From Roseburia hominis A2-183 (lineage in GTDB: Bacteria > Bacillota > Clostridia > Lachnospirales > Lachnospiraceae): a stretch of DNA of 64,000 bases. The stretch is from assembly GCF_000225345.1 (NCBI RefSeq), contig NC_015977.1, positions 3,224,001 to 3,288,000 on the forward strand, given 5' to 3'. Positions 1 to 64,000 of the stretch are shown one piece after another. Each line of letters starts with the position of its first letter. Within the stretch, counting starts at the first letter, position 1. A program made the translations under genes and the position numbers. A model generated the notes under the pieces. The model worked only from the letters and a program-made list of their open reading frames with translations. It did not search any database and was not told the DNA's origin.

Positions 1-108
1 TAGTTCTTAATAAGGATTGTATACCACTATCATCCTGTTGTCAATAAAAATAGTAATAATTCTCATTATTATAAAAGCTTCCAAACTGAGCATCTTTTTC
101 CTGAATAA

Positions 109-858
109 CTATTTTATTTCGCGTTCAAATACATATTCTGAATCTGAAGATAAATCAGACCTAAACGAATATCCGAGTCTGTCAAATTTCTGAATCTCCA
201 CCGGATTTTCAATATTATTTTCCGCTATGAATCTGACCATTTCACCACGAGCCATCTTGGCATAGGTACCTTTTGTTACCAATTTATCTCCGGATAACTC
301 ACAAAATACAATCGTAATATATCTGTCCTGTGATGTCAGATACTTTTCTATACATTTTGAGTATTCTTTTGATGCAAGATTAATGATAATCCTACTGTCA
401 TCGATTACTGAGCGGTATAACAATTCTCCCCAGTACTCATACAGATTTTTTGCATCTCCAATTCCAACCTTTGCCTGCATTTCAAGACGATAAGGAGTCA
501 CACCATCCATTGGTTTTAAAATGCCATAAAACGCAGACAAGATTCTTAAATGATTTTTCAAATACTCAAACTGCTGGATTTCAAACACAGATGGTGCCAT
601 ATATTGAAATGCAATCCCTTCATATGCTAAAACAGCCGGAGTAAGCCTGTTATAAAGATCCATATTTTCCAATCTGTTAAAGTTCTGCTCTGCAATCTTG
701 TCATTACATTTCCAGATAGCTTTCAGTTCTTCTTTTGATTTGCTTTTCATCCAGTTTAATACTTCTGCTGTCTTATCAATATAGACAGGCAGTTCAACCG
801 GTGCTAAGTTATCGGTATCTACAATCATCTTTTTTGCAGGTGATAAAATAATCTTCAT
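109..858 (-). CDS. yaaA: YaaA family peroxide stress protein
   Basis: The 249-aa product matches the YaaA/DUF328 family in length and in its N-terminal signature (MKIILSPAKKM). In E. coli YaaA limits free intracellular iron and so protects DNA and proteins from Fenton damage during peroxide stress; the family is a DNA-binding fold with a helix-hairpin-helix. The ATG overlaps the stop of bcp by one base (TAATG), so the two are translationally coupled. It is the last gene of a leftward three-gene unit whose middle gene is a thiol peroxidase, which fits a peroxide-defence role. Bases 1-108 downstream hold no gene that I can see. Confidence 0.93.
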   Translation of the reverse strand: MKIILSPAKKMIVDTDNLAPVELPVYIDKTAEVLNWMKSKSKEELKAIWKCNDKIAEQNFNRLENMDLYNRLTPAVLAYEGIAFQYMAPSVFEIQQFEYLKNHLRILSAFYGILKPMDGVTPYRLEMQAKVGIGDAKNLYEYWGELLYRSVIDDSRIIINLASKEYSKCIEKYLTSQDRYITIVFCELSGDKLVTKGTYAKMARGEMVRFIAENNIENPVEIQKFDRLGYSFRSDLSSDSEYVFEREIK

Positions 859-1313
859 TATGCCAATTCCTTAAGCATATTTTCAGGATCATCTGCCGCC
901 TTGACTTTATCATTTGCCTTTATAATGATTCCCTGCTCATCAATAAGATATGTAGTTCTTACTACGCCAATAGATACTTTTCCATAATTTTTCTTTTCTT
1001 TCCAGACATCATATGCTTCAATAACTTTACGATCCGGATCTGCTAATAGCGTAAATGCCAGTCCGTATTTTTCTTCAAATCTCTTGTGAGACGCTACAGA
1101 GTCCTTGCTTACTCCGAGAATAACAGCTCCCTTCTCAGTAAACTGTGGATAACGCTCAGAAAAGCCACATGCCTGCTTCGTACATCCTGGTGTATTATCC
1201 TTTGGATAAAAATATAAGATCACTTTTTTTCCTGCATAATCGCTTAATTTATGCATTTCTCCATTCTGATCCGGCAATTCAAAGTCCGGTGCTTTTATTC
1301 CTAACTCTAACAT
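858..1313 (-). CDS. bcp: Thioredoxin-dependent thiol peroxidase (Bcp/PrxQ)
   Basis: A 151-aa atypical 2-Cys peroxiredoxin that reduces H2O2 and organic hydroperoxides in the cytoplasm using thioredoxin. The block PKDNTPGCTKQACGF carries the peroxidatic Cys at residue 44 and the resolving Cys at 49, the Bcp spacing. Length is normal. A GGAGG site lies 8 bases before the ATG, and only 3 bases separate this gene from the stop of the upstream small membrane protein. Together with yaaA it forms a compact antioxidant operon. Confidence 0.95.
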   Translation of the reverse strand: MLELGIKAPDFELPDQNGEMHKLSDYAGKKVILYFYPKDNTPGCTKQACGFSERYPQFTEKGAVILGVSKDSVASHKRFEEKYGLAFTLLADPDRKVIEAYDVWKEKKNYGKVSIGVVRTTYLIDEQGIIIKANDKVKAADDPENMLKELA

Positions 1314-1316
1314 TTA

Positions 1317-1526
1317 CTATTCCTCCGCTTTTGTATTTTCCACCTGTTTTCTTGTTCTTTTATTACCTGAAATCATTTTATGACCAGAATAGACTGCCAT
1401 AATCATGCATATCAGAGAGCCAAATGCAAAGTATTTGTGTGCTGCTTTTAACCCTTTATATCCTGTATAAAAAGTTCCAACCATTGTAACTATTGCTCCG
1501 ATTGACCAATATTTATGTGCTTTCAT
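1317..1526 (-). CDS. Small two-TM protein with an internal tandem repeat
   Basis: A 69-aa protein starting at the ATG at 1526, which has a perfect GGAGGTG site 5 bases upstream; a longer in-frame start at 1592 lacks one. The sequence is two copies of the same about 22-residue module: AHKYWSIG..TMVGTFYTGYK and AHKYFAFG..CMIMAVYSGHK. Each module makes one hydrophobic helix, giving a helical hairpin in the membrane with a charged C-terminus. It resembles the small DUF6219-type proteins of Clostridia, but I am not sure of that assignment and no function is known to me. It is first in the operon with bcp and yaaA. Confidence 0.75.
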   Translation of the reverse strand: MKAHKYWSIGAIVTMVGTFYTGYKGLKAAHKYFAFGSLICMIMAVYSGHKMISGNKRTRKQVENTKAEE

Positions 1527-1605
1527 GATACACCTCCATATTTTATTATCAACATCATAATACAACAATTTATTATTTTTCAACACCAGCATTTTTCATA
1601 GTTTT

Positions 1606-2283
1606 CTTTTAAGTCAGCAACCACCAGTTCAACTGGTGGTTTGCTATAAGCCCTCCAAAGGGCTATGTTACTACTCGCCCCAAAGGGCGGTGTCACAAGC
1701 ATTTTTACTGGTCCGCTATAAAGCGGTACTTCTTGAATCTTCTTTTCTCGATTCTTCTGCTTGTTCTTTTATATACTTCTGTACTGCCTCGTCTGTGATA
1801 TTACCGATTGTTTCCACATAATATCCTCTTGCCCAAAATGCTGCTTTATCCCACTTACTCTGTAACTCTGGGTGACGATCGTATAGCATTAGGGTGCTTT
1901 TACCCTTTAAATATCCCATAAAATCTGAGACACTTAATTTCGGTGGTATTGCGACACTTAAATGCACATGATCTACACAAACTGCTCCTGCAATTATTTC
2001 TACATTTTTATATTTGCATAGTGTATTTAAGATTTCACGTACATCCTCTCTTACCTTCCCATACAATACCTTTTTCCGATATTGGGGAATGAAAACGATG
2101 TGATATTGGCATTTCCATCTAGTGTGTGATATGCTTTTATTGTCCACTTGGACCACCTCCTGTGTTGAGTTTGGCTTGCGACACCATTCTCAATATACCA
2201 CAGGAGGTTTTTCTTTTTTATCCTCACCGTTTCCAACTATTCCATTCTCCCCAGCATAGCTGGGGGATTAGACTTTTCATTCA
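1606..2283 (-). mobile_element. IS200/IS605-family insertion sequence, copy 1 (complete)
   Basis: A tnpA-only element with no inverted terminal repeats, as usual for IS200. At the end 3' of tnpA there is a strong hairpin (about 1616-1645, arms ACCACCAGTT/AACTGGTGGT) and two smaller GC hairpins. At the other end there is a subterminal hairpin (CCCCAGCATAGCTGGGG, near 2251-2268), then GATTAGACTTTTCAT where the match to copy 2 stops. These are the expected left and right palindromes recognised by the single-strand transposase. End coordinates are estimates from the comparison with copy 2. Confidence 0.85.
1716..2147 (-). CDS. tnpA: IS200/IS605 transposase TnpA (Y1 HUH)
   Basis: Single-strand DNA transposase of the Y1-HUH class. 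The HUH pair is in VDHVHLSV (about residues 60-66) and the catalytic Tyr is in AVQKYIKEQ. The likely start is the GTG at 2147, which sits 8 bases after an AGGAGG site; the earlier GTG at 2156 lies almost on that site. Compared with copy 2 this gene has an extra Ala codon (KWDKAAFWARG against KWDKAFWARG) just before the conserved GYYVETIG block. The usual family spacing matches copy 2, so activity of this copy is uncertain. Confidence 0.9.
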   Translation of the reverse strand: MDNKSISHTRWKCQYHIVFIPQYRKKVLYGKVREDVREILNTLCKYKNVEIIAGAVCVDHVHLSVAIPPKLSVSDFMGYLKGKSTLMLYDRHPELQSKWDKAAFWARGYYVETIGNITDEAVQKYIKEQAEESRKEDSRSTAL

Positions 2284-2357
2284 AGAAAAAGGCGTGTTCA
2301 TGGGAGTAAGCAACAATGTAGTCATTCTTTCTTTTATTAGTACTATTTTAAAATATT

Positions 2358-4817
2358 CTATTTCGCTATCACCCTCATTGACTCCCTTGGTTTCCTCATA
2401 AAAGTCTCAATAGAAATTTGCTCAATCTTTGTTCCATCCTTAAGAACAACAATGTCCCCATTCTCCATAATTATTGTCTTATCATCATACTTGAAACCAG
2501 GCTCAGCATCCGTCTCGTTGACCGATGCGTCATTTGCCAATCTTCGTACTTCAATGTACAGGCGATATTCTTCCTCTGAACTGATATGAAGATCTGGCAC
2601 ATCTGGACAGTGCTGCAACAAGAACATATTTGTAAAGAATGGGAAATCCCTGACTTCTTTTGCAACCAATGGGATGTTTAATTCTTTCCATTCCTTAATC
2701 TCAAATCGATAATATGCCTCATCAGAATTCTTTGGAATCTCTCGTATGTCTCTACGCTTTACAGCACTTGTCTTTGTAACCTCACCATAGTACCTGATTC
2801 CCGCTTCTCTCCCAAAGATATTGATAGATTGATAAATTGCCACATAATGAATTGGTAAATCCGCATCCCTAATCTTTGACGCCGGGATATGATAAAACTT
2901 ATACTTTAAGCAAGTATCCAACTGTGCTCTGTTTCTCAACGCTCCAACCAGCACATCGCGTTGATTCCAATCAATCTTGGCAAGCTTGTCCTCAATACCT
3001 CTTGGCAATGTTGCTCTTTCAAATGCCGAATCTGGAGAATCAGCTATCAAAGCATCAAGCATATCCTGTACCATAGAAGTCTCTGAAGGAAGAAATGGCA
3101 AACCGCCTATGTTCACTTTCTCAATACTTTCGAAGAATTTGTGATTTCTATATTCTTCCTTATTTGCATAAGGGAATAACACATATGCCCCAAACATTGT
3201 TCTCTCGTATGGATCTGCACCATTATGATAAACAATCGCATCTCTGTAACGATGCATTGTATTTATATCATCCGTTTCAGGACCAGGTGTATGTGAAATA
3301 GTATTGTAATAATCACTGCCTTCCAACGCAGGATTTACGCGATACTTTGCATCAAATACATATTCATATTTAACCTTTTTTCCAACCTGATTTACCGTCT
3401 TTTTCTCAAGTGAAAGAACATTATCGGGCTTTTGCGCCACGGTCGGAACTTGTCCTGACTTAGGGTTGTACGATAGTGTAATCACTTCTCCATTCTCTGA
3501 ATTACGATACTTAACCTTTGACGAGGAGCCCTTTACCAAAGATACAAACAAACCATTTCCCTGAACCTTAACTATATCTTGAGAAATCAATTCATATCGA
3601 TCCTTCATCATGCTATTGAGCTTGATAAAGCACCAATACTCATATAATAAAGCCAAATCTTTTACAGAAATATTGAAGACATCTCCTGTAATAGATAATC
3701 CTCTTAAAAGCATCAAATAGTATTTATACAAATCCCTATATCCTGGAGCCATTGAGAAAACTAATGACATACCGGAGGATGCTTCTTTTGCCTCAACATC
3801 AGCCAAAAAAGTAGTATTACAACGCCGGTTTAGTTCTCTCACCATTCCGTCAATCTTGGCTATTACGGCCTGGTCTTCTTTTCGCTGCAATTTAAGATAA
3901 TTCTTTTTGAATGATTCCAACTTCCTCGCAGTTGAAAGCAGTATGTATTTTGTAAGCTGATTCTCTTTTGTATCATATGAAACTTGTTTTCTTACAGCCA
4001 ATGCTCTTTCAATGCGAATCTCTCCATTCACTCTCTTCGCTTGATCTGGATGCTTTTTAATCCATCTTATCGTTCTGCCATCAGTCTTCTTAACTTTGTG
4101 ACTTGGTAAAACTTGATGTGTTGTATCTAGCACATGATGAGGCTGTGACATAATGGTATCTGCCGCTTTAATAAAATCTTTGTATATCTTGTTTATAACC
4201 GCAAAGAATTCAACTGGACTACTATTCACCTTTTCGCTCTGCTGATATCCTAAATATGTTTTCTTAAGGAAATCAAAAACAACATTGTAAACTTCCTTAG
4301 TTACATCTTCGACAATCTGCTTATAATCGTTTTGATAATCGATTTTAGTAGGAAAAACCTCTATAACAAGGCGCAAGTAATTAACACCATCAATTTGGAT
4401 CACTAAATCAGAAAAACCAATTTCATTTCCAAAATTGATGACGCCAGATAAAATCTCATGATTTCTACTCGCTCGTGTCACCTTGTTACGCACATTAAGG
4501 TTATCATGCCAAAACGCAACCTTATGTCCATCTACAGCTTCAATTACAATTTCATACTGCTGTTGCTCATAAAACATCGGATAGATTGAATATATACCCG
4601 TTGAAATTTCCCCATTTCTTGAGGAAAACCGTGGTACATCGCCATCCCTTAAAGTCATTTGAAAATCATCTACACAATGAACCTTAATTGATGAATCGCC
4701 GTTTTTATGCTCAATTCCTTGGAAGTTAGGATGTGTTGCCTTTCCTTTTATGGTGACACTTACTTTTTCAGTTTGCACATATAGCAACTCATTAGAGCCA
4801 GTAAGCTGTGAATCCAT
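2358..4817 (-). CDS. mcrC: McrC-like restriction subunit (DUF2357 + PD-(D/E)XK nuclease)
   Basis: About 819 aa. The N-terminal third is a DUF2357-type region, and the C-terminal half carries a PD-(D/E)XK nuclease core with a visible FDAKY motif (roughly residue 485-490). It is much longer than classical E. coli McrC (about 350 aa), as in the DUF2357/DUF524 McrC branch. McrC partners the McrB NTPase to cut modified or foreign DNA. The ATG at 4817 is preferred over a TTG at 4826 because the AAGGAG site is 11 bases before it. The gene overlaps the end of mcrB by about 26 bases, so it is translationally coupled. It is the last gene of the operon that starts at 8672. Confidence 0.85.
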   Translation of the reverse strand: MDSQLTGSNELLYVQTEKVSVTIKGKATHPNFQGIEHKNGDSSIKVHCVDDFQMTLRDGDVPRFSSRNGEISTGIYSIYPMFYEQQQYEIVIEAVDGHKVAFWHDNLNVRNKVTRASRNHEILSGVINFGNEIGFSDLVIQIDGVNYLRLVIEVFPTKIDYQNDYKQIVEDVTKEVYNVVFDFLKKTYLGYQQSEKVNSSPVEFFAVINKIYKDFIKAADTIMSQPHHVLDTTHQVLPSHKVKKTDGRTIRWIKKHPDQAKRVNGEIRIERALAVRKQVSYDTKENQLTKYILLSTARKLESFKKNYLKLQRKEDQAVIAKIDGMVRELNRRCNTTFLADVEAKEASSGMSLVFSMAPGYRDLYKYYLMLLRGLSITGDVFNISVKDLALLYEYWCFIKLNSMMKDRYELISQDIVKVQGNGLFVSLVKGSSSKVKYRNSENGEVITLSYNPKSGQVPTVAQKPDNVLSLEKKTVNQVGKKVKYEYVFDAKYRVNPALEGSDYYNTISHTPGPETDDINTMHRYRDAIVYHNGADPYERTMFGAYVLFPYANKEEYRNHKFFESIEKVNIGGLPFLPSETSMVQDMLDALIADSPDSAFERATLPRGIEDKLAKIDWNQRDVLVGALRNRAQLDTCLKYKFYHIPASKIRDADLPIHYVAIYQSINIFGREAGIRYYGEVTKTSAVKRRDIREIPKNSDEAYYRFEIKEWKELNIPLVAKEVRDFPFFTNMFLLQHCPDVPDLHISSEEEYRLYIEVRRLANDASVNETDAEPGFKYDDKTIIMENGDIVVLKDGTKIEQISIETFMRKPRESMRVIAK

Positions 4818-6972
4818 CCTCTTCAAATCTCCTTACCATGAAAGCAATCTTCTTTGCACTTTCCTTGTATTTGCAAGTTTCTTTATTTGCAGCCGCCATC
4901 ATCTTCGCACTTACATCATCACTCTCCGTCTGATAGCTCTCATAATCTCCTGCGCAATACTTAAATAATTCGCATAACATTATTTTTACTGAAGCGCTAC
5001 TTCCTTGTATTCTAGGCAGAATCTTCTGCATTATTTCATGATCAAATGCCTGATTTCTTGTCAAAAGATTACCTGCATTCTTATTGTTAAGCATATAGAA
5101 TACAATCTCATCTCTTACACGATATCCAACATGAGCATTTGCTTTTTCCAAAATCTTATTAATATCCTGAAGTTCTATACAAACATCTTCGACAAAATCC
5201 TTGTCTGAAGCACACTGATTAAAAAAAACATAATCAGCTTTCATAAATGTGTTATCTGCGAAAATAGCTTTTACTTCGCCCTGCGTAGAATCAAAATTTG
5301 CTAGTAATTCTACGGTGGAAAATTCAATGGTATTTGCCCTATCAAGAACCTTTCTACTGAATGGGAATGTCGTTTCATCCATATTTACAGTACCAATTAT
5401 ATATAAGTTCTCTGGTATTCTTACAACACCATATTTTCCTTTTGCAGTAATATCTGCTCCATAATAATTTTCTGTAATAAGCGGATCTGTTGTAACTTTT
5501 CCATCCACATATTCTCTTGTTTCTATGATTGATAAAATATCACTTAAATAATATTCCACACGCGCCAAATTCATTTCATCTAAGCATAAGAAATATGGAT
5601 TTCTACTATCCAGTTCTGCCTGCTTAACAAAATCAATGATTGCTCCTGGAATAAACTTATCATTTAAGTTCACATGGCCGAACAAATCTGATGAGTCTGA
5701 CCAATCAGGTCTTACAGAAACAAGTTTATAACGGCCATTCTGGCTTGTTGCACCAATTGCTTCAGCAAACAGTCTTACAAGACGAGTTTTTCCTGTACCA
5801 CTAGTTCCTGCAAGAATTACAAATGGCTTTGATTTAAGGCTGAGGTAATAATTCTCAACAAGACCTTCATTAAAAGTAAAGCCTTTTGCCGCTATGTACT
5901 TCTTTATCTGATCTAATGTATCCTTTGTTGACAATTGTTCCTCACCTACTTCCACATCTATAATCTCTGTATTCTCAGCTTTACCATTAACATATTCTTT
6001 GTAAATATCCATCATGAGTCTTAAGTCATTCTGTAACTCTGATTCACCAGGAACGTTCCCTTTTTTATATTCCTTATAGAAAATCATTCCTTCCTGATAT
6101 AATTCACCCAACTCAGTCAAACCATCCCCAAGTTTTGCGTTGTTATCAGCATTAAATCCTCGAGAATCAATTCGTTTTCTTATGTCTTCGGCTTTCTCAC
6201 GCATGATTCGAATAGTATCTTTCTTCGAATTATTTTTCCTTATATCTGTACATCCCTGATTAAATGAAAGATATAAAGAATTTCCATCCTTAGAAAGTAG
6301 ATATACAATGTAAATGCCCTTTGTGGCTGTGGTCGTAATCTTCCGGTCGAATATACAAACCCATGGAATCATGGCCCAATTTCCCTGGCCTACACTTCCT
6401 GTTATCAAATACGGAGCTGATTCTACAATTCCGGTTTCATATATTGCTAATGGTATATCCGACCTGAAAAACGATCCCATCTGATGTCCCGCAAATGTTT
6501 CTTTTTTTGAAGGGACATAATCATTCAGAATTTTTGTTACCACTGTATTTAGATTCATAACACCTGGTGTTGTTGAAACAGCACTATCTTCATTTATTGT
6601 GTTCACGGTTACAGCGGGCAAACATTTAAATGTTAGTTCGCCAACTTTTCCAGAGTATACTTCTAGCTTTCCGCCTACTGCATCATAATTGTCTGAGTTA
6701 GGTGAGAAAATCTTTCGTAATTCTGAAACCAAATCCCCTGAATATCTAACTTGAAATACAGTTCTTCCTGCATTCTCCCCAGTCAAATTAACATTTGTAT
6801 ATGAGGCTGAACACTTTAACTGACCAACCCATACAACTATTTCCTTACGTTCGCCTTTTTGCAAATTTGCCCCTAAACATTTTGCAAAAATATCCCATTT
6901 ATCTACAGGAATAGTGAATCCCGATGTCAAAATGGATTTATTGATATTATTTGAATATATACATTCTGCCAT
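4792..6972 (-). CDS. mcrB: McrB-like AAA+ GTPase
   Basis: A 726-aa motor subunit of a type IV (modification-dependent) restriction system. Residues about 140-270 resemble the MrcB_N/DUF3578 module. The AAA+ domain has Walker A GTSGTGKT at 389-396, Walker B FLCLDEMNLA, and the McrB signature NMDETT. The first about 120 residues are an extra, probably target-recognition, domain that I cannot assign firmly; an EcoRII-N-like effector domain is possible. The ATG follows the stop of the MazG-like gene directly. GTP specificity is inferred from the family. Confidence 0.9.
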   Translation of the reverse strand: MAECIYSNNINKSILTSGFTIPVDKWDIFAKCLGANLQKGERKEIVVWVGQLKCSASYTNVNLTGENAGRTVFQVRYSGDLVSELRKIFSPNSDNYDAVGGKLEVYSGKVGELTFKCLPAVTVNTINEDSAVSTTPGVMNLNTVVTKILNDYVPSKKETFAGHQMGSFFRSDIPLAIYETGIVESAPYLITGSVGQGNWAMIPWVCIFDRKITTTATKGIYIVYLLSKDGNSLYLSFNQGCTDIRKNNSKKDTIRIMREKAEDIRKRIDSRGFNADNNAKLGDGLTELGELYQEGMIFYKEYKKGNVPGESELQNDLRLMMDIYKEYVNGKAENTEIIDVEVGEEQLSTKDTLDQIKKYIAAKGFTFNEGLVENYYLSLKSKPFVILAGTSGTGKTRLVRLFAEAIGATSQNGRYKLVSVRPDWSDSSDLFGHVNLNDKFIPGAIIDFVKQAELDSRNPYFLCLDEMNLARVEYYLSDILSIIETREYVDGKVTTDPLITENYYGADITAKGKYGVVRIPENLYIIGTVNMDETTFPFSRKVLDRANTIEFSTVELLANFDSTQGEVKAIFADNTFMKADYVFFNQCASDKDFVEDVCIELQDINKILEKANAHVGYRVRDEIVFYMLNNKNAGNLLTRNQAFDHEIMQKILPRIQGSSASVKIMLCELFKYCAGDYESYQTESDDVSAKMMAAANKETCKYKESAKKIAFMVRRFEEDGFTAYWL

Positions 6973-7290
6973 CTACCTTTTCTCCTCCACATACTCTAAA
7001 AATATCTTCTCCTTAAATCCACCGCGCTTTTCAGCCTTATTAGCTCTCATAGCCTCTAATTCAGCCAATGAATACCCTCTCGCCACGCAAATTGCATGAA
7101 GCACTTCCAGAACATCTGCCATCTCTTCAAGATTTTTATCAGCCTGATACTCAGCCACTTCCTCATTCAACTTAGCCTCAAGCGCAACTATATATTCCTC
7201 ATTTGATAAAATATGTGTCCTACACACCTTACCGTCTGCTTCAATTATTTCTGGAATTTTATCACGTACTAATTTGTTATATACCTTCAT
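6973..7290 (-). CDS. MazG-like nucleoside triphosphate pyrophosphohydrolase
   Basis: A 105-aa all-alpha NTP pyrophosphohydrolase. The N-terminus VYNKLVRDKIPEII is characteristic, and the metal-binding acidic motifs appear as EEVAEY and EEMADVLEV (EExxE..ExxD pattern). Members hydrolyse (d)NTPs to NMP and PPi; this short subgroup is often found in defence and phage loci. Its position between an HNH nuclease gene and mcrB, with contiguous or near-contiguous spacing, says it is part of the defence operon. What it does there, for example nucleotide pool control or an abortive function, is not visible in the sequence. Confidence 0.85.
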   Translation of the reverse strand: MKVYNKLVRDKIPEIIEADGKVCRTHILSNEEYIVALEAKLNEEVAEYQADKNLEEMADVLEVLHAICVARGYSLAELEAMRANKAEKRGGFKEKIFLEYVEEKR

Positions 7291-7302
7291 TATGACGCCC
7301 CC

Positions 7303-8463
7303 TTATGAAACCTTCCAAATCTCGTAACCTTGTCTTCTTGCAGAATCGTATACCGGTTGCATATTTTTCCCAAGGATGTTTATAAACTCTGACGGTGAAT
7401 TTCCTTTCCGATATAACTCCTGTACTGCCCATATCGAGTGCAAATTATCTTTATAACAATGCTTGTATAGTTTTTGCAGACCTGGCTTTTCATGAATCAA
7501 TTCATACATTATGAATTGATTATTTGCAAACTGCTCAAAATAATCGTTCCATGCAGGAAGTTTCTTATTTTTCTGCATATTCTGTATCGGATCCATAGGC
7601 ATCAAATTCCACAATTCATCATTCATAACAAAGTTTCTTGGAATAAAGTGATCCACAGCGTAGCTTTCTCTATTTATGTCACCTTCCATAAATACATTTT
7701 TAACTGGTCGAATTTCCAAAATCGCATCCCACAGTTTTCTTACATTTTCAAGTTTTCTTGCTTTCTCATCTTCTTGAGTTAATTTATATACTATCCCTGG
7801 GACTTCCGGGTTATTGTTCTGTAACCACTTTACCTTCTCATACTTAATCCATCCTAAAATAGAAACCGTATTATCTTGAATCATCTGAATCCAGCCATCA
7901 TTGAATGAGACAACCTTTTTCAAGCTCTTTTCATCATTAAATGTATATGGAAGCAAGATTTCTGACCCACTTAATCTATTATAATAAGCTATCATTCTTC
8001 CTGCGCTGCTATTTAAGTCAATCTTCTCTGTTCCTTTATTTGCAAATCCAGATAAAGCTTTATAAGGCACATTCTTAGTAAGCTCTGTTTTATAAAAGTG
8101 TAATTCCTTGTCATCTGAAAATTCATTTAGTTTGTTAATAATCTGAATTTCATCCGCGTTACTTGGAAGATCAGATAGTTTGAATAATCTTGATACAGCC
8201 TTTTCAAGATTATCTTTCACCTCTCCCTCCCCGTAGATTCCACTTAAATGAATATGATATTCCTGGACAGGGAACCACGCATTCACAATCATTTTATTGA
8301 TTATTTCATCATATGTGACTTCTGTTCTATTAGCGGATATCAACTGTACAATTGCTTCAAGCCAATAGAATTTATAGCTATACGAAGGAGAGCTCATCAT
8401 CTTAGAAAAGCCTTCTATATCAAGTTTATTATAATAATTTCTATCAATTATCAGTTCAGCCAA
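7303..8463 (-). CDS. HNH endonuclease-domain protein of the McrBC operon
   Basis: A 386-aa protein. Residues about 270-310 contain an HNH-type core: VDHFIPRNF, then ELWNLMPMDP and QNMQK, where His is the general base and Asn/His lie downstream. The rest is alpha-helical and unassigned. The start codon is TTG at 8463, supported by AAGGTGAG just upstream. It sits second in the operon after the small HTH gene and 12 bases before the MazG-like gene. HNH proteins of this type occur in defence islands; whether it acts with McrBC or as an independent nuclease cannot be told from sequence. Confidence 0.75.
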   Translation of the reverse strand: MAELIIDRNYYNKLDIEGFSKMMSSPSYSYKFYWLEAIVQLISANRTEVTYDEIINKMIVNAWFPVQEYHIHLSGIYGEGEVKDNLEKAVSRLFKLSDLPSNADEIQIINKLNEFSDDKELHFYKTELTKNVPYKALSGFANKGTEKIDLNSSAGRMIAYYNRLSGSEILLPYTFNDEKSLKKVVSFNDGWIQMIQDNTVSILGWIKYEKVKWLQNNNPEVPGIVYKLTQEDEKARKLENVRKLWDAILEIRPVKNVFMEGDINRESYAVDHFIPRNFVMNDELWNLMPMDPIQNMQKNKKLPAWNDYFEQFANNQFIMYELIHEKPGLQKLYKHCYKDNLHSIWAVQELYRKGNSPSEFINILGKNMQPVYDSARRQGYEIWKVS

Positions 8464-8495
8464 TATCTCACCTTCTCTCTATCACTGTTACATTG

Positions 8496-8672
8496 CTATA
8501 TGTTCTTTTTTGCTTTTCTAGGATCCTCTGGTTTTTTTGCTTCCTTAGGAATCATCCACATTCTTCCCATCATGATAGCGCCTTCTATACGTCCTTCTTT
8601 GCAATAAATCGCCACTCTTCTCTGTGAAACATTCCATTTTTTTGCACAATCTGCTGAAGTTAAATATTCCAT
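8496..8672 (-). CDS. Small helix-turn-helix protein, probable controller of the McrBC operon
   Basis: A 58-aa protein. It starts MEYLTSADCAKKWNVSQRRV and continues AIYCKEGRIEGAIMMGRMWM, the pattern of MerR/excisionase-type winged HTH proteins (first helix, recognition helix, then the G-x-W-x-IP wing). GGAGG lies 8 bases before the ATG. It is the first gene of the five-gene operon and lies directly downstream of a consensus promoter containing repeated CGAATAC motifs. This is the arrangement of controller proteins of restriction systems. Autoregulation is an inference. Confidence 0.8.
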   Translation of the reverse strand: MEYLTSADCAKKWNVSQRRVAIYCKEGRIEGAIMMGRMWMIPKEAKKPEDPRKAKKNI

Positions 8673-8710
8673 TCTATGTCCTCCATATAAAACGACAACA
8701 TGTCATATTA

Positions 8711-8764
8711 ATTATATTCGAATACGCGAATACTTTCAAGATAAATATTCTATGTTGCGAATAC
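8711..8764 (-). promoter_or_regulatory. Promoter and iterated operator of the McrBC operon
   Basis: On the minus strand there is TTGAAA (8739-8734), a 17-base spacer, and TATAAT (8716-8711), 39 bases before the HTH start. Two GTATTCG repeats (8733-8727 and 8725-8719) fill the spacer exactly, and the lower one forms the perfect palindrome TATTCGAATA. A third GTATTCG (8764-8758) lies 31 bases (about three helical turns) upstream. A protein bound there would block RNA polymerase, so this is a strong candidate operator for the 58-aa HTH protein. Confidence 0.75.
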
Positions 8765-8770
8765 TTTTCT

Positions 8771-9020
8771 ATATGTTGACAGCATGAACCCGCAGCCGCA
8801 CTTGAAGGCAATAGAAAAGGCCCTGACCATAGAATTTTCCCCACAATCAGAGCCTTCGGCAGAACAGCCTAGCACAGCTGTCTTCGTTCCACTTCGGTCG
8901 TCGCTAAACAAGTGCCACCGGCACTTAGCGACCTGCTGTAAACATATTTAGTTAGCTAACACATTTTATATCGACTATTTTACTCTCTTCAGTTTGAATT
9001 GTCGCAAATTTTGCGATGGT
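8771..9020. other. Intergenic region with a long imperfect hairpin
   Basis: No gene seen in these 250 bases. The main structure is an imperfect stem-loop at 8901-8931 (AAGTGCC/GGCACTT core, extended by TCGCTAA/TTAGCGA with a 3-base bulge). It lies downstream of the DUF6933-like gene and could be a processing or termination structure; it has no clear T-run. Confidence 0.4.
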
Positions 9021-9532
9021 TCAATTATCCAGTTCATCCAGCATCCGCTCAAATGGCTTCACATATTCTTTCCCTTGCCGTCTAATTCCATTATTTTCAA
9101 ATGCTGCCTGTTCCGCCTGAACACTTTCATTTTCCTGCCATCTGTCACAAGTGTATTCCATATCAAGAAACATTCTGGTAAGATTACCTGTCATTTGCCT
9201 ATCTGCTTTCTCTGCAAATATTATTTTCCCCAGCCCGGACATATACTTATCAATTTCAAGGTTATTAAAACCACCGACTTCCATGGTATAAGGGATAGCT
9301 TCTTTGATTAGTTCTGCAAACTTATCAACATTCCTTGGCAATCTGTTTCTGAAAACTAGTGAATACATCGTTCTGTCATTCATTAGGATAATCGTGTTCT
9401 TTCCATTAAGCTTTGTTATATGACCATGCCAGGCATATAATTCATTAATTTGAGCATCTACCGGCATTTTCTGTAATTCATTTTCTTGATATTTAAGGCA
9501 TCGGCTAATGCCTTGGAACAAAATATATACAT
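9021..9532 (-). pseudogene. DUF6933-like protein, frameshifted near its N-terminus
   Basis: The gene begins at the ATG at 9532, ten bases after an AAGGAG site that overlaps the abiEii stop. That frame gives MYIFCSKALADALNIKK and then runs to a stop after about seven more codons. The rest of the protein (NELQKMPVDAQ through WHGHITKLNGK and on to the C-terminus at 9021) is open in the -1 frame. A slip of one base at the AAGAAAATGAA run joins the two into one continuous protein that I recognise as DUF6933-like (function unknown). The cause may be a one-base deletion in an A-run, programmed -1 slippage, or a sequencing error. It is the third gene of the abiE transcript. Confidence 0.7.
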
Positions 9533-9539
9533 AGCCAAT

Positions 9540-10481
9540 CTACTCCTTACATTTCCATAGTGCCATTGGATGATTCTTCACTCTTTCAACTATCTCCGCG
9601 TCTTCAAAAAGCAACTCTGGCATGTATTTTTTCTCTTCGAATCTATCAATATATTCCTTCTCTTTAGTAGTCAACACCATGAGATCCGATATGTAATTCT
9701 TCGCAATCTTCTTTCTCTCATCCAACTGGAAATTATCTTTCTTATTAAGTACTGGAAATAAATCTCTTCTGATTTTGTTGAAATCAAGTGTGTCAATAGC
9801 TGAGGTGTCAAATGATTTATTAAGCGTATCTGCTGAAATCGTCATATAAAATAAAAAGCATTTTCTAAACAAATCACGCTGTTCTTCAAAGAGACCCTCA
9901 GACAACATATTGCACCAATCATACAAATCCCTGGCCGCAGCTCTTGTAATGAGAGCATTGCCTTTAGCTGCAAATATTTCCAAAGGATTTACCATTCGTA
10001 TTTTCAATCCATCATCAAATGCTGATGGAAGAATGCTTCTGTACACCGGTTCAAAGATATGCGCCCTCAAGGAATAATTGAGTTCTATCTTAATCATATC
10101 CCTATTACCACCGGCGTTCTGATAATTATAGTGAAATGCATCCAAGCTATGGCTAAATCTTGATGCTTCCGATAACTGATACCCTTCTGATTCCATATAT
10201 TCCTTAATTATGTCCGTTATCTTTGCACGGCATTCAAGCATACCCTCTCTCGTATCATTAGGAGTATAATCCATATCGATATCTACTGATAATCGAGGAA
10301 GGTTAAATACAGTTAAATTAATTGCTGTTCCGCCCTTCAAGAGTAAATGCTCTCTTAAGGACTTGTCCTCATTCAGAAATTTTAATATTTCCTTCAATCG
10401 AAGCACCTTTTCAAAAGTATCCCTCACAAAACCACTTTCTGTGGCCATTCGTCCAAGTTCTGCTCTATTATATTGTGGCAT
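9540..10481 (-). CDS. abiEii: AbiEii/AbiGii-type nucleotidyltransferase toxin
   Basis: A 313-aa DNA-polymerase-beta-fold nucleotidyltransferase. The active-site signature is present: LKGGTAINL (residues 49-56) followed by RLSVDIDMDY with the metal-binding acidic pair at Asp67 and Asp69. AbiEii is the toxin of type IV toxin-antitoxin/abortive-infection systems; characterised relatives act on tRNA. It overlaps the upstream antitoxin gene by 14 bases, the standard AbiE layout (antitoxin first). The key residues seen are intact, so it is likely functional. Confidence 0.9.
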   Translation of the reverse strand: MPQYNRAELGRMATESGFVRDTFEKVLRLKEILKFLNEDKSLREHLLLKGGTAINLTVFNLPRLSVDIDMDYTPNDTREGMLECRAKITDIIKEYMESEGYQLSEASRFSHSLDAFHYNYQNAGGNRDMIKIELNYSLRAHIFEPVYRSILPSAFDDGLKIRMVNPLEIFAAKGNALITRAAARDLYDWCNMLSEGLFEEQRDLFRKCFLFYMTISADTLNKSFDTSAIDTLDFNKIRRDLFPVLNKKDNFQLDERKKIAKNYISDLMVLTTKEKEYIDRFEEKKYMPELLFEDAEIVERVKNHPMALWKCKE

Positions 10482-11235
10482 CTTCTATCACCCCATTTTT
10501 CATATTGTAAATATTCTCTGGTATCACAAGCTTCCATTCATCAACATATCGTCCACTCGACATGTCCTTCGTCAGGTAACGCTTACTCTTTCCAATCTGA
10601 CTCTTACATGTATCAAAGAATTCATCTGAAAGCCCCATCTTCTCCTTATACTCAGAAAGAAGAAATCCCATCTTTTGGTATAGGAACTGATTCGATAATA
10701 GGTCTAAATATTTCAAGACTCTTTTCTCCTGCATTCGCTTCATACTTCCAATATCCTGTATCACTTCTTCTATTCCAGCTATTTTATCCATATCCTTTAC
10801 GCAGTCTACCAAAGTTCGTTCCCGATTTGTGATACGTATTCCACCACTTAGTGCAGGCGTTTCCACGCCTTCCATATCCTTTGACGCCACATATCGATAC
10901 GTATATCCATCAAATTCAAACTCTCGAAAGCTGGTTTCTGATGCAACATAGACATCGTAATATACCTGATCAGTTATCCCGTAATATTCCATAGCGGTAT
11001 GGTGAGACACATAAGAGGTTGGCGTAATCTTGCTTGCTATCTGAAATCGATTAGCAACCGGCGCCCCTGTCTCTCCACTGATGCAGGTATACATATTGTT
11101 ACGGATTTTCGCCACCATTCCCTCCTTCATCAATCGCTTGATTGCAGAGCGAGCGCTGTCCATATTGTCATAATATTTATTTACATCTTTCACAGTAAAT
11201 ACTGGAGTTTTCAATAGTTCAAAATACAGATTCAA
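10468..11235 (-). CDS. abiEi: AbiEi-type antitoxin and transcriptional regulator
   Basis: About 255 aa. The N-terminal winged helix (FTVKDVNKYY..ARSAIKRLMKEGMVAKI, then the conserved RNNMYTC) is typical of AbiEi antitoxins, which repress their own promoter and neutralise the AbiEii toxin. The ATG at 11250 lacks a ribosome site because GGAGG falls inside its second and third codons; that GGAGG is 8 bases before the TTG at 11235, which I prefer as start. A degraded second copy of this gene's 3' end lies at about 19.7-19.9 kb. Confidence 0.85.
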   Translation of the reverse strand: MNLYFELLKTPVFTVKDVNKYYDNMDSARSAIKRLMKEGMVAKIRNNMYTCISGETGAPVANRFQIASKITPTSYVSHHTAMEYYGITDQVYYDVYVASETSFREFEFDGYTYRYVASKDMEGVETPALSGGIRITNRERTLVDCVKDMDKIAGIEEVIQDIGSMKRMQEKRVLKYLDLLSNQFLYQKMGFLLSEYKEKMGLSDEFFDTCKSQIGKSKRYLTKDMSSGRYVDEWKLVIPENIYNMKNGVIEDATI

Positions 11236-11305
11236 AATCAACGCCTCCATGTTTTATAAATCAACTTGGGTTATATGTAAACTAATTTGTCACTTTTATA
11301 AACCT

Positions 11306-11334
11306 AATATAATACCAGTTTCCAACAAAGTCAA
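11306..11334 (-). promoter_or_regulatory. Promoter of the abiE operon
   Basis: TTGACT (11334-11329), a 17-base spacer and TATATT (11311-11306) on the minus strand, about 70 bases before abiEi. The leader between the promoter and the gene contains AT-rich partial repeats (GTTTATAAAA, GTTTACATATAACC) where AbiEi could bind; no clean inverted repeat is obvious. The region 11335-11448 beyond it holds no gene. Confidence 0.6.
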
Positions 11335-11448
11335 GTTTAATTTTATTTCAAAATGGTTTGTACAGTTGTTGATTTGTCGCATTTTTAAACTTTTACAATG
11401 GATGATGCAGAATTTGCACCAACCACACATAGTATTCTCGTTGCGCGA

Positions 11449-11822
11449 TTACCCAGCATATTGTGGCATATCATGATTTATCTCAGCCCTATAATAACTG
11501 CTTATGGTACTTCCTGCATTGAACAAGCTGGCAAGTAAATAACTTTTTATATTCCGCATCTTAGTAGTATTCTTTCCAAGGCAATTAATTACATACTCCA
11601 CATGAGAATAATTAAGCTTCAGGAATTTGCTTTTCACAAGATTCTTTGGATACACATCTCCTGCGATGGTAATCTCTCCATTTTTAGACAAAACTGTCTC
11701 CAGAATCAGGTCAAAAATTCCCTCCACCATCTCCTGGTCATATGGATGAGCCAGAAGAAGGCTGTCATACTCAATATTCTCCTTGATGATTTCGCTATAG
11801 CCTTCCATCTCGTCAATCGCTT
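11449..11822 (-). pseudogene. C-terminal remnant of a RepA replication initiator (DUF6017)
   Basis: About 120 residues matching the C-terminal DUF6017 domain of RepA-like initiators of plasmids and integrative elements: AHPYDQEMVEGIFDLI, then TIAGDVYPKNLVKSKFLKLN, YVINCLGKNTTKMRNIKSYL, and YYRAEINHDM at the end. The frame stays open upstream (KAIDEMEGYSEI) exactly to the point where IS200 copy 2 begins; the DNA-binding N-terminus is missing. It was cut by the IS or by recombination through it. It shows that an element once replicated from this locus. Confidence 0.75.
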
Positions 11823-12221
11823 TCTCGATTCTTCTGCTTGTTCTTTTATATACTTCTGTACTGCCTCGTCTGTGATATTACCGATTGTTTCCACATAATA
11901 TCCTCTTGCCCAAAATGCTTTATCCCACTTACTCTGCAACTCTGGGTGACGATCGTATAGCATTAGGGTGCTTTTACCCTTTAAATATCCTATAAAATCT
12001 GAGACACTTAATTTCGGCGGTATTGCGACACTTAAATGCACGTGATCTACACAAACTGCTCCCGCAATTATTTCTACATTTTTATATTTGCATAGTGTAT
12101 TTAAGATTTCACGTACATCCTCTCTTACCTTCCCATACAATACCTTTTTCCGATATTGGGGAATGAAAACGATGTGATATTGGCATTTCCATCTAGTGTG
12201 TGATATGCTTTTATTGTCCAC
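11823..12221 (-). pseudogene. tnpA: IS200/IS605 transposase TnpA, C-terminally truncated copy
   Basis: Same protein as copy 1 through AVQKYIKEQAEESRK, so the HUH motif (VDHVHLSV) and the catalytic Tyr are kept. The native last residues are lost, and the frame runs on out of frame through repA DNA to about 11706, adding roughly 37 foreign residues. It has the usual KWDKAFWARG spacing, unlike copy 1. A protein could be made and might act on copy 1. Confidence 0.75.
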
Positions 12222-12356
12222 TTGGACCACCTCCTGTGTTGAGTTTGGCTTGCGACACCATTCTCAATATACCACAGGAGGTTTTTCTTTTTTATCCTCA
12301 CCGTTTCCAACTATTCCATTCTCCCCAGCATAGCTGGGGGATTAGACTTTTCATTT
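11823..12356 (-). mobile_element. IS200/IS605-family element, copy 2 (3' end missing)
   Basis: Nearly identical to copy 1 over about 530 bases: a handful of substitutions plus a 3-base indel. The tnpA 5' half, the left-end hairpin and the terminal GATTAGACTTTTCAT are all present. The end 3' of tnpA is gone: the match stops in AATCGAGAAA at about 11822 and the repA fragment begins, so the hairpin cluster seen at 1606-1700 is absent. Without that end the copy should be immobile. Confidence 0.85.
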
Positions 12357-12363
12357 ATCAAAT

Positions 12364-13575
12364 TTATTTGTGCTCAGCCAACCATTGCATTTCGCTTTTT
12401 AGGTTAAGTAACAAATCAATTACAAAAATACTCTTTAGCGATTTTTCCTCCGTTCCGAAATCCAATTGATCGCCATGACAGATTTTATTTCTCAGCGGGT
12501 TATGATCACGATATTCTTCCCCATGACTCGTTAGCACTACATTGTATATGTAATCAGTCATTGCTTCCCAATAAAAGACAGCATTTTCTGTCATTGCAGC
12601 CAACCTCAAAATCATATGCTTTTCGCTTGTCTTCGCAAATTTCTTATGATTCTGAAAATCAATCCGGTAGAGTTCACAAATCTCCTTCTCATCATCTTCC
12701 GAGCATATTAAGCCATTTTCATCTGTATAATTTGAAATGTCACAAATCAGACCATCCACTTGACACATCATGATAGAAGTCGCACCATAATAGCATCCAG
12801 AGTTGTGAAGATTAACTGCCTCCTCCAATAACAGCAATCTCTCTAAATCATCCTTCAATAGTTTCCTCCATCCGTCTACTATATTATCTAATTTCTCAGA
12901 ATTATAGTAATTGCAGATAGATGCAGCCAATTCATCCAATGGATAGTTTTCTTTTTTATCCCCACATAGACCCGTAATGATTTCTTTTAATTCCTCATCA
13001 TCTTCAAGAAATAGTGGCCATGTAATGCTTTTTAACGTATATAGATATCTTAGGTTACCTAGAGTCTTAAAAAATGACTCCGGAATCTCAATTTTAGGAA
13101 TTGTAGCAGTGATAGCCGCAATTGTTTTACCTAACGATTCTAGTGCTGGCCGAACGGATTCCATTATCTGTTGCTGATATTCAAAAATGGGGCGGATAGT
13201 CTCACTAATTCTACGAGCGTTTTCCATAAAGGTTTGCGAGATACCTTGATACTGCTTCATACAATCAGCAATTTGTTTTACCGCAGAAACAACTCCCGGA
13301 TATGCTTCTATGGAGCGGGATGCAATCTTTGCAGCATCTGATAAGGCCTCCATATTTTGAATATAAACAGATGGAATAGTATCCTCTTCCTCTTCGCCCA
13401 TCGCCCACAGTATAAAATCAATCTTTTTGGTATCGCTGATTGATGAATAATCCGGAAAACGACTATCAAAGGATGTTATATATTCGTTATAGCTTGCCTT
13501 GTTTGCCTTAAGATCACTATACCATTGTACAATGACATCATATAACTCAATTGTTTCCTCGAGTTTTTGCTGTCC
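12364..13575 (-). pseudogene. HEPN-like protein, downstream part of a gene split by TGA
   Basis: The frame is open from the base after the TGA at 13576-13578 to 12364. It starts GQQKLEETIELYD and reaches SISDTKKIDFILWAMG, which reads as the direct continuation of the 122-aa protein just upstream; only from 13401 is there an ATG (345 aa). The C-terminal half has the look of a HEPN domain: a long helical pair (LLLLEEAVNLHNSGCYYGA) and, about 40 residues from the end, RNKICHGD, an Rx4H motif as in HEPN ribonucleases. The middle is helical (coiled coil likely). I infer one ancestral gene of about 525 codons, broken by CGA to TGA or similar, or read through. A shorter independent protein from 13401 remains possible. 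Confidence 0.6.
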
Positions 13576-13944
13576 TCATTTATTTGAAGATTTAATTCCA
13601 ATTCTATCAAGAACCTTCGAATCCCAAATTGGCATATTCTCATCTATAGATGCCAGCATCTTACTCGCAAAGGATGCCTCAACTTGTCCGGTTCCTTCGT
13701 ACAGTTCCGTTATAATTTCTTTGTAGGAACAATTCTTCTTTTTCTTCCTTTCGAAAATCTCAAAGAATACTTTCCGCCATTCTGCATTTCGTCTAACCTT
13801 GTAAAAAAAGTCAAATTCCCGCTGAAAATCTTGATCATCGGCAACGTTAACCGTCTTTACTTTGCTCATAATATTCATATAGTGTTGAATATCCTGTGCC
13901 CTTTTTTCAAGATTATCCAATGCTTTCTCAATGTCATGATTCAT
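13576..13944 (-). CDS. N-terminal part of the split HEPN-like protein
   Basis: A 122-aa protein of a family I know only by pattern, not by name: FFYKVRRNAEWRKVFFEIFE, then FASKMLASIDENMPIWDSKV ending LDRIGI. In related proteins I recall, this block is followed by an ELY..IVxWY..FDxxFPxY..IxDxKKIDFxLW block, which here lies immediately after the stop codon, in frame. It therefore looks truncated by a nonsense mutation. The ATG follows the 58-aa gene by 15 bases with an AGAGGG site. Possible role: nucleic-acid binding module of an RNA-targeting defence protein (inference). Confidence 0.6.
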   Translation of the reverse strand: MNHDIEKALDNLEKRAQDIQHYMNIMSKVKTVNVADDQDFQREFDFFYKVRRNAEWRKVFFEIFERKKKKNCSYKEIITELYEGTGQVEASFASKMLASIDENMPIWDSKVLDRIGIKSSNK

Positions 13945-13959
13945 TTATTATCCCTCTGG

Positions 13960-14136
13960 TCAATCCTCATTCCACATTCTTCGTTCTTCCCGGCGACGCT
14001 CTTCTTCCTCTTCTTCCTCGCGGCGATACTCACTGTCATCCCAGTTATAAACGTATTCACCACGATCTATACTGAAGCCGTCTCTTTCTATATATTCATA
14101 TTCGCCGGAATCATAATTGAATGCATATTTTGCCAT
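13960..14136 (-). CDS. 58-aa highly charged acidic protein
   Basis: Starts three bases after the RNase III stop, with GGAGG inside the end of the RNase III gene. The N-terminal half is Tyr/Asp/Glu rich (YAFNYDSGEYEYIERDGFS), and the C-terminal half is a run of Glu then Arg (REEEEEEERRREERR), surely helical. I do not recognise it. Its place between RNase III and the HEPN-like gene suggests an adaptor or inhibitor of one of them (inference). Confidence 0.7.
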   Translation of the reverse strand: MAKYAFNYDSGEYEYIERDGFSIDRGEYVYNWDDSEYRREEEEEEERRREERRMWNED

Positions 14137-14139
14137 GGC

Positions 14140-15213
14140 TTATTCCTCCTCCAAAACAAATGTCAGCATATCATATGCTGCCTGTTTCTTCGCATCTTTC
14201 TTAGACGAAGATCTTCCATTGGTTACAGTATCTTTTTCTTTTATAGAGCATTTACAATTCCAAACCGGATTACCATCTTCGTCATGCGTTTCTTTGAAGT
14301 CATATTGAGGGATGGAGAAATAGCCTCTTCTGGCAAGGATCTCCAACTGCCCGATGGAATCATTATAATTCGGATCATCAATCTCATCTCTAATAGAAAA
14401 GAGCATATCCTCATCTTTCAGATATTCATACGCCAATCTCGATGCGTCCATCCTGGCCAGATTCTTTGATCTGCCGTATCCGACGAAATGATAATCAATT
14501 CCCGGTATTAGAACTTCACACGCAAAGTGCGTATCCTGCTCCGCTTTTCCATATATACACATATGATGCCTTGGCATATACCATGTACCCTGCATGGAAG
14601 TAGGATAGAAACAGTGAAGTGGAATGTTTCCTGAATTAGCCGATGACCAAGCTTGTATCTCAGCCACATAGTTTACATCTTCATCAAACATGAGCTCGCC
14701 TGGATTCAGCATAACATTCATGCTATCCTGTAATGCTTCAATATCCCAATTTGAATCCAAGGCTATCGCACCAAGAATCGCTTCAAACAGATCCTCTTTA
14801 ACCGATAGTGAATCCTGAATGTTTTTCTCGACATCTCCTTTTCCCATTATCAGATAGTAGGCTATCCCTAAGTTGTCGATTGCATCTGCAAGAGTGTTCT
14901 TTTGAACCAATTGCTTCTTAATCTCAGTTAATTCTCCCTCATCCAAATCAGAAATAAAGGTTCCCGTTTCCTCGGTCTTACCCCACTTTTCCCAGTTCTG
15001 ATACTTCTTTGAATAATGGCCGAATTCCTCGGAGAGCTGCTTCACGACAACAAAATCCAATGCCTTGTCTCCGATAAATTCAAGGACCTCATTATCCTGT
15101 CCTCCATTTTCCATTGAATAGGAGCGACGAGTAAATGCTTGAACAAGCAGCTCCTGGTTTTTGAACGTGTATCCAATTTGATCTTGGATAAATTTGATTT
15201 CTTTCTCGTCCAT
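14140..15213 (-). CDS. RNase III-like endoribonuclease with two dsRNA-binding regions
   Basis: A 357-aa protein, about 130 residues longer than housekeeping RNase III. Residues about 30-50 carry the signature NEVLEFIGDKALDFVV and the second acidic site is in KEDLFEAILGAIALD, so the catalytic residues are present. A Lys/Trp-rich insertion (HYSKKYQNWEKWGK) lies between them. The C-terminus has a clear dsRBD (NGRSSSKKDAKKQAAYDML), and a second dsRBD-like segment (GYGRSKNLARMDASRLAYEYL) precedes it. The start at 15213 is set by AGGAGG 8 bases upstream. As the first gene of an operon with a HEPN-like protein in a defence island, it is probably not the chromosomal rnc. Confidence 0.85.
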   Translation of the reverse strand: MDEKEIKFIQDQIGYTFKNQELLVQAFTRRSYSMENGGQDNEVLEFIGDKALDFVVVKQLSEEFGHYSKKYQNWEKWGKTEETGTFISDLDEGELTEIKKQLVQKNTLADAIDNLGIAYYLIMGKGDVEKNIQDSLSVKEDLFEAILGAIALDSNWDIEALQDSMNVMLNPGELMFDEDVNYVAEIQAWSSANSGNIPLHCFYPTSMQGTWYMPRHHMCIYGKAEQDTHFACEVLIPGIDYHFVGYGRSKNLARMDASRLAYEYLKDEDMLFSIRDEIDDPNYNDSIGQLEILARRGYFSIPQYDFKETHDEDGNPVWNCKCSIKEKDTVTNGRSSSKKDAKKQAAYDMLTFVLEEE

Positions 15214-15255
15214 AAAAAAAGACCTCCTAGTATTTATACTAAAAGGCATAAAGAT

Positions 15256-15302
15256 AGTCTGGCAGAAAATCCACGTATCCCGGGTACGCTGAATAAGCCA
15301 GA
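15256..15302 (-). promoter_or_regulatory. Nested dyads in the RNase III gene leader
   Basis: An outer inverted repeat GTCTGGC (15256-15262) / GCCAGAC (15296-15302) encloses a near-perfect palindrome CGTAtCCCGGGTACG (15273-15287). Between this and the gene lies AGTATAAATACT directly before the AGGAGG site. If transcribed, the leader would fold into a long stem-loop. Known rnc genes are autoregulated by cleavage of such leader stems, so this may be an RNase III target; a protein operator is the alternative. Confidence 0.5.
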
Positions 15303-15469
15303 CATGATAGATTAAATTTGATTCCTTGTTCTTGAGAGTTTACCGATGCTCACTTTCATAAGCAAAGATAAACATGCATAAACAATGTCTCATATTTAAC
15401 TTATTATGCCTTTTTCAAGTAAAGATTAACACACGTCAAATAGAAACACAAGATATTATAAAAGCATTT

Positions 15470-15496
15470 AAGGGTTCGAGACATGCTCAAACCCTT
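15470..15496 (-). terminator. Hairpin after the small membrane protein gene
   Basis: AAGGGTT (15470-15476) and AACCCTT (15490-15496) form a 7-bp stem with a 13-base loop, 15 bases past the stop at 15511 and followed leftward by an AT-rich tract. Likely terminator of the leftward 15511-15720 gene. Confidence 0.55.
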
Positions 15497-15510
15497 AATG
15501 TATACGGATT

Positions 15511-15720
15511 TCAGAGTGCGCCAATTTTTTCAATCAGCATATCACACCAATCCTGCACTGTTATGACAGCCAGCAAAAGAGCCATGATAGCTGCAAAGAT
15601 CAGAGACATAAGAAAGACATCTGACCATCTCTTGCAGACAAGGTAATATATAATACCGCCTCCTGCAATCATAGTAAGAAGCCCCACGATAGATTCAGTG
15701 AGCTTTAACCGCTTCTGCAT
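15511..15720 (-). CDS. Small two-TM membrane protein
   Basis: A 69-aa protein beginning MQKRLKLTESIVGLL. It has two hydrophobic segments (about residues 10-30 and 37-56) separated by CKRWSD, with a C-terminal amphipathic tail ending in DWCDMLIEKIGAL. The ATG overlaps the end of the alkaline phosphatase remnant in another frame, so it was probably translated together with that gene. I do not recognise the family. A longer in-frame start at 15825 would only translate phosphatase DNA out of frame. Confidence 0.5.
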   Translation of the reverse strand: MQKRLKLTESIVGLLTMIAGGGIIYYLVCKRWSDVFLMSLIFAAIMALLLAVITVQDWCDMLIEKIGAL

Positions 15721-16116
15721 CAGCCTGTGTATAGGTAACCTTGTATCCTGCTTCCGGTCCGTCCAGTACTGCTCCTCCACGGTCTTCATAGCTATTGCTC
15801 GGAAGTGCCTTGACATAATCTTCATCTGCTATTGCTCCAAGATAGTCAGATGCTGCCTGAAACTGGGGATAGCTCATACCATCACCAATAAACAGAAAAC
15901 ATATTTCGGTGCTTTTGCTGTTTCTTCTTGCGTCTGCGTTTCTGCAGATACTTCTGTTACGATTGTTTCCTGCTCTGTTGCTGCTGTACTTTCTGTCTGT
16001 GCCGGTGACGGTGACTCAGAAGAAGTCTGGTCTGCTGCAGGTGCTCCGGAGCATGCTGCCATAGACATTGCCATTACAACAGCAAGCATACCCTTCATCA
16101 TACTCTTAATTCTCAT
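15695..16116 (-). pseudogene. Alkaline phosphatase lipoprotein, frameshifted and internally deleted
   Basis: The start at 16116 has AGGAG 9 bases upstream and encodes a lipoprotein signal (MRIKSMMKGMLAVVMAMSMA, lipobox AACSG) and a Ser/Thr/Gln-rich linker to KAPKYVF. One missing base then shifts the frame. In the next frame it continues FIGDGMSYPQFQAASDYLGA and ALPSNSYEDRGGAVLDGPE, the metal/phosphate-site start of an alkaline phosphatase, and jumps to AGYKVTYTQADAEAVKAH and stop. Several hundred residues of the catalytic domain are missing. The gene is dead. Confidence 0.8.
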
Positions 16117-16246
16117 AATCATTTCTCCTCTCTGAAACATGTTTTGTTTTTCCTCTGCTTCACTATACAATACCGTTGTAAAAACCAATGTCCAAAGTAG
16201 GAAAAATTTGAGTAAATTCCGACACTTATTTTATGCAGTTCTATCT

Positions 16247-17743
16247 TTATGAGATTTCATCAACATCATAATACTTAAAATCCCGGAAGCAGGCACTTCC
16301 TCCTGTTTCCTCTGCCGCATAACAGAACAGACCAAACCGGCAACCAGTAAAATGATCCAGTTTGAAGTACAGCTTATGCACGGTTCCGATGGGTAGCCAG
16401 TCTCCCTTATTTACCCGGTAATAGCAGCGTGCTTCATCCTTCATGTTACAGAAATCTGCTTCAAGACGAAAATCCATCTGGTGTGATTCAACAATAGTTC
16501 CTTCCGTCATATCCAATATACCATCTTCTTTTTTATCCAGCATAAGGACTTCATATTTTCCATGATGTTTTGTAATGCCAACTGCAGCATAACAGCTCTG
16601 CAACGCACACAAACCTGCGACATCGCCCTCTTTCAATGCAGAAGCATCAACAGTAACCTCAGCTGCGCAGGACGGATAACTCATCCTTTGCGTAAGCGTA
16701 TTTACTGCCTGTGTAAGCTCTGTACAAACTTCCCGTGTTGTAATTGTATAGGTTCCCTGCAATGCATCCAGATGATAGTACCGTGGATCTGGATCATGAT
16801 TAAACTGCCAGCGCGGAAGCAGCCCATTACAGAAATCATCACTTCCCACTAATGGCTGATAAATATATCCTGGTCTGGTACTGTGAACCTCTATTTCTTC
16901 CGGCACATGTCCGTTCTGTCCAAAAAACGGAAAATGATCCTTCCAGGTAACCGGAAGCAGAATAGGAATCCGTCCAACTGCTCCGAAATCCTGAAACAGC
17001 ATTGCATACCACTTTCCATCCGGCGTATCCACTATTCCTCCCTGTGCCACGCCCTGTCCACAATATCCACGATCATCACAAAGTACATCTCCACCCGTGA
17101 ATTCTCCTTCCAGAGAATCACTGTAAAAGCATGCTTCCGTCCGCATCCAGCGGTCTCTCCGGGAATGAATCAGAAAAATATAATAATAGCCGTTTATTTT
17201 TTGAATATGAGAACCCTCATAGCCTAGCTCCGGGTTCTTATGATCACTGACTAAAAGACGATGTAATCCGTCCTTCTTTGGTGCAGTCAAATCTTCATTC
17301 AATTCTGTAATCCAGATTTCATCATTTCCATATACAATATAGTTTCTGCCATCCTCATCAAATAATAAAGAGCCGTCATGATAAAAGCCTTCTATCAGCT
17401 GCTTTTTCCATGGACCATCTATTTTTTCCGAAGTATACAAATAAGTCTTACGGGTATCATTTGCCACAAAGCAGATACAAAATCGGCCTTCATGATAGCG
17501 CAGGGAAGCTGCCCACATGCCCTGTCCGTAAATATTCTGACCGTTTTTCAGTTGCTGCGCATCCGTATGATCCAACGTCTCATAGACATAAGTCACATGC
17601 TCCCAGTGCACCAGATCAAAAGACTGCAGAATCTCACAGCCCGGCATAAAATGCATGGTTGTGGATACCATATAATAGGTGTCTTCTACGCGGATCACGT
17701 CCAGATCTGGATAATCCAATCTTGTTATAGGATTTACATTCAT
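16247..17743 (-). CDS. Glycoside hydrolase family 43 (beta-xylosidase/alpha-L-arabinofuranosidase type)
   Basis: A 498-aa cytoplasmic enzyme without a signal peptide. Residues 1-300 form the five-bladed GH43 propeller: YPDLDVIRVEDTYYMVST holds the catalytic base Asp, YHDGSLLFDEDGR the pKa-modulating Asp, and GYEGSHIQKING the acid Glu. Residues about 320-498 form the C-terminal beta-sandwich (ending FGLFCYAAEETGGSACFRDF) seen in beta-xylosidases of this family. It would cleave short xylo- or arabino-oligosaccharides taken up from plant fibre. It stands alone here, with no transporter next to it. Confidence 0.9.
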   Translation of the reverse strand: MNVNPITRLDYPDLDVIRVEDTYYMVSTTMHFMPGCEILQSFDLVHWEHVTYVYETLDHTDAQQLKNGQNIYGQGMWAASLRYHEGRFCICFVANDTRKTYLYTSEKIDGPWKKQLIEGFYHDGSLLFDEDGRNYIVYGNDEIWITELNEDLTAPKKDGLHRLLVSDHKNPELGYEGSHIQKINGYYYIFLIHSRRDRWMRTEACFYSDSLEGEFTGGDVLCDDRGYCGQGVAQGGIVDTPDGKWYAMLFQDFGAVGRIPILLPVTWKDHFPFFGQNGHVPEEIEVHSTRPGYIYQPLVGSDDFCNGLLPRWQFNHDPDPRYYHLDALQGTYTITTREVCTELTQAVNTLTQRMSYPSCAAEVTVDASALKEGDVAGLCALQSCYAAVGITKHHGKYEVLMLDKKEDGILDMTEGTIVESHQMDFRLEADFCNMKDEARCYYRVNKGDWLPIGTVHKLYFKLDHFTGCRFGLFCYAAEETGGSACFRDFKYYDVDEIS

Positions 17744-17895
17744 TGTCTATTCCTTTCTGTTTTATCTCCATATTCTTTCTTTGTTCTATTCTATTTTTAC
17801 TATTTTATCTTTGTTTCTTATCCGTCTGCCTTTTCAACTCTTCTCTGCCCCATTTCACTATTGCTAATATCACAATCTCACAGTAAAATATAATA

Positions 17896-17907
17896 ATCGA
17901 AAACGAT
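17896..17907. promoter_or_regulatory. Possible operator upstream of the GH43 gene
   Basis: The inverted repeat ATCG-AAAA-CGAT lies about 150 bases before the GH43 start, in an otherwise gene-free AT-rich stretch (17744-17979). It resembles LacI-family or catabolite-response half-sites but is not a full consensus match. Confidence 0.3.
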
Positions 17908-17979
17908 CCTGCACCATGTTATTCATCAGAAATTTCCGGTTTGCACAGATTTACCGGGAATAAACAGAAGGAGACCAGC

Positions 17980-18024
17980 ATGAAGGAAAACCGTTTTGTC
18001 ACTTTCATTATACAAGCTTTATAA
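17980..18024 (+). pseudogene. Truncated gene start (14 codons)
   Basis: An AAGGAG site 6 bases before an ATG opens MKENRFVTFIIQAL, then a stop that overlaps the end of the convergent flavodoxin gene. A real ribosome site with so short a product suggests the 5' stump of a lost gene; a leader peptide is less likely as nothing follows on this strand. Confidence 0.3.
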
Positions 18025-18543
18025 ATCTTTTCCAATATCCTCAAGCTCTTTCATAGCATCCTGATTTTTAGAAAGCTCATCCTTTGCTGTTGCATAATAT
18101 GACTTCTGGAAAAGCAAATCCCATGAAAGATATTTTGCCATACAGTCAAACTGCTTATCAATCAACTCATACTGGATACTGTCAACTGGAGAACCGCCTA
18201 CAACAATCGTGCCAACTTTTTTATTTTTTAACTGCATTCCACGGCAATAACACTTATCAATGATAAGTTTCAATTGTGCTGACATTCCCCACCAATAAAC
18301 CGGTGTTGCAAAAAGGATCATATCTGCGGCAGCAATTTTATCAATTGTAGGATTTGTATCATCCTTATCTACACATCCCTTAGAACATTGACAGGCACCA
18401 CAGCCCTTGCATGGTGCAATATTAAGTTTGTCAGGTTCAATGATTTCAATTTCGTTTTTTTCAGATGCTCCTTTTACAAAAGCCTCAATCGCTGTAAGAG
18501 TGTTTCCTTTTCTTGCACTTCCATTTATAATGATTACTTTCAT
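18019..18543 (-). CDS. Flavodoxin-family FMN-dependent reductase (iron-sulfur flavoprotein-like)
   Basis: A 174-aa flavodoxin-fold protein. The FMN phosphate loop is IINGSARKGNT (residues 5-15), and the second flavin loop is FATPVYWWGMSAQLK. A Cys cluster PCKGCGACQCSKGC (about 44-57) fits the iron-sulfur flavoprotein/NADPH-dependent FMN reductase group. Probable role is electron transfer or quinone/nitro compound reduction in the cytoplasm. GGAGG precedes the ATG by 9 bases. It is a single-gene unit. Confidence 0.85.
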   Translation of the reverse strand: MKVIIINGSARKGNTLTAIEAFVKGASEKNEIEIIEPDKLNIAPCKGCGACQCSKGCVDKDDTNPTIDKIAAADMILFATPVYWWGMSAQLKLIIDKCYCRGMQLKNKKVGTIVVGGSPVDSIQYELIDKQFDCMAKYLSWDLLFQKSYYATAKDELSKNQDAMKELEDIGKDL

Positions 18544-18650
18544 CTCGCAAAGCCTCCATTCTGCTTATCATATAAGCAAATAAGTTCTAAATAATAATTT
18601 TTCTCACATAGGCACATTATACCATAGTAAACATGCCTATGCGATAACAT

Positions 18651-18794
18651 TTACTGCTTCTTCCGATATGAACTCATCTTCTCCACAGTTACCTCTGGAT
18701 AGAAGTAAGTAAGAATCGTTGCTTTGGGAACGCCTGCAGCAAGAGCTTTCTTCACTTCCTCTTTCTGCTCCGGCGTATATGACCAATGCAACAT
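18651..18794 (-). CDS. 47-aa conserved mobile-element protein downstream of traG
   Basis: The ATG directly follows the stop of the TraG remnant (TGA then ATG). The product MLHWSYTPEQKEEVKKALAA..GVPKATILTYFYPEVTVEKM ends in SSYRKKQ. Such short PEQxxEVxxAL..YFxPxxxxxKM proteins sit after the coupling-protein gene in Clostridial integrative elements. Function unknown. It survives only as part of an element remnant. Confidence 0.55.
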   Translation of the reverse strand: MLHWSYTPEQKEEVKKALAAGVPKATILTYFYPEVTVEKMSSYRKKQ

Positions 18795-19368
18795 TCAGTT
18801 TGTGATAGTATCCTCCCACTTAGGCTTTTCCCTCTCAGGATTCCTTACAGGCTTAGCACCAGCACTTCCATTAGAAGCGTTGGCACTTTCTGCAGCATCA
18901 GACTTCTGCGATTCATCGACATACTCAAGCTCATTCGACTGCTCCCTGTCAATCTTTGCTTTCTGTTCTGTTTCATCCTGCATGGAGAATCTTCTGCTTA
19001 ATTCCGCATCACCAAGCATCATAAACTGCTCATAGGTAAGAGAGTCTATATATACATTCTCTCCCTTATCCCTTAATTTTTCATAATACTTAACTGCCTT
19101 GTCTGAAAGAATCTCAAATGGTGGACCGATGAGATTCTCTGCTCCCCTTATCTGATGAACATAAGGCTCTCCCTTGCCATCTGCTGTCTGATTAAACATC
19201 GGATGATTGAATGGTATGAACTTATATTATCCATGATAGGATCAAAACCACGGATAAAGATAATACACTTTTTGTTATCCAGCTTTCTGACTTCATCCGG
19301 TGTAAACAGTTCTCTTCCTAATACATCATAGTTTCTTGAAGAGCTTCCCTGTCTGCCCTTTGCAAACT
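18795..19368 (-). pseudogene. 3' remnant of a VirD4/TraG-type coupling protein gene
   Basis: One frame gives GRELFTPDEVRKLDNKKC, then IIFIRGFDPIMDN, typical of the C-terminal region of T4SS coupling ATPases. A two-base insertion (AATATAAG for AATAAG, about 19230) shifts to the frame that continues PMFNQTADGKGEPYVHQ..LTYEQFMMLGDAELSRRF and a charged tail to 18795. The ATPase domain is missing: the gene is cut at 19368, exactly where the 38-bp palindrome starts. Confidence 0.75.
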
Positions 19369-19405
19369 AGTTTTGGTCCCGACATTAATGTCGGGACCAA
19401 AACTA
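19368..19405. repeat. Perfect 38-bp palindrome at a gene-fragment junction
   Basis: The left half reads TAGTTTTGGTCCCGACATT and is followed at once by its exact complement in reverse. The GC-rich core with flanking T/A runs would work as a bidirectional terminator. It lies exactly between the broken traG and the broken fic genes. Confidence 0.85.
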
Positions 19406-19720
19406 TTCGTAAAACTGCTCTTCAACAGAAATGGCATTAAATAATTTTAACTTTAATGCTTCATCATTATCATAAGTATTATCTAATATAGCAGTCATCA
19501 GCTCGGTTAAAAGCTCCTCATCTATGTGCCCGGCTGCCACATGATAACTTATATTTTCCATTTCTCTGAAATACACATTTGCAATTCCCATGTATCCATT
19601 TCTCAGTAAGAAATCTGCAGTCAACGTGATCGCAATTCTCTTGTTTCCGTCTGTAAAACAATGAAATTTGCAGGAGCAAAAGAATAAATGTACATCAATA
19701 CTAAATAATTGGTCAGTCAA
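19403..19720 (-). pseudogene. N-terminally truncated Fic/Doc-family protein
   Basis: The Fic signature HCFTDGNKR (the family consensus is HxFx(D/E)GNxR) is intact at residue 23 of the readable frame, followed by the usual helices (IAITLTADFLLRNGY, then VAAGHIDEELLTELMTAIL). The helices that normally precede the motif are missing and replaced by AbiEi-derived DNA, so it is a fragment. Intact relatives are AMP- or phosphotransferase toxins. Confidence 0.65.
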
Positions 19721-19880
19721 TCTGTGCATCTATTTTTGTGTAATACAAGCTTTTGGGTACAATCAACTTCCATTCATCTGAATAACACATATCTGATCTA
19801 TCTTTTGTTAAATAGCGCTTACTCCTTCCAATTTGACTCTTAGTCCAAGTATATGAGTAATGTTTCTTACAGGGCATAGT
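19713..19880 (-). pseudogene. 3' remnant of a second abiEi antitoxin gene
   Basis: KSQIGRSKRYLTKDRSDMCY followed by SDEWKLIVPKSLYYTKIDAQ matches the C-terminus of the intact AbiEi at 10.5-11.2 kb (KSQIGKSKRYLTKDMSSGRY, DEWKLVIPENIYNMK). Nothing upstream of this segment matches; the toxin gene is absent and the fic fragment follows. Confidence 0.7.
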
Positions 19881-19949
19881 ATAACCCCAAGAATAATCGA
19901 CTGTCAACGGACACATGTGTCATTTTTCTCATTATATTGGATTTTTAAC

Positions 19950-19978
19950 TTGAATAATTGGCACTATTGCTATATACT
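19950..19978 (+). promoter_or_regulatory. Promoter of the LexA-like regulator gene
   Basis: TTGAAT (19950-19955), a 17-base spacer and TATACT (19973-19978), about 55 bases before the ATG at 20034. Confidence 0.65.
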
Positions 19979-20033
19979 ATGGAGTGAAAAGAGACATTTG
20001 AAATCAACAAAATGAAAGAAAAGAGGCGTATGT

Positions 20034-20765
20034 ATGTACTCAATCGGAGAAATCATTTCATCATATAGAAAAAAGAAAGGCTTGCTCCAACAGGATCTCG
20101 CTGATGAACTGGCAAAGGAAGGCATTACCATTTCCTATAAAGCCATATCCAACTGGGAGAGAAATCTTGCTGAACCAAGCGTTACCATATTTTACAAAGT
20201 GTGTAGAATCCTTGGTATTACTAACATGTATGAGGCATATTTTGGAGTAAATCCTACTGATCCTTTCTCCTCACTTACTGATGAAGGCAGGGAAAAGGCT
20301 ATGGATTATATCAATCTGCTCCACGCATCCGGAATGTATGAAAAGCAGACTGCTAAGATAATTCCATTCCGTAGCATTGATATTTTTGAAAATGCCGTAT
20401 CAGCCGGAACCGGTAACTTCCTTGTAGACGGACCGAAAGAGACTGTACGCATAGATGAATCTATCCTGCCGGAAGATACTACTTTCGGTGTCCGCATTAG
20501 TGGTGACAGTATGGAACCTGAATTCCACGATGGTCAGATTGCATGGGTATTACAACTGGAATCTGTTGCTAATGGAGAAATCGGCATCTTCGCTCTAAAC
20601 GGAGAAGCCTACATCAAGAAATTACAAAACGATAAAGACGGAATTTTCCTTATCTCGCTTAATGAAAAGTATGCACCTATCAAGGTTGGAGAAAACGACC
20701 GCTTAGACATATTTGGAAAAGTTCTTGGAAAATCTGATGCTTCTGCTATCACAGGACATTGCTGA
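20034..20765 (+). CDS. LexA/CI-like repressor (XRE HTH + S24 peptidase)
   Basis: A 243-aa regulator. Residues 1-70 are an XRE helix-turn-helix (IISSYRKKKGLLQQDLADEL..YKAISNWERNLAEPS). After a linker comes a cleavage-type AG site (AVSAGTGNF), then an S24 domain with the nucleophile Ser in ISGDSMEPEF and the catalytic Lys in GEAYIKKL. It should repress target genes and self-cleave on RecA activation, as phage or element repressors do. It may be the repressor of an element whose fragments lie just upstream. Confidence 0.88.
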   Translation: MYSIGEIISSYRKKKGLLQQDLADELAKEGITISYKAISNWERNLAEPSVTIFYKVCRILGITNMYEAYFGVNPTDPFSSLTDEGREKAMDYINLLHASGMYEKQTAKIIPFRSIDIFENAVSAGTGNFLVDGPKETVRIDESILPEDTTFGVRISGDSMEPEFHDGQIAWVLQLESVANGEIGIFALNGEAYIKKLQNDKDGIFLISLNEKYAPIKVGENDRLDIFGKVLGKSDASAITGHC

Positions 20766-20852
20766 TAAAATTGCAAGTCCTTTTTATTGGACACATTATT
20801 TTGCATAATTGAAAATAAGAAAATATCTATAGAACTGAAAGAAGGGATTTTT

Positions 20853-21053
20853 ATGGCGGTTACTAATAATATCAGAGAAATCCGGGAACAGCGTGGCATT
20901 TACCAGGATGACCTTGCCGCTGCTATCGGATACAGCACCAAAACGGTCGGCAGGATAGAACGTGGGGACAGCACCCCATCTGCCGAATTTATGCTGCGGA
21001 TATCAAAGTACTTTAATATGCTGGTCGAAGATGTATTCCATGTGGAAGATTGA
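20853..21053 (+). CDS. Small XRE-family (Cro-like) regulator
   Basis: A 66-aa HTH protein (NIREIREQRGIYQDDLAAAI..YSTKTVGRIERGDSTPSAEF), starting at 20853 where AAGGGA is close upstream; the frame is also open from 20787. It follows the S24 repressor by 87 bases on the same strand, which resembles a CI/Cro-like pair. The C-terminal MLVEDVFHVED is typical of these short regulators. Confidence 0.8.
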   Translation: MAVTNNIREIREQRGIYQDDLAAAIGYSTKTVGRIERGDSTPSAEFMLRISKYFNMLVEDVFHVED

Positions 21054-21156
21054 GCCGAGTATTTTATCCAGCTCAATCTTCCGCTCCCTGTAAATGAGAA
21101 TTTGTCCGCTCCTTTATATAAAATAATTCCATTTTTCAGAACTACTAACTATTTTT

Positions 21157-21175
21157 CTTATCTAAATGACATTGA
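21157..21175. repeat. Solo end of the IS4-like element next to ftsH
   Basis: CTTATCTAAATGACATTGA is identical to the right end of the small element at 24257-24835. A short ftsH-tail match also lies outside both copies, so this may be a leftover terminus from an earlier insertion or recombination. Confidence 0.55.
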
Positions 21176-21192
21176 TTATCTAATTAACTACA

Positions 21193-23007
21193 TTATTTTC
21201 TGTCTAAAATATCCATAAATTCGTCACCTGTAATTGTTTCCTTCTCATACAGGTACATAGCCAGTTCGTCCAGTTTTTCCCTGTTTTCAGCAAGGATTTT
21301 TCTTGCTTTTTCATGCTCTGCTTTTACGAGCTGCACGACTTTTTCATCAATTTCCTTCTGTGTATCTGCAGAACAGGAAAGAGACGTATCGCCGCCAAGA
21401 TACTGGTTGGTCACGTTTTCCATTGCCACCATGTCGAATTCATCTGTCATGCCGTAGCGGGTGATCATCGCTCTTGCAATTTTTGTTGCCTGTTCGATAT
21501 CATTGGAGGCTCCGGTCGTGATCTCACCAAATACGATCTCCTCTGCCGCACGTCCGCCTGTAAATGTAGCAATCTTATTCTCAAGTTCTTTTTTCGTCAT
21601 CAGATATTTATCACCCTGCTCAACCTGCATAGTGTAGCCGAGTGCACCTGAGGTACGCGGGATGATCGTAATCTTCTGGACCGGAGCTGAATGACTCTGT
21701 AATGCAGCTACCAGAGCGTGTCCTATCTCATGATATGCAACAACCTTCTTCTCTTGATCTGAAAGAACCGCATTCTTCTTCTGATATCCTGCAATAACCA
21801 CTTCTATACTTTCTTCGAGATCAGATTCATTTACAACGGTCCTTCCACTACGGACAGCACGTAATGCTGCTTCATTTATAATATTGGCAAGCTCCGCACC
21901 GGATGCCCCCGATGCCATACGCGCAATCGTATGCAGGTCAACATCATCAGATGCTTTTATCTTCTTTGCATGAACCTTTAAAATTGCTTCACGGCCTGCA
22001 AGATCCGGCAGTTCAACCGGCACACGTCTGTCAAAACGTCCCGGACGTGTAAGTGCCGGATCTAACGACTCCGGACGGTTCGTTGCAGCAAGAATGATGA
22101 CACCATTATTTCCTTCAAATCCGTCCATCTCTGTAAGAAGCTGGTTTAAGGTCTGCTCCCTCTCATCATTTCCGCCCATTTGTCCGTCACGCTTTTTACC
22201 AATGGCATCAATTTCATCAATAAACACGATACATGGTGCCTTTTCCTTTGCCTGTCCGAAAAGATCTCGAACTTTGGAAGCTCCCATACCGACAAACATC
22301 TCAACAAATTCTGATCCGGACATTGAGAAAAATGGTACATTTGATTCACCCGCCACTGCTTTTGCAAGCATTGTTTTGCCGGTTCCCGGAGGTCCTACAA
22401 GAAGGACACCTTTTGGCATAGACGCACCTACATCGGTATACTTCTTCGGATTGTGAAGATAATCAACGATCTCTGAAAGGTTTTCTTTCGCCTCATCTTC
22501 TCCTGCAACGTCTGAAAAACGGATTCCCTCACTGGATTGCACATAAATCTTCGCATTGCTTTTTCCCATTCCAAAAGCCATCGAATTTTTTCCTCCGGCA
22601 TGCTCCATCAGTTTCTTCGCCATATAATTTCCCAGTGCGATAAAAAGGATCAATGGCAAAACCCCGGTCAGCAAGAAGCTGATGATCGGTGACATCTGCT
22701 TATCGATATCTTTTGCGAATACTGCTCCACATTCATATAGCCTGTCCGTCAGGTTCGGATCGTTCATCAGACCTGTTTTATAAATATTTTTTTGATCTTT
22801 ATCTGTAAAGATGATCTGATTGTCATTAACTTCTACTTCACCAATATTCTTCTTCTCGATCATGCTCAAAAAAGTTCCATAATCCGTTTCCTTTACCTGA
22901 TGCTCCATAAGGATTGGTGTGACAACCAGATTAAATACGATCAGCACTATTAACACAATCCCATAATAATATGCCAGTGGTTTTTTCGGTGTTTTAACTT
23001 CTTTCAT
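21193..23007 (-). CDS. ftsH: ATP-dependent zinc metalloprotease FtsH
   Basis: About 604 aa. It has two N-terminal membrane helices (about 15-35 and 108-128) with an extracytoplasmic domain between. The AAA+ module has Walker A GPPGTGKT (205-212), Walker [12 protein letters not shown] and an intact second region of homology. The zinc site HEIGH is at 426-430. It degrades misfolded membrane and short-lived regulatory proteins. The start at 23007 has AGGAGG 6 bases upstream. It follows the bile salt hydrolase gene by 49 bases, so they are probably co-transcribed, an unusual pairing. Confidence 0.95.
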
Positions 23008-23056
23008 GGTCTTCCTCCTGTTGTTCTGCGATATGCTTTCTCCGTGCATTTTCGTA

Positions 23057-24046
23057 TTATTTATTCTGCCATCTGACTTCGCCCTTGGACAGAAGCGGAT
23101 AACAGATCAGCTGATCTGAATCCAGATTTTCCGCATGCATGTCAACCGCTGTGATCTGATGATTATCATAAGTCGTATAATAATAAATACCTTTTGCTGT
23201 ATTACAACAGGACGTGTATATCGTGATCTCATATTTGCCTTCTGTCACCTCACAACATCCACGCTGCTGATCTACGGATCCTAAGATATGGAAGAACTGG
23301 CTTACACTCTCATCCTCTTCTTCACCGGAGATCGAATTTAATTTTGTAAAGGCAACTTTCACAAATCTTGACTGGCTGGAAAGATCTCCAGGTATTCCCA
23401 TTCCCCCCATTCCTCTGCTATATGCATCAAGCTGTAATACTCCTGCAAAAGTACTCTCCGGCTGTTTTCTGGATACTCCGGCATAATTATTCAGTGCAAA
23501 CATCTGACTCGGGAATGGTGGATTATTGGTAAGCACTCCTACCGGATTATCATATACATGCAGCCCATCCTTCATAGACTCAACAACGATACAGGAGTCT
23601 TTGTCTGCAATGATCCAGTGAAGCTGTGCTGTCGGCAGCTGTTCACTGAATGCTGTGCCTGTCAGTCTCATTGCTGCCAGCTTCTCTCTCACCTCTGCTA
23701 CAGTAGCACACTGTGTAAGGATCCATGGGATGAACTCGAACTGTGCCACTTGGCTGACTTCTGTTTCATCTTCCGGCAAAGCCTCTTCATATGCCGCATT
23801 GCCGACAAAATTAAGACCTGCCATTCCAAGGCCTTTTTCATTAACAGCATCATAATAAAGCGGATAACCTCCTGCAACAAATGCCATTCCGATCAAAGCA
23901 TAATGGCTTTTTATCTTCCCGGCAAACCGGAAATCAAATTCGTAATTTCTTGGCGTTATCGTGATCTGTTCCCCATAGGAAAATTCATAATCAAGCGTTC
24001 TGCCCATATAAAAATCTTTTGTTTTGTAAGTTGCTGCTGTACACAT
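23057..24046 (-). CDS. bsh: Choloylglycine hydrolase (bile salt hydrolase/penicillin V acylase family)
   Basis: About 329 aa, Ntn-hydrolase fold. The start at 24046 (GAGGTG 6 bases upstream) puts Cys at position 2, the nucleophile exposed after Met removal. Other conserved residues are visible: Arg16 and Asp19 in GRTLDYE, Asn79 in AGLNF, Asn174/175 in LTNNPPF, and Arg227 in SQSRFVKV. It would cleave taurine or glycine from conjugated bile acids; some relatives prefer penicillin V. It marks a gut lifestyle. It sits 22 bases after a cardiolipin synthase fragment, so its original promoter may have been lost. Confidence 0.92.
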   Translation of the reverse strand: MCTAATYKTKDFYMGRTLDYEFSYGEQITITPRNYEFDFRFAGKIKSHYALIGMAFVAGGYPLYYDAVNEKGLGMAGLNFVGNAAYEEALPEDETEVSQVAQFEFIPWILTQCATVAEVREKLAAMRLTGTAFSEQLPTAQLHWIIADKDSCIVVESMKDGLHVYDNPVGVLTNNPPFPSQMFALNNYAGVSRKQPESTFAGVLQLDAYSRGMGGMGIPGDLSSQSRFVKVAFTKLNSISGEEEDESVSQFFHILGSVDQQRGCCEVTEGKYEITIYTSCCNTAKGIYYYTTYDNHQITAVDMHAENLDSDQLICYPLLSKGEVRWQNK

Positions 24047-24067
24047 ATCGAACACCTCTTCTTTCTG

Positions 24068-24256
24068 CTATAATAGTCCTGCAAACAATCTCATAAACAA
24101 CTGTCCGAGCCGTAAATATGCACTCCGTCCTGTGCGGTACTTTTCGGTCACTTCCCTGCATTCATTCATGATTGCTCCCAGATCATCTCTTATATCCAAA
24201 ACTGTCTGACTATCCGTCATAAAACAACCATTTTCAAAGTGGTGATAAAGCAATGC
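24068..24256 (-). pseudogene. cls: C-terminal fragment of a cardiolipin synthase
   Basis: About 60 residues (LYHHFENGCFMTDSQTVLDI to GQLFMRLFAGLL) aligned with the last residues of the intact cls at 32.0-33.6 kb, with many differences, so it is a paralogue and not a recent copy. It is cut at the border of the IS4-like element. Both HKD motifs are missing. Confidence 0.85.
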
Positions 24257-24835
24257 CATTCAGTTAAGCATCATTTTAGTGGTTTTCTGTCATAGAAAGC
24301 CACTGTTTTTATGCCTAAAAACTTTAAAAATATTACAAAAAACAGTTGACAAGTAAGCCAATATATGTTGCGCAAGCCTTGATTATAAACATATTTCAAG
24401 GAGGCTCATTATGGCTGATTTTTTCTTATCTAATTTAAAATCCACACTCGACAACTGCATCACAGAACTCGATGAAATTCACTCCATGTTCTGCCGTAAT
24501 CCGGAAAGTGATTTTACCAGGAACCGCAAACTTTCTTTCCGCGAGTATATTCAGTTTATGCTCCAGATGCAGAGTAAATCCGTTTCAAATGCAGTAAACA
24601 TATGCAGGGCATATCTCAAACACGATGGTAACGAAACAGAGTCCATGCTTCTCATACAAAAGTATCTGACACCTGTCAAGTACAATCGAAAATATCCTAT
24701 CCACCTCCGTCCAAAGAGAAATAGGGATTTCATGTATCGGGTTGCATAAATCTCGTTACCATCATACTGCATTATAAGGCAGATAAGCAATCTGTCTTTT
24801 TGTCATAAAAAACCTTATCTAAATGACATTGAATG
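24257..24835 (+). mobile_element. Internally deleted IS4-like element (non-autonomous)
   Basis: About 579 bp bounded by imperfect inverted repeats that both begin CATTCA and continue with TCATTTTAG..GGTTTT (left) and TCATTTAGATAAGGTTTT (right, reversed). The only gene is a shortened transposase. It sits between the cls fragment and the pgsA gene. Confidence 0.6.
24411..24749 (+). pseudogene. IS4-type transposase with internal deletion
   Basis: A 112-aa frame with AAGGAGG before the ATG. The N-terminal part (NPESDFTRNRKLSFREYIQF..LQMQSKSVSNAVN) matches the start of IS4-like transposases. The C-terminal part (YLTPVKYNRKYPIHLRPKRN to FMYRVA) matches their extreme end. The whole DDE catalytic core is missing between them, yet the frame is preserved, giving a MITE-like derivative. 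Confidence 0.6.
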
Positions 24836-24956
24836 ATTTATTTTCTATCTAAAATTTTATTAAACCGACTAAAGACTCCATAGTTTGTGTGTTTGACTTA
24901 CTGTTTATATCTATCTTCTCCTAAATATTTTTCTAGTCATTGCAATATAAAATTGC

Positions 24957-25529
24957 TTATACAGTCTCTCCCTTAAGAGTCCTGGTATTCTGGATAATAT
25001 ACAGAGCGACCGATATGACCATCATTATAGCGCACAAACCAATCAACAGATCTGATACCATCGGTGTAATTTGGAACCATATAATATGCACCGCTGCAGT
25101 TCCATATAATAAAAAGGTTACTATCTTTCCATGCCAGTCTGCACCATGTACTTTTCCTGTCTTTCGTATCACAAGACATCCACTGACTACCATATACAGC
25201 TCCTTACCTGCCATTATTACGATTAAAAGAAGCATATGCGGAAAACGAGTAAACAGACAGATTAACATCGCTGCCTGTGTCAGCTTATCAGCCACCGGAT
25301 CAAGTATTTTTCCTAAATTACTAATCCTATGGAATCTTCTTGCGATATATCCATCAGCAAGCTCCGTAAGACCAGACAGCAATAAGATTTCACCAGCTAA
25401 CAGAGGATTTTTCTTTACACAATAACTCCATATAATTACCGGAATCAGACAAAGCCGAAAAAAAGAAAGAAGATTAGGAACCGTAATAATTCTATTCAAA
25501 TTTTCTTCCTGATTCACTTCACTCTGCAT
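24957..25529 (-). CDS. pgsA: CDP-diacylglycerol-glycerol-3-phosphate 3-phosphatidyltransferase (PgsA-like)
   Basis: A 190-aa membrane enzyme with about six hydrophobic segments that makes phosphatidylglycerol-phosphate. The CDP-alcohol phosphotransferase motif is ELADGYIARRFHRISNLGKI then LDPVADK: Asp59, Gly60, Ala63, Arg64, Gly73, Asp77 and Asp81 are present, but the first metal-binding Asp is Glu56. It is coupled to the FUSC gene (11-base overlap) and has no good ribosome site of its own. With the PLD-family gene of the same operon it suggests phospholipid remodelling. It may be a second PgsA rather than the essential one. Confidence 0.85.
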   Translation of the reverse strand: MQSEVNQEENLNRIITVPNLLSFFRLCLIPVIIWSYCVKKNPLLAGEILLLSGLTELADGYIARRFHRISNLGKILDPVADKLTQAAMLICLFTRFPHMLLLIVIMAGKELYMVVSGCLVIRKTGKVHGADWHGKIVTFLLYGTAAVHIIWFQITPMVSDLLIGLCAIMMVISVALYIIQNTRTLKGETV

Positions 25530-26583
25530 GTACGGTCACATCACTTTCCTTTTTTTTAGACATAAACCAATAAAATATAACACAAAATGCTAAAGCAAAC
25601 ACAACACCAAAAACATTTTGAATCACTCTAAGACTAACCGCTCCTTGTAGTCCATAAGTCTCTGTAGCAATGGCTAAAGCACCAAATGTGTTAAATACTG
25701 CCTGCCAGCCATATTGTGCTGAAAATCCTACACCGATTCCACCAAGAATTCCTATATATGCATAGATTGACGAAGGAAGCAGAAAATATAATACTGTAAA
25801 ACATATAACACCTGCAATATTTCCGACAATCCTTTTACGGACTCTGTAGTGCATATCTTCCATAAACGGCAAAATCGCTGACATGGCCGCAATACCAGCC
25901 CACATTGCACGTGGCATATTACAAAGTTCTGCAATGCAAAGGACAATCGGTACGCATAAAATCTGACATATCTGCCATTTTGTTCTGGAAGAAGTGATAT
26001 CAAATTCTTGTATCAGATCTTTCAGATTTCTTTTATAAGTTCTGTTTTTATGATTTCGATAAAATACGAAGCAGGTAAGTGCTGCACCTAAAGCCATTCC
26101 GACTAATCGCATTTGATAGCTTTTTCCCGTAACATCATAACCATATAGCAGCAGATACCCAAGAACCAATGTAGATTGATTAAACATGAATGGATTATGG
26201 CATCCGAACAGAATCAACACAGCCAGTGCCGCAATATTTAACAGCATTCCCAATACCGGTGAAAACTGATTTGCTAAATGCGGACATACAGTCATAATTA
26301 CAAAGAACAAAGCCAAAAGCATCGTAGATTGTCCGGTGTGGATCCCCAGATCCGCATTTCTAAACACCATGAGACATAATAAGACTACTACACCTACAAT
26401 GCTGTTCTCATTTCCAAATAGGATACTGAAAATACTAACAAAGAAAAAACAAAATGCCATTGTAGCAGCTATCTTCACCAGATATACCCACATATGATAT
26501 AATTTTTCTTTTAGTGTTTCACTCTTTTTCAACAGGTTTTTAGAACCTGCCTGATTTAACTGCAACTCCTGATAAAATGTCAT
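25519..26583 (-). CDS. FUSC-family integral membrane protein
   Basis: A 354-aa protein with two sets of about five transmembrane helices separated by a basic cytoplasmic segment (FYRNHKNRTYKRNLKDLIQE), the FUSC/aromatic-acid-exporter architecture. Transport of lipophilic or aromatic compounds is the family guess. AGGAGG precedes the ATG. It lies between the sensor kinase and pgsA genes, so it is likely controlled by that two-component system. Confidence 0.75.
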   Translation of the reverse strand: MTFYQELQLNQAGSKNLLKKSETLKEKLYHMWVYLVKIAATMAFCFFFVSIFSILFGNENSIVGVVVLLCLMVFRNADLGIHTGQSTMLLALFFVIMTVCPHLANQFSPVLGMLLNIAALAVLILFGCHNPFMFNQSTLVLGYLLLYGYDVTGKSYQMRLVGMALGAALTCFVFYRNHKNRTYKRNLKDLIQEFDITSSRTKWQICQILCVPIVLCIAELCNMPRAMWAGIAAMSAILPFMEDMHYRVRKRIVGNIAGVICFTVLYFLLPSSIYAYIGILGGIGVGFSAQYGWQAVFNTFGALAIATETYGLQGAVSLRVIQNVFGVVFALAFCVIFYWFMSKKKESDVTVHAE

Positions 26584-26614
26584 GTAATTCCTCCTCTATC
26601 TGTTTTTCTTAAAC

Positions 26615-27658
26615 TTATATGGTCTCATCTTTCTGTATTGGAAGCTCTACAACAAATTTGCATCCACCATATTCACGGTTTTCTGCTTTGATTGTTCCTC
26701 CGGCACTATCTACAATCCGTTTTACAAGTGCAAGACCTAGGCCATTTCCTTCTGCTTTATGAGATCCATCTACCTGATAGAACTTGTCAAATATTCTGGA
26801 TTTTACATCATCCTCTATTCCTGGTCCTTCATCTTCCAGAATGAACTTAACAGAATCCTGTTCTTGTTTCAGAAACATCGTAATTGTCCCCTTTGAAGGA
26901 CTGAACTTAATCGCATTATCCAAAAGATTTATCCAGATATGCATAAAAAGTCCTTCATTCCCAGTATATTTAACTTCCTCCAATTCTACCTGAAAACCAA
27001 TTTCTTTTTCTGTCCATTTTGTTTCCAATGAAAGAAATGCCTGGCGGATCTGTTCATCCAGACGATATTCTGTTTTTTTCATTGGTATATTCTGATTCTC
27101 TAACTTGGATAACAGCAAAATATTACCAACCAATCCGGAAAGTCTTTGGGTGTTAAATAAGATTTTTTCTACATATTCCTCTTGATCCGGAGACAGTTCT
27201 TCTCCCTGAAGCAGCATTGTATATCCTTCAATGGCATTAATCGGGGTCTTAAACTCATGAGAAACATCAGATACAAAATCCATCTGCAGCACCTCTGTTG
27301 CACGAAGTTCTTTTGTCATAACGTTAAAACTTTGATAAGATTCTCCAACTTCTGCTATACGGCTGTTCGTTTCCAAATGCTGTTCAAAATCTCCCTGAGA
27401 AACTTCCTTCATTGCTTTACTAAGTCTGGTAATTGGTTCCAGTAACTTTGCATTGATAAAGGAAGTGATCAGCCCTGCAATCAATGTATTGAAAATCAAA
27501 AGCCAGCCAAGCACAGGTATGCTACCAGGCAGATTAAAAAAATGATTCAAAAAAGCAAATAATAACGCAGATATGACTGTTGAAAATACGAGTGCCAGCC
27601 AGATTGCACCAGTCAGACAGGATCGGATCCGCAATCCTTTTTCTTTCTTTTGTTCCAT
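26615..27658 (-). CDS. HAMP-domain sensor histidine kinase
   Basis: A 347-aa protein with two N-terminal TM helices (about 14-35 and 42-64) and only a very short extracytoplasmic loop, which suggests sensing within the membrane. A HAMP linker is followed by HisKA (FVSDVSHEFKTPINAIEGY, phospho-His) and HATPase_c (N-box NLLDNAIKFSP, G1 EDEGPGIED, G2 GNGLGLALVK). The ATG overlaps the response-regulator stop (TAATG). Membrane-stress sensing would fit the operon's lipid genes. Confidence 0.92.
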   Translation of the reverse strand: MEQKKEKGLRIRSCLTGAIWLALVFSTVISALLFAFLNHFFNLPGSIPVLGWLLIFNTLIAGLITSFINAKLLEPITRLSKAMKEVSQGDFEQHLETNSRIAEVGESYQSFNVMTKELRATEVLQMDFVSDVSHEFKTPINAIEGYTMLLQGEELSPDQEEYVEKILFNTQRLSGLVGNILLLSKLENQNIPMKKTEYRLDEQIRQAFLSLETKWTEKEIGFQVELEEVKYTGNEGLFMHIWINLLDNAIKFSPSKGTITMFLKQEQDSVKFILEDEGPGIEDDVKSRIFDKFYQVDGSHKAEGNGLGLALVKRIVDSAGGTIKAENREYGGCKFVVELPIQKDETI

Positions 27659-28329
27659 TATTTTTTCACCACCTTGTATCCAATTCCACGCATTGTTACG
27701 ATTTCAAAATCAGGGTTATCTTTAAAACGCTCTCTGATTCTTCCTATATGTACCTCTATCGTATGTGGGTCTGCCTCCGTCTCGTATCCCCATACTTCAT
27801 CCATCAACTGTTGTTTTGTAAATGTTCTGCCTGGCGAAGCTGCAAGCTTATATAAAAGCAGGAATTCTTTTTTAGGCAAAACAAGACTTTCCTTATCAGT
27901 TGTAACCGTCATTGCATCATAATCAAACTCTGTTGAACCGATCACAATTTTGTGTTCATTCAGTATCTGTGCACGGCGAAGCAGTGCTCCAACTCTTAAA
28001 ACCATTTCATTCACATTTACCGGTTTTACCATATAATCGTCACTTCCCGAAAGAAATCCCTGGCGCATATCATCAAAGGAACCTTTCGCAGTGATCATAA
28101 GTACCGGTATCTGATATCCTGCTGAACGGAGTTCCGACACCAGTTCATAACCATCCATAACCGGCATCATAATATCGGAAATGATCAGATCAATATACTC
28201 TTTATCCAATATTTCTAATGCCAGTGCTCCATCCGATGCACTTTTGACCTGATATCCATTCTTCTCAAGCACTTTTTGGAATAGCTGGCTTAATTCTTTA
28301 TCATCTTCTACAATCAATATTTGAAACAC
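27658..28329 (-). CDS. OmpR-family response regulator
   Basis: About 223 aa. Receiver domain with the acidic pair VEDD, phospho-acceptor Asp in LIISDIMMPVMDGYE, Thr in MITAKG and Lys in YMVKPV. A C-terminal winged helix follows (FTKQQLMDEVWGYE..PHTIEVHIGRIRERF). The start is taken as GTG at 28329, after AGGAAGG; upstream in-frame ATG starts overlap the PLD gene. It probably binds the TTGAG direct repeats found before the PLD and citrate synthase genes (inference). Confidence 0.9.
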   Translation of the reverse strand: MFQILIVEDDKELSQLFQKVLEKNGYQVKSASDGALALEILDKEYIDLIISDIMMPVMDGYELVSELRSAGYQIPVLMITAKGSFDDMRQGFLSGSDDYMVKPVNVNEMVLRVGALLRRAQILNEHKIVIGSTEFDYDAMTVTTDKESLVLPKKEFLLLYKLAASPGRTFTKQQLMDEVWGYETEADPHTIEVHIGRIRERFKDNPDFEIVTMRGIGYKVVKK

Positions 28330-28346
28330 GTTTTCCTTCCTCCTTA

Positions 28347-29780
28347 TTAAAACAGATACCTTGCCCATCCAAGCAGATGCTGTACCAAAAATATTTTTCT
28401 CTGACGTTTCTTTGTTAATTCGATTGGCTCTACATGATATGGATCACGATAGGTTCCATCTTCCAATACCTGGCGGGACACTCTTTCATATTCCATCATG
28501 CCCTCTTCCAACTGTTTATTAATATCTTTACTGCGAATTACAAGCATCAGTTCCGTATCCAGATATGCACTTCTCATGTCCATATTAAAGGAACCGATTA
28601 CAGACAGATCATCGTCAATCAGAATACTTTTTCCGTGGTATGAATAACCGCCTTCATATTCCCAGATATTAATTCCTGTACTTAAGATTCTATTTCTGTT
28701 TTTCGCATAATCGGCAGCCCCAAATGGATTCCCATTATTTGCAACTGAATTTGTCATGATAGAAAAATCTGAATCGTTCTCTGCAATCTCCTCCCATGTA
28801 TTATACATCATATCATTACAGATAATATATGGCGTGTGGATCTTCACACGATTTTTTGCATTTTTCATCAATTCTCCCAACTGATACCACACTACTGGTT
28901 CTTTGGAACCTGTGTGAATAGGATTTGACACTAATGCAATCTTTTCTGTCTCAAAAGTTTCGTCCGTGTAATCGGTATCGCAGATTCTTTCCTTATTCTC
29001 TTCAAAATATTTCTGATAGCCGTTCTGCAGCTCTAAAACTGCGTTCTTTACAGATTTTCTATTTGCCAGTTTTTTATTGTCATGAAAATAACCACTGTCT
29101 TCTTGTTCCCATATCGTTTCAAAATACTCTAACAACTGGTTAACTGAATTTTCTTTCTCAGGTTCATCGCAAACTACTAACACGTCTCTGTCATAGTTCT
29201 TATGTCCCGGAAAATCACCCAGGAAATAATTGTATGTATTTCTTCCCCCAAGAATATATCTCTTTCCATCTGCAATCAAATATTTATCATGCATTCTACC
29301 CATCATCTTCCATGGTTTCAACGGATTGGCCTTATTATATAGTTTAATTTCAACATTCTCATGGGAAGATAATCCATAGAAATACGGATTTCCTTCCATA
29401 TCAATCCAGCTCTCCATTCCATCTACTAACAGACGAATATGTACACCTCTGTCTGCCGCATCATGCAGTGCTCCTAAAATCAATTTTCCACTTTCATCGG
29501 ATTGAAATGCAAAAGTAGAAAGAATAATTTCCTTTTTTGCATTCTTGATCAAACGCACTCTTTGTAAAAGCGCTTCTGGATTCTTTTCTATGATTACTGC
29601 CCGTTCTGTATTTTCACTGCATTCGTTCCATGACCCATTTTTTGTTTCTTTTTTGGTTGTATTGGACACTTCCGGCTGCTTTTTATATGCAACGCAGATT
29701 CCGAGCAATTCATAAAAAGCCATACATAAAAAAATTGCCAGTATAACAAGAAGGATTTTACATATTTTATACTTTTTCAT
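28347..29780 (-). CDS. Membrane-anchored phospholipase D-family protein
   Basis: A 477-aa protein with one N-terminal membrane helix (ICKILLVILAIFLCMAFYEL) and two HKD motifs: HDKYLIAD with GGRN, and HGKSILIDDD with IGSFNMD. The order and length fit cardiolipin synthase-like or secreted PLD enzymes, but there is no PLDc_N double helix as in the Cls at 32 kb. It probably exchanges or hydrolyses head groups of membrane phospholipids outside the cell. First gene of the operon PLD-RR-HK-FUSC-pgsA; AGGTG precedes the ATG. Confidence 0.88.
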   Translation of the reverse strand: MKKYKICKILLVILAIFLCMAFYELLGICVAYKKQPEVSNTTKKETKNGSWNECSENTERAVIIEKNPEALLQRVRLIKNAKKEIILSTFAFQSDESGKLILGALHDAADRGVHIRLLVDGMESWIDMEGNPYFYGLSSHENVEIKLYNKANPLKPWKMMGRMHDKYLIADGKRYILGGRNTYNYFLGDFPGHKNYDRDVLVVCDEPEKENSVNQLLEYFETIWEQEDSGYFHDNKKLANRKSVKNAVLELQNGYQKYFEENKERICDTDYTDETFETEKIALVSNPIHTGSKEPVVWYQLGELMKNAKNRVKIHTPYIICNDMMYNTWEEIAENDSDFSIMTNSVANNGNPFGAADYAKNRNRILSTGINIWEYEGGYSYHGKSILIDDDLSVIGSFNMDMRSAYLDTELMLVIRSKDINKQLEEGMMEYERVSRQVLEDGTYRDPYHVEPIELTKKRQRKIFLVQHLLGWARYLF

Positions 29781-29814
29781 TGTACATCACCTGATTCCTT
29801 TTTATTTCATACTG

Positions 29815-29851
29815 ATACAATACAAAGTCAATCTCAATTTAACCTCAACAA
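29815..29851 (-). promoter_or_regulatory. Operator/promoter block of the PLD operon, shared with citrate synthase
   Basis: Read on the minus strand: TTGTTGAGGTTAAATTGAG (29851-29833), 8 variable bases, TGTATTGTAT (29824-29815). The same block with the same spacing occurs at 31839-31875. TTGAG occurs twice 11 bases apart, the pattern bound by OmpR/PhoB-type regulators just upstream of a -10 region. Confidence 0.6.
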
Positions 29852-29872
29852 AATTTATTTTTCATAAAAAAA

Positions 29873-29905
29873 TATGACAGGCTTCTTTTTAAAGAAACAG
29901 TCATA
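29873..29905 (-). terminator. Terminator of the citrate synthase-marR unit
   Basis: TATGAC/GTCATA arms with an inner TTCTTT/AAAGAA pairing, followed leftward by a T-run (ATTTTTTTATG on the minus strand), 50 bases after the marR stop. Confidence 0.65.
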
Positions 29906-29955
29906 TTTTTATTCTAATATATGAAGGAGCTTTTCTTACTCCGTTGTATTAATCA

Positions 29956-30381
29956 CTATTTTATTTCTTCCATAAGCTGTCGGATTTTTCTCAATGTACA
30001 CCGTGTAACTTCCAGGTCATCTTCTTGTATATTCGATATGATTTTTTCATAAGCTTCTATCATTTTTTCTTTCTGACAATTACTTAATTCAATTGCCTTG
30101 TTCGTCAAAACAAGGTACGTTCTTTCTTTTTTTTCATCTAATTTCCAGATAATATATCCTTTATTTTCAAGACTTTTTACCATCTTAGATGTTTCTGGAA
30201 TCGATAATTTCATGTATTCTGCCACTTCTGAAAGATATACTCCTTCATGACAGTCTGATTTTTCAACACATTCCTTTATACTATAAAGGAACAAATAATC
30301 TGTTCTTTCGACAAATTCAAATATACTTTCAACATTGATGCTCTTTAAAAAAAACTCCTCTGCACTGGTTCCTGCTCCCAT
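29956..30381 (-). CDS. MarR-family transcriptional regulator
   Basis: A 141-aa winged-helix protein: VYLSEVAEYMKLSIPETSKM with MVKSLENKGYIIWKLDEKKE (recognition helix and wing, KKERTYLVLT), and a C-terminal dimerisation helix. It starts one base after the citrate synthase stop, so the two form an operon and it may control that gene or a nearby one. Ligand unknown. Confidence 0.85.
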   Translation of the reverse strand: MGAGTSAEEFFLKSINVESIFEFVERTDYLFLYSIKECVEKSDCHEGVYLSEVAEYMKLSIPETSKMVKSLENKGYIIWKLDEKKERTYLVLTNKAIELSNCQKEKMIEAYEKIISNIQEDDLEVTRCTLRKIRQLMEEIK

Positions 30382-30382
30382 A

Positions 30383-31729
30383 TTATCGTTCCTCTCTTTC
30401 TATATATTCTTTTTTGCTGACTAGACTCTTATATGCCGGGCGAATGATCTTATCTGTAGTTATCAATTCTTCCAGGCGATGTGCACTCCAACCAGCAATT
30501 CTTGCTATCGCAAATAATGGCGTGTACAATTCTCTTGGAATATTCAACATGTCATACACAAAACCACTATAGAAATCTATATTAGGACTTACTCCTTTGA
30601 ATATCTGACGCTGCTTTGCAATCAACTTAGGTGCAATCTTCTCAATATTGTTATAAAGGGTCATATCTTTCTCACGTCCTTTATCCCTTGCGAGTTGTTC
30701 TACAAAGCCTTTGAACACCCTTTCTCTCGGATCGGAAATAGAATATACAGCATGTCCCATTCCATAAATAAGTCCTTTCTGATCAAACGCCTCTTTCTTC
30801 AAAATCTTACTCAGATATGATGCAATTTCCTCTTCGTCTTCATAATCTTTCACATGACTTTTAATATCATCCATCATATTCATTACCATCAGATTTGCAC
30901 CGCCATGTTTTTTTCCTTTTAAGGATGACATTGCTGCTGAAATAACAGAATAAGTATCTGAACCTGAAGATGTTACTACCCGTGTAGTGAATGTAGAATT
31001 GTTACCACCACCATGTTCCATATGTAACAATAATGCTATATCCAGTACTCTTGCTTCCAGTTCTGTGAATTTTGTATCTGGTCTTAATAGGCGCAGGAAA
31101 TTTTCAGCAATAGATAAATCTTTTTCAGGTCTATGAATATACATACTTTCGTTTTTTTCATAATGACAATAAGCATGGTATGCATATACTGCTAACATAG
31201 GAAATACTGCGATCAACTGCATACTCTGCCTTAGCACATTCGGAATTTCAAGACTTTCTTTCTCCTTATCGTAAGAGCCCAATGTAAGAATACTTCGAGT
31301 CATAGAACCCATAATATCTGATGTAGGTGCTTTCATAATGACATCTCTGGTAAAGTTAGTCGGTAGTTCCATACAATCAGATAGTCTTCCCTGAAATTCC
31401 ATTAACTGTGTATCAGTTGGCAATTCTCCGAATAAAAGAAGATATGCTCCTTCTTCAAAGACAAACCTTTTTCCTTTACTTCCTGTTACTAAATCTTTTA
31501 TATTATAACCACGATAAGATAACTCGCCATCACATGGACTCTTTACTCCATCACAATATTCAAAAGCTTTTATATCAGAAATATTTGTAAGCCCCGTCAA
31601 CACACCTTGGCCTTTTTCATCTCGTAAGCCTCTTTTTACACCATACTCTGAATACAGATTCTTACTAATGCTATCATTTTGTTCACAAAAAATTGCTTGC
31701 TGTTTCATATAATTTTCCAAATTGCTCAT
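30383..31729 (-). CDS. gltA: Citrate synthase
   Basis: About 448 aa. It condenses acetyl-CoA and oxaloacetate to citrate. Active-site blocks are present: HMEHGGGNNSTFTTRVV (His), GMGHAVYSISDPRERVF (His and Arg), and the C-terminal NIDFYSGFVYDML with Asp. The length and HGGANLMVM block fit type II citrate synthases of Clostridia. The start at 31729 is set by AAAGGAG 8 bases upstream; an ATG at 31747 lies on the ribosome site. It has no aconitase or isocitrate dehydrogenase neighbour. Confidence 0.93.
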   Translation of the reverse strand: MSNLENYMKQQAIFCEQNDSISKNLYSEYGVKRGLRDEKGQGVLTGLTNISDIKAFEYCDGVKSPCDGELSYRGYNIKDLVTGSKGKRFVFEEGAYLLLFGELPTDTQLMEFQGRLSDCMELPTNFTRDVIMKAPTSDIMGSMTRSILTLGSYDKEKESLEIPNVLRQSMQLIAVFPMLAVYAYHAYCHYEKNESMYIHRPEKDLSIAENFLRLLRPDTKFTELEARVLDIALLLHMEHGGGNNSTFTTRVVTSSGSDTYSVISAAMSSLKGKKHGGANLMVMNMMDDIKSHVKDYEDEEEIASYLSKILKKEAFDQKGLIYGMGHAVYSISDPRERVFKGFVEQLARDKGREKDMTLYNNIEKIAPKLIAKQRQIFKGVSPNIDFYSGFVYDMLNIPRELYTPLFAIARIAGWSAHRLEELITTDKIIRPAYKSLVSKKEYIEREER

Positions 31730-31838
31730 TTGAATCGCTCCTTTCATTCTGTTACGAACTTACATACTATACTCAGATATTCTTGTTTCCAGAGCATTCA
31801 GCATTGTCTGTTCTTTTTCTTATTCTTATTCATTAGCA

Positions 31839-31875
31839 ATACAATACAATGGAAAACTCAATTTAACCTCAACAA
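31839..31875 (-). promoter_or_regulatory. Operator/promoter block of the citrate synthase gene
   Basis: The 19-base TTGTTGAGGTTAAATTGAG (31875-31857), 8 bases, then TGTATTGTAT (31848-31839), identical in sequence and spacing to the block before the PLD gene. This suggests one regulator for both units. Confidence 0.6.
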
Positions 31876-31936
31876 GGTTTGTTTTTTCATCCATGCAAAA
31901 TCTTCTTTGTACAACAGACTGTTAGATATAGCAAAA

Positions 31937-31989
31937 ACGGCCTTTCAAAAACAGTTAACTTCTAAATCAACTGTTTTTTGAAAGGTCGT
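31937..31989 (-). terminator. Terminator of the cardiolipin synthase gene
   Basis: A long stem (ACGGCCTTTCAAAAACAGTT against AACTGTTTTTTGAAAGGTCG) with a loop of about 12 bases, starting 13 bases after the cls stop. The T-rich arms make it plausible in both directions. Confidence 0.75.
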
Positions 31990-32001
31990 TCCATCAGATT
32001 C

Positions 32002-33561
32002 TTATAGCAATCCAGCAAATAATCTCATAAATAATTGTCCCAGTCGCAAATATGCACTTCGTCCGGTTTGATATTGGTCTGTCACATCACGACATTCTCC
32101 CATCGTTCTTATCAGATCATTTTTTATTTCCACAACTGCCTGACAATCTGCCATAAAACAGCCGTTTTCAAAATGGTGATATAAACTTCGATAATCCAAA
32201 TTAATTGTTCCACAAGTTGCCATACAGTCATCTGCCACACTCATTTTTGCATGACAGAAACCAGGAGTCCACTCATAAACACGAACACCATGTTTAACTA
32301 ATCCATGATAAAAAGAACGAGTTATATTATAAATGAATTTTTTATCAGGGATACCAGGTGTGATAATTCTTACGTCTACCCCTCGCTTAGCAGCCAGACA
32401 TAACGCATGCGTCATTTCATCTGTTATGATTAGATATGGAGTCATAAACCAACAATATTTTTCAGCTTTATTTATCATACTGATATAAACTTCTTCTCCT
32501 ACTTGCTCATTATCCATCGGGCTGTCTGCATAAGGTTGAACAAACCCAGTTTGCTGTGCCGCATAATCATAGTGGAAAAGGTATTTACTAAAATCAGAAT
32601 CATTAGCATCCTTATCACTTACTGCATTCCACATTTCCAAAAATGTCACCGTAAGCGACTGAACAGCATCTCCTTCTAAACGAATACCTGTATCTTTCCA
32701 CTGTCCATACGGGTGTGTGTAATTAAAATATTCGTTTGCTAGATTATATCCACCTGTAAATCCGACTTTTCCATCAATAACTGTTATTTTTCTATGATCA
32801 CGATTGTTCAAAAACAGATTTAAACCTGGCATAAACGGATTGAATACACGGCAATGAATTCCTATTGCCTCCATCTTTTTCACAAAATCTGTGTTAATAA
32901 AGCCTATAGAACCCATATCATCGTAGAATACTCTAACTTCCACACCTGCTTTTACTCGCTCTTCCAGAACATCTTGAATCTTATGCCATGCTTCAGCGTC
33001 TTCTATCGCATGATATTCCATAAAGATAAACTTCTGTGCTTTCTCCAAATCCTTAAGCTGTGCCTCTAATCCTTTCACTGCTTCATCAAAATACACAATA
33101 TCCGTATTCTGATAGATTGGATACTGCGAATTTCTTTGTATGTAACTTGCTATATTTCCTGCTTTCGGAATTGTTTCTTTTATTCTGCTCAAACACTCCT
33201 GACTGTCCGGAAGCATTGGTAACAATTTGCTATCAATTTCTGCATATCGCTCACGCATTTTATGTGTGCCACCATTCAAACCAATCAACAAATACAGGCC
33301 TACACCCATAATTGGGAAAATTAGAATTAAGATGACCCAAGGCATTTTCATAGAGGATGTCTTATTTGATGCGTACAATCCCAAAACCAAGATTCCACTC
33401 AAAATCCTTGTAAATAAATTTATGATTTCTGCATATTCATTCAAGCGTGTTACGATAGTAATAATAAAAATCACTTCCAGAAGAATGCAGATTATGGAAA
33501 AACACAGCCGTTTTACCCCATTTTTTGTTTTTGCTTTGCCCTCTAAAGTATCTTGTTTCAT
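32002..33561 (-). CDS. cls: Cardiolipin synthase
   Basis: A 519-aa enzyme with two N-terminal membrane helices (PLDc_N type) and two catalytic HKD motifs: HRKITVIDGKVGFTGGYN and HAKMSVADDCMATCGTINLD. It joins two phosphatidylglycerols into cardiolipin at the membrane. AGGAAGGTGG lies before the ATG. The C-terminus GQLFMRLFAGLL is also found in the fragment at 24.1 kb. Single-gene unit with its own terminator. Confidence 0.94.
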   Translation of the reverse strand: MKQDTLEGKAKTKNGVKRLCFSIICILLEVIFIITIVTRLNEYAEIINLFTRILSGILVLGLYASNKTSSMKMPWVILILIFPIMGVGLYLLIGLNGGTHKMRERYAEIDSKLLPMLPDSQECLSRIKETIPKAGNIASYIQRNSQYPIYQNTDIVYFDEAVKGLEAQLKDLEKAQKFIFMEYHAIEDAEAWHKIQDVLEERVKAGVEVRVFYDDMGSIGFINTDFVKKMEAIGIHCRVFNPFMPGLNLFLNNRDHRKITVIDGKVGFTGGYNLANEYFNYTHPYGQWKDTGIRLEGDAVQSLTVTFLEMWNAVSDKDANDSDFSKYLFHYDYAAQQTGFVQPYADSPMDNEQVGEEVYISMINKAEKYCWFMTPYLIITDEMTHALCLAAKRGVDVRIITPGIPDKKFIYNITRSFYHGLVKHGVRVYEWTPGFCHAKMSVADDCMATCGTINLDYRSLYHHFENGCFMADCQAVVEIKNDLIRTMGECRDVTDQYQTGRSAYLRLGQLFMRLFAGLL

Positions 33562-33762
33562 ATATATTCCACCTTCCTAATAAAATACTAATAATTTATT
33601 CTACTCAATCATTCTTTCACTAATATCTGCAACCTCATTTGTATGTAACATAACCAATGATATATGCTACTTTATCATCAAAGTCACATAATAACCTTAT
33701 ATGTTTTACCTCTCTCCGTAGTTCCTCCTGCTTTTCACATTCTTATCAACAACAACGATAAA

Positions 33763-33794
33763 ATGCCACACAGTTATTAACAACCATGTGACAT
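33763..33794 (-). terminator. Weak terminator of the tRNA-binding protein gene
   Basis: ATGCCACA/TGTGACAT form an 8-bp stem (one wobble pair) with a 16-base loop, just after the stop at 33803, followed leftward by TTTATCG. The rest of 33562-33802 shows no gene. Confidence 0.45.
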
Positions 33795-33802
33795 TTATAC
33801 TC

Positions 33803-34225
33803 TTAATACAATTTTGCACCTGCTGGAATTGCATCATCTAACATTACCAGATTCAGTTTTTCTTCTCCATTTACATTGTGAATTGCAGAAAGAAGCATAC
33901 CACATGAATCTATTCCCATCATAGAACGTGGTGGAAGATTTACGATTGCCAATAATGTCTTTCCAACAAGTTCCTCTGGCTCATAAAAAGCATGTACTCC
34001 TGAAAGAATAGTTCTTTCATTCTCTGTACCATCATCAAGTTTAAATCTAAGAAGTTTCTTACTCTTAGGTACTGCCTCACAATTTTTTACCTTTACAACA
34101 CGGAAGTCTGACTTTGAAAATGTGTCAAAATCAACATATTCCTCAAATAATGGCTCAATCTCAATCCCTGTATTATTTTCAACAACTGCTGCCACTTCTT
34201 CTGTTACTACTTCATTGTTATCCAT
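33803..34225 (-). CDS. tRNA-binding (EMAP/MetRS-beta type) protein
   Basis: About 140 aa. After an acidic N-terminal extension comes the OB-fold tRNA-binding domain: DFDTFSKSDFRVVKV, KKLLRFKLDDG, LSGVHAFYEPEELVGKTLLA and the conserved SMMGIDSCGMLLSA. This module occurs as the C-terminus of methionyl-tRNA synthetase or as stand-alone CsaA/YtpR-like proteins. AAGGAG lies 10 bases before the ATG at 34225. Confidence 0.8.
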   Translation of the reverse strand: MDNNEVVTEEVAAVVENNTGIEIEPLFEEYVDFDTFSKSDFRVVKVKNCEAVPKSKKLLRFKLDDGTENERTILSGVHAFYEPEELVGKTLLAIVNLPPRSMMGIDSCGMLLSAIHNVNGEEKLNLVMLDDAIPAGAKLY

Positions 34226-34348
34226 TTGATTGTAACTCCTTTGCATTAATTTCTCATAATAATATGTAATGTCGGTTGAAACCGCATTACTATTAGCTAG
34301 TATACCATATACATACTATTTATGGACGAAATAGGACATTTTTTTCAA

Positions 34349-34463
34349 ATTGGTTGAATTTGACCCTATTTAACCAATCATAACCCCTATTATATAGCAG
34401 TTTGAGTACTAATTGGTTTAATAATCGGTTTAAACAAAGAGATCTAACCAATCTTAAACCGAT
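34349..34463. repeat. Cluster of six AACCRAT/ATYGGTT motifs
   Basis: Motifs at 34349, 34412 and 34424 (ATYGGTT) and at 34372, 34446 and 34457 (AACCRAT). The inner four form a dyad (ATTGGTT-ATCGGTT, then AACCAAT-AACCGAT) with 11-12 base steps, i.e. one helical turn. Such iterons are typical of partition sites, origins or recombinase arm sites. The neighbouring truncated parM makes a partition site the first guess. Confidence 0.55.
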
Positions 34464-34469
34464 TAATCT

Positions 34470-34688
34470 TTAATATATTTTATCAACCTCAGATTCATAC
34501 ACCGATTCAGTCTGAGTATCAAATAGCACCCACTCCACCAGATCAAAACAATCCGGATTATCCTGCAAGAACCTATTTACTGTATGTACTGCAATCTTTG
34601 CTGCCAACTCAACCGGAAAACTAAATACTCCCGTTGATATAGAAGGAAATGCAATAGACCTGATTCCATTATCCATTGCTAGCTTCAT
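34470..34688 (-). pseudogene. C-terminal fragment of a macro-domain protein
   Basis: 72 codons containing GIRSIAFPSISTGVFSFPVE, the phosphate-loop half of a macro domain (binds or hydrolyses ADP-ribose), and the following helix AAKIAVHTVNRFL. The N-terminal half of the domain (the GDIT-type block) is missing: the sequence changes to parM DNA at about 34688. Confidence 0.75.
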
Positions 34689-35365
34689 AGAATTAAAATA
34701 ACAGTTGTATCCTTTACTTCCTGCCTTACAGTTCCGACCTTGTAAAACTTTTCTTCATACTCAAGTACATCACCGAAAAGTGCCGGAGTAGTTGTAATCT
34801 CCTTTACACCTGTGACAAATACCTGAGAGATTGTTTTCATCATTGACCATCCATGATCAATGCCGATTACTTCTAACTTATTATTCATGTGTTTTGCACA
34901 TCCTTTCTTCTTAAATAGCCACTTGAACATCTCTTTCAAAGGTCTTACAGGTTGTCTGAATTGCTCCATATAATTATCAAATATTTCTAAATTAATTAGC
35001 ACAGCCCCCCCTGTTCCCTCATTTATTTTATATGTTGCACCTGCTGCTCTAGCCAACTCGATAAATCTATGTCTGCCAATACTGTATATAATTGAAGCTT
35101 CTCCAATTTTCGCAAACTTTTTGATTATCTGCTTATTTGTTCCCGGCACTTTATATATGTGTTTCATAAACTCATCAAACCTTTCCTTTTTTACCAAATA
35201 AATACGGGCAAGCTTATATAAAGAACTTGCAGCCTTAGCTATATATTCAGTTTCTTCAACACTAAATCCATATTCATAAGCCACCTCTTCGACCTTTATG
35301 TATCTTTTTATTACCTCCCCACCATGAAGATAAGCCCTAACATCTGGCTGTAATTGTGTTACCAT
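34685..35365 (-). pseudogene. DUF6462-type protein running in frame into a truncated ParM
   Basis: Residues 1-145 contain two tandem Xis-like HTH units (EEVAYEYGFSVEETEYIAKA..YLVKKERFDEFM and KIGEASIIYSIGRHRFIELA..VLINLEIFDNYM), the second being DUF6462-like. After a basic linker the frame continues MNNKLEVIGIDHGWSMMKT, the N-terminus of an actin-like plasmid-segregation ATPase (ParM/StbA), which stops after about 67 residues at the macro-domain junction. Either the two genes are fused or the ParM ATG at 34888 is a separate start in the same frame. The ParM part is certainly truncated. Confidence 0.6.
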
Positions 35366-35374
35366 CCTTTTCAC

Positions 35375-35602
35375 CTACTTATAAAATTCATCATCAACTA
35401 TATGGAATGTCTCAAGGTACTCATCAAATATTTTTAAATTCACAAGTACTAACTGACCTAACTTATAGATTGCTTTGGCATCCTTAGCCATTTGCATAAA
35501 CTTTGATACGCCCATATGATACATTTCTGCTCCTTCGCTATATCTTACAAACTTTGTATTACCATTCTTCTTAAATTCCTGATATGCCTTTGTGTGTTCC
35601 AT
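35375..35602 (-). CDS. DUF6462-family Xis-like DNA-binding protein
   Basis: A 75-aa protein (FVRYSEGAEMYHMGVSKFMQ..KAIYKLGQLVLVNLKIFDEY), the short excisionase-like HTH family common next to integrases and partition genes of Clostridial elements. The start at 35602 has AAAGGAG 6 bases upstream. The next gene begins directly after its stop. A close relative lies at 37.6-37.8 kb. Confidence 0.75.
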   Translation of the reverse strand: MEHTKAYQEFKKNGNTKFVRYSEGAEMYHMGVSKFMQMAKDAKAIYKLGQLVLVNLKIFDEYLETFHIVDDEFYK

Positions 35603-35645
35603 GCTATTCTCCTTTCGGTATTTCAATTGTTCCTATAACGCAAAA

Positions 35646-35683
35646 AGAGGACATCTTCTAAATTTCTTTAGAAAATGTCCTCT
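35646..35683 (-). terminator. Strong terminator downstream of the integrase gene
   Basis: AGAGGACAT/ATGTCCTCT arms extended by TTCTAAA/TTTAGAA, followed leftward by TTTTTG. It stops leftward transcription from the integrase before the DUF6462 gene. Confidence 0.8.
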
Positions 35684-35720
35684 AAGTAATACAATCTTTA
35701 ATTTTTCAGACTAAGCAATC

Positions 35721-35810
35721 TGTACTAACCTGTACTAATCTTTTTTGACTATGCCAAAAATTGGTCAAATCTTGGTCAAAACCCCTTGACCAACTATATA
35801 TTTTAGTACA
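35721..35810. promoter_or_regulatory. Probable integrase arm-binding repeats (att region)
   Basis: TGTACTAA at 35721 and 35731 (10 bases apart) with its inverse TTAGTACA at 35803, and GGTCAA at 35763 and 35774 (11 apart) with its inverse TTGACC at 35786. Sets of spaced direct repeats with an inverted partner, 250 bases from the integrase stop, are what Tn916-type integrases and Xis bind at the element end. The core site itself is not identified; 35811-36059 shows no gene. Confidence 0.55.
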
Positions 35811-36059
35811 TCCAAGTGCTGAAACCCTTGATTTTCCTGCATTCTTACTTATCAATAGACTTCATTGTCGGGAATATAACCGAAGCTAATCCACCACAGT
35901 CCAAATAAGTTGATAAACGCTTTTTTACACGATTTTCATTATATATCGCCAGTCCATATTTGTCCACCAAAATCCAACAAACTAATGTCATTTTGATGTA
36001 TTCTGACTTTTTTGATGTCAGGTTTGTCTTGGAAATCGTCCCCTTGCAAGGACTTCTTC

Positions 36060-37292
36060 CTAAAATATATCACTATTATTTTCCAGAGCTTTAATTGCTT
36101 CCTTTTTCTTCACATCTGTTGCTTCCGCATAAATATCCATCGTTGTTTCAATATTTGCATGACCCATAATACTTTGAATCACTTTCAGATTTCTTTCATT
36201 TTCACAAAATCTGGTGCAAAATGTGTGTCGGATATGATGACACGAAAAATGAGGAATCAATACCGGGCGTCTGCTCTCCCGTTTTGCCTTAATAATTTCT
36301 TCGGCATTGTAGGCTTCGTAAATTCTTTTGATTGCACTGTTGATTACGCTGGGTTTATGGATAATTCCGTCTTTATTGCAAAAGATAAACCCACTCATAC
36401 CATCAACCACTTGCACATTAAAACCGGTTTCTTTCTGTGCTTCGTATTCATCCTTAAATGCCTGTTCTACAGCCTGCATCATCGGAATAGTACGAATCCC
36501 GGCTTCTGTCTTTGGCGAAGAAATATGAAATTCACTCTTTCCATTCTCCATTACTCGATAGATAGCCGCATGGTTTATACTAATGGTTTTATTCTCATAA
36601 TCCAAATCTTCCCAACGCAGCCCTATCATTTCTCCTATGCGACATCCCGTTCCAAAAAGTGCTGTAAACAGTGGCAACCAATGGCAATACACAGGACTGT
36701 TCGATACATAGTTCAAAAATGCTCTCTGCTGTTCCAATGTAAGTGCGTGTCTTATGCCCTTATTCTTTCCATTCGCCTTTTTGATTTCTGCCATTACACC
36801 GCTTGCCGGATTATTGCGTATCACATTGTCCCTAACTGCCATCTGAAAGGTTGGGTGCAGAATCGTATGAATATTATCCAATGTATTCGCCTGTAACCCC
36901 AATATGTTCATCAACGAACAATAAAAGAATTTCACATCAGAATACTTTATATCATTGATGATTCTTTTTCCAAAAGTATCTCTGACAAAACGGTTATACA
37001 TATACTTATAATTTACCCGTGTGTGTTCTTTCAAATCATACTTCGTTGAAATATACCTGTCAAATGCATAGTTCAAAGTTGTCTTTCCACTGCAATAGCT
37101 TTCAAGACCGTCCAACTGATTGCGAACAAGTTCTTTTTCCTTTTCCCTTAACTCCAACAGGTCATTTGAATAAACGACCCGCCTTTTACCTGTCGAATCG
37201 GTGTACTGGTAGATATACCTTCCGTCGTTTTTCCTCTGACTTTCGCCTTTCCTTAATACTCTGCCTTTTGAATCTTTTCTCGACATTGACAT
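36060..37292 (-). CDS. int: Tyrosine site-specific integrase (Tn916 type)
   Basis: About 410 aa. The N-terminal arm-binding domain reads GKRRVVYSNDLLELREKEKE; a SAM-like core-binding domain follows. The catalytic domain has Arg in GTGCRIGEMIGLRWEDL, HHIRHTFCTRFC (HxxR), GHANIETT and the nucleophile in TMDIYAEAT, so it is complete. It should integrate and, with Xis, excise the element. The start at 37292 has GGAAGGTGG upstream and follows the RHH gene; longer starts run into that gene. Confidence 0.92.
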   Translation of the reverse strand: MSMSRKDSKGRVLRKGESQRKNDGRYIYQYTDSTGKRRVVYSNDLLELREKEKELVRNQLDGLESYCSGKTTLNYAFDRYISTKYDLKEHTRVNYKYMYNRFVRDTFGKRIINDIKYSDVKFFYCSLMNILGLQANTLDNIHTILHPTFQMAVRDNVIRNNPASGVMAEIKKANGKNKGIRHALTLEQQRAFLNYVSNSPVYCHWLPLFTALFGTGCRIGEMIGLRWEDLDYENKTISINHAAIYRVMENGKSEFHISSPKTEAGIRTIPMMQAVEQAFKDEYEAQKETGFNVQVVDGMSGFIFCNKDGIIHKPSVINSAIKRIYEAYNAEEIIKAKRESRRPVLIPHFSCHHIRHTFCTRFCENERNLKVIQSIMGHANIETTMDIYAEATDVKKKEAIKALENNSDIF

Positions 37293-37338
37293 TATGTACC
37301 ACCTTCCTCTCAATATAAGAAAGAGGTCACAAATGCCA

Positions 37339-37521
37339 TTACTCATTCTCGGTATTATCCTGCTCTTGCAGCTTTCTAAATCCTTGAACAAGCGTCTGTG
37401 TTATGGTCAGATCATGAGAGCTGGCATACTCTGTTATATCTGTATGCTCATCTTTTGTAAGACGGATGAATACACCTTCACTTCTCGGATTTTCTAACTT
37501 AGGTCTACCCATTCTTGCCAT
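37339..37521 (-). CDS. Ribbon-helix-helix (CopG/Arc-like) protein
   Basis: 60 aa: GRPKLENPRSEGVFIRLTKD with a short strand (EGVFIRLT) and two helices, as in CopG-type repressors. AGGTG is 7 bases before the ATG. It is immediately upstream of int and probably regulates recombination genes or copy control. Confidence 0.75.
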   Translation of the reverse strand: MARMGRPKLENPRSEGVFIRLTKDEHTDITEYASSHDLTITQTLVQGFRKLQEQDNTENE

Positions 37522-37628
37522 CCGTCAACACCTGCCTTTCATAACCTGACTTCATTTTACTACTTGTATATCAAAAAGTCAAATACTTTTTGATATACAA
37601 TAATTCGTTTTCCTCTTTCTTATCATGT

Positions 37629-37811
37629 CTACGCCCGAAAAGATTCCAAATACTCCTCAAAAATCTTCACGTTTACCAATGTGATACGGTTAATTTTATA
37701 AACAGCACGAGCATCCTGTGCCAATTTCATAAAGCTGTGTTTACTCATAGAATACCTCTCCGCACCCTCGTCATACCTTATAAAATTTTTTGTGTTCACT
37801 TTTGCCTGCAT
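37629..37811 (-). CDS. Xis-like DUF6462 protein
   Basis: 60 aa: NFIRYDEGAERYSMSKHSFM, KLAQDARAVYKINRITLVNV, KIFEEYLESFRA, a winged-helix excisionase-like fold. GGTAGGTGG is 4 bases before the ATG. Its place before the RHH and integrase genes suggests it is the recombination directionality factor. Confidence 0.75.
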   Translation of the reverse strand: MQAKVNTKNFIRYDEGAERYSMSKHSFMKLAQDARAVYKINRITLVNVKIFEEYLESFRA

Positions 37812-38352
37812 TCTTCCACCTACCTTTTCAAAGTGTGTTCTTTTTCTCTTGCTATGGTTATGGCATATCTGCCAATAAAAACATACTTAACAAACAAATA
37901 TGCTTTTATTGGAAGATATTAAAAAATCCGTACAGGTAGCAGCTCATTACACTACCCACATCGGTATCGCACCGTCATCTTATCTGACCGGACTAAGCCG
38001 GAAGTATCATTATCAAAAATATGTATCAACGCCTCCGTGTAACTGCTACACATTTATGCCGGATATTTCTCGCTCCACACCTTAACTTCAATATCTGCTT
38101 TCAATATTCCTTCGTATCCACCTCTGCCAAAGGCAAAAGCAGGTGTCTTATGGCGTATCCTCAAAGCGGCTCCACATATTCCACACGTCCTGTACGCATT
38201 GGTTTATGAAATTGTCAAGGTACAATCGCAGACATCGTCTGCATTTTGGATAAAATCAAAGCTGAAATTGTCAGCCTAAAAAGCACATAAGCACACTTCC
38301 GTCTGCTATGAACGGTTCTGTAAAAATTATGTGCTTTATCAGAATGACAAGA
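37812..38352. other. Gene-free stretch
   Basis: No coding region, clear hairpin terminator or repeat that I can support. Short open frames on both strands lack ribosome sites and recognisable motifs. It separates the recombination module from the HTH regulator and may be decayed DNA. Confidence 0.4.
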
Positions 38353-38682
38353 TCAAAGTTGTAATTTATCCGGTCCATATTTTCTTAGGACTTGAAATAA
38401 AACTTTTTTATGTATGCCCTCCGTCCAATCATATAATTCATGCAAGGCAGCTACTTCCATAGGTGTCAGCGAATTGGCATAAGGCTTGTAATCCTCTCTT
38501 ATAAAAATTCCTCCGTTCTCTCCCTGTTTTGTATAAATCGGATAAACCGGAGTTAAAGCCTGAATATCATACTGTATCGTGCGAATGGAAACGCCAAATT
38601 CCTGTGCCAATTCATTCGCTGTTGTATGTCGTCTGATAATAAGAATATTGATTATTTCCGTTCTACGATGTACGGTATTCAT
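38353..38682 (-). CDS. DeoR/WYL-type HTH regulator (short)
   Basis: 109 aa. The N-terminus is an HTH_11 domain (RRTEIINILIIRRHTTANEL, AQEFGVSIRTIQYDIQALTP) with a wing (GENGGIFIREDY). No WYL or sugar-sensing domain follows, only a short helical tail. GGGGGTG precedes the ATG. It is divergent from the mob region and may control transfer. Confidence 0.75.
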   Translation of the reverse strand: MNTVHRRTEIINILIIRRHTTANELAQEFGVSIRTIQYDIQALTPVYPIYTKQGENGGIFIREDYKPYANSLTPMEVAALHELYDWTEGIHKKVLFQVLRKYGPDKLQL

Positions 38683-38967
38683 GCTTCACCCCCTCTCTTC
38701 TGGTTTTCCAATTCTAATTTTAAATGCAGAATATGCAGTATCTTTGCTTATTCCCCTAAATTTCTCTGTAAATCTTTTATCTCTCTCCAGCCATTGACTT
38801 TCCCCTTTCCCATTGATAAAATCATTATGGATAGAATCAAAAATCATAAAAAGTCACACAAACTGCTATGGAGTTTTTACGGGCAATCAATGCCCTTATG
38901 AACCGTGGCAGTTTTTTTATTGCTTCTGCCCAACTGCAAAGTCGAATTATCAACGCTATCCATAACA

Positions 38968-39164
38968 AGGGCGGTAACGCCCTACTGTGTTGCAAACCGC
39001 TCGCCTATACTCACGCAACACGCAAATTCCCTACGGGTAATTTGCAGAAGAATAGCAAGCACTGCCTGTGTTCCCTCACAGGCACCATTTCCGCAAATTT
39101 CTACCAAGTGAAAACTTGCAGAAATTGGCTTGCATGGGGCATATCCCCCTGTCCCCCTAAAAGC
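38968..39164 (+). other. Candidate origin of transfer (oriT)
   Basis: A gene-free region directly before mobC with three inverted repeats: AGGGCGGTAACGCCCT (38968-38983), GCAAATT/AATTTGC with an inner CCC/GGG (39022-39045), and GCCTGTG/CACAGGC (39064-39083). They are followed by the C-rich ATATCCCCCTGTCCCCCTAA (39141-39160), which resembles nic regions of Clostridial mobilizable elements. The nicking site itself is not determined. Confidence 0.65.
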
Positions 39165-39233
39165 AAAAAACAACCGCCGGCTACGGCATATTTGAAAATC
39201 TTTTATACAAATAAGGAAAGGACTGATACTGCA

Positions 39234-39575
39234 ATGGCAAACCGAGAAAGACAAAATGAACTTAAAATCTATCTCAGCGATGACGAGCAATACATCTTAG
39301 ATCAGAAATGGAAAGCCTCCGGCATGAAGAGCAAATCCGCATTTATTCGGCATCTGATTTTGTATGGCTATGTCTACGATGTAAACTACGAACACCTGCG
39401 GGAATACAACACCACGCTCGCCCGTATCGGCAATAATCTGAACCAGATTGCCAAGCGGATGAATGCTACTGGCAATGTCTATAAAGCCGATGTAAACGAA
39501 GTAAAGGAGCTGATGAAACAGGTATGGCAATCACAAAAATCCATGCTATCCAGGCAACCGTCCATAAGGCAGTAA
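39234..39575 (+). CDS. mobC: MobC-like relaxosome protein
   Basis: 113 aa, basic RHH-type N-terminus (RERQNELKIYLSDDEQYILD, KSAFIRHLILYG) and the MobC signature ARIGNNLNQIAKRMNATGNV. It helps the relaxase bind and melt oriT. AAGGAAAGG lies upstream of the ATG at 39234. The gene overlaps mobA by about 52 bases. Confidence 0.88.
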   Translation: MANRERQNELKIYLSDDEQYILDQKWKASGMKSKSAFIRHLILYGYVYDVNYEHLREYNTTLARIGNNLNQIAKRMNATGNVYKADVNEVKELMKQVWQSQKSMLSRQPSIRQ

Positions 39576-40927
39576 ACTATATCTGTAATTCCCAAAAAAC
39601 AGATGAAAGTAGTCTCATTTCTTCCTTCGGATGCAGTCCTGAAACCGCTGCCTTTGACTTCAAATTTGCTCTGTCAAAAACAAATCAGGCAGACCCCAAC
39701 AAAGCCTTTCATCTGATACAGGCTTTCGCTCCGGGAGAGGTATCTTATAAGGAAGCACATCAGATCGGTGTGGAGCTTGCCGACAAGCTGTTAGAGGGGA
39801 AATTTTCTTATATCGTTTCCACTCATATTGATAAAGGTCACGTTCACAACCACATCATTTTCTGTGCCGCAGATAATGTGAATCACGAAAAATATCATGA
39901 CTGTAAACAGACCTACTACCACATTCGCCGCCTGAATGATGAGCTGTGTTCCAAGCATCAGTTATCCGTCATTTCTCCCACAAACCAGCGTGGTAAAAGT
40001 TATAAAGAATGGACATCCGGCAGAAATGGCACCTCGTGGAAAATCAAGCTCAAGCAGGACATTGATGAAGCAATTCAAAACGCTGATACATATGAACAGT
40101 GCATGGAGCTGATACGGGCAAAAGGTTATGAAATCAAAGGCGAAACCATTGGAGAAAACGCCTTAAAGTACATTTCCTTCCGCCCCCTTGACCGGGAGCA
40201 TTTTGTCCGTGGCAGCTTAAAGTCTTTGGGTGCAGAATACACCAAAGAACGGATTAAGGAACGGGTAGAAACAAAGGCTTTAGCACAGACACAAAAACGT
40301 GTCCCATTCCCTGCCCGAAAAAAACCTCTTATCAAGGATTATTCTTCCCGAACGCTCATTGACACCTCGGAAGAAAAGTTCACGCAAAGCCCCGGTCTGC
40401 AGCATTGGGCAGCGATTGAAAATCTCAAAATCGCTGCCAGCAGTTACAGTAAAGCAGGTTCTATCATCGAGCTTGAAAAACAGATTGAAAGTAAGTCTGT
40501 TCTTGCAAAAACCGCACGGAACAGTCTTGTGGAAACAGAACGTCAGCTAAAGGATTTAGGACAGATATTGAAATACGCTGAACAATATCAGAGCAATCAT
40601 ATCTATCACATCCGTTACCGGAAATCGAAAGACCCTGACGCTTATCTCCGCCACCATGAAACAGAACTCCTGCTCCATGACGGTGCAGAAAATATGCTGA
40701 AACGCTTTGGAATCAGCTTAAAACATTTTGATATTGATAAGTTTCGTAATGATTACAATGCTCTGTATGCCAAGAAAGAAGCCTTGCAGAAAACCTATAA
40801 ATCTGCTGAAAAAGACATACAGGCTCTCAACCGAAAACTGGATAATCTGAACCAGTATCTTGACCGGACTCCGGGACAGGAACAGACCACAAACCGCAAA
40901 CCGGAAAAAGACTTTACAACGCTCTGA
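39524..40927 (+). CDS. mobA: MobA-type relaxase (MOBP-like)
   Basis: 467 aa. The relaxase domain fills residues 1-250. Candidate nucleophile Tyr19 is in HKAVNYICN, and the metal-binding His triad is in STHIDKGHVHNHIIF (His101, 106, 108, 110). The C-terminal half is helical coiled coil. It nicks oriT and leads the DNA strand into the recipient. It is intact, so the element is probably at least mobilizable. Confidence 0.92.
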   Translation: MAITKIHAIQATVHKAVNYICNSQKTDESSLISSFGCSPETAAFDFKFALSKTNQADPNKAFHLIQAFAPGEVSYKEAHQIGVELADKLLEGKFSYIVSTHIDKGHVHNHIIFCAADNVNHEKYHDCKQTYYHIRRLNDELCSKHQLSVISPTNQRGKSYKEWTSGRNGTSWKIKLKQDIDEAIQNADTYEQCMELIRAKGYEIKGETIGENALKYISFRPLDREHFVRGSLKSLGAEYTKERIKERVETKALAQTQKRVPFPARKKPLIKDYSSRTLIDTSEEKFTQSPGLQHWAAIENLKIAASSYSKAGSIIELEKQIESKSVLAKTARNSLVETERQLKDLGQILKYAEQYQSNHIYHIRYRKSKDPDAYLRHHETELLLHDGAENMLKRFGISLKHFDIDKFRNDYNALYAKKEALQKTYKSAEKDIQALNRKLDNLNQYLDRTPGQEQTTNRKPEKDFTTL

Positions 40928-40940
40928 TTTCCCCACAAAA

Positions 40941-40985
40941 AAGGTGTATCGCGTTGAAGTTTTATACTTCTTTGCGATACACCTT
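40941..40985 (+). terminator. Terminator after mobA
   Basis: A 12-bp perfect stem AAGGTGTATCGC/GCGATACACCTT with an inner GAAGT/ACTTC pairing, 13 bases after the mobA stop. Confidence 0.75.
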
Positions 40986-41144
40986 AGTGTGTAATATGCT
41001 GCTATCTCAAAACTTTTCACTATTCTTTTTCTATGTATTTTCACATACTTTACATCCATGTATTACACTCCATATCTACACTGTATTCTATTGCAATTCA
41101 CTCGTTTTAATAGGTATTGTAAACTACTATCGAGGTGAATTATA

Positions 41145-41492
41145 ATGCATGACATAAAACAAATTCTTGCCATTGCAGTGCGTGAAGCCCGTACCGAACT
41201 CGGACTTTCACAAGAAAAGCTGGCTGAAACTCTTAATATGGATACCCGCACCATACTAAATATTGAAGCCGGACGTGGTAACCCCAAATATGATAAGCTG
41301 TATCCTTTGATTACATATCTGAAGATACCCGCCGATAAGATTTTCTACCCAGCCAACGCAAACCAACAGCCAAATCTCCAAAAACTCCTGACCCTGCTGA
41401 ATGACTGCACGGAACAGGAGGCTGCGGATTTATTGCCTATGGTTCGTTATCTGCTTGATCTGCTGCACAAGCAAGACCATCCAACTCTGTAA
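41145..41492 (+). CDS. XRE-family HTH regulator
   Basis: 115 aa with an HTH_3 domain (LGLSQEKLAETLNMDTRTIL, NIEAGRGNPKYDKLYPLITY) and a short helical C-terminus. GAGGTG precedes the ATG. It lies between the mob module and the bla cargo and may govern element genes. Confidence 0.85.
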   Translation: MHDIKQILAIAVREARTELGLSQEKLAETLNMDTRTILNIEAGRGNPKYDKLYPLITYLKIPADKIFYPANANQQPNLQKLLTLLNDCTEQEAADLLPMVRYLLDLLHKQDHPTL

Positions 41493-41591
41493 GAATGCCA
41501 ATAGACTCCTTGTGACTCTATTGGTTTTCTTATTTTCAAAGCACTTTATTTACAATTTCAATCATCCTGATTCCACTCCTTTTTTAAATTC

Positions 41592-41703
41592 TTACTTATG
41601 TAATATTTGAATTATTACATAAGTAAGATTTCAAGTCAATCTATTTTCTCTTAAATTGACAACTACACAAATAACATCTATAATATTTTTATTACAGCCG
41701 TAA
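41592..41703 (+). promoter_or_regulatory. blaI promoter with three BlaI-type operators
   Basis: Consensus promoter TTGACA (41656-41661), 17 bases, TATAAT (41679-41684). Operators TTAC-N4-GTAA: TTACTTATGTAA (41592-41603) and TTACATAAGTAA (41615-41626), together forming a 15-bp-arm dyad, and TTACAGCCGTAA (41692-41703) just after the -10. BlaI/MecI dimers bind TACA/TGTA-type dyads of this kind, so the unit is probably self-repressed. Confidence 0.8.
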
Positions 41704-41723
41704 GATTTAAGGAGGGATTTGAA

Positions 41724-42110
41724 ATGAGCGATTTACCACAGATTTCTGAAGCTGAATTTGAAGTTATGAAAATCGTATGGAAACATGCGCCGATCAGCAC
41801 CAATGAAATAACTGATAAATTATTACAGACTACGAACTGGAGTCCAAAAACAATACAAACTCTAATTAAACGTCTAGTGAACAAGGGCGTTCTGACTTAT
41901 GAAAAACAAAGTCGGGTGTTTGTTTACACTCCAGTTGTGAAAGAAAGTGAATACATCGGTCAGGAAAGTAACTCTTTTCTAGAACGATACTACGATGGAG
42001 ACATCACTGCCATGCTGTCTGCATATATAGAAAATGACAGACTGTCCGAAACGGAAATAGACACTCTCCGCTCTCTTCTTTCCAAGAGGTCAAAAAAAGG
42101 AGGTAATTAA
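41724..42110 (+). CDS. blaI: BlaI/MecI-family repressor
   Basis: 128 aa. Winged helix ISEAEFEVMKIVWKHAPIST, NEITDKLLQTTNWSPKTIQT, LIKRLVNKGVLTYEK, followed by the dimerisation and proteolysis region as in BlaI/MecI. It represses beta-lactam resistance genes until cleaved after BlaR1 signalling. AAGGAGG precedes the ATG, and the blaR1 ATG follows its stop by one base. Confidence 0.93.
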   Translation: MSDLPQISEAEFEVMKIVWKHAPISTNEITDKLLQTTNWSPKTIQTLIKRLVNKGVLTYEKQSRVFVYTPVVKESEYIGQESNSFLERYYDGDITAMLSAYIENDRLSETEIDTLRSLLSKRSKKGGN

Positions 42111-42111
42111 C

Positions 42112-43908
42112 ATGGCTGATTTTATGATACGCTTTTTAATATGCAATGTATTTATCAGCGGTATCATCGGAATTCTTTTGATAGCCAAGCGGATATTCAA
42201 AGTCAACCTATCCAGCCGGATGCAGTATAATCTATGGTTCCTGCTACTTGGATTGTTGGTAGTTCCTTTTATACCGTTCCGTTTAATTGGGTTTCCGCAA
42301 ATCCTCTCGTGGCTCAGTAGCCTGAAAAGTTCTCCTACTTCTGGCACCAGAACCGCCATAGGAGAAGCTGTTGGGATCAATCCAGCCGGAAATGCAGACT
42401 GGATGAATGACTTTGCCCTTTCGGTAAATAGTGAGACTCCATCCAGCATCGGATACATACTATTTGGAATATGGCTTGTAGGCATCCTTGCAATGATTAT
42501 ATTGGTAATCAAGTCCTCTATCCGCTTACAGAACTTGAAAAAATCTGCACTTCCCCTTCAGAACCCGGAAGTCCGAAAACTATATCATCGATGTATGAAA
42601 GAAATGGGAATTAACAGAAATATCCATGTTTACAGTACTGCATTTTTGAAATCTCCGATTATTGTGGGGCTTTTGAAACCTTGTATTTATCTGCCGATTC
42701 ATCTCATCTCAGATTATAACGAATCGGACATGCGATACATGCTGTTACACGAGCTACAGCACTATAAGCACAAAGATGCTATTGCCAACTATCTAATGAA
42801 CTTTGCCGGAGTAATATATTGGTTCAATCCTCTTGTCTGGTATGCTCTGAAAGAAATGCGTAATGACAGAGAGGTTGCCTGTGACACCTCTGTTTTAAAG
42901 ATGCTTGAGGAGGATGATTATGCAGATTATGGTAATACACTGATCAATTTTGCGGAAAAGATTTCACTTACTCCATTTCCGTTTGCCGCCGGTCTTGGTG
43001 GAAACATGAAGCAGATGAAACGGAGAATTATCAACATTGCATCTTATGAGAAGCCGACATTTATAAAAAGAGTAAAAGGTATGACTGCATTCATGTTGAC
43101 TGCTGTCCTTCTCCTTGGATTCGCACCTTTTATTTCTACATACGCAGCAGATGGAAGCCACTACCAATGGGATTCCTCTTCTGAGAATATTTCCTATGTA
43201 GACCTCTCCACATACTTCAGAGAATACGAAGGCAGCTTTGTTTTATACGATTTGGAAAACGATGCATGGAGTATACATGACATGGAGCATGCCACCTTAC
43301 GGGTTGCTCCAAACTCCACCTACAAGATATACGATGCTTTGTTCGGATTGGAAGAAGGCGTCATTACACCAGAAAATTCGTTCATTGCATGGAATGGAGA
43401 AACCTATCCATTTGAAGCATGGAACGCAGATCAGACCTTACAGTCTGCAATGAACTCCTCTGTGAATTGGTATTTTCAAGCAGTAGACGAACAGCTTGGA
43501 ACCTCTGACGTTTACAGCTATGTTCAAGAAATCGGATATGGTAACGAAAACATGAGTGGCGATTTCTCCTCTTATTGGATGGAATCCTCCTTGGAAATCT
43601 CTCCAATAGAACAGGTCGAACTTTTAACCAAGCTGCAGAATAACAGTTTCGGCTTCGCCCCTGAAAATATCAATGCAGTAAAAGATGCCATCTGCCTTTC
43701 AGCTTCCGATGCCGGAACATTCTACGGAAAAACCGGAACTGGCCGTGTTAATGGACAGGATGTAAACGGATGGTTCATCGGTTATATCGAAACTGCAGAT
43801 AATACATACTTTTTTGCCACCAACATTAGTGCAGACAGCGATGCTACCGGAGGCAACGCAACTGAAATAACCATGTCTATCTTGTCAGACATGAATATCT
43901 GGAAATAA
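42112..43908 (+). CDS. blaR1: BlaR1/MecR1-type beta-lactam sensor-transducer
   Basis: 598 aa. N-terminal membrane helices surround an M56 zinc peptidase (LLHELQHYKHKDA, HELQH at 213-217; the third ligand region is NDREVACD). A last TM helix (about 323-345) leads to an extracellular penicillin-binding sensor domain with STYK (402-405), SVN (450-452) and KTGT (540-543), the acylation triad. All parts needed to sense a beta-lactam and trigger BlaI loss are visible. Confidence 0.93.
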   Translation: MADFMIRFLICNVFISGIIGILLIAKRIFKVNLSSRMQYNLWFLLLGLLVVPFIPFRLIGFPQILSWLSSLKSSPTSGTRTAIGEAVGINPAGNADWMNDFALSVNSETPSSIGYILFGIWLVGILAMIILVIKSSIRLQNLKKSALPLQNPEVRKLYHRCMKEMGINRNIHVYSTAFLKSPIIVGLLKPCIYLPIHLISDYNESDMRYMLLHELQHYKHKDAIANYLMNFAGVIYWFNPLVWYALKEMRNDREVACDTSVLKMLEEDDYADYGNTLINFAEKISLTPFPFAAGLGGNMKQMKRRIINIASYEKPTFIKRVKGMTAFMLTAVLLLGFAPFISTYAADGSHYQWDSSSENISYVDLSTYFREYEGSFVLYDLENDAWSIHDMEHATLRVAPNSTYKIYDALFGLEEGVITPENSFIAWNGETYPFEAWNADQTLQSAMNSSVNWYFQAVDEQLGTSDVYSYVQEIGYGNENMSGDFSSYWMESSLEISPIEQVELLTKLQNNSFGFAPENINAVKDAICLSASDAGTFYGKTGTGRVNGQDVNGWFIGYIETADNTYFFATNISADSDATGGNATEITMSILSDMNIWK

Positions 43909-43918
43909 AACATAATAA

Positions 43919-43967
43919 AATCGGGTAAAGGTCATAGTCAGTCGTACAATCTTTTACCCGATTTTTT
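43919..43967. terminator. Terminator between blaR1 and the convergent gene
   Basis: AATCGGGTAAAG paired with CTTTTACCCGATT (allowing one bulged T), followed by TTTTTG on the plus strand, 11 bases after the blaR1 stop. It probably also serves the convergent leftward unit ending at 43999. Confidence 0.85.
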
Positions 43968-43998
43968 GTGTTTTAACACTATTCGTATCTTTTATTTC

Positions 43999-45507
43999 TT
44001 ATTGTAAATCACCTTCGCCTGTACTTAATCCCTCATACATCCATGTCTTTCCATTGTCGTTAGATGTAAATCTCAAGCCTCCGTAACTGCTGTATTCTGC
44101 CTTGATGATTACAGTCCATTGTCCATCGGATACTTGTGGCATCTCTGCGTAATCATAATCTGCGATTGTGTATCCTAGTTCATCAGCAATATCCGGCAGT
44201 TCCGTAACCTCTTCCATTGGAAATTCCATCTGTGTAAAAGTAACTCCGCCATCTGATGTCACATATAAAGTTGAGGCATCCTGTGAAGCGCCTGTCATAC
44301 CAATCACACCAAGATTTTCATCGTAAAATTCTATTCCCAGTGCCACGCCAATCTTGTTGTTAAACGGATTGGCATTTATCACATTCCATGTTTCACCACC
44401 ATCTGATGACTTTTCCAATTCATAATAACGGCTTCCTGCTGCCGCATCAGTAACTACTAATCTCCATCCAATTTCTTTATTCTCAGACAACCAGTAATAT
44501 ACAGAACCGTTGGAATTATCTACATACCAGGATTCTGTTTCTTTAGCATCATCAATAGTCTGCTCTTCCTCCCTGTCGATGATAGTTTCTAACGGAATCA
44601 CTTCCGGTTCCATAAAATAACGTACCGGAGTCACCTCAGATTCACTTGGAATATGAAGCGAGACTTCATATCCATAAACAGCTCCACCATTCAGTTCCGA
44701 ATAAATGGCATTGTCTGTGTTGTCCACTCCGTCACCATCCACATCACCTTGAAGATATACAAATCCTTCCATTGTGTTAAATTCCCGCTTGCCATAATAG
44801 AGAATTTCATAATCGTCTGCATATCCTTCCACAGCCCAGTTATTTACTCTTGTTTTGTAATCAGCGTTTTTCAAAATTTCAAGCATCGGCTGTAATCTCA
44901 TGTCATCATCGTAAGATTTGCTCGCAACTCCATTAATACACACAGTCATTTTTGAATCTGCATCCACATCATAGTCAATAAGGAATGTATTTTCGTCTCC
45001 ATTTTCATATCTTCCATACATATAAGTATAAATACTCTGAATTTCACCATCTTTGTCAAAGGAAAGCTGGAACTTATTTTGAACATAAAGTTCATCCGGT
45101 AAATCCAACTCTGTCTCAATGTCTTCCAAGATTCCTTCTACACCTGTCTCAAAGAAGTTGGTATGAGTAAGTTCAATTTTCTTTTGGTTACGCCATTCGT
45201 CAATCTTCCATGACAATGCACCATTATAAGGGATTGCCGAATAAATAATCCTGCCTCCAAACAAAATGGTCAGGGCAACAACTACAATACATTTTCCCCA
45301 GAACAGTTTACCTTTTTCAATTTTTTCTTCTTTTCTACTGCTAACAATTCCAAAAATGATTGTTGCTATAAGAACAACACCCAAAATCAATATTGGAATC
45401 AAGTCCACTTTCGTCCCACCGTATTGACATAGATTTGAAATGCGAATCATCAGCACCGCATATATAGCAATTCCAATAAAACCACATATATTAGAAATTT
45501 TCTTCAT
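43999..45507 (-). CDS. Membrane protein with extracellular BNR/beta-propeller-like repeats
   Basis: 502 aa. Three N-terminal hydrophobic helices (about 5-28, 36-56, 70-92), then a large outer domain. The C-terminal part has Asp-box motifs SSDGGETWNVI, TSDGGVTFTQM and SNDNGKTWMYE, as in BNR/sialidase-type propellers. I know no function; ligand or cell-wall binding is possible. It follows the 146-aa gene and shares its BlaI-type operator, so beta-lactam induction is likely. Confidence 0.6.
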   Translation of the reverse strand: MKKISNICGFIGIAIYAVLMIRISNLCQYGGTKVDLIPILILGVVLIATIIFGIVSSRKEEKIEKGKLFWGKCIVVVALTILFGGRIIYSAIPYNGALSWKIDEWRNQKKIELTHTNFFETGVEGILEDIETELDLPDELYVQNKFQLSFDKDGEIQSIYTYMYGRYENGDENTFLIDYDVDADSKMTVCINGVASKSYDDDMRLQPMLEILKNADYKTRVNNWAVEGYADDYEILYYGKREFNTMEGFVYLQGDVDGDGVDNTDNAIYSELNGGAVYGYEVSLHIPSESEVTPVRYFMEPEVIPLETIIDREEEQTIDDAKETESWYVDNSNGSVYYWLSENKEIGWRLVVTDAAAGSRYYELEKSSDGGETWNVINANPFNNKIGVALGIEFYDENLGVIGMTGASQDASTLYVTSDGGVTFTQMEFPMEEVTELPDIADELGYTIADYDYAEMPQVSDGQWTVIIKAEYSSYGGLRFTSNDNGKTWMYEGLSTGEGDLQ

Positions 45508-45527
45508 AATTTGTCTCCATCTCGTTT

Positions 45528-45968
45528 TTAGTGTCCACGTATATCCAATTCATCCAATAGAGAATTTTCACTTCCCCAAGAATATACAATGTAATAACCC
45601 CTGTCCTTTATTTCTTCCGCAAATTGTAGTGTCCCGTGATCAATCCCCTCAATGGACTGCCCTTCCTGAATTTTCACCAAACATTCCCACTCATTACTTC
45701 TGTACCTTGAATAGTAAGCATCCAATTCTTCCAAAGACAAGTCACTTCGAATTAGAATTGCTCCGAAATACTGCATTCCATTTCCGTTACCTGTCAGCTT
45801 CCCTGCCCGTGATATTGACTCTATCAATTCCGTTTTCTCTGGCAGTGGTGTTTCACATAATTTCTTTTCCACTTTATAAGCAGTGTGGTTATTTATAAGC
45901 GGAATTGAAATCACACCGCCTATTAATACAACTGCTGCCAATATTCCAACTAGTTTTAATTTCTTCAT
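45528..45968 (-). CDS. Small exported membrane-anchored protein of the bla regulon
   Basis: 146 aa with an N-terminal membrane anchor (LKLVGILAAVVLIGGVISIP) and an extracytoplasmic alpha/beta domain (MQYFGAILIRSDLSLEELDA, YIVYSWGSENSLLDE). I do not recognise the family. AGGAGG precedes the ATG, and a promoter with the operator TTACATCTGTAA lies directly upstream, so it heads its own BlaI-controlled unit. Confidence 0.7.
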   Translation of the reverse strand: MKKLKLVGILAAVVLIGGVISIPLINNHTAYKVEKKLCETPLPEKTELIESISRAGKLTGNGNGMQYFGAILIRSDLSLEELDAYYSRYRSNEWECLVKIQEGQSIEGIDHGTLQFAEEIKDRGYYIVYSWGSENSLLDELDIRGH

Positions 45969-45986
45969 GTGTCCTCCTTCCTTTTC

Positions 45987-46026
45987 TTACATCTGTAAGA
46001 TTACCACAAAACACAACTATTATCAA
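45987..46026 (-). promoter_or_regulatory. Promoter and BlaI-type operator of the 146-aa protein gene
   Basis: On the minus strand TTGATA (46026-46021), 17 bases, TAATCT (46003-45998), with TTACAGATGTAA (45998-45987) abutting the -10. Same operator form as at blaI and the PBP gene. Confidence 0.75.
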
Positions 46027-46027
46027 A

Positions 46028-47293
46028 TCATTCTTTAATTCGGTATTGATAATCGGGTATCTGCATAATTCCGTCATTTAGGATTTTATTCCCCAAATAC
46101 TGAAAACTGCCATCCTCTGCAAACCTTACCGTAAGTTCATGGGTTATGACTGCATCATCGCAAATAACCATATCACAAACCGCCTCCACCGTTAACGTGA
46201 CTGTCTCATCATCATTTTCTTTGATATCCGTGACCTCTGGCAAAGAAGTTCCAAAGAAAGTAGGTGCATAATTTCCACATCCTAATCGAGCCCAATCATA
46301 TGTGTGGTTTTCCTCGTCAAATACTGCGTACTCTCGTATCTGCTCCGCTGTTATCGGAAGATATTCCATAATCAGACTTTCGAATTCTTCTTTTGGAATA
46401 CCATTTGGATAATCTTCGGAATTGAACTTTTCTCCATATTTCATTCCATACAGATATTCAAACATTCCGTTATAATCCAATTCACTCATATTTTCCGTAT
46501 TCCAGTTGGAACACAAAAGGTTCTGTCCCTGATATCCAAGTCCCAAGACGAGGCGCTCAGACATCTCTCGCTGTTCCTCTGTCATAGGTTTTATTCTAAT
46601 CACGCTGCTTCCATCCACAATTTCACTGACCTCCGGTGGCTCCGGCACACACAACTCGTAGCAGAACCATCCCTTATCTGTATATTTCCACTCTTTTAGT
46701 CTTGTATAGGAAATGTATGAAATCCCCGGCTTATTATCAGCATTCCAGATTCCTTTTGCACTTACAACATACATATCTGTTCCATCAAAAATGAATTTCA
46801 TTCTGCCCAATCCACCATCGTTGTGGACTTCATAAATTACTGCAGAACCACTTTTCCCTTCCATACATTCTTTCAGAAAACTGTCAACACTTTCATAATT
46901 CTCCATGTTAGAATATGTTACCATTGTTGTAACCGGACATCCTGCATCCTTTAGCTTCCTCTGCATTTCCAAAACTGTTTGATCATCCAAAGCAACATTA
47001 GATGCTATCCCTTTATCTGCAGTTTCATAAATGTCAAGATAAAGTTCCATCTGCTTTTTACAGTCAGTCTCAGCTTCTTCCCTTTCCTGTTCATCTAACG
47101 GAAGGTCGTAGCCCTTTTCCCATTGTTCTGCAGCCTCTTCCTCGGCACTTTTTATCTCCTCCGTGGAAGATACATCTTCCGTATCTTCCACAAGAGATTC
47201 ATCCACAATACTATCTTCTTTTCCACAGGCACATACGAAGCATCCAATCAGAAATGCCATAATCAGCAAAATGCTTTTTTTCTTTAATGCCAT
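46028..47293 (-). CDS. Exported lipoprotein, paralogue 3 of the PBP operon
   Basis: 421 aa with a lipoprotein signal (ILLIMAFLIGCFVCACGKE, Cys about 23) and an acidic linker. The C-terminal half (IPKEEFESLIMEYLPITAEQ, GTSLPEVTDIKENDDETVTL, FAEDGSFQYLGNKIL) aligns with the next two proteins upstream. The family may be DUF6070, which I cannot confirm. Last gene of the PBP operon, 27 bases after its neighbour. Confidence 0.7.
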   Translation of the reverse strand: MALKKKSILLIMAFLIGCFVCACGKEDSIVDESLVEDTEDVSSTEEIKSAEEEAAEQWEKGYDLPLDEQEREEAETDCKKQMELYLDIYETADKGIASNVALDDQTVLEMQRKLKDAGCPVTTMVTYSNMENYESVDSFLKECMEGKSGSAVIYEVHNDGGLGRMKFIFDGTDMYVVSAKGIWNADNKPGISYISYTRLKEWKYTDKGWFCYELCVPEPPEVSEIVDGSSVIRIKPMTEEQREMSERLVLGLGYQGQNLLCSNWNTENMSELDYNGMFEYLYGMKYGEKFNSEDYPNGIPKEEFESLIMEYLPITAEQIREYAVFDEENHTYDWARLGCGNYAPTFFGTSLPEVTDIKENDDETVTLTVEAVCDMVICDDAVITHELTVRFAEDGSFQYLGNKILNDGIMQIPDYQYRIKE

Positions 47294-47320
47294 AATATCA
47301 TCCTTTCTTTCAAAGCAAAT

Positions 47321-48592
47321 TTAATGTGCTTTTGCTATTGGCGGCAGTTCCAACTCTATTTGTTCTATAGAATTGGAAAGATACCTGAAAGTTCCGTCTT
47401 CAAATGGCTGGACCACAACCGTATTCCGAAAAGCGAGATCAGAATTATAATCCGGCCATACTCCATCCACGATAAGTGTAATCGTTCCATCCGCATTTTG
47501 GGTATAGTCAACTACTTCTCCGAAAGGTGGGTATGGACTGGCATAAATCATCTCATATTCATAGCTATTGCTGCCCTCATCATATCCACAATGCTCTCTC
47601 AACTGTTCTACCGATACCGGAAAATAAGTAGTCATTATCCTTTCATATTCCTCTGCCGGAATCTTCCAACCCTCAGTTTTCAGATTTTCCCCCGTAGAAA
47701 TCCTATAAACATCTTCATACATACAAGGCATCAGAATGTCCTCCACATTGCTGCTATCCCAATCGGTAACGAGCAGATTGTAATTCACATAACTTAGTCC
47801 TGATATGTATTCTTGCGTTAATTCCCGGCAGTCTTCTGGTAGCGGTTCTATTCTCCAATACTGTCTCAAACTTGCATGTGCAATCACATATTCATATGCG
47901 TAGATAAAATATCCTTTTTCGGTCAGTTTAATCTCAGCCACATTACTTACCGAAGTTCCCTGTATTTCTGGCATACCACCTTCTCTCCACCGAATTCCTA
48001 TGTAATAGGTCTGCAACTCACCTTTCCGATAGATAAAGGTAACTGCTCCAATCAGCCCATCTCTCTGTACTTCAAATACCGTAACCATCGAGTCTTGTCC
48101 ATCCAGGTAATCTGCATAAAATGCTTCGATTGCTTCATGATTTTGCATAGCAGTATCTTCTTCAACACTTACCAGACCGGTTCTGCCCAATTGCTCCACC
48201 ACAGCTTTCCTCTGCTCTTTGGTAAATTCGCCAATACCGGAAGAGTAGCTTGGTGCATCTGCAATTACAATATCCTTATAGATTTCTCTGACCGATTCTG
48301 CTGCTGACAAAACCGTACTCTGCAGTTGCTCCTTCTCCTCTTCTGTAAGGAGATCATCACTGGCTTGCGGAATAAACCAATATGCTGACTCTGTGGAAGT
48401 TTCCGCATTCTCGGCTTCTTCTGTTTCTGCTTCGCTATTTTCGATTTCTACAGGTGGCTCCCATACTTCTTCTGCCACCTTTTGCTTTTCTGTATGCAGT
48501 TCTCCCCAACAGACCACTCCGGCTATTACGAAAATCAACAGCAGCAAAATCGGAAGACCACATCTTCTAAGCAGCCATTTCACATCTTCCAT
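47321..48592 (-). CDS. Membrane-anchored protein, paralogue 2 of the PBP operon
   Basis: About 423 aa. One N-terminal TM helix (LPILLLLIFVIAGVVCWGEL) instead of a lipobox; its C-terminal domain (EEYERIMTTYFPVSVEQLRE, EVVDYTQNADGTITLIVDGV, FEDGTFRYLSNSIE) matches the paralogues. The ATG overlaps the upstream stop (TAATG), with GGAGG 6 bases before, so it is translationally coupled; starts further upstream run into that gene. Function unknown. Confidence 0.7.
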   Translation of the reverse strand: MEDVKWLLRRCGLPILLLLIFVIAGVVCWGELHTEKQKVAEEVWEPPVEIENSEAETEEAENAETSTESAYWFIPQASDDLLTEEEKEQLQSTVLSAAESVREIYKDIVIADAPSYSSGIGEFTKEQRKAVVEQLGRTGLVSVEEDTAMQNHEAIEAFYADYLDGQDSMVTVFEVQRDGLIGAVTFIYRKGELQTYYIGIRWREGGMPEIQGTSVSNVAEIKLTEKGYFIYAYEYVIAHASLRQYWRIEPLPEDCRELTQEYISGLSYVNYNLLVTDWDSSNVEDILMPCMYEDVYRISTGENLKTEGWKIPAEEYERIMTTYFPVSVEQLREHCGYDEGSNSYEYEMIYASPYPPFGEVVDYTQNADGTITLIVDGVWPDYNSDLAFRNTVVVQPFEDGTFRYLSNSIEQIELELPPIAKAH

Positions 48593-49833
48593 TATTCGCC
48601 TCCGTATAATTCTTCCCATTCTTCTAACGTCAACCGTGGCGTATGCCATGTTTCCTCAGAATTATCCTCGGAGGGTATAATTCGATTGGATACATATTGT
48701 ACCCCGCCATCCTCCAAAGGACGAACCACAACCTCGTGGGCATATACTTTGGAATTTCCCGAATATGGAAATACCACATTAGCAGTAAGTGTAATTGTTC
48801 CATCACTGTTCTCCGTATACCCGATTACTTCTGAATATGGGTATTCCGGATACTCTACTTCTTCGAAGCCTCTCGGTTTGTATTCATAGGTCGAATCCTC
48901 CGAATCATAGACAGTTTTGGATTGCAGCGTTTCACTATCAATATTGAAATATTTCATAATAACGCTTTCAAATTCCTCTTTTGGAATCCGATAAACTGCA
49001 CTGACTGACAAATTGTCATCTGCAACATAAGGAACATACTGACCATTCACTTTTGGATAAAGAATGTCATACATATCATAGAAATTCAAATCCCCAAAAT
49101 CTTCTTCACTCCAATCCACAATAAACATATTATTCTGTTCAAAGCTGATTGGAAGAAGATATTTCCGACTCAGTTCCCTATATGTTTCATCCAATGGCTG
49201 TACTCGTAATGCGGTATGCTCCTCTGCTCCACTCAATGTAAGAACGTATAATTCTTCTGAAAACCAGACACCAGAAAACATCAGGTAACCTTCTTCTGTA
49301 TAATTCCAATACTCTGCTTGATACCTCCCAGTAACTTCTTTCTGTATTTCTCCATTTTCGTATCCATAATAGCTTCTGACCACATCTACATTTCCGTCTT
49401 TTGTGTGCAAATCGTATTTTACAAATCCGCCCAAATAGCCGACTTCAAGAATCGTTATATCTGCTTCTTCCTGTGCATCCACCTTTTCACAAAATTCCAG
49501 TACCTGCTCCGCTTCCGTCATATTCACTTGATTTCTGCTGTCAACAGCAGGATACTCGTTTTCTCCAAGACGATTTACAATACTCCGAATTATTTCCAAA
49601 TCATCTAACTTATTTTCCTCTGCTGCCTTGTCATAAAGATCTATGCAGATGTTTATAATTTCTTCTTCATTCTCCTGTTCTTCTTCTGAAACGTCCTGAA
49701 CATCAATTACTGTTTCCGAAACTGTATCTTCTTCCGGTGGTGTATCGCTACACCCCGAAATACTAAACATCAGTACAAAACTAATGACTGCTAAACCACT
49801 CTTCCAGAACCAGACTGTCTTTCTTAACAACAT
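48592..49833 (-). CDS. Exported lipoprotein, paralogue 1 of the PBP operon
   Basis: 413 aa with a lipoprotein signal (LAVISFVLMFSISGCSD). The shared domain (IPKEEFESVIMKYFNIDSET, EVIGYTENSDGTITLTANVV, LEDGGVQYVSNRI) is the same as in the two downstream genes. It overlaps the 3' end of the PBP gene by 53 bases with GAGGAGG before its ATG. A cell-surface partner of the PBP is a fair inference; no enzymatic motif is visible. Confidence 0.7.
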   Translation of the reverse strand: MLLRKTVWFWKSGLAVISFVLMFSISGCSDTPPEEDTVSETVIDVQDVSEEEQENEEEIINICIDLYDKAAEENKLDDLEIIRSIVNRLGENEYPAVDSRNQVNMTEAEQVLEFCEKVDAQEEADITILEVGYLGGFVKYDLHTKDGNVDVVRSYYGYENGEIQKEVTGRYQAEYWNYTEEGYLMFSGVWFSEELYVLTLSGAEEHTALRVQPLDETYRELSRKYLLPISFEQNNMFIVDWSEEDFGDLNFYDMYDILYPKVNGQYVPYVADDNLSVSAVYRIPKEEFESVIMKYFNIDSETLQSKTVYDSEDSTYEYKPRGFEEVEYPEYPYSEVIGYTENSDGTITLTANVVFPYSGNSKVYAHEVVVRPLEDGGVQYVSNRIIPSEDNSEETWHTPRLTLEEWEELYGGE

Positions 49834-51895
49834 ATCCGCTTCCTCCTCTTCCTTTCACATCTTCTACCATACTGATAATCAATATAGGACATTCCGTATC
49901 TTCTGCTGTAAAAATTGCAAACCATCCTAATTCTGTACCCGAAGTATCATCCTTCGATGCCTTTATTTCTGCCGTACCTGTTTTTCCTGCTAAAAGAATG
50001 TCATCTCGATGGGCTGCATATCCAGTTCCATTAGAATCATTCACAACCTTCTTTGTTCCTTCCAATACACGACTTGCTGTCTCGTTAGAAAAGGCACCCG
50101 GAATCCAATACTCAACTTCCGCTTCATTCTGATATACCAAATAAGGCTTTATTACATTTCCCTCATTACAGAAAGCAGAATAAATACATGCCATATGCAA
50201 CGGGTTCACTAAAATCTGTCCTTGTCCGTAACCGCTGTCAGCTAACTGTATTTCAGTTTCAATGCCTTCTGTATTGGAATACTGAGATTCTGCCATCTTA
50301 ATCTCAAATGGTAGTTCCTCATTGAAACCAAGCCGTATCAAAGAATTCTCCAACTCATCCGATCCAATCTTTAATGCTGCTTTTGCGAAATAAATATTAT
50401 CAGAATAAATCAAGGCATTCTCTAAAATGACTGGTTCATACGCATGAAGCGTTGTTACATGATATGAACCCCACGATGCATCTTTTTGCCAACTTAATCC
50501 TACGTTCCCGTAATCTTCCATTGGATCGATTGCTCCTGATTGTAAACCAATCGCAGCTATAATTGGTTTGAAGGTAGATCCCGGACACCACACTTGCCGG
50601 AACCGATTATACATTGGCTTATTCTCGTCCTCGTTAAGTACAGTCCACTGCTCACTCGATAATCCCATAATAAAATCGTTATTGTCATAAGCCGGTGTGC
50701 TGACCAAAGCCAATACCTCTCCGGTATAATGATTTATGGCTACCGAGCAGCTTTTATCTTCCTTAAACTGTTCGTACAAGGAAACCTGCAAATCAGTATC
50801 TATCGTAAGCCGGATGTCCTGCCCATGCTGTACCAGGATACAAGCCAGTTCCTCCTTCTCTTTATCTTCCGAATTTACAATGTAAATCCTGCAACCGTTC
50901 TGGCCTTTCAGTTCTTTCTCGAACAAGCCCTCCATTCCGCTTCTGCCGATTACACTATTGGCTGTATAACCTTCTCCTGCATGTTCCTCTAAATCTTCCG
51001 CAGTAACGCTTTGAACATACCCGACCAAATGCGCAGCGGCTTCCCCTAATGGGTATTCACGCACTTCAACATCAGATATCATCACTCCGGGAATCTCCAG
51101 CAACTTATCATGCCTTTCTTTCTCCTTTAAAACTTCTTCCTCTGGACTGATAGACATTAACTCAATTTCTTCCACTCTTGGAATCGTTTTAATAGGTACA
51201 AAAGAATCATCCTTTACCCACTTTGCAGACAGGTTCTTTTCTATCGCTTCCGTTGTGATTTCCAATAGTCCTGCAATCTGTGCGATTGCTTCCTCTCTGT
51301 TTTCCAACTTGCCCGGAACAATTCCAACTGAAGATGCTGTACCTTTTCCTGCAAGGACACGTCCGTTCCTATCCAGAATTTCTCCTCGCTCTGCCTGTGT
51401 AGTAGAAACTCTTACTTTATCTGCAGAAGTCAGATTAGGAAAAATCATGGAATCATCCCAAACCAATTTATATCCTTCTTCTCCATTTATAAAAAATGCC
51501 TCATTCTCAAAGCTGATAGTTCCTGCCACTGTATCAAACGAAGTCAAATATGTTACTTTTTTATCTTCCTCCACATACTCGACATTTTTTATCGACATGT
51601 TTTGCATTTCAATTCCCTCATAAATAGTGGAATTTCTCTTCAGAAAATCTTCCTTACTGATATATCCAGATGACTCCAAATCAATCATTGCATACATTTC
51701 TTCGTATTCTTGTTTTGGAATATGCATCATATACTCTACTAAGATAGTATCTGGTGTTTTACACGCATTTTTTCTTTTATATAATACTGTTGCACTCACA
51801 ACTACTCCAATCAAAGTAATTGTTAACATTAACACTATAATGCCCAACATTTTTCTATATCTTTGTATTCTTTTGGTTCTATGTTTTGCCTTCAT
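49781..51895 (-). CDS. MecA-like class B penicillin-binding protein (transpeptidase)
   Basis: About 704 aa. One TM helix (about 16-38), then a MecA_N/NTF2-like domain (EYMMHIPKQEYEEMYAMIDL..), a PBP dimerisation domain (RGEILDRNGRVLA), and a transpeptidase with STFK (440-443), SDN (498-500) and KTGT (638-641). This order is that of PBP2a/PBP5fm-type low-affinity enzymes. Under a BlaI-type operator in a mobile element it probably provides inducible beta-lactam tolerance. GGAGGT lies 4 bases before the ATG at 51895. Confidence 0.92.
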   Translation of the reverse strand: MKAKHRTKRIQRYRKMLGIIVLMLTITLIGVVVSATVLYKRKNACKTPDTILVEYMMHIPKQEYEEMYAMIDLESSGYISKEDFLKRNSTIYEGIEMQNMSIKNVEYVEEDKKVTYLTSFDTVAGTISFENEAFFINGEEGYKLVWDDSMIFPNLTSADKVRVSTTQAERGEILDRNGRVLAGKGTASSVGIVPGKLENREEAIAQIAGLLEITTEAIEKNLSAKWVKDDSFVPIKTIPRVEEIELMSISPEEEVLKEKERHDKLLEIPGVMISDVEVREYPLGEAAAHLVGYVQSVTAEDLEEHAGEGYTANSVIGRSGMEGLFEKELKGQNGCRIYIVNSEDKEKEELACILVQHGQDIRLTIDTDLQVSLYEQFKEDKSCSVAINHYTGEVLALVSTPAYDNNDFIMGLSSEQWTVLNEDENKPMYNRFRQVWCPGSTFKPIIAAIGLQSGAIDPMEDYGNVGLSWQKDASWGSYHVTTLHAYEPVILENALIYSDNIYFAKAALKIGSDELENSLIRLGFNEELPFEIKMAESQYSNTEGIETEIQLADSGYGQGQILVNPLHMACIYSAFCNEGNVIKPYLVYQNEAEVEYWIPGAFSNETASRVLEGTKKVVNDSNGTGYAAHRDDILLAGKTGTAEIKASKDDTSGTELGWFAIFTAEDTECPILIISMVEDVKGRGGSGYVVKKDSLVLEEWFSSH

Positions 51896-51937
51896 CGTTA
51901 CCTCCATTTCTTATTCGTATCAATGTACTACGCTTAT

Positions 51938-52005
51938 ATATTACAAGTGTAAGATTTTGAAGCAAAAAAATTTACTCCCTTTCGTTATAAATATTACACC
52001 CGTAA
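51938..52005 (-). promoter_or_regulatory. PBP operon promoter with two BlaI-type operators
   Basis: TTGCTT (51965-51960), 16 bases, TAATAT (51943-51938) on the minus strand. The operator TTACAAGTGTAA (51941-51952) overlaps the -10, and a second, the 20-bp dyad AATATTACACCCGTAATATT (centre 51994-52005), lies upstream of the -35. Confidence 0.78.
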
Positions 52006-52036
52006 TATTTATCAGTCAAGTTCTTATTCAAAAAGA

Positions 52037-52066
52037 CAGAACACAGCCACCAAAAGCCATGTTCTG
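52037..52066 (-). terminator. Terminator after the TTRAP gene
   Basis: CAGAACA/TGTTCTG arms with an inner GGC/GCC pairing and a leftward T-run (TCTTTTTG), 15 bases after the stop at 52081. It insulates the bla cargo from the element's backbone operon. Confidence 0.75.
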
Positions 52067-52080
52067 CCTTACGTTTGATG

Positions 52081-52308
52081 TTACTCTGCCGCTACAAACT
52101 CCATCTTCATAAATTCATGATCCGTCAATTCCTTTAATTTTGCAAGGACACATAATGACAATTCAACCATCTCATCATCCTCCAGATGTTTCAGTGTCTT
52201 ATTGATACCATTTATGACATTTTTTCTGCCTCCCACATCTGAATCTATACCTTCTTCCATAAAAATACTGATTAAATTACTCTCTTCTACGGTAAATCTC
52301 TTATTCAT
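52081..52308 (-). CDS. Transposon-transfer assisting protein (TTRAP family)
   Basis: 75 aa, helical: KRFTVEESNLISIFMEEGID, KHLEDDEMVELSLCVLAKLK, LTDHEFMKMEFVAAE. This family sits next to the large ArdC-like gene in Clostridial ICEs; function is known only by association with transfer. The start is coupled to the end of the upstream gene with GGGAG 9 bases before the ATG. Confidence 0.8.
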   Translation of the reverse strand: MNKRFTVEESNLISIFMEEGIDSDVGGRKNVINGINKTLKHLEDDEMVELSLCVLAKLKELTDHEFMKMEFVAAE

Positions 52309-52311
52309 CAC

Positions 52312-55300
52312 TTACATCTCCCTCTGACTTTTCTTTTCATTTTCTTGAACATCATGTTCTTTCGATTGCCCTTCTACCTGTGATTTTTTCTCCGCAAGAC
52401 GGGATTTTAAGGAAAGCCTTACCGTAGGCTTCTCCTCCATTCTCTTATTTTCTTCCCTTTGGGCTTTCTCCCCAACACCATTATTCAGCACATTATCAAT
52501 CATATTATAATTCTGTTCTTCTGCCTCCTCAATCTTGGCAAGCGGCTTATACTCTGTCAGTTTTTCCAGAAGCTCCGTTGCTCGTTTTATTTCCTCTGGT
52601 ACAGCTCCCTCCGAAATAATGTCTGCAAGCCACGTTGTTAAATGTCCGGTATCGCCCTGTTTTATGGATTCTGCAAGCTCTGATACATTCTCGGTCATAT
52701 TTCTTGTACTATCGTGATACAGTACAGTATCATAATCGTAGGAAAGTCGGTCAAGTTCTACTGCAAGCTGTTCCTCTTGTGGCAAGTCCGGCATACGCAG
52801 TTCCCACACTCTTGCTTCCATTTCTTCACTCATCACGCCATCTATCTCCATATCGGGCAATTTAGCCACCAGTTCCGTAATGACTTCCATTGCCTGCGGA
52901 TTGTTTTTAATATCAGGAACATAGTCCAAAACCCCAAGGTCAATCCTCTTTCCAGATAAAACATCAATCTCGTAATCCTCGAAGGGTTCCGCCCCTCTCC
53001 CTAGGATATTGATTCCGATTGCCGGAATACCATTCATCCGCTCTGAAGGTATCTGCTTCCAGATTGCTATAGCTTCATCCACCGTAGGAATATTCTCATA
53101 ACACTCACCAAGATTATGAAATTCTCCACATTCCGAAACAGTTAAAGTTACTTCTGCGCTCTCCTTTTCCTGCTCTCTTACCTGTCTGACGCCCTCCAAA
53201 TATTCTTCCATCTGTGGCAGATAGGATTCCAGCGTACCTGTTCGTTGGGCTGTAATTGGATTGATGTCAACTTTTACTTCTCCGATATGAAGTCCATCCT
53301 CATTAAAGGCATTAAATAAATCGTCCTCCCGTTCCGCTGTGGAAAGTTCCACCACCACATCAAGGTCAGAACCTTCATGCTCTAATCCCCTGCATCTGCT
53401 TCCTGTTACAGCAACATCCACGATTGTTGCATTAATATCATACTCTTCAATCTTCGCCTGCACATGGCATTTCACAGTTTCCTCGATTTCTTCCGGATTC
53501 ATTTCACTAATATCGTGGAATAATTCCCCGGTCTTTGCCTTAAAATCTGCCACCACACTGCTTGGTGTACTCTCCGGAATAATACGATTTGCTTCCTCTG
53601 CTTTTTCCATCAGTCCATCATAATCCATCGGTATCAGTTCATCTTCTCTTTGGATATTTCCTTTTGCACCATTGTAATCCGGCTGTGACTTCAAATCCTC
53701 TAAAATATCATGCAAGGCTTCCCTTATCGTCACATCAGGATTATCATAAATTCCTCCGTCAATCTCCTTATAATCAGCTCCCATAATGGAATAATCATAA
53801 CCGCCATCCACTTCCTGAATGCTGATAAAACGGTCTGCAATAGAAAATGCCAGTTCTGTTTCCTGTTCACTTTCCAAAGTTTTTTTCATTTCCGCAAGCA
53901 CCTGTTCTGTTTCATCGCCAAGATCAATGATTTCATCTCCATCTATTTCCGGTTCTGTCTTTTGGACATTGTGTCCAGAAGTGTCCTGCATTTCTTCCTT
54001 TTCCGGTGTCTGCTCCCGTAAAAAATCCGGTATTTCCGTATATCCAAAAGAATCCACAAAATGAGCCGTATTCTGTCCGTTCTGATGAAGCACCACTATA
54101 TCGCTGACAGATAGCGAATGTCCTCTGAAATCTTCTGGGTGGTCAAGGTTGAATTTTTCAAAGATTGCCTCTAAAGTTGCCCCCTGCGTCTCTTTTTGCA
54201 GTTCAGATAATTCGCCCACATATAAAAGTGTATAATTCTCTGGTTTAATTGCATCAAAATTATCTTTTGTAATGCCCATACGCTTTAAGGATTCCGTCCC
54301 CTCAAAACGTAAGGAATCTAATTCCGGATTAGGCTTTAATTGATAAATTCCATATTTATCAGTACTAGCATATAGGAGCTGCTCTTTTCTTGCCATTTCA
54401 GGTGTAATAACAGATCCGTCCTCATAGTTAATAGATTCCACCCATGTGATACCTAATTCTTTTTCTATTTCAAATTCCAAATCAGTTCCATAAAAAGCAT
54501 TATGAATTTCTGCCACATCAGTATCTGAAATAGGCTCTGAGGTCTTGAATACCGCAGTTCTATCCCCACCCATTTCTTCTATATCGACAGCCACAACTGG
54601 ATACGGGTATGTATATTCTCGCTCCTGTTCGTCCATTAAGATAAGTGTAATCTTAGTCTGCTGTTTCAATGCTTTATTCCATGTTTCCTTTTCAACCCCA
54701 AAGATACCTTCATGCTCTTCTATACGCTCCCTGCTTTCTGCCAATGATTCCGCACCGTCAGTATGAAGCAAATATACAGGCAAATCATGTTCAAATAATT
54801 CCAATGCTTTCTCTTGTGTTAATGGCAGCATTTCATTCCATTGATAGCCATATTCCCTCATTTCCGACAAACCAATCATCGGATCAGGCAGGGCATCAAT
54901 CTCCGCCTTTGCATCAATTATGGTCAATGCCACATCCTGTTGGGCATACTGCTCCCTATATGCCAGTTTCTCTGCAAGTTCCCTTGTTTTATTCATATCA
55001 TCAAGTTTATAGGCATAATTTACAATCAGATTTCGCTCCTCAGACGTGAAAATATTTTTTTCTGCTTCCAACTGATTGATAAGTTGTTCTGCCTGCCCCA
55101 TGACAGATAAATTGGTATCAATGGGGTGTTCCATTCTTTCCTTTACATCAATAAGCTCGTCTGTATCCATGTTATAGCGGACATCAATATGATATTCCTC
55201 CGCTTCTTCCGTCTGCTCGTCAGCAAGTTCGGTAGTCCATGCTCCTTTGCTTTCAAGATAAGATGATATATTCGATTTATCCTCTTCATTCATGGTAGAA

Positions 55301-56340
55301 AGAGCGGATATAAGTTCTGCACTGTCCATTCCACGGACACTGACAAGATTGTATTCTGAAAAATCCTCGTTATGTACCAGCAGAATGCTTTCCTTTCCAT
55401 GTTCCTGCTCCATCTCCCGGTTAAGCTGAAGCTCCTGCATTGCCCCCTCAATGCCTGTAATCAGTTCTGAAGCTGTCTTTCGGATTGTATCAAGGGAAGA
55501 TTTCAGCTCTTTCATATTCCTGCCGCTGCTCCAGCCTGCGATATATCCAAAGGAATAATCGGATGTATCTATACCGAAATGCTGGCACACTGTAAAAGCC
55601 ACACTCTCCGCTTCCACTTCCTTTGTATTCCTGTCCTTTACCGGAATATCCATGCTCTGATTAACTTCTTTATCATGCAGCCTGGAATGAGCCACCTCAT
55701 GCACCATTGTTTTCAAAGTCTGGCTTTCGCTCATATTTTCCTGAACAGCAATCCGTTTTTCTGCTGTACTGAAATACCCTTTGGAATCGCCGGGAATATC
55801 TTCAAATGCAATCGGAACAGGAGAAATATTCATAAGCGCCTGGACAAAATCCTCATATCCCTCCACCGTAGATAACAGCTCATTCACTTCCAGTTCCGGA
55901 ATAGGCTTGCCATCCGTCTGCGATACATCAAAAACAGATACCGCACGAAAGGCAGGAATGGTAACCTCTGTTTCCTCTTTCTGCGGCATACCGTTTTCAT
56001 CAAACATCATTTCTCCCGTTACAGGGTCTAACTTATCACGTTCCTCTTTGATTTTATAAGGAGCTGGTGCAAGAATACGGATTGCCTTTTCTCCTTTATT
56101 GACGTGCCGCTCAAAGTTCTTCTGCCACGCCTGATAACCTGCCACCAGCGTAGCTTCCGGCTTCTGCATGGCAATCAGCAGCGTATTATTAAAACTGTAA
56201 TTATGAAATTTTGACATGGTACTGAGATAGCTTTTATATTTTTCACTCTCAAAAAGCTCTTTCAAACCAGCTTCCAGCTTATCCGTAATCTCTTTGACTT
56301 TTTGCTTTTCACTCATGTAAACGGTATTTTTATCTTCCAT
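52312..56340 (-). CDS. Giant ArdC-like multidomain protein of the ICE
   Basis: About 1342 aa. N-terminal ArdC-type ssDNA-binding domain (YLSTMSKFHNYSFNNTLLIA, GYQAWQKNFERHVNKGEKAI), then a zincin-like metallopeptidase with MVHEVAHSRLHD (about residue 220). Central helical repeats follow, with modules of YodL/DUF4316 kind. Around residue 985 there is a nucleotidyltransferase motif GSRCRGLEHEGSDLDVVVEL (GS-x9-D-x-D). ArdC-like proteins protect incoming single-stranded DNA from restriction. GAAAGGA precedes the ATG at 56340. Confidence 0.85.
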   Translation of the reverse strand: MEDKNTVYMSEKQKVKEITDKLEAGLKELFESEKYKSYLSTMSKFHNYSFNNTLLIAMQKPEATLVAGYQAWQKNFERHVNKGEKAIRILAPAPYKIKEERDKLDPVTGEMMFDENGMPQKEETEVTIPAFRAVSVFDVSQTDGKPIPELEVNELLSTVEGYEDFVQALMNISPVPIAFEDIPGDSKGYFSTAEKRIAVQENMSESQTLKTMVHEVAHSRLHDKEVNQSMDIPVKDRNTKEVEAESVAFTVCQHFGIDTSDYSFGYIAGWSSGRNMKELKSSLDTIRKTASELITGIEGAMQELQLNREMEQEHGKESILLVHNEDFSEYNLVSVRGMDSAELISALSTMNEEDKSNISSYLESKGAWTTELADEQTEEAEEYHIDVRYNMDTDELIDVKERMEHPIDTNLSVMGQAEQLINQLEAEKNIFTSEERNLIVNYAYKLDDMNKTRELAEKLAYREQYAQQDVALTIIDAKAEIDALPDPMIGLSEMREYGYQWNEMLPLTQEKALELFEHDLPVYLLHTDGAESLAESRERIEEHEGIFGVEKETWNKALKQQTKITLILMDEQEREYTYPYPVVAVDIEEMGGDRTAVFKTSEPISDTDVAEIHNAFYGTDLEFEIEKELGITWVESINYEDGSVITPEMARKEQLLYASTDKYGIYQLKPNPELDSLRFEGTESLKRMGITKDNFDAIKPENYTLLYVGELSELQKETQGATLEAIFEKFNLDHPEDFRGHSLSVSDIVVLHQNGQNTAHFVDSFGYTEIPDFLREQTPEKEEMQDTSGHNVQKTEPEIDGDEIIDLGDETEQVLAEMKKTLESEQETELAFSIADRFISIQEVDGGYDYSIMGADYKEIDGGIYDNPDVTIREALHDILEDLKSQPDYNGAKGNIQREDELIPMDYDGLMEKAEEANRIIPESTPSSVVADFKAKTGELFHDISEMNPEEIEETVKCHVQAKIEEYDINATIVDVAVTGSRCRGLEHEGSDLDVVVELSTAEREDDLFNAFNEDGLHIGEVKVDINPITAQRTGTLESYLPQMEEYLEGVRQVREQEKESAEVTLTVSECGEFHNLGECYENIPTVDEAIAIWKQIPSERMNGIPAIGINILGRGAEPFEDYEIDVLSGKRIDLGVLDYVPDIKNNPQAMEVITELVAKLPDMEIDGVMSEEMEARVWELRMPDLPQEEQLAVELDRLSYDYDTVLYHDSTRNMTENVSELAESIKQGDTGHLTTWLADIISEGAVPEEIKRATELLEKLTEYKPLAKIEEAEEQNYNMIDNVLNNGVGEKAQREENKRMEEKPTVRLSLKSRLAEKKSQVEGQSKEHDVQENEKKSQREM

Positions 56341-56444
56341 AATTCGATTGTCCTTTCTTTTTTCCACGCAAAAAAGACAACCATCTCTGATTGTCTTTTT
56401 CGATATGCCTATTCAATTTGCATCTTTTTTAGATTGCTTTTTTA

Positions 56445-57473
56445 TTACTCTTCTTTCTTTTCTGTATCCTTCTCTAAAATATTGTTCACTAATTTTTGGA
56501 GTTCATTGCGATTTGGCAGATACAATTCATATTTTGAAACAAATAAATTGCTGTCCATACCGTAAGTTGCATATTCTACAAGCAGTTCATCTTTGTTATG
56601 ACTCAGGATAATGCCAATCGGTGGGTTATCATCTGCCATATTTTCTTCTTTTGCGAAATACCCCATATACATATTCATCTGACCGATGTCTATATGCTGG
56701 ACGGAATTTTTCTTTAAATCAATCAGCACAAAGCATTTCAAAATTCTGTGGTAAAATACCAAGTCCACATGGTAATGAATATTGTTTACAGTTAAGGGAT
56801 ACTGCCTGCCCACAAAGGTAAATCCTTTTCCTAATTCCAACAAGAATTTTTGGAGATTATCTATTATTTTCTGCTCCAAGTCTTCCTCACTATAACGCTC
56901 TTTCTCCGGAAGTCCCAAAAATTCTAATGTGTAAGTATCCTTGATAACATCCTCTGGCTTGTCATAAGTAATTCCCTCTCTGGCAAGTGCCAGAATTCCT
57001 TCTTTATCTCTGCTTGTAGCTAATCTAAGAAACAAAGCGGAATCCATCTGTCGCCTGAGTGTTCTTACATCCCACTTTTCCTTATAACATTCTTTTTCGT
57101 AAAAACTTCTTTCTAATTCATCATCAATCTTTATCAGCTCACAAATATGCGACCATGTCAATTTGTCAGACACCGTCTGACAATTCTCATAACAAAGATA
57201 AAACTTCCGCATATTGTTGAGGTTTGGGCGGCTGTATCCTCGTCCCAATCGCAAAGTTAATTGATGCGAGAGTGTTGTTAATAATTTTGAACCGTATGCT
57301 GCTTTAACATTTCCATCCTGCTCAAACTCAACAATATATTTTCCGATTTTCCAATACGTCTCTGTAATTACACTGTTTACTTTTTCAGCTATCTCTTTTT
57401 TGGCATTTGAAACTGCTGTTTCAATCTCATCCACCAATGGCTGAAGCATATTTGTCTGCTCTAAATCATTCAT
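56445..57473 (-). CDS. YhcG-family PD-(D/E)XK nuclease-domain protein (DUF1016)
   Basis: 342 aa. N-terminal DUF1016 domain (VNSVITETYWKIGKYIVEFE, LSHQLTLRLGRGYSRPNLNN, MRKFYLCYE) and a C-terminal nuclease-like domain (FTFVGRQYPL, YHVDLVFYHRILKCFVLIDL, KK) with a D..D-x-K type site. Members are DNA-associated nucleases of defence/mobile regions. It splits the usual succession of the ArdC-like and helicase genes, so it is cargo. A 29-bp palindrome 15 bases before its ATG recurs in its own coding sequence. Confidence 0.85.
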   Translation of the reverse strand: MNDLEQTNMLQPLVDEIETAVSNAKKEIAEKVNSVITETYWKIGKYIVEFEQDGNVKAAYGSKLLTTLSHQLTLRLGRGYSRPNLNNMRKFYLCYENCQTVSDKLTWSHICELIKIDDELERSFYEKECYKEKWDVRTLRRQMDSALFLRLATSRDKEGILALAREGITYDKPEDVIKDTYTLEFLGLPEKERYSEEDLEQKIIDNLQKFLLELGKGFTFVGRQYPLTVNNIHYHVDLVFYHRILKCFVLIDLKKNSVQHIDIGQMNMYMGYFAKEENMADDNPPIGIILSHNKDELLVEYATYGMDSNLFVSKYELYLPNRNELQKLVNNILEKDTEKKEE

Positions 57474-57487
57474 AATATATCCTTTCC

Positions 57488-57516
57488 GAATTTGTCAGAC
57501 AGTGTCTGACAAATTC
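57488..57516. repeat. 29-bp perfect palindrome in the yhcG leader
   Basis: GAATTTGTCAGACA, one G, TGTCTGACAAATTC, between the promoter region and the yhcG ATG. Nearly the same palindrome (57160-57186, AATTTGTCAGACA..TCTGACAATT) encodes residues QTVSDKL within yhcG. A protein operator or RNA hairpin covering the ribosome-site approach are both possible. Confidence 0.75.
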
Positions 57517-57639
57517 AATTTCCATTTTTATGTATTACGTTGTCTCCATTTCTCTTTAGCTTTTTCCAAATCGCTCTATCACTATATTTCCCTTGAACTA
57601 ATATTATATTTCATATTTGCATAAAAAGAAATATAATAA

Positions 57640-58674
57640 TTACAAATACTCCTCCTTCCCCTTATCTCTTTGCACGGAATTTTCTATATTATTCCCCGCA
57701 GCCTTTACTTTCATAGTCTCAAGCTTTTCTTTCAAGGATACCCTCTGTGCCGGCTTATCCGCCATCGCTGCTGTGAGCCTCATTCCCTGCGGATTTCCAT
57801 TCTCCACAGCATAATTATGTCGGGTATTTTCTATGGGATACGGTTTTCTGGTATCTGCCACCTGCTCAGTACCCAGTTCCGATTTATCATCTTCCATACC
57901 TATTCCGTCATCTCCCTTTTCGTCCATATTGAGCAGGGCATTTAAGGCAGAAAGGCGGTCTAACTTCTCTGAAAGCTCTGCTTCCTGTGCAAATGGCTTT
58001 GTAACCTCTACCTTCGCTGTTTCAAGCTGACGCTCCACATTCTCCAGCTTTGTGGATGCTTCTGCCAGTTCCTTTGTCATGGCTTCCAACGCATGGTTGA
58101 TACGGGAAATGTTACCCAGCGGGTCAACACCAATCTCCAGATTATGACTGAGCTGTCCTTTGATGTTCATAACGAATTTATGGTTAAAGGAATCAAAGGA
58201 CACCGCCATTTTAAAGCCTGCATACTCTCCAATGACTGCCGGAGCATTAACGCTCTTGATTTCTTTGCACATCTCCACAAGTGCAGTTCCGGCTTCTTTT
58301 TTATCCGTATAGACCTTATTCCCGACCCTCATAGAGAAAAACTCCTTATCTGCTGGGAGATTGGTTTTTGCAGTCTGAATATCTGCCTGCAAGCCACTGA
58401 TACGCTCCTTCAGAATGGTTATCTGCTGTGGATAATGCTTTGCAATGTTGTCCTCCAGACGGTATTTCTGACTGGTGTGGTTGGCTTTCATCAGTTTCAG
58501 CTTGCTGACCTGAATATCCAAATCCATCTTTTCTTTTATATAGGGATTCCCCGTTGCCAGAGCCTTAACCTCTGCATAAGAAAGTGCTGCTTCGTCCACA
58601 TCCTCACAACTTCGCACCGGAGATTTGCTTGTCATAATCTGACCGATAAATTTCTGCTTATTCTCGATAAGCTG
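57640..58674 (-). CDS. 3' exon of the giant SNF2-type helicase gene
   Basis: Continues the gene after the group II intron: QLIENKQKFIGQIMTSKSPV, SYAEVKALATGNPYIKEKMD, then long coiled-coil segments and a polar tail to 57640. In related elements SYSW is followed directly by QxxExKQKFIxQIMTSKSPV, which fixes the splice junction at 58674/58675. About 344 residues. The protein depends on intron splicing for its C-terminus. Confidence 0.85.
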   Translation of the reverse strand, partial: QLIENKQKFIGQIMTSKSPVRSCEDVDEAALSYAEVKALATGNPYIKEKMDLDIQVSKLKLMKANHTSQKYRLEDNIAKHYPQQITILKERISGLQADIQTAKTNLPADKEFFSMRVGNKVYTDKKEAGTALVEMCKEIKSVNAPAVIGEYAGFKMAVSFDSFNHKFVMNIKGQLSHNLEIGVDPLGNISRINHALEAMTKELAEASTKLENVERQLETAKVEVTKPFAQEAELSEKLDRLSALNALLNMDEKGDDGIGMEDDKSELGTEQVADTRKPYPIENTRHNYAVENGNPQGMRLTAAMADKPAQRVSLKEKLETMKVKAAGNNIENSVQRDKGKEEYL

Positions 58675-61025
58675 GTCGAGTAGGTCAGCGGTATTACTAC
58701 CGCTTTCCCCTCTAAGAACCGTGCGTGAGAGTTTCCCCTCACACGGCTCAAGCACTTATAAGCCCTGCGTTAGCAGAACCAGTTCATCAACATTTTTCGA
58801 GTAATGAAGTTCTCTGTGGCAATCAGCATGTAATAAGACATTCGTTTCTTTAAAATCTGCTCCCACTTCCGTATGGATTCGGAATCCCCGTTCCACTGTG
58901 ATAGGTTCACCACAATGCGGACAAATGCCTTTCTGCATTTTGTACAGTGCATTTAATTTTTTCCTTCCATTGATTTCTCGAAGCATTCTCTTTGTGTTTC
59001 TGTCCTCAAAATATTCTGTGAAACGCTCATCAAATGGTGTCGCTTCTGATTTTGTTTTCAGCCACCTTACTATTTTAGTATCAGTAGCATATATCAGATG
59101 TAATTCAAATGAGTCTGCCATATTTACACTGAATGTCCAGTTCCTTGTGCCGACTCTCCTGAAATATTTCTTTGCTATCCATTTGTGGCTTTTCTTCGGA
59201 TGCCTACGTTTACACCATCTCCACAGACATCTCCATACATCGAAATCAAACCTGTCAAACGCCTGCGAGGAGACATTATACTTTTGGAAATTTACCCATC
59301 CTCTGATGACCGGATTTAACTTTCTTATCAAATCTTCCTGCTTCATAGATGGATTTTGCTTTATAATCCCCCGTATCTTATTCACAATGGCTTTATAGTT
59401 CTTTTTGGATGGTTTTGTAAGAAGCTTGTCTTTATACCACCGTATATTACATCCGAGAAAATCAAAACCATCTTCGATATGGGTAATCACTGTCTTTTCT
59501 TCTGACAGTTCCAATCCTCTCTCTGATAAAAATTCCCGGATAATCGGGAGAACACCTGCTTCCAAAAGCTCTCTGCTTTCGCCTGTGACGATGAAATCGT
59601 CAGCATAACGTATAAAGTTCACTTTTGGAAAATATGCTTTTCCATCCCTTTTAGTTTTGTGGTATTTCTTCCTAATCTGGACTTCCAGACCATCCAACAC
59701 CATGTTGCAGATAGTTGGTGAGATAGCCGAACCCTGTGGGCTGCCGAGGTCTGTTGGAAATAATCTTCCGGTCTCGACATACCCGCTTTTTAACCATTTT
59801 CGCAGAATATCTCTGTCCATTGGGATATGGTTCAGTATCCATTCGTGACTGATGTTATCAAAACAGCCCTTAATGTCTCCTTCCAGCACCCATTTAGGGG
59901 ATTTTGCTTTATTCAGACAGGTAAAGCACTGTTCGATTGCATCCTGTACACATCTCTTTGCTCTAAATCCATAGGAGTTAGGGTCAGCAGTGATTTCCGC
60001 AATCGGTTCCAGTGCAAATTTGTACAATGTCTGCATCGCTCTATCCTTCATACATGGGATACTGAGCGGCCTCATTTTTCCGTTCTTTTTCGGGATATAT
60101 ACCCTCTTTAACGGTAATGGTTTATAGCCTCTGCGTTTTAAGCTGAGAATTGCTTCATATTTCAGTTTGGGAGTAGACCATAAGATTTTGTCTACACCTG
60201 CTGTCTTTTTGCCTTTATTACTCGTTACTCTTTTTACAGCTAAAGCACGTCCGTAGAAAGAGTGTGTAAGCAGCCATTGCAAAGACTTTACTTTGCCGGT
60301 TCTGCCCTGTTGATGAGCCTTTACGATACGCATTTGCAGTTTTTTAACGTATGCATTCGCTTTGTTCCAGTCGATGCTGTCCCATGCCTTTGCAACGTCA
60401 GAAGTCGCACACATTTTCATGTTCATTTGCCTTACTCCTTTCAAAAATTCTATAAACTCTCTCGTAATTAAGCACCATGCGGAATTCTGCTCCCCTTTCG
60501 GGTGGGGCAAATTTTGAACCCCTATCCGTCCTCATTACAAGGTCGGCATTCGCTTCCTCCGCAATCCTTTACCCGCATTCCCAACGGCTTCCCTTACGGT
60601 CCACTTGCCTTTGCAGGCGAGAATACGGGCTTGACACGTTCCACTTAATCAACAATCATTGATAGTTTAGGTTCCACCTCTACTCCGGCAGTCTTATGTC
60701 CGTGTATTCCTATCGTGGAGAGGAATATCCAACTGCACACCTTTTGGTTCAAGCCTGTCAGCTACTTTGGCTTGTTCAGCCTTAACGAAGCTTACGGTGA
60801 TTCAGTTAATTAACCATGCTATCAGAAAGCCTGCACCCTAACCGCCTTGTAGCTGGCAGTTTTGCTTCTCCCTCACGGGATTTGCTCCAAATAGGGTTCC
60901 ATTTATATCCGCTTCCGAACAATGCCATTACTGGCAAAGCCGGGGATATTGGCTTCATCCAACGGAATGGATGGTTTGGTCGGAATTACCGCCAAACAGT
61001 TAAATTAAGCGACTTCGTGTCGCAC
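58675..61025 (-). mobile_element. Group II intron inside the helicase gene
   Basis: 2351 bases in the sense orientation. The 5' end is GTGCGACACGAAG (61025 leftward), the GUGYG consensus. Near the 3' end domain V is clear (58749-58716, GAGCCGTGTGAGG..CTCTCACGCACGGTTC with the AGC triad), followed by domain VI (GCGGTAGTAATACCGC) and the last bases GAC at 58675. Domain IV contains the reverse transcriptase gene. Region 60427-61025 is the structured 5' half (domains I-III) and holds no other gene. Confidence 0.92.
58756..60426 (-). CDS. ltrA: Group II intron reverse transcriptase/maturase
   Basis: About 556 aa. RT domain with the active site FIRYADDFIVTG and conserved GSPQGSAISPTICNMVLDGL. A maturase X domain (VIRGWVNFQKYNVS) follows, then an HNH-type endonuclease (CPHCGEPIT, HTEVGADFKE, LLHADCHRELH), so target-primed reverse transcription should be possible. 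The start at 60426 has AAAGGAG 8 bases upstream. All visible motifs are intact. Confidence 0.94.
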   Translation of the reverse strand: MNMKMCATSDVAKAWDSIDWNKANAYVKKLQMRIVKAHQQGRTGKVKSLQWLLTHSFYGRALAVKRVTSNKGKKTAGVDKILWSTPKLKYEAILSLKRRGYKPLPLKRVYIPKKNGKMRPLSIPCMKDRAMQTLYKFALEPIAEITADPNSYGFRAKRCVQDAIEQCFTCLNKAKSPKWVLEGDIKGCFDNISHEWILNHIPMDRDILRKWLKSGYVETGRLFPTDLGSPQGSAISPTICNMVLDGLEVQIRKKYHKTKRDGKAYFPKVNFIRYADDFIVTGESRELLEAGVLPIIREFLSERGLELSEEKTVITHIEDGFDFLGCNIRWYKDKLLTKPSKKNYKAIVNKIRGIIKQNPSMKQEDLIRKLNPVIRGWVNFQKYNVSSQAFDRFDFDVWRCLWRWCKRRHPKKSHKWIAKKYFRRVGTRNWTFSVNMADSFELHLIYATDTKIVRWLKTKSEATPFDERFTEYFEDRNTKRMLREINGRKKLNALYKMQKGICPHCGEPITVERGFRIHTEVGADFKETNVLLHADCHRELHYSKNVDELVLLTQGL

Positions 61026-64000
61026 CCATGAGTAGCTGTCAAATGTTCCCTCTGTCACATACCGGAAAATCTTAACCTTTGGATTCCTGTTGCCCTGCCG
61101 CAAAATACGCCCCTCCTGCTGTTCAATATCAGACGGACGCCACGGTACATCGAGGTGGTGCAGAGCAATCAGTCTGTCCTGCACGTTTGTCCCGGCTCCC
61201 ATTTTTGCAGTAGAACCCAATAAAAAACGAACCTGTCCGCTTCTTACCTTACTGAACAGCTCCGCTTTCCTAAGCTCCGTATTTGCCTGATGTATAAAGG
61301 CGATTTCTTCTGCGGGAACACCTTTTTCCATCAGTTTATTTCTTATATCCTCATAGACATTAAATGTACCATCTCCTTTCGGTGTCGATAAATCACAGAA
61401 AATAAGCTGTGCTGATTTCTCCCCTTTGGTATCTTCCCAAATCTCAAATGCCTTATCCACACAGGTTTTTGCTTTGGAATGTTCCTCATCGGGGAGCATA
61501 TCGTTGATCAGACGCTGGTCGAGTGCCAGTTTTCTTCCATCGTTGGTAATCTTGAGCATATTATCCTGATGCGGCTCTACCAGTCTGTTACGCACTGCCT
61601 CCGCCCGATCTGCCAGCGATGTTACCATCTCTTTCTGATATTCGCTGGGTTTCAGCACCACGTTCTCATATTCTGCTTCCGGCACAGGCAGCTTTAACAT
61701 ATCCGGTGTCTGGATATCCGCACTCTCCTTGAAAAGTGCAATCAGCTCCGGCAGATTGAAGAATTTTGCAAATCTTGTCTTTGCCCGGTATCCTGTTCCC
61801 TCCGGTGCCAGCTCAATGGCGGTCTGTGTTTCTCCAAAAGAAGCTGCCCAACTGTCAAAATGCCCTAATCCCATCTTCTGAAGCGTACCATACTGAAGAT
61901 ACCGCATATTGGTGTAAAGCTCCGTCATACTGTTGCTGATCGGCGTACCCGTAGCAAACGTAATGCCCTTTCCGCCAGTCAGCTCATCAAGGTACTGGCA
62001 CTTAGCAAACATATCGGAGGACTTCTGTGCTTCCGTCTGTGCAATGCCCGCCACATTCCGCATTTTCGTGTATAGAAAAAGGTTCTTATAATTGTGACTT
62101 TCATCTACAAACAGCCTGTCCACACCTAACTGCTCAAAGGTTACAACATTATCTTTCCGGGAAGTATCGTTGAGTTTTTCCAGTCTTGTCATAAGGGATT
62201 TTCTGGACTTTTCCATCTGCTTAATGGTGTAACGCTCCCCGTTATCTGCTTTCGCCTGCTCTATGGCAAGCTCAATCTCATCAATCTGTCTTTCGATAAT
62301 GCCTATCTGTCTTTCCTGCGACAACGGGATTTTTTCAAACTGGCTATGCCCGATAATGACAGCATCATAATCTCCGGTGGCGATTCTGGAACAGAATTTC
62401 TTCCGGTTGGCTGGCTCAAAATCTTTCTTCGTTGCCGCTAAAATATTTGCTCCGGGATATAACCGCAAAAAGTCACTCGCCCACTGTTCCGTCAAATGAT
62501 TGGGAACAACGAACAGGCTCTTTTGGCATAACCCTAACCGCTTGCTTTCCATTGCTGCAGCAATCATTTCAAAAGTCTTTCCTGCTCCCACACAATGAGC
62601 AAGCAGGGTATTGTCCCCGTAAAGCTGGTGTGCCACCGCATTTAACTGGTGCGGTCTAAGGTCGATGTCCGGTGTCATGCCAGGGAATTTCAAATGGGAA
62701 CCGTCATATTCTCTTGGTCTGGTAGAATTAAAGAGCTTGTTATATTTCGCCACCAAGTCCTGTCTACGTTCCTGATCTTCAAATACCCAGTTCTTAAAGG
62801 CTTCCCGGACTGCCTCCTGTTTCTGACTGGCAATCATGGTTTCCTTTTTATTCAGGACTCTCGTTTCCTTTCCGTCCTCTATCACGGTATCGTACACCCG
62901 GCTGTCCTTTAAATTCAGAGAATCCTCTAAAATCTGATAAGCATTTCTCCGGTTTGTACCATAAGTCATATTTACAAGACTGTTTCCGTAATCCGCACTT
63001 TTTCCTTTTACATTCCACTGTCCTGTCACATCGGAATACTGAATCCCCATTGTATTCCGGTTGAAGAGATGCTGCGGTGTTTCAAAAACATCACGCATGA
63101 AATCTTCAATATATTTCGGTTCAACCCATGTGGCACCGATACGCACCTCAATCTCGCTGGCATCCAGTTCTGTGGGCTGCACCTGTGTAAGTGCCTGCAC
63201 ATTTATGTTGTATTCCGGGTGGTTTTCGGCGTAAATCTTCGCTGTTTGCAACTTATCCCGGACATTGCCGCTTAAATACTCGTCCGCTGCTTCCCACCTG
63301 TCTGTGACCGGATTCTGAAAGATAATGCCCGTCAGTTCTTCTTTGATTGTATCAATCTCTTTTCCGGTCAGCTCCGCCATATAAGAAAGGTCAACTTTTG
63401 CTTTTTCTGATAAAGATACTGCCAGAGCTTCCGTTGCTGTATCCACGCTTGTAACCACTTCCGCTTTCTTAATGGTACGTTTCGTGAACATATCCGCTTT
63501 GCCTTTGAAATTTCCCTCGTCATCCAGCTTTTCCAGAGAACATAACAGACAATAGCTGCTGTCCTGATTAAAGGCTCTTTTGTTGGTCTGGGAATTGATT
63601 AAACCGTATTTTCTGCTGAACGTATCATAAAGGGTATTCAATTCTTTCTGCTTTTCCTTAATCACAGTATCCGGATATTCTTCCAACTGCAAATTGATAA
63701 GCTCTTGCGTACAGTTTCGGATTCCTACCATGCCTTTTATGCGTTCCTGCATGGATTCTGACATATCCACAGGCTTCATAATGGAATTTTCACGGTAATA
63801 TACCTTATCTTCCACCAGTGTGTAGCTGTAATTCTTTACGTCCGGGTCTGCCGGAATGGTGGCATCTGCCAGCTCATCCGCAAGCTCGTCCGTCTCCACT
63901 GCTTCGATTTCCCCGTCAATCCGGCTGACCGCATCCATTAACTGCTCTGCAAACGGTCTTGTGGCATCCGGTTGGCAGGTGCTTTCCATGCCATAGGGAC
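61026..64000 (-). CDS. 5' exon of the giant SNF2-type helicase gene (runs off the window)
   Basis: Open to the right edge, so the N-terminus (in relatives often a DNA methylase-like region) is outside. Visible: a helical region, then helicase motifs: [15 protein letters not shown] (Q-motif-like), [17 protein letters not shown] (Walker A), [10 protein letters not shown] (DEAH-like Walker B), [15 protein letters not shown] (III), and motif V/VI ([43 protein letters not shown]). It ends EGTFDSYSW at the intron. Likely a DNA translocase of the ICE, of unknown precise role. Without splicing the frame adds VRHEVA and stops at 61005. Confidence 0.9.

Follow-up and report, generated by a model that had tools for sequence, protein, structure and literature searches.

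The staphylococcal mecI-mecR1-mecA and blaI-blaR1-blaZ systems are characterized by palindromic operators at the promoters and by a divergent target operon. Regulons in which one BlaI controls several genes are also already known: according to the available parts of the papers, the BlaI regulon of Mycobacterium tuberculosis includes atpH and sigC besides blaC (PMC8265638), and one BlaI of Clostridium thermocellum serves three operons (PMC8457756). These accounts do not bear out the statement, made in an earlier reading of the present DNA from its letters (hereafter the sequence-only reading), that control by the known BlaRI systems extends to one or two genes. A safety paper on Blautia producta counts blaR1 twice (PMC8146736). 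No report on β-lactam induction or tolerance of a cluster like that described below was found in literature searches, and the name DUF6070 (DUF, domain of unknown function) was found in no paper of the literature searched. As far as these searches show, the membership of DUF6070, the conserved architecture and the mobility are new here.

The window, that is, the whole stretch of 64,000 nt of DNA that was analysed, contains a cluster consisting of blaI-blaR1, a penicillin-binding protein (PBP) gene, three DUF6070 paralogues and a pair of genes for proteins of 146 aa and 502 aa. All the genes listed in the sequence-only reading (BlaI, BlaR1, a MecA_N PBP, three paralogues and the 146 and 502 aa ORFs) are present, but they constitute eight genes in three units and not a nine-gene regulon, and the PBP operon, which was thought to be divergently placed, runs toward blaR1 and is convergent. 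Profile searches found no separate β-lactamase gene among the cluster's proteins, and four of these proteins, searched for defence-system families, gave one negligible match.

The blaI gene (41724..42110, + strand) encodes a repressor of 128 aa matching PF03965 with 120.2 bits (cut-off 22.6). Its best score against the NCBIfam exception models for named BlaI/MecI is 121 bits, below the cut-off of 180, and judged by its sequence this BlaI is a relative outside the named alleles. The scissile region reads MLSA-Y, the reference BlaI being cut at N101|F102 (available part of PMC9834060); P1' is aromatic, being Y in the window, and 42 of 43 copies have Y or F there, the residue type of the remaining copy not being printed. 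Two more Penicillinase_R matches (83 and 23 bits) occur elsewhere in the genome. The adjacent blaR1 (42112..43908, + strand) encodes a β-lactam sensor and metalloprotease of 598 aa (NF000326, 705 bits, cut-off 400), of which residues 9-596 align with S. aureus BlaR1, including STYK, SVN and KTGTG of the penicillin-binding sensor. By score and motifs it is a full-length M56 protease with a class D-like sensor; the sensing motifs noticed earlier (HELQH, STYK, KTGT) are present with the catalytic motifs intact (KTGTG), and HExxH, ST[YF]K and KTGT are found in 42/42 copies across relatives. The P1' Phe of self-cutting in S. aureus is absent; placed by eye, this residue is Leu in the window and Leu or Ile in the 32 of 42 copies with a printed type.

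The PBP (49781..51907, − strand, 708 aa) has the motifs STFK, SDN and KTGT, the last of which is kept in 76/76 PBPs across relatives. MecA_N (53 bits), PBP_dimer (130 bits) and Transpeptidase (185 bits) are all over their cut-offs, so it belongs to class B1. The scores against the models for PBP2a (mecA group; NF000237, 424 bits, cut-off 750) and enterococcal PBP4(5) (NF051842, 586 bits, cut-off 700) stay below the cut-offs, and among solved chains PBP5 entries match with about 370-384 bits. Paralogue a of DUF6070 (48592..49833, − strand, PF19546 441 bits), by eye a lipoprotein, has its start, preceded by AGGAGG, within the 3' end of the PBP gene; the two frames overlap by 52-82 nt in 39/43 loci, and DUF6070 is probably translationally coupled to the PBP. 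Paralogue b (47321..48592, − strand, 234 bits) has, by eye, a membrane anchor at its N-terminus; inspection puts its probable start at 48592 rather than 48649, at an ATG that overlaps the stop of paralogue a. Paralogue c (46028..47293, − strand, 460 bits) is a lipoprotein of 421 aa with a lipobox seen by eye. All three are above the PF19546 cut-off of 27; they had been described as unknown exported proteins and belong to a named Pfam family, DUF6070 (PF19546). This family comprises 2670 proteins at E 0.001 among 7995 candidates scored. No similarity between the N- and C-terminal halves that would indicate an internal repeat was found, and the best sequence relative among solved structures has an E of 0.64. 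The predicted structure is good, with a pLDDT of 84 (83 in the C-terminal half), and its structural matches, including those of the C-terminal half to NTF2-like and cystatin-like folds, are middling, which says nothing for or against a new fold. The third unit consists of the gene for the 146 aa protein (45528..45968, − strand), with an N-terminal hydrophobic segment by eye, followed by that for the 502 aa protein (43999..45507, − strand), in which hydrophobic segments are seen by eye at the N-terminus and the BNR/Asp-box signal is weak.

A pattern scan places the palindrome TTAC-N4-GTAA at 41592, 41615, 41692, 45987, 51941 and 51994, exactly as reported earlier, and supports an operator of a single type at each of the three units. 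The further claim that all six lie at or near the three promoters holds for 41692, 45987, 51941 and 51994, but the operators at 41592-41603 and 41615-41626 are on a separate leftward (−) promoter (TTGACT from 41639, AATAAT ending 41611), for which there is no obvious gene in the window; both cores are kept in 10 aligned sequences, chosen as carriers or close copies. The blaI promoter (TTGACA-17-TATAAT, 41656-41684, + strand) has its operator (41692-41703) where transcription presumably starts, and across loci the operator lies 8-13 nt after the −10 start in 35/36 blaI promoters. At the PBP promoter (TTGACT-17-TAATAT, 51990..52019, − strand), one operator (51994-52005) covers the spacer and −10 and a second (51941..51952) is downstream. 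In 43/59 PBP promoters across loci, the operator precedes the −10 start by 9 nt; the fit of the PBP promoter is partly circular because the operator itself supplies TAAT. The third-unit operator (45987..45998) is just 5' of the 146 aa start codon, with a weak TTGATA-17-TAATCT that was read by eye and is absent from the promoter scan.

The window contains seven matches of TTAC-N4-GTAA against 0.76 expected, the seventh, at 33450, being inside an ORF and without the extended flanks. Genome-wide, the core occurs 37 times in 3.59 Mb and the pattern read backwards 136 times. The proposed comparison with the genome background puts the cluster far above it: the density in the remaining genome predicts 0.09 sites in 10.4 kb, and the Poisson probability of six is about 7e-10. 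Moreover, the strict form T[AC]TTAC-N4-GTAA[GT]A, which was fitted to the six cluster sites, has six matches in the genome, 6/6 in the cluster, and its reversed control has none; scanning the 3.59 Mb gave no further regulon members with the strict motif. When a single mismatch is tolerated, the 29 matches in the window show no excess over the 24.3 expected, so no additional sites are claimed. The one near match elsewhere in the genome to have kept an intact core (position 1875875) falls within an ORF of the sequence retrieved there and was dropped.

Among relatives, an operator site is upstream of the PBP in 60/79 loci and of BlaI in 35/41 (19 and 6 upstreams, respectively, being without an exact site), while each of 12 control palindromes occurs at 0-2 PBP and 0-5 BlaI loci. 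The expected enrichment at promoters was borne out in 32 stretches sampled by DUF6070, where 41/46 strict sites fall in upstream DNA, which makes up 19.1 kb of the 491 kb, and the reversed control gives 0. In seven of these 32 stretches, a sample drawn by DUF6070, DUF6070 is directly behind its own site and the PBP is absent, so DUF6070 is likely a direct target of the BlaI-type operator and not a passenger. Fourteen of the 32 have no site within 260 bp before the gene, of which five hold fragments only or no labelled gene and nine a full or fused gene. Summed over 21 genomes with DUF6070, the strict pattern occurs 66 times and the reversed control 36 times, and in several genomes it is no commoner than the control; thus the signal there is the location of sites, not their number. 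Solo strict sites in such genomes are mostly inside ORFs (14 stretches fetched), those at BlaI or PBP being in L185, L187, L190 and L193. The synteny of PBP and paralogues is conserved in part of the relatives, DUF6070 being missing downstream of the PBP in 29/58 loci. BlaRI is nearby in 25/29 DUF6070-positive and 11/29 DUF6070-negative PBP loci (Fisher P 0.0003, kinship ignored), and these counts are lower bounds because the blaI-blaR1 of Clostridium fessum was missed through a short flank.

The location on a mobile element is supported by the flanking genes and by a near-identical copy in another genus. On the left are a Tn916-type integrase (36060-37391, − strand), MobC (38868-39575, + strand) and a relaxase (39524-40927, + strand), and on the right the mobility-associated TTRAP (52081-52311, − strand) and a 1351 aa ArdC/LPD protein (within 52081..56367, − strand). 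The host is Roseburia and not, as had been supposed, a gut Clostridium, and C. fessum carries a 99% identical element. The idea that the C. fessum copy is without BlaRI was rejected, since only the short flank lacked blaI-blaR1, which is present past an insertion. Plasmids gave no near match to the cluster, and at the protein level only PBPs of <60% identity (499 records).

The sites, the uniqueness of the strict form, the promoter geometry, the intact motifs, the recurrence with and without the PBP and the near-identical copies in two genera are shown here, and the cluster is probably a mobile BlaI-BlaR1 regulon in which drug sensing derepresses all three units jointly. BlaI dimers would occupy the strict palindromes at the PBP −10, at their own start-site region and at the third unit. 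By analogy with the BlaRI family, from which we infer signal, proteolysis and induction, an extracellular β-lactam would acylate BlaR1, the inner metalloprotease would cut BlaI and all units would open together. With the drug-sensitive PBPs blocked, the class B1 transpeptidase would sustain wall cross-linking, helped outside the membrane by the DUF6070 proteins tethered to it; the context suggests that the PBP may have a low affinity for drugs and that DUF6070 may play a supporting role.

The regulon may be real and yet serve envelope maintenance, with wall stress or competitor compounds rather than drugs as the natural signal and DUF6070 as the main worker. This is rather unlikely: the BlaR1 sensor domain aligns with the penicillin-binding sensor (STYK, SVN, KTGTG) and BlaRI is nearby in 36/58 loci of the PBP-drawn sample, although the absence of a separate β-lactamase from the cluster proteins, the hits across several families of the order and five loci with DUF6070 behind its own site, BlaI-BlaR1 there and the PBP absent from the fetched stretch (L145, L148, L151, L157 and L158, the last two of one genus) speak for it. 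It is less probable still that BlaI controls only blaI-blaR1 and the PBP and that DUF6070 and the 146 and 502 aa proteins are passengers gathered by the element. Such passengers would agree with the varying 146/502 slot among close relatives, the PBPs without downstream DUF6070 (29/58 loci) and several DUF6070 genes elsewhere without a site; against them are sites directly before DUF6070 where the PBP is absent, sites ahead of the 146 aa slot in a number of relatives and sites between PBP and DUF6070 in L146, L147 and L169, which are alike and so close to one case. That the palindromes are due to chance or belong to another regulator is hardly credible in spite of the 37 core matches and the two other Penicillinase_R matches (83 and 23 bits), since in this genome the strict form occurs nowhere but in the cluster and since different species share the positions at blaI itself; a chance origin was rejected by the window and genome counts, the confinement of the strict form and the recurrence upstream of PBP and BlaI.

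The joint, drug-sensed regulon remains the preferred reading, and it connects an exported family that is uncharacterised with an antibiotic-sensing switch that is well understood. On this reading, common gut commensals would carry a wall-synthesis module that drugs induce; the module is seen to cross genera almost unchanged, and the role of DUF6070 becomes directly testable with one drug, one repressor and three promoters. More tentatively, DUF6070 might be a new class of β-lactam-induced surface proteins, anchored on the outer side of the membrane and expressed from the sensor's own switch, that guard wall synthesis together with the class B1 transpeptidase, or alone in loci that lack the PBP, as a resistance or tolerance factor. 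If so, this factor would be distinct from β-lactamases and low-affinity PBPs and spread among gut Lachnospiraceae by mobile elements.

The cluster shares with the staphylococcal mec and bla systems a BlaI-type repressor, a BlaR1 sensor-protease and a MecA_N transpeptidase, and differs from them in the convergent target operon, a PBP under the PBP2a cut-off and the extra DUF6070 and 146/502 units. The best NCBIfam match of its PBP is the class B1 enterococcal PBP4(5) (586 bits), but unlike enterococcal PBP5/PBP4 it is behind BlaI-type operators on a mobile element. As far as the available parts of the two papers cited above go, the multi-operon regulons known from M. tuberculosis and C. thermocellum resemble the cluster in having one BlaI with several targets, whereas the targets differ and the C. 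thermocellum motifs are GTCTAT/GACTAT, in contrast to TTAC-N4-GTAA here.

The cluster consists of three units: blaI and blaR1 on the + strand, a class B1 penicillin-binding protein (PBP) gene followed by three DUF6070 (Pfam PF19546) paralogues a, b and c on the - strand, and genes for proteins of 146 and 502 aa, also on the - strand. The sequence-only reading had placed the PBP gene divergently, but both leftward units are in fact convergent with blaI-blaR1. Pfam assigns MecA_N, dimerisation and transpeptidase domains to the PBP. With the NCBIfam models it reaches 586 bits for PBP4(5) and 424 bits for PBP2a, below the respective cut-offs of 700 and 750, so it is called here a class B1 relative of both. 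By eye, paralogues a and c carry a lipobox and paralogue b a membrane anchor. Paralogue a has its ribosome site and its start inside the terminal part of the PBP gene. When each frame is read from its first start codon, 39 of 43 loci show an overlap of 52-82 nt between PBP and DUF6070, which suggests translational coupling.

In the third operator-controlled slot (43999-45998) the cargo varies between relatives (L007, L010, L079 and L083, stretches from their genomes), being either the 146 aa protein with a protein of 502, 408 or 441 aa, or a 412 aa protein, or other small membrane proteins. At E 0.001, 346 of the candidates scored are related to the 502 aa protein (43999-45507), and for most of the 120 that were listed identity is 44-53% over near-full length; because of these relatives, the family probably extends beyond this cluster.

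A pattern scan found the six copies of TTAC-N4-GTAA, the predicted core of a BlaI operator, exactly where they had been read, at 41592, 41615, 41692, 45987, 51941 and 51994. The window holds seven core sites against 0.76 expected, and the seventh, at 33450, lies inside an ORF and lacks the flanks common to the other six. The genome, a single contig of 3,592,125 bases, contains 37 core sites and 136 matches to the reversed pattern; at the rate outside the cluster, six sites in 10.4 kb have a Poisson probability of about 7e-10. The strict form T[AC]TTAC-N4-GTAA[GT]A matches six times genome-wide, always in the cluster (reversed control, 0), but it was derived from the flanks of these six sites and fitted to them, so that DNA elsewhere provides the fairer test.

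Such DNA was taken from 32 (L141-L172) of 35 stretches picked by DUF6070 and not by the motif, the remaining three being genus-mates already within the PBP set. Enrichment at promoters was upheld there: the 491 kb contain 46 strict sites and no match to the reversed pattern, and 41 of the 46 are found in the 19.1 kb that immediately precede a gene for PBP, DUF6070, BlaI or the 146 aa protein. Some stretches are close copies of the window element or of one another, so not all are independent. Counted over entire genomes, for 21 of the other 28 that are DUF6070-positive, the difference is smaller, with 66 strict matches against 36 for the control and three of the 21 having no strict site.

The genome scan for the PBP confirmed 238 stretches, and the best 80 of these were kept together with the window. 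The core site occurs upstream of PBP in 60 of 79 regions (two of 81 were dropped, at least 150 bp upstream being required) and upstream of BlaI in 35 of 41 (BlaI of at least 150 bits with 150 bp upstream), while the counts for the 12 control palindromes range from 0 to 2 and from 0 to 5, respectively. Outside them, 35 core sites occur in 1.42 Mb, some at third units, against 5 to 77 for the controls. In 43 of 59 PBP promoters the operator begins 9 nt ahead of the -10 start, a geometry that is partly circular because the operator overlaps the -10 hexamer. The geometry of the blaI promoters is free of that circularity: the operator starts 8-13 nt after the -10 start in 35 of 36, and all match 11 or 12 of 12 consensus positions.

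A predicted BlaI-type leftward promoter (41592-41639) accounts for two of the six sites, and both are kept, though the DNA beyond differs, in ten aligned sequences that were selected as carriers or close copies. Five more sequences were set beside these, two without the pair (L014, L017) and three with a partly degenerate pair (L027, L033, L079). An RNA made from this promoter in the window would be antisense or non-coding, because the promoter faces the 3' end of the HTH_3-type gene that adjoins the relaxase gene. An OmpR-type gene is absent from this position in the window; several relatives have there a small orphan OmpR-type DNA-binding gene (Trans_reg_C, by Pfam for five: L027:19614-20030, L079:21551-21961, L144:14507-14926, L146:12464-12877 and L149:12661-13083), whose product may be a further regulator controlled by BlaI.

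Of the 392 genomes searched in the order, 29 contain PF19546 (28 above its cut-off); they represent 20 of 173 genera, and a search of 14 control genomes gave no match. The expected synteny of PBP with the paralogues is supported in part of the relatives: among 58 PBP loci with at least 6 kb downstream, DUF6070 is found in 29, BlaRI (BlaI with BlaR1) in 36 and both in 25, these counts being lower bounds. On reading of the 32 DUF6070 stretches, 16 have a core site in the 260 bp that precede DUF6070 or an operon-leading PBP gene and 14 lack one, five of the latter having fragments only or no labelled gene; two are cut by contig ends. In seven stretches (L145, L148, L151, L153, L165 and, from one genus, L157 and L158) DUF6070 stands behind a site with no PBP gene present, five of them containing BlaI-BlaR1, and three closely alike stretches (L146, L147, L169) have an additional site between PBP and DUF6070. 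Since DUF6070 lies behind its own sites in some stretches and without them in others, over one part of its range it is probably a direct target within the BlaI regulon, and over another it seems to stand outside it. In one relative genome, G341, BlaI-BlaR1 and its site are on a different contig from the DUF6070-PBP pair, so that control in trans is likely.

The mobile nature of the element is borne out by a Tn916-type integrase, MobC and a relaxase left of the cluster and by TTRAP and an ArdC/LPD protein on its right. Clostridium fessum has an element whose aligned parts, among them relaxase, blaI-blaR1, PBP and TTRAP, show 99.1-99.8% identity; in it the DNA between about 43.9 and 47.2 kb (window positions) is replaced, and a group II intron stretch, about 58.7 to 61.0 kb, with its reverse transcriptase gene (58756-60510) within the window element, is unaligned. 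A second cassette in the same C. fessum genome (L142) has blaI-blaR1, genes for the 146 aa protein and the PBP, and DUF6070 as one full copy and one fragment. Of the two cassettes that this genome thus holds, L142 and L193, one is broken between blaR1 and DUF6070 and the other has the DUF6070 fragment. Elsewhere in the window, ORFs 1716-2156 and 11706-12230 have identical first 40 residues and are presumably copies of a small transposase.

In the literature searched, with most subscription journals and preprints outside its coverage, DUF6070 is not named, and neither BlaR1, BlaI, Lachnospiraceae and penicillin-binding protein nor Roseburia, penicillin-binding protein, beta-lactam resistance and mecA were found together. 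The earlier statement that known BlaRI systems control one or two genes is not supported, since two papers already describe multi-operon BlaI regulons (PMC8265638, PMC8457756), and the claim to novelty is lowered accordingly.

Compared with Staphylococcus aureus, residues 9-596 of BlaR1 align with its BlaR1, and HExxH, ST[YF]K and KTGT are each kept in all 42 BlaR1 copies; the PBPs keep KTGT in 76 of 76 and SDN in 74 of 76. S. aureus BlaI is cut at N101|F102, according to PMC9834060. The equivalent region of the window BlaI reads A-Y, and P1' is Y or F in at least 42 of 43 copies, the type of the remaining copy not being among those listed. At the self-cut site of BlaR1, where S. aureus has Phe at P1', the residue judged by eye is instead Leu or Ile in the 32 copies listed of 42, a real difference from S. 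aureus.
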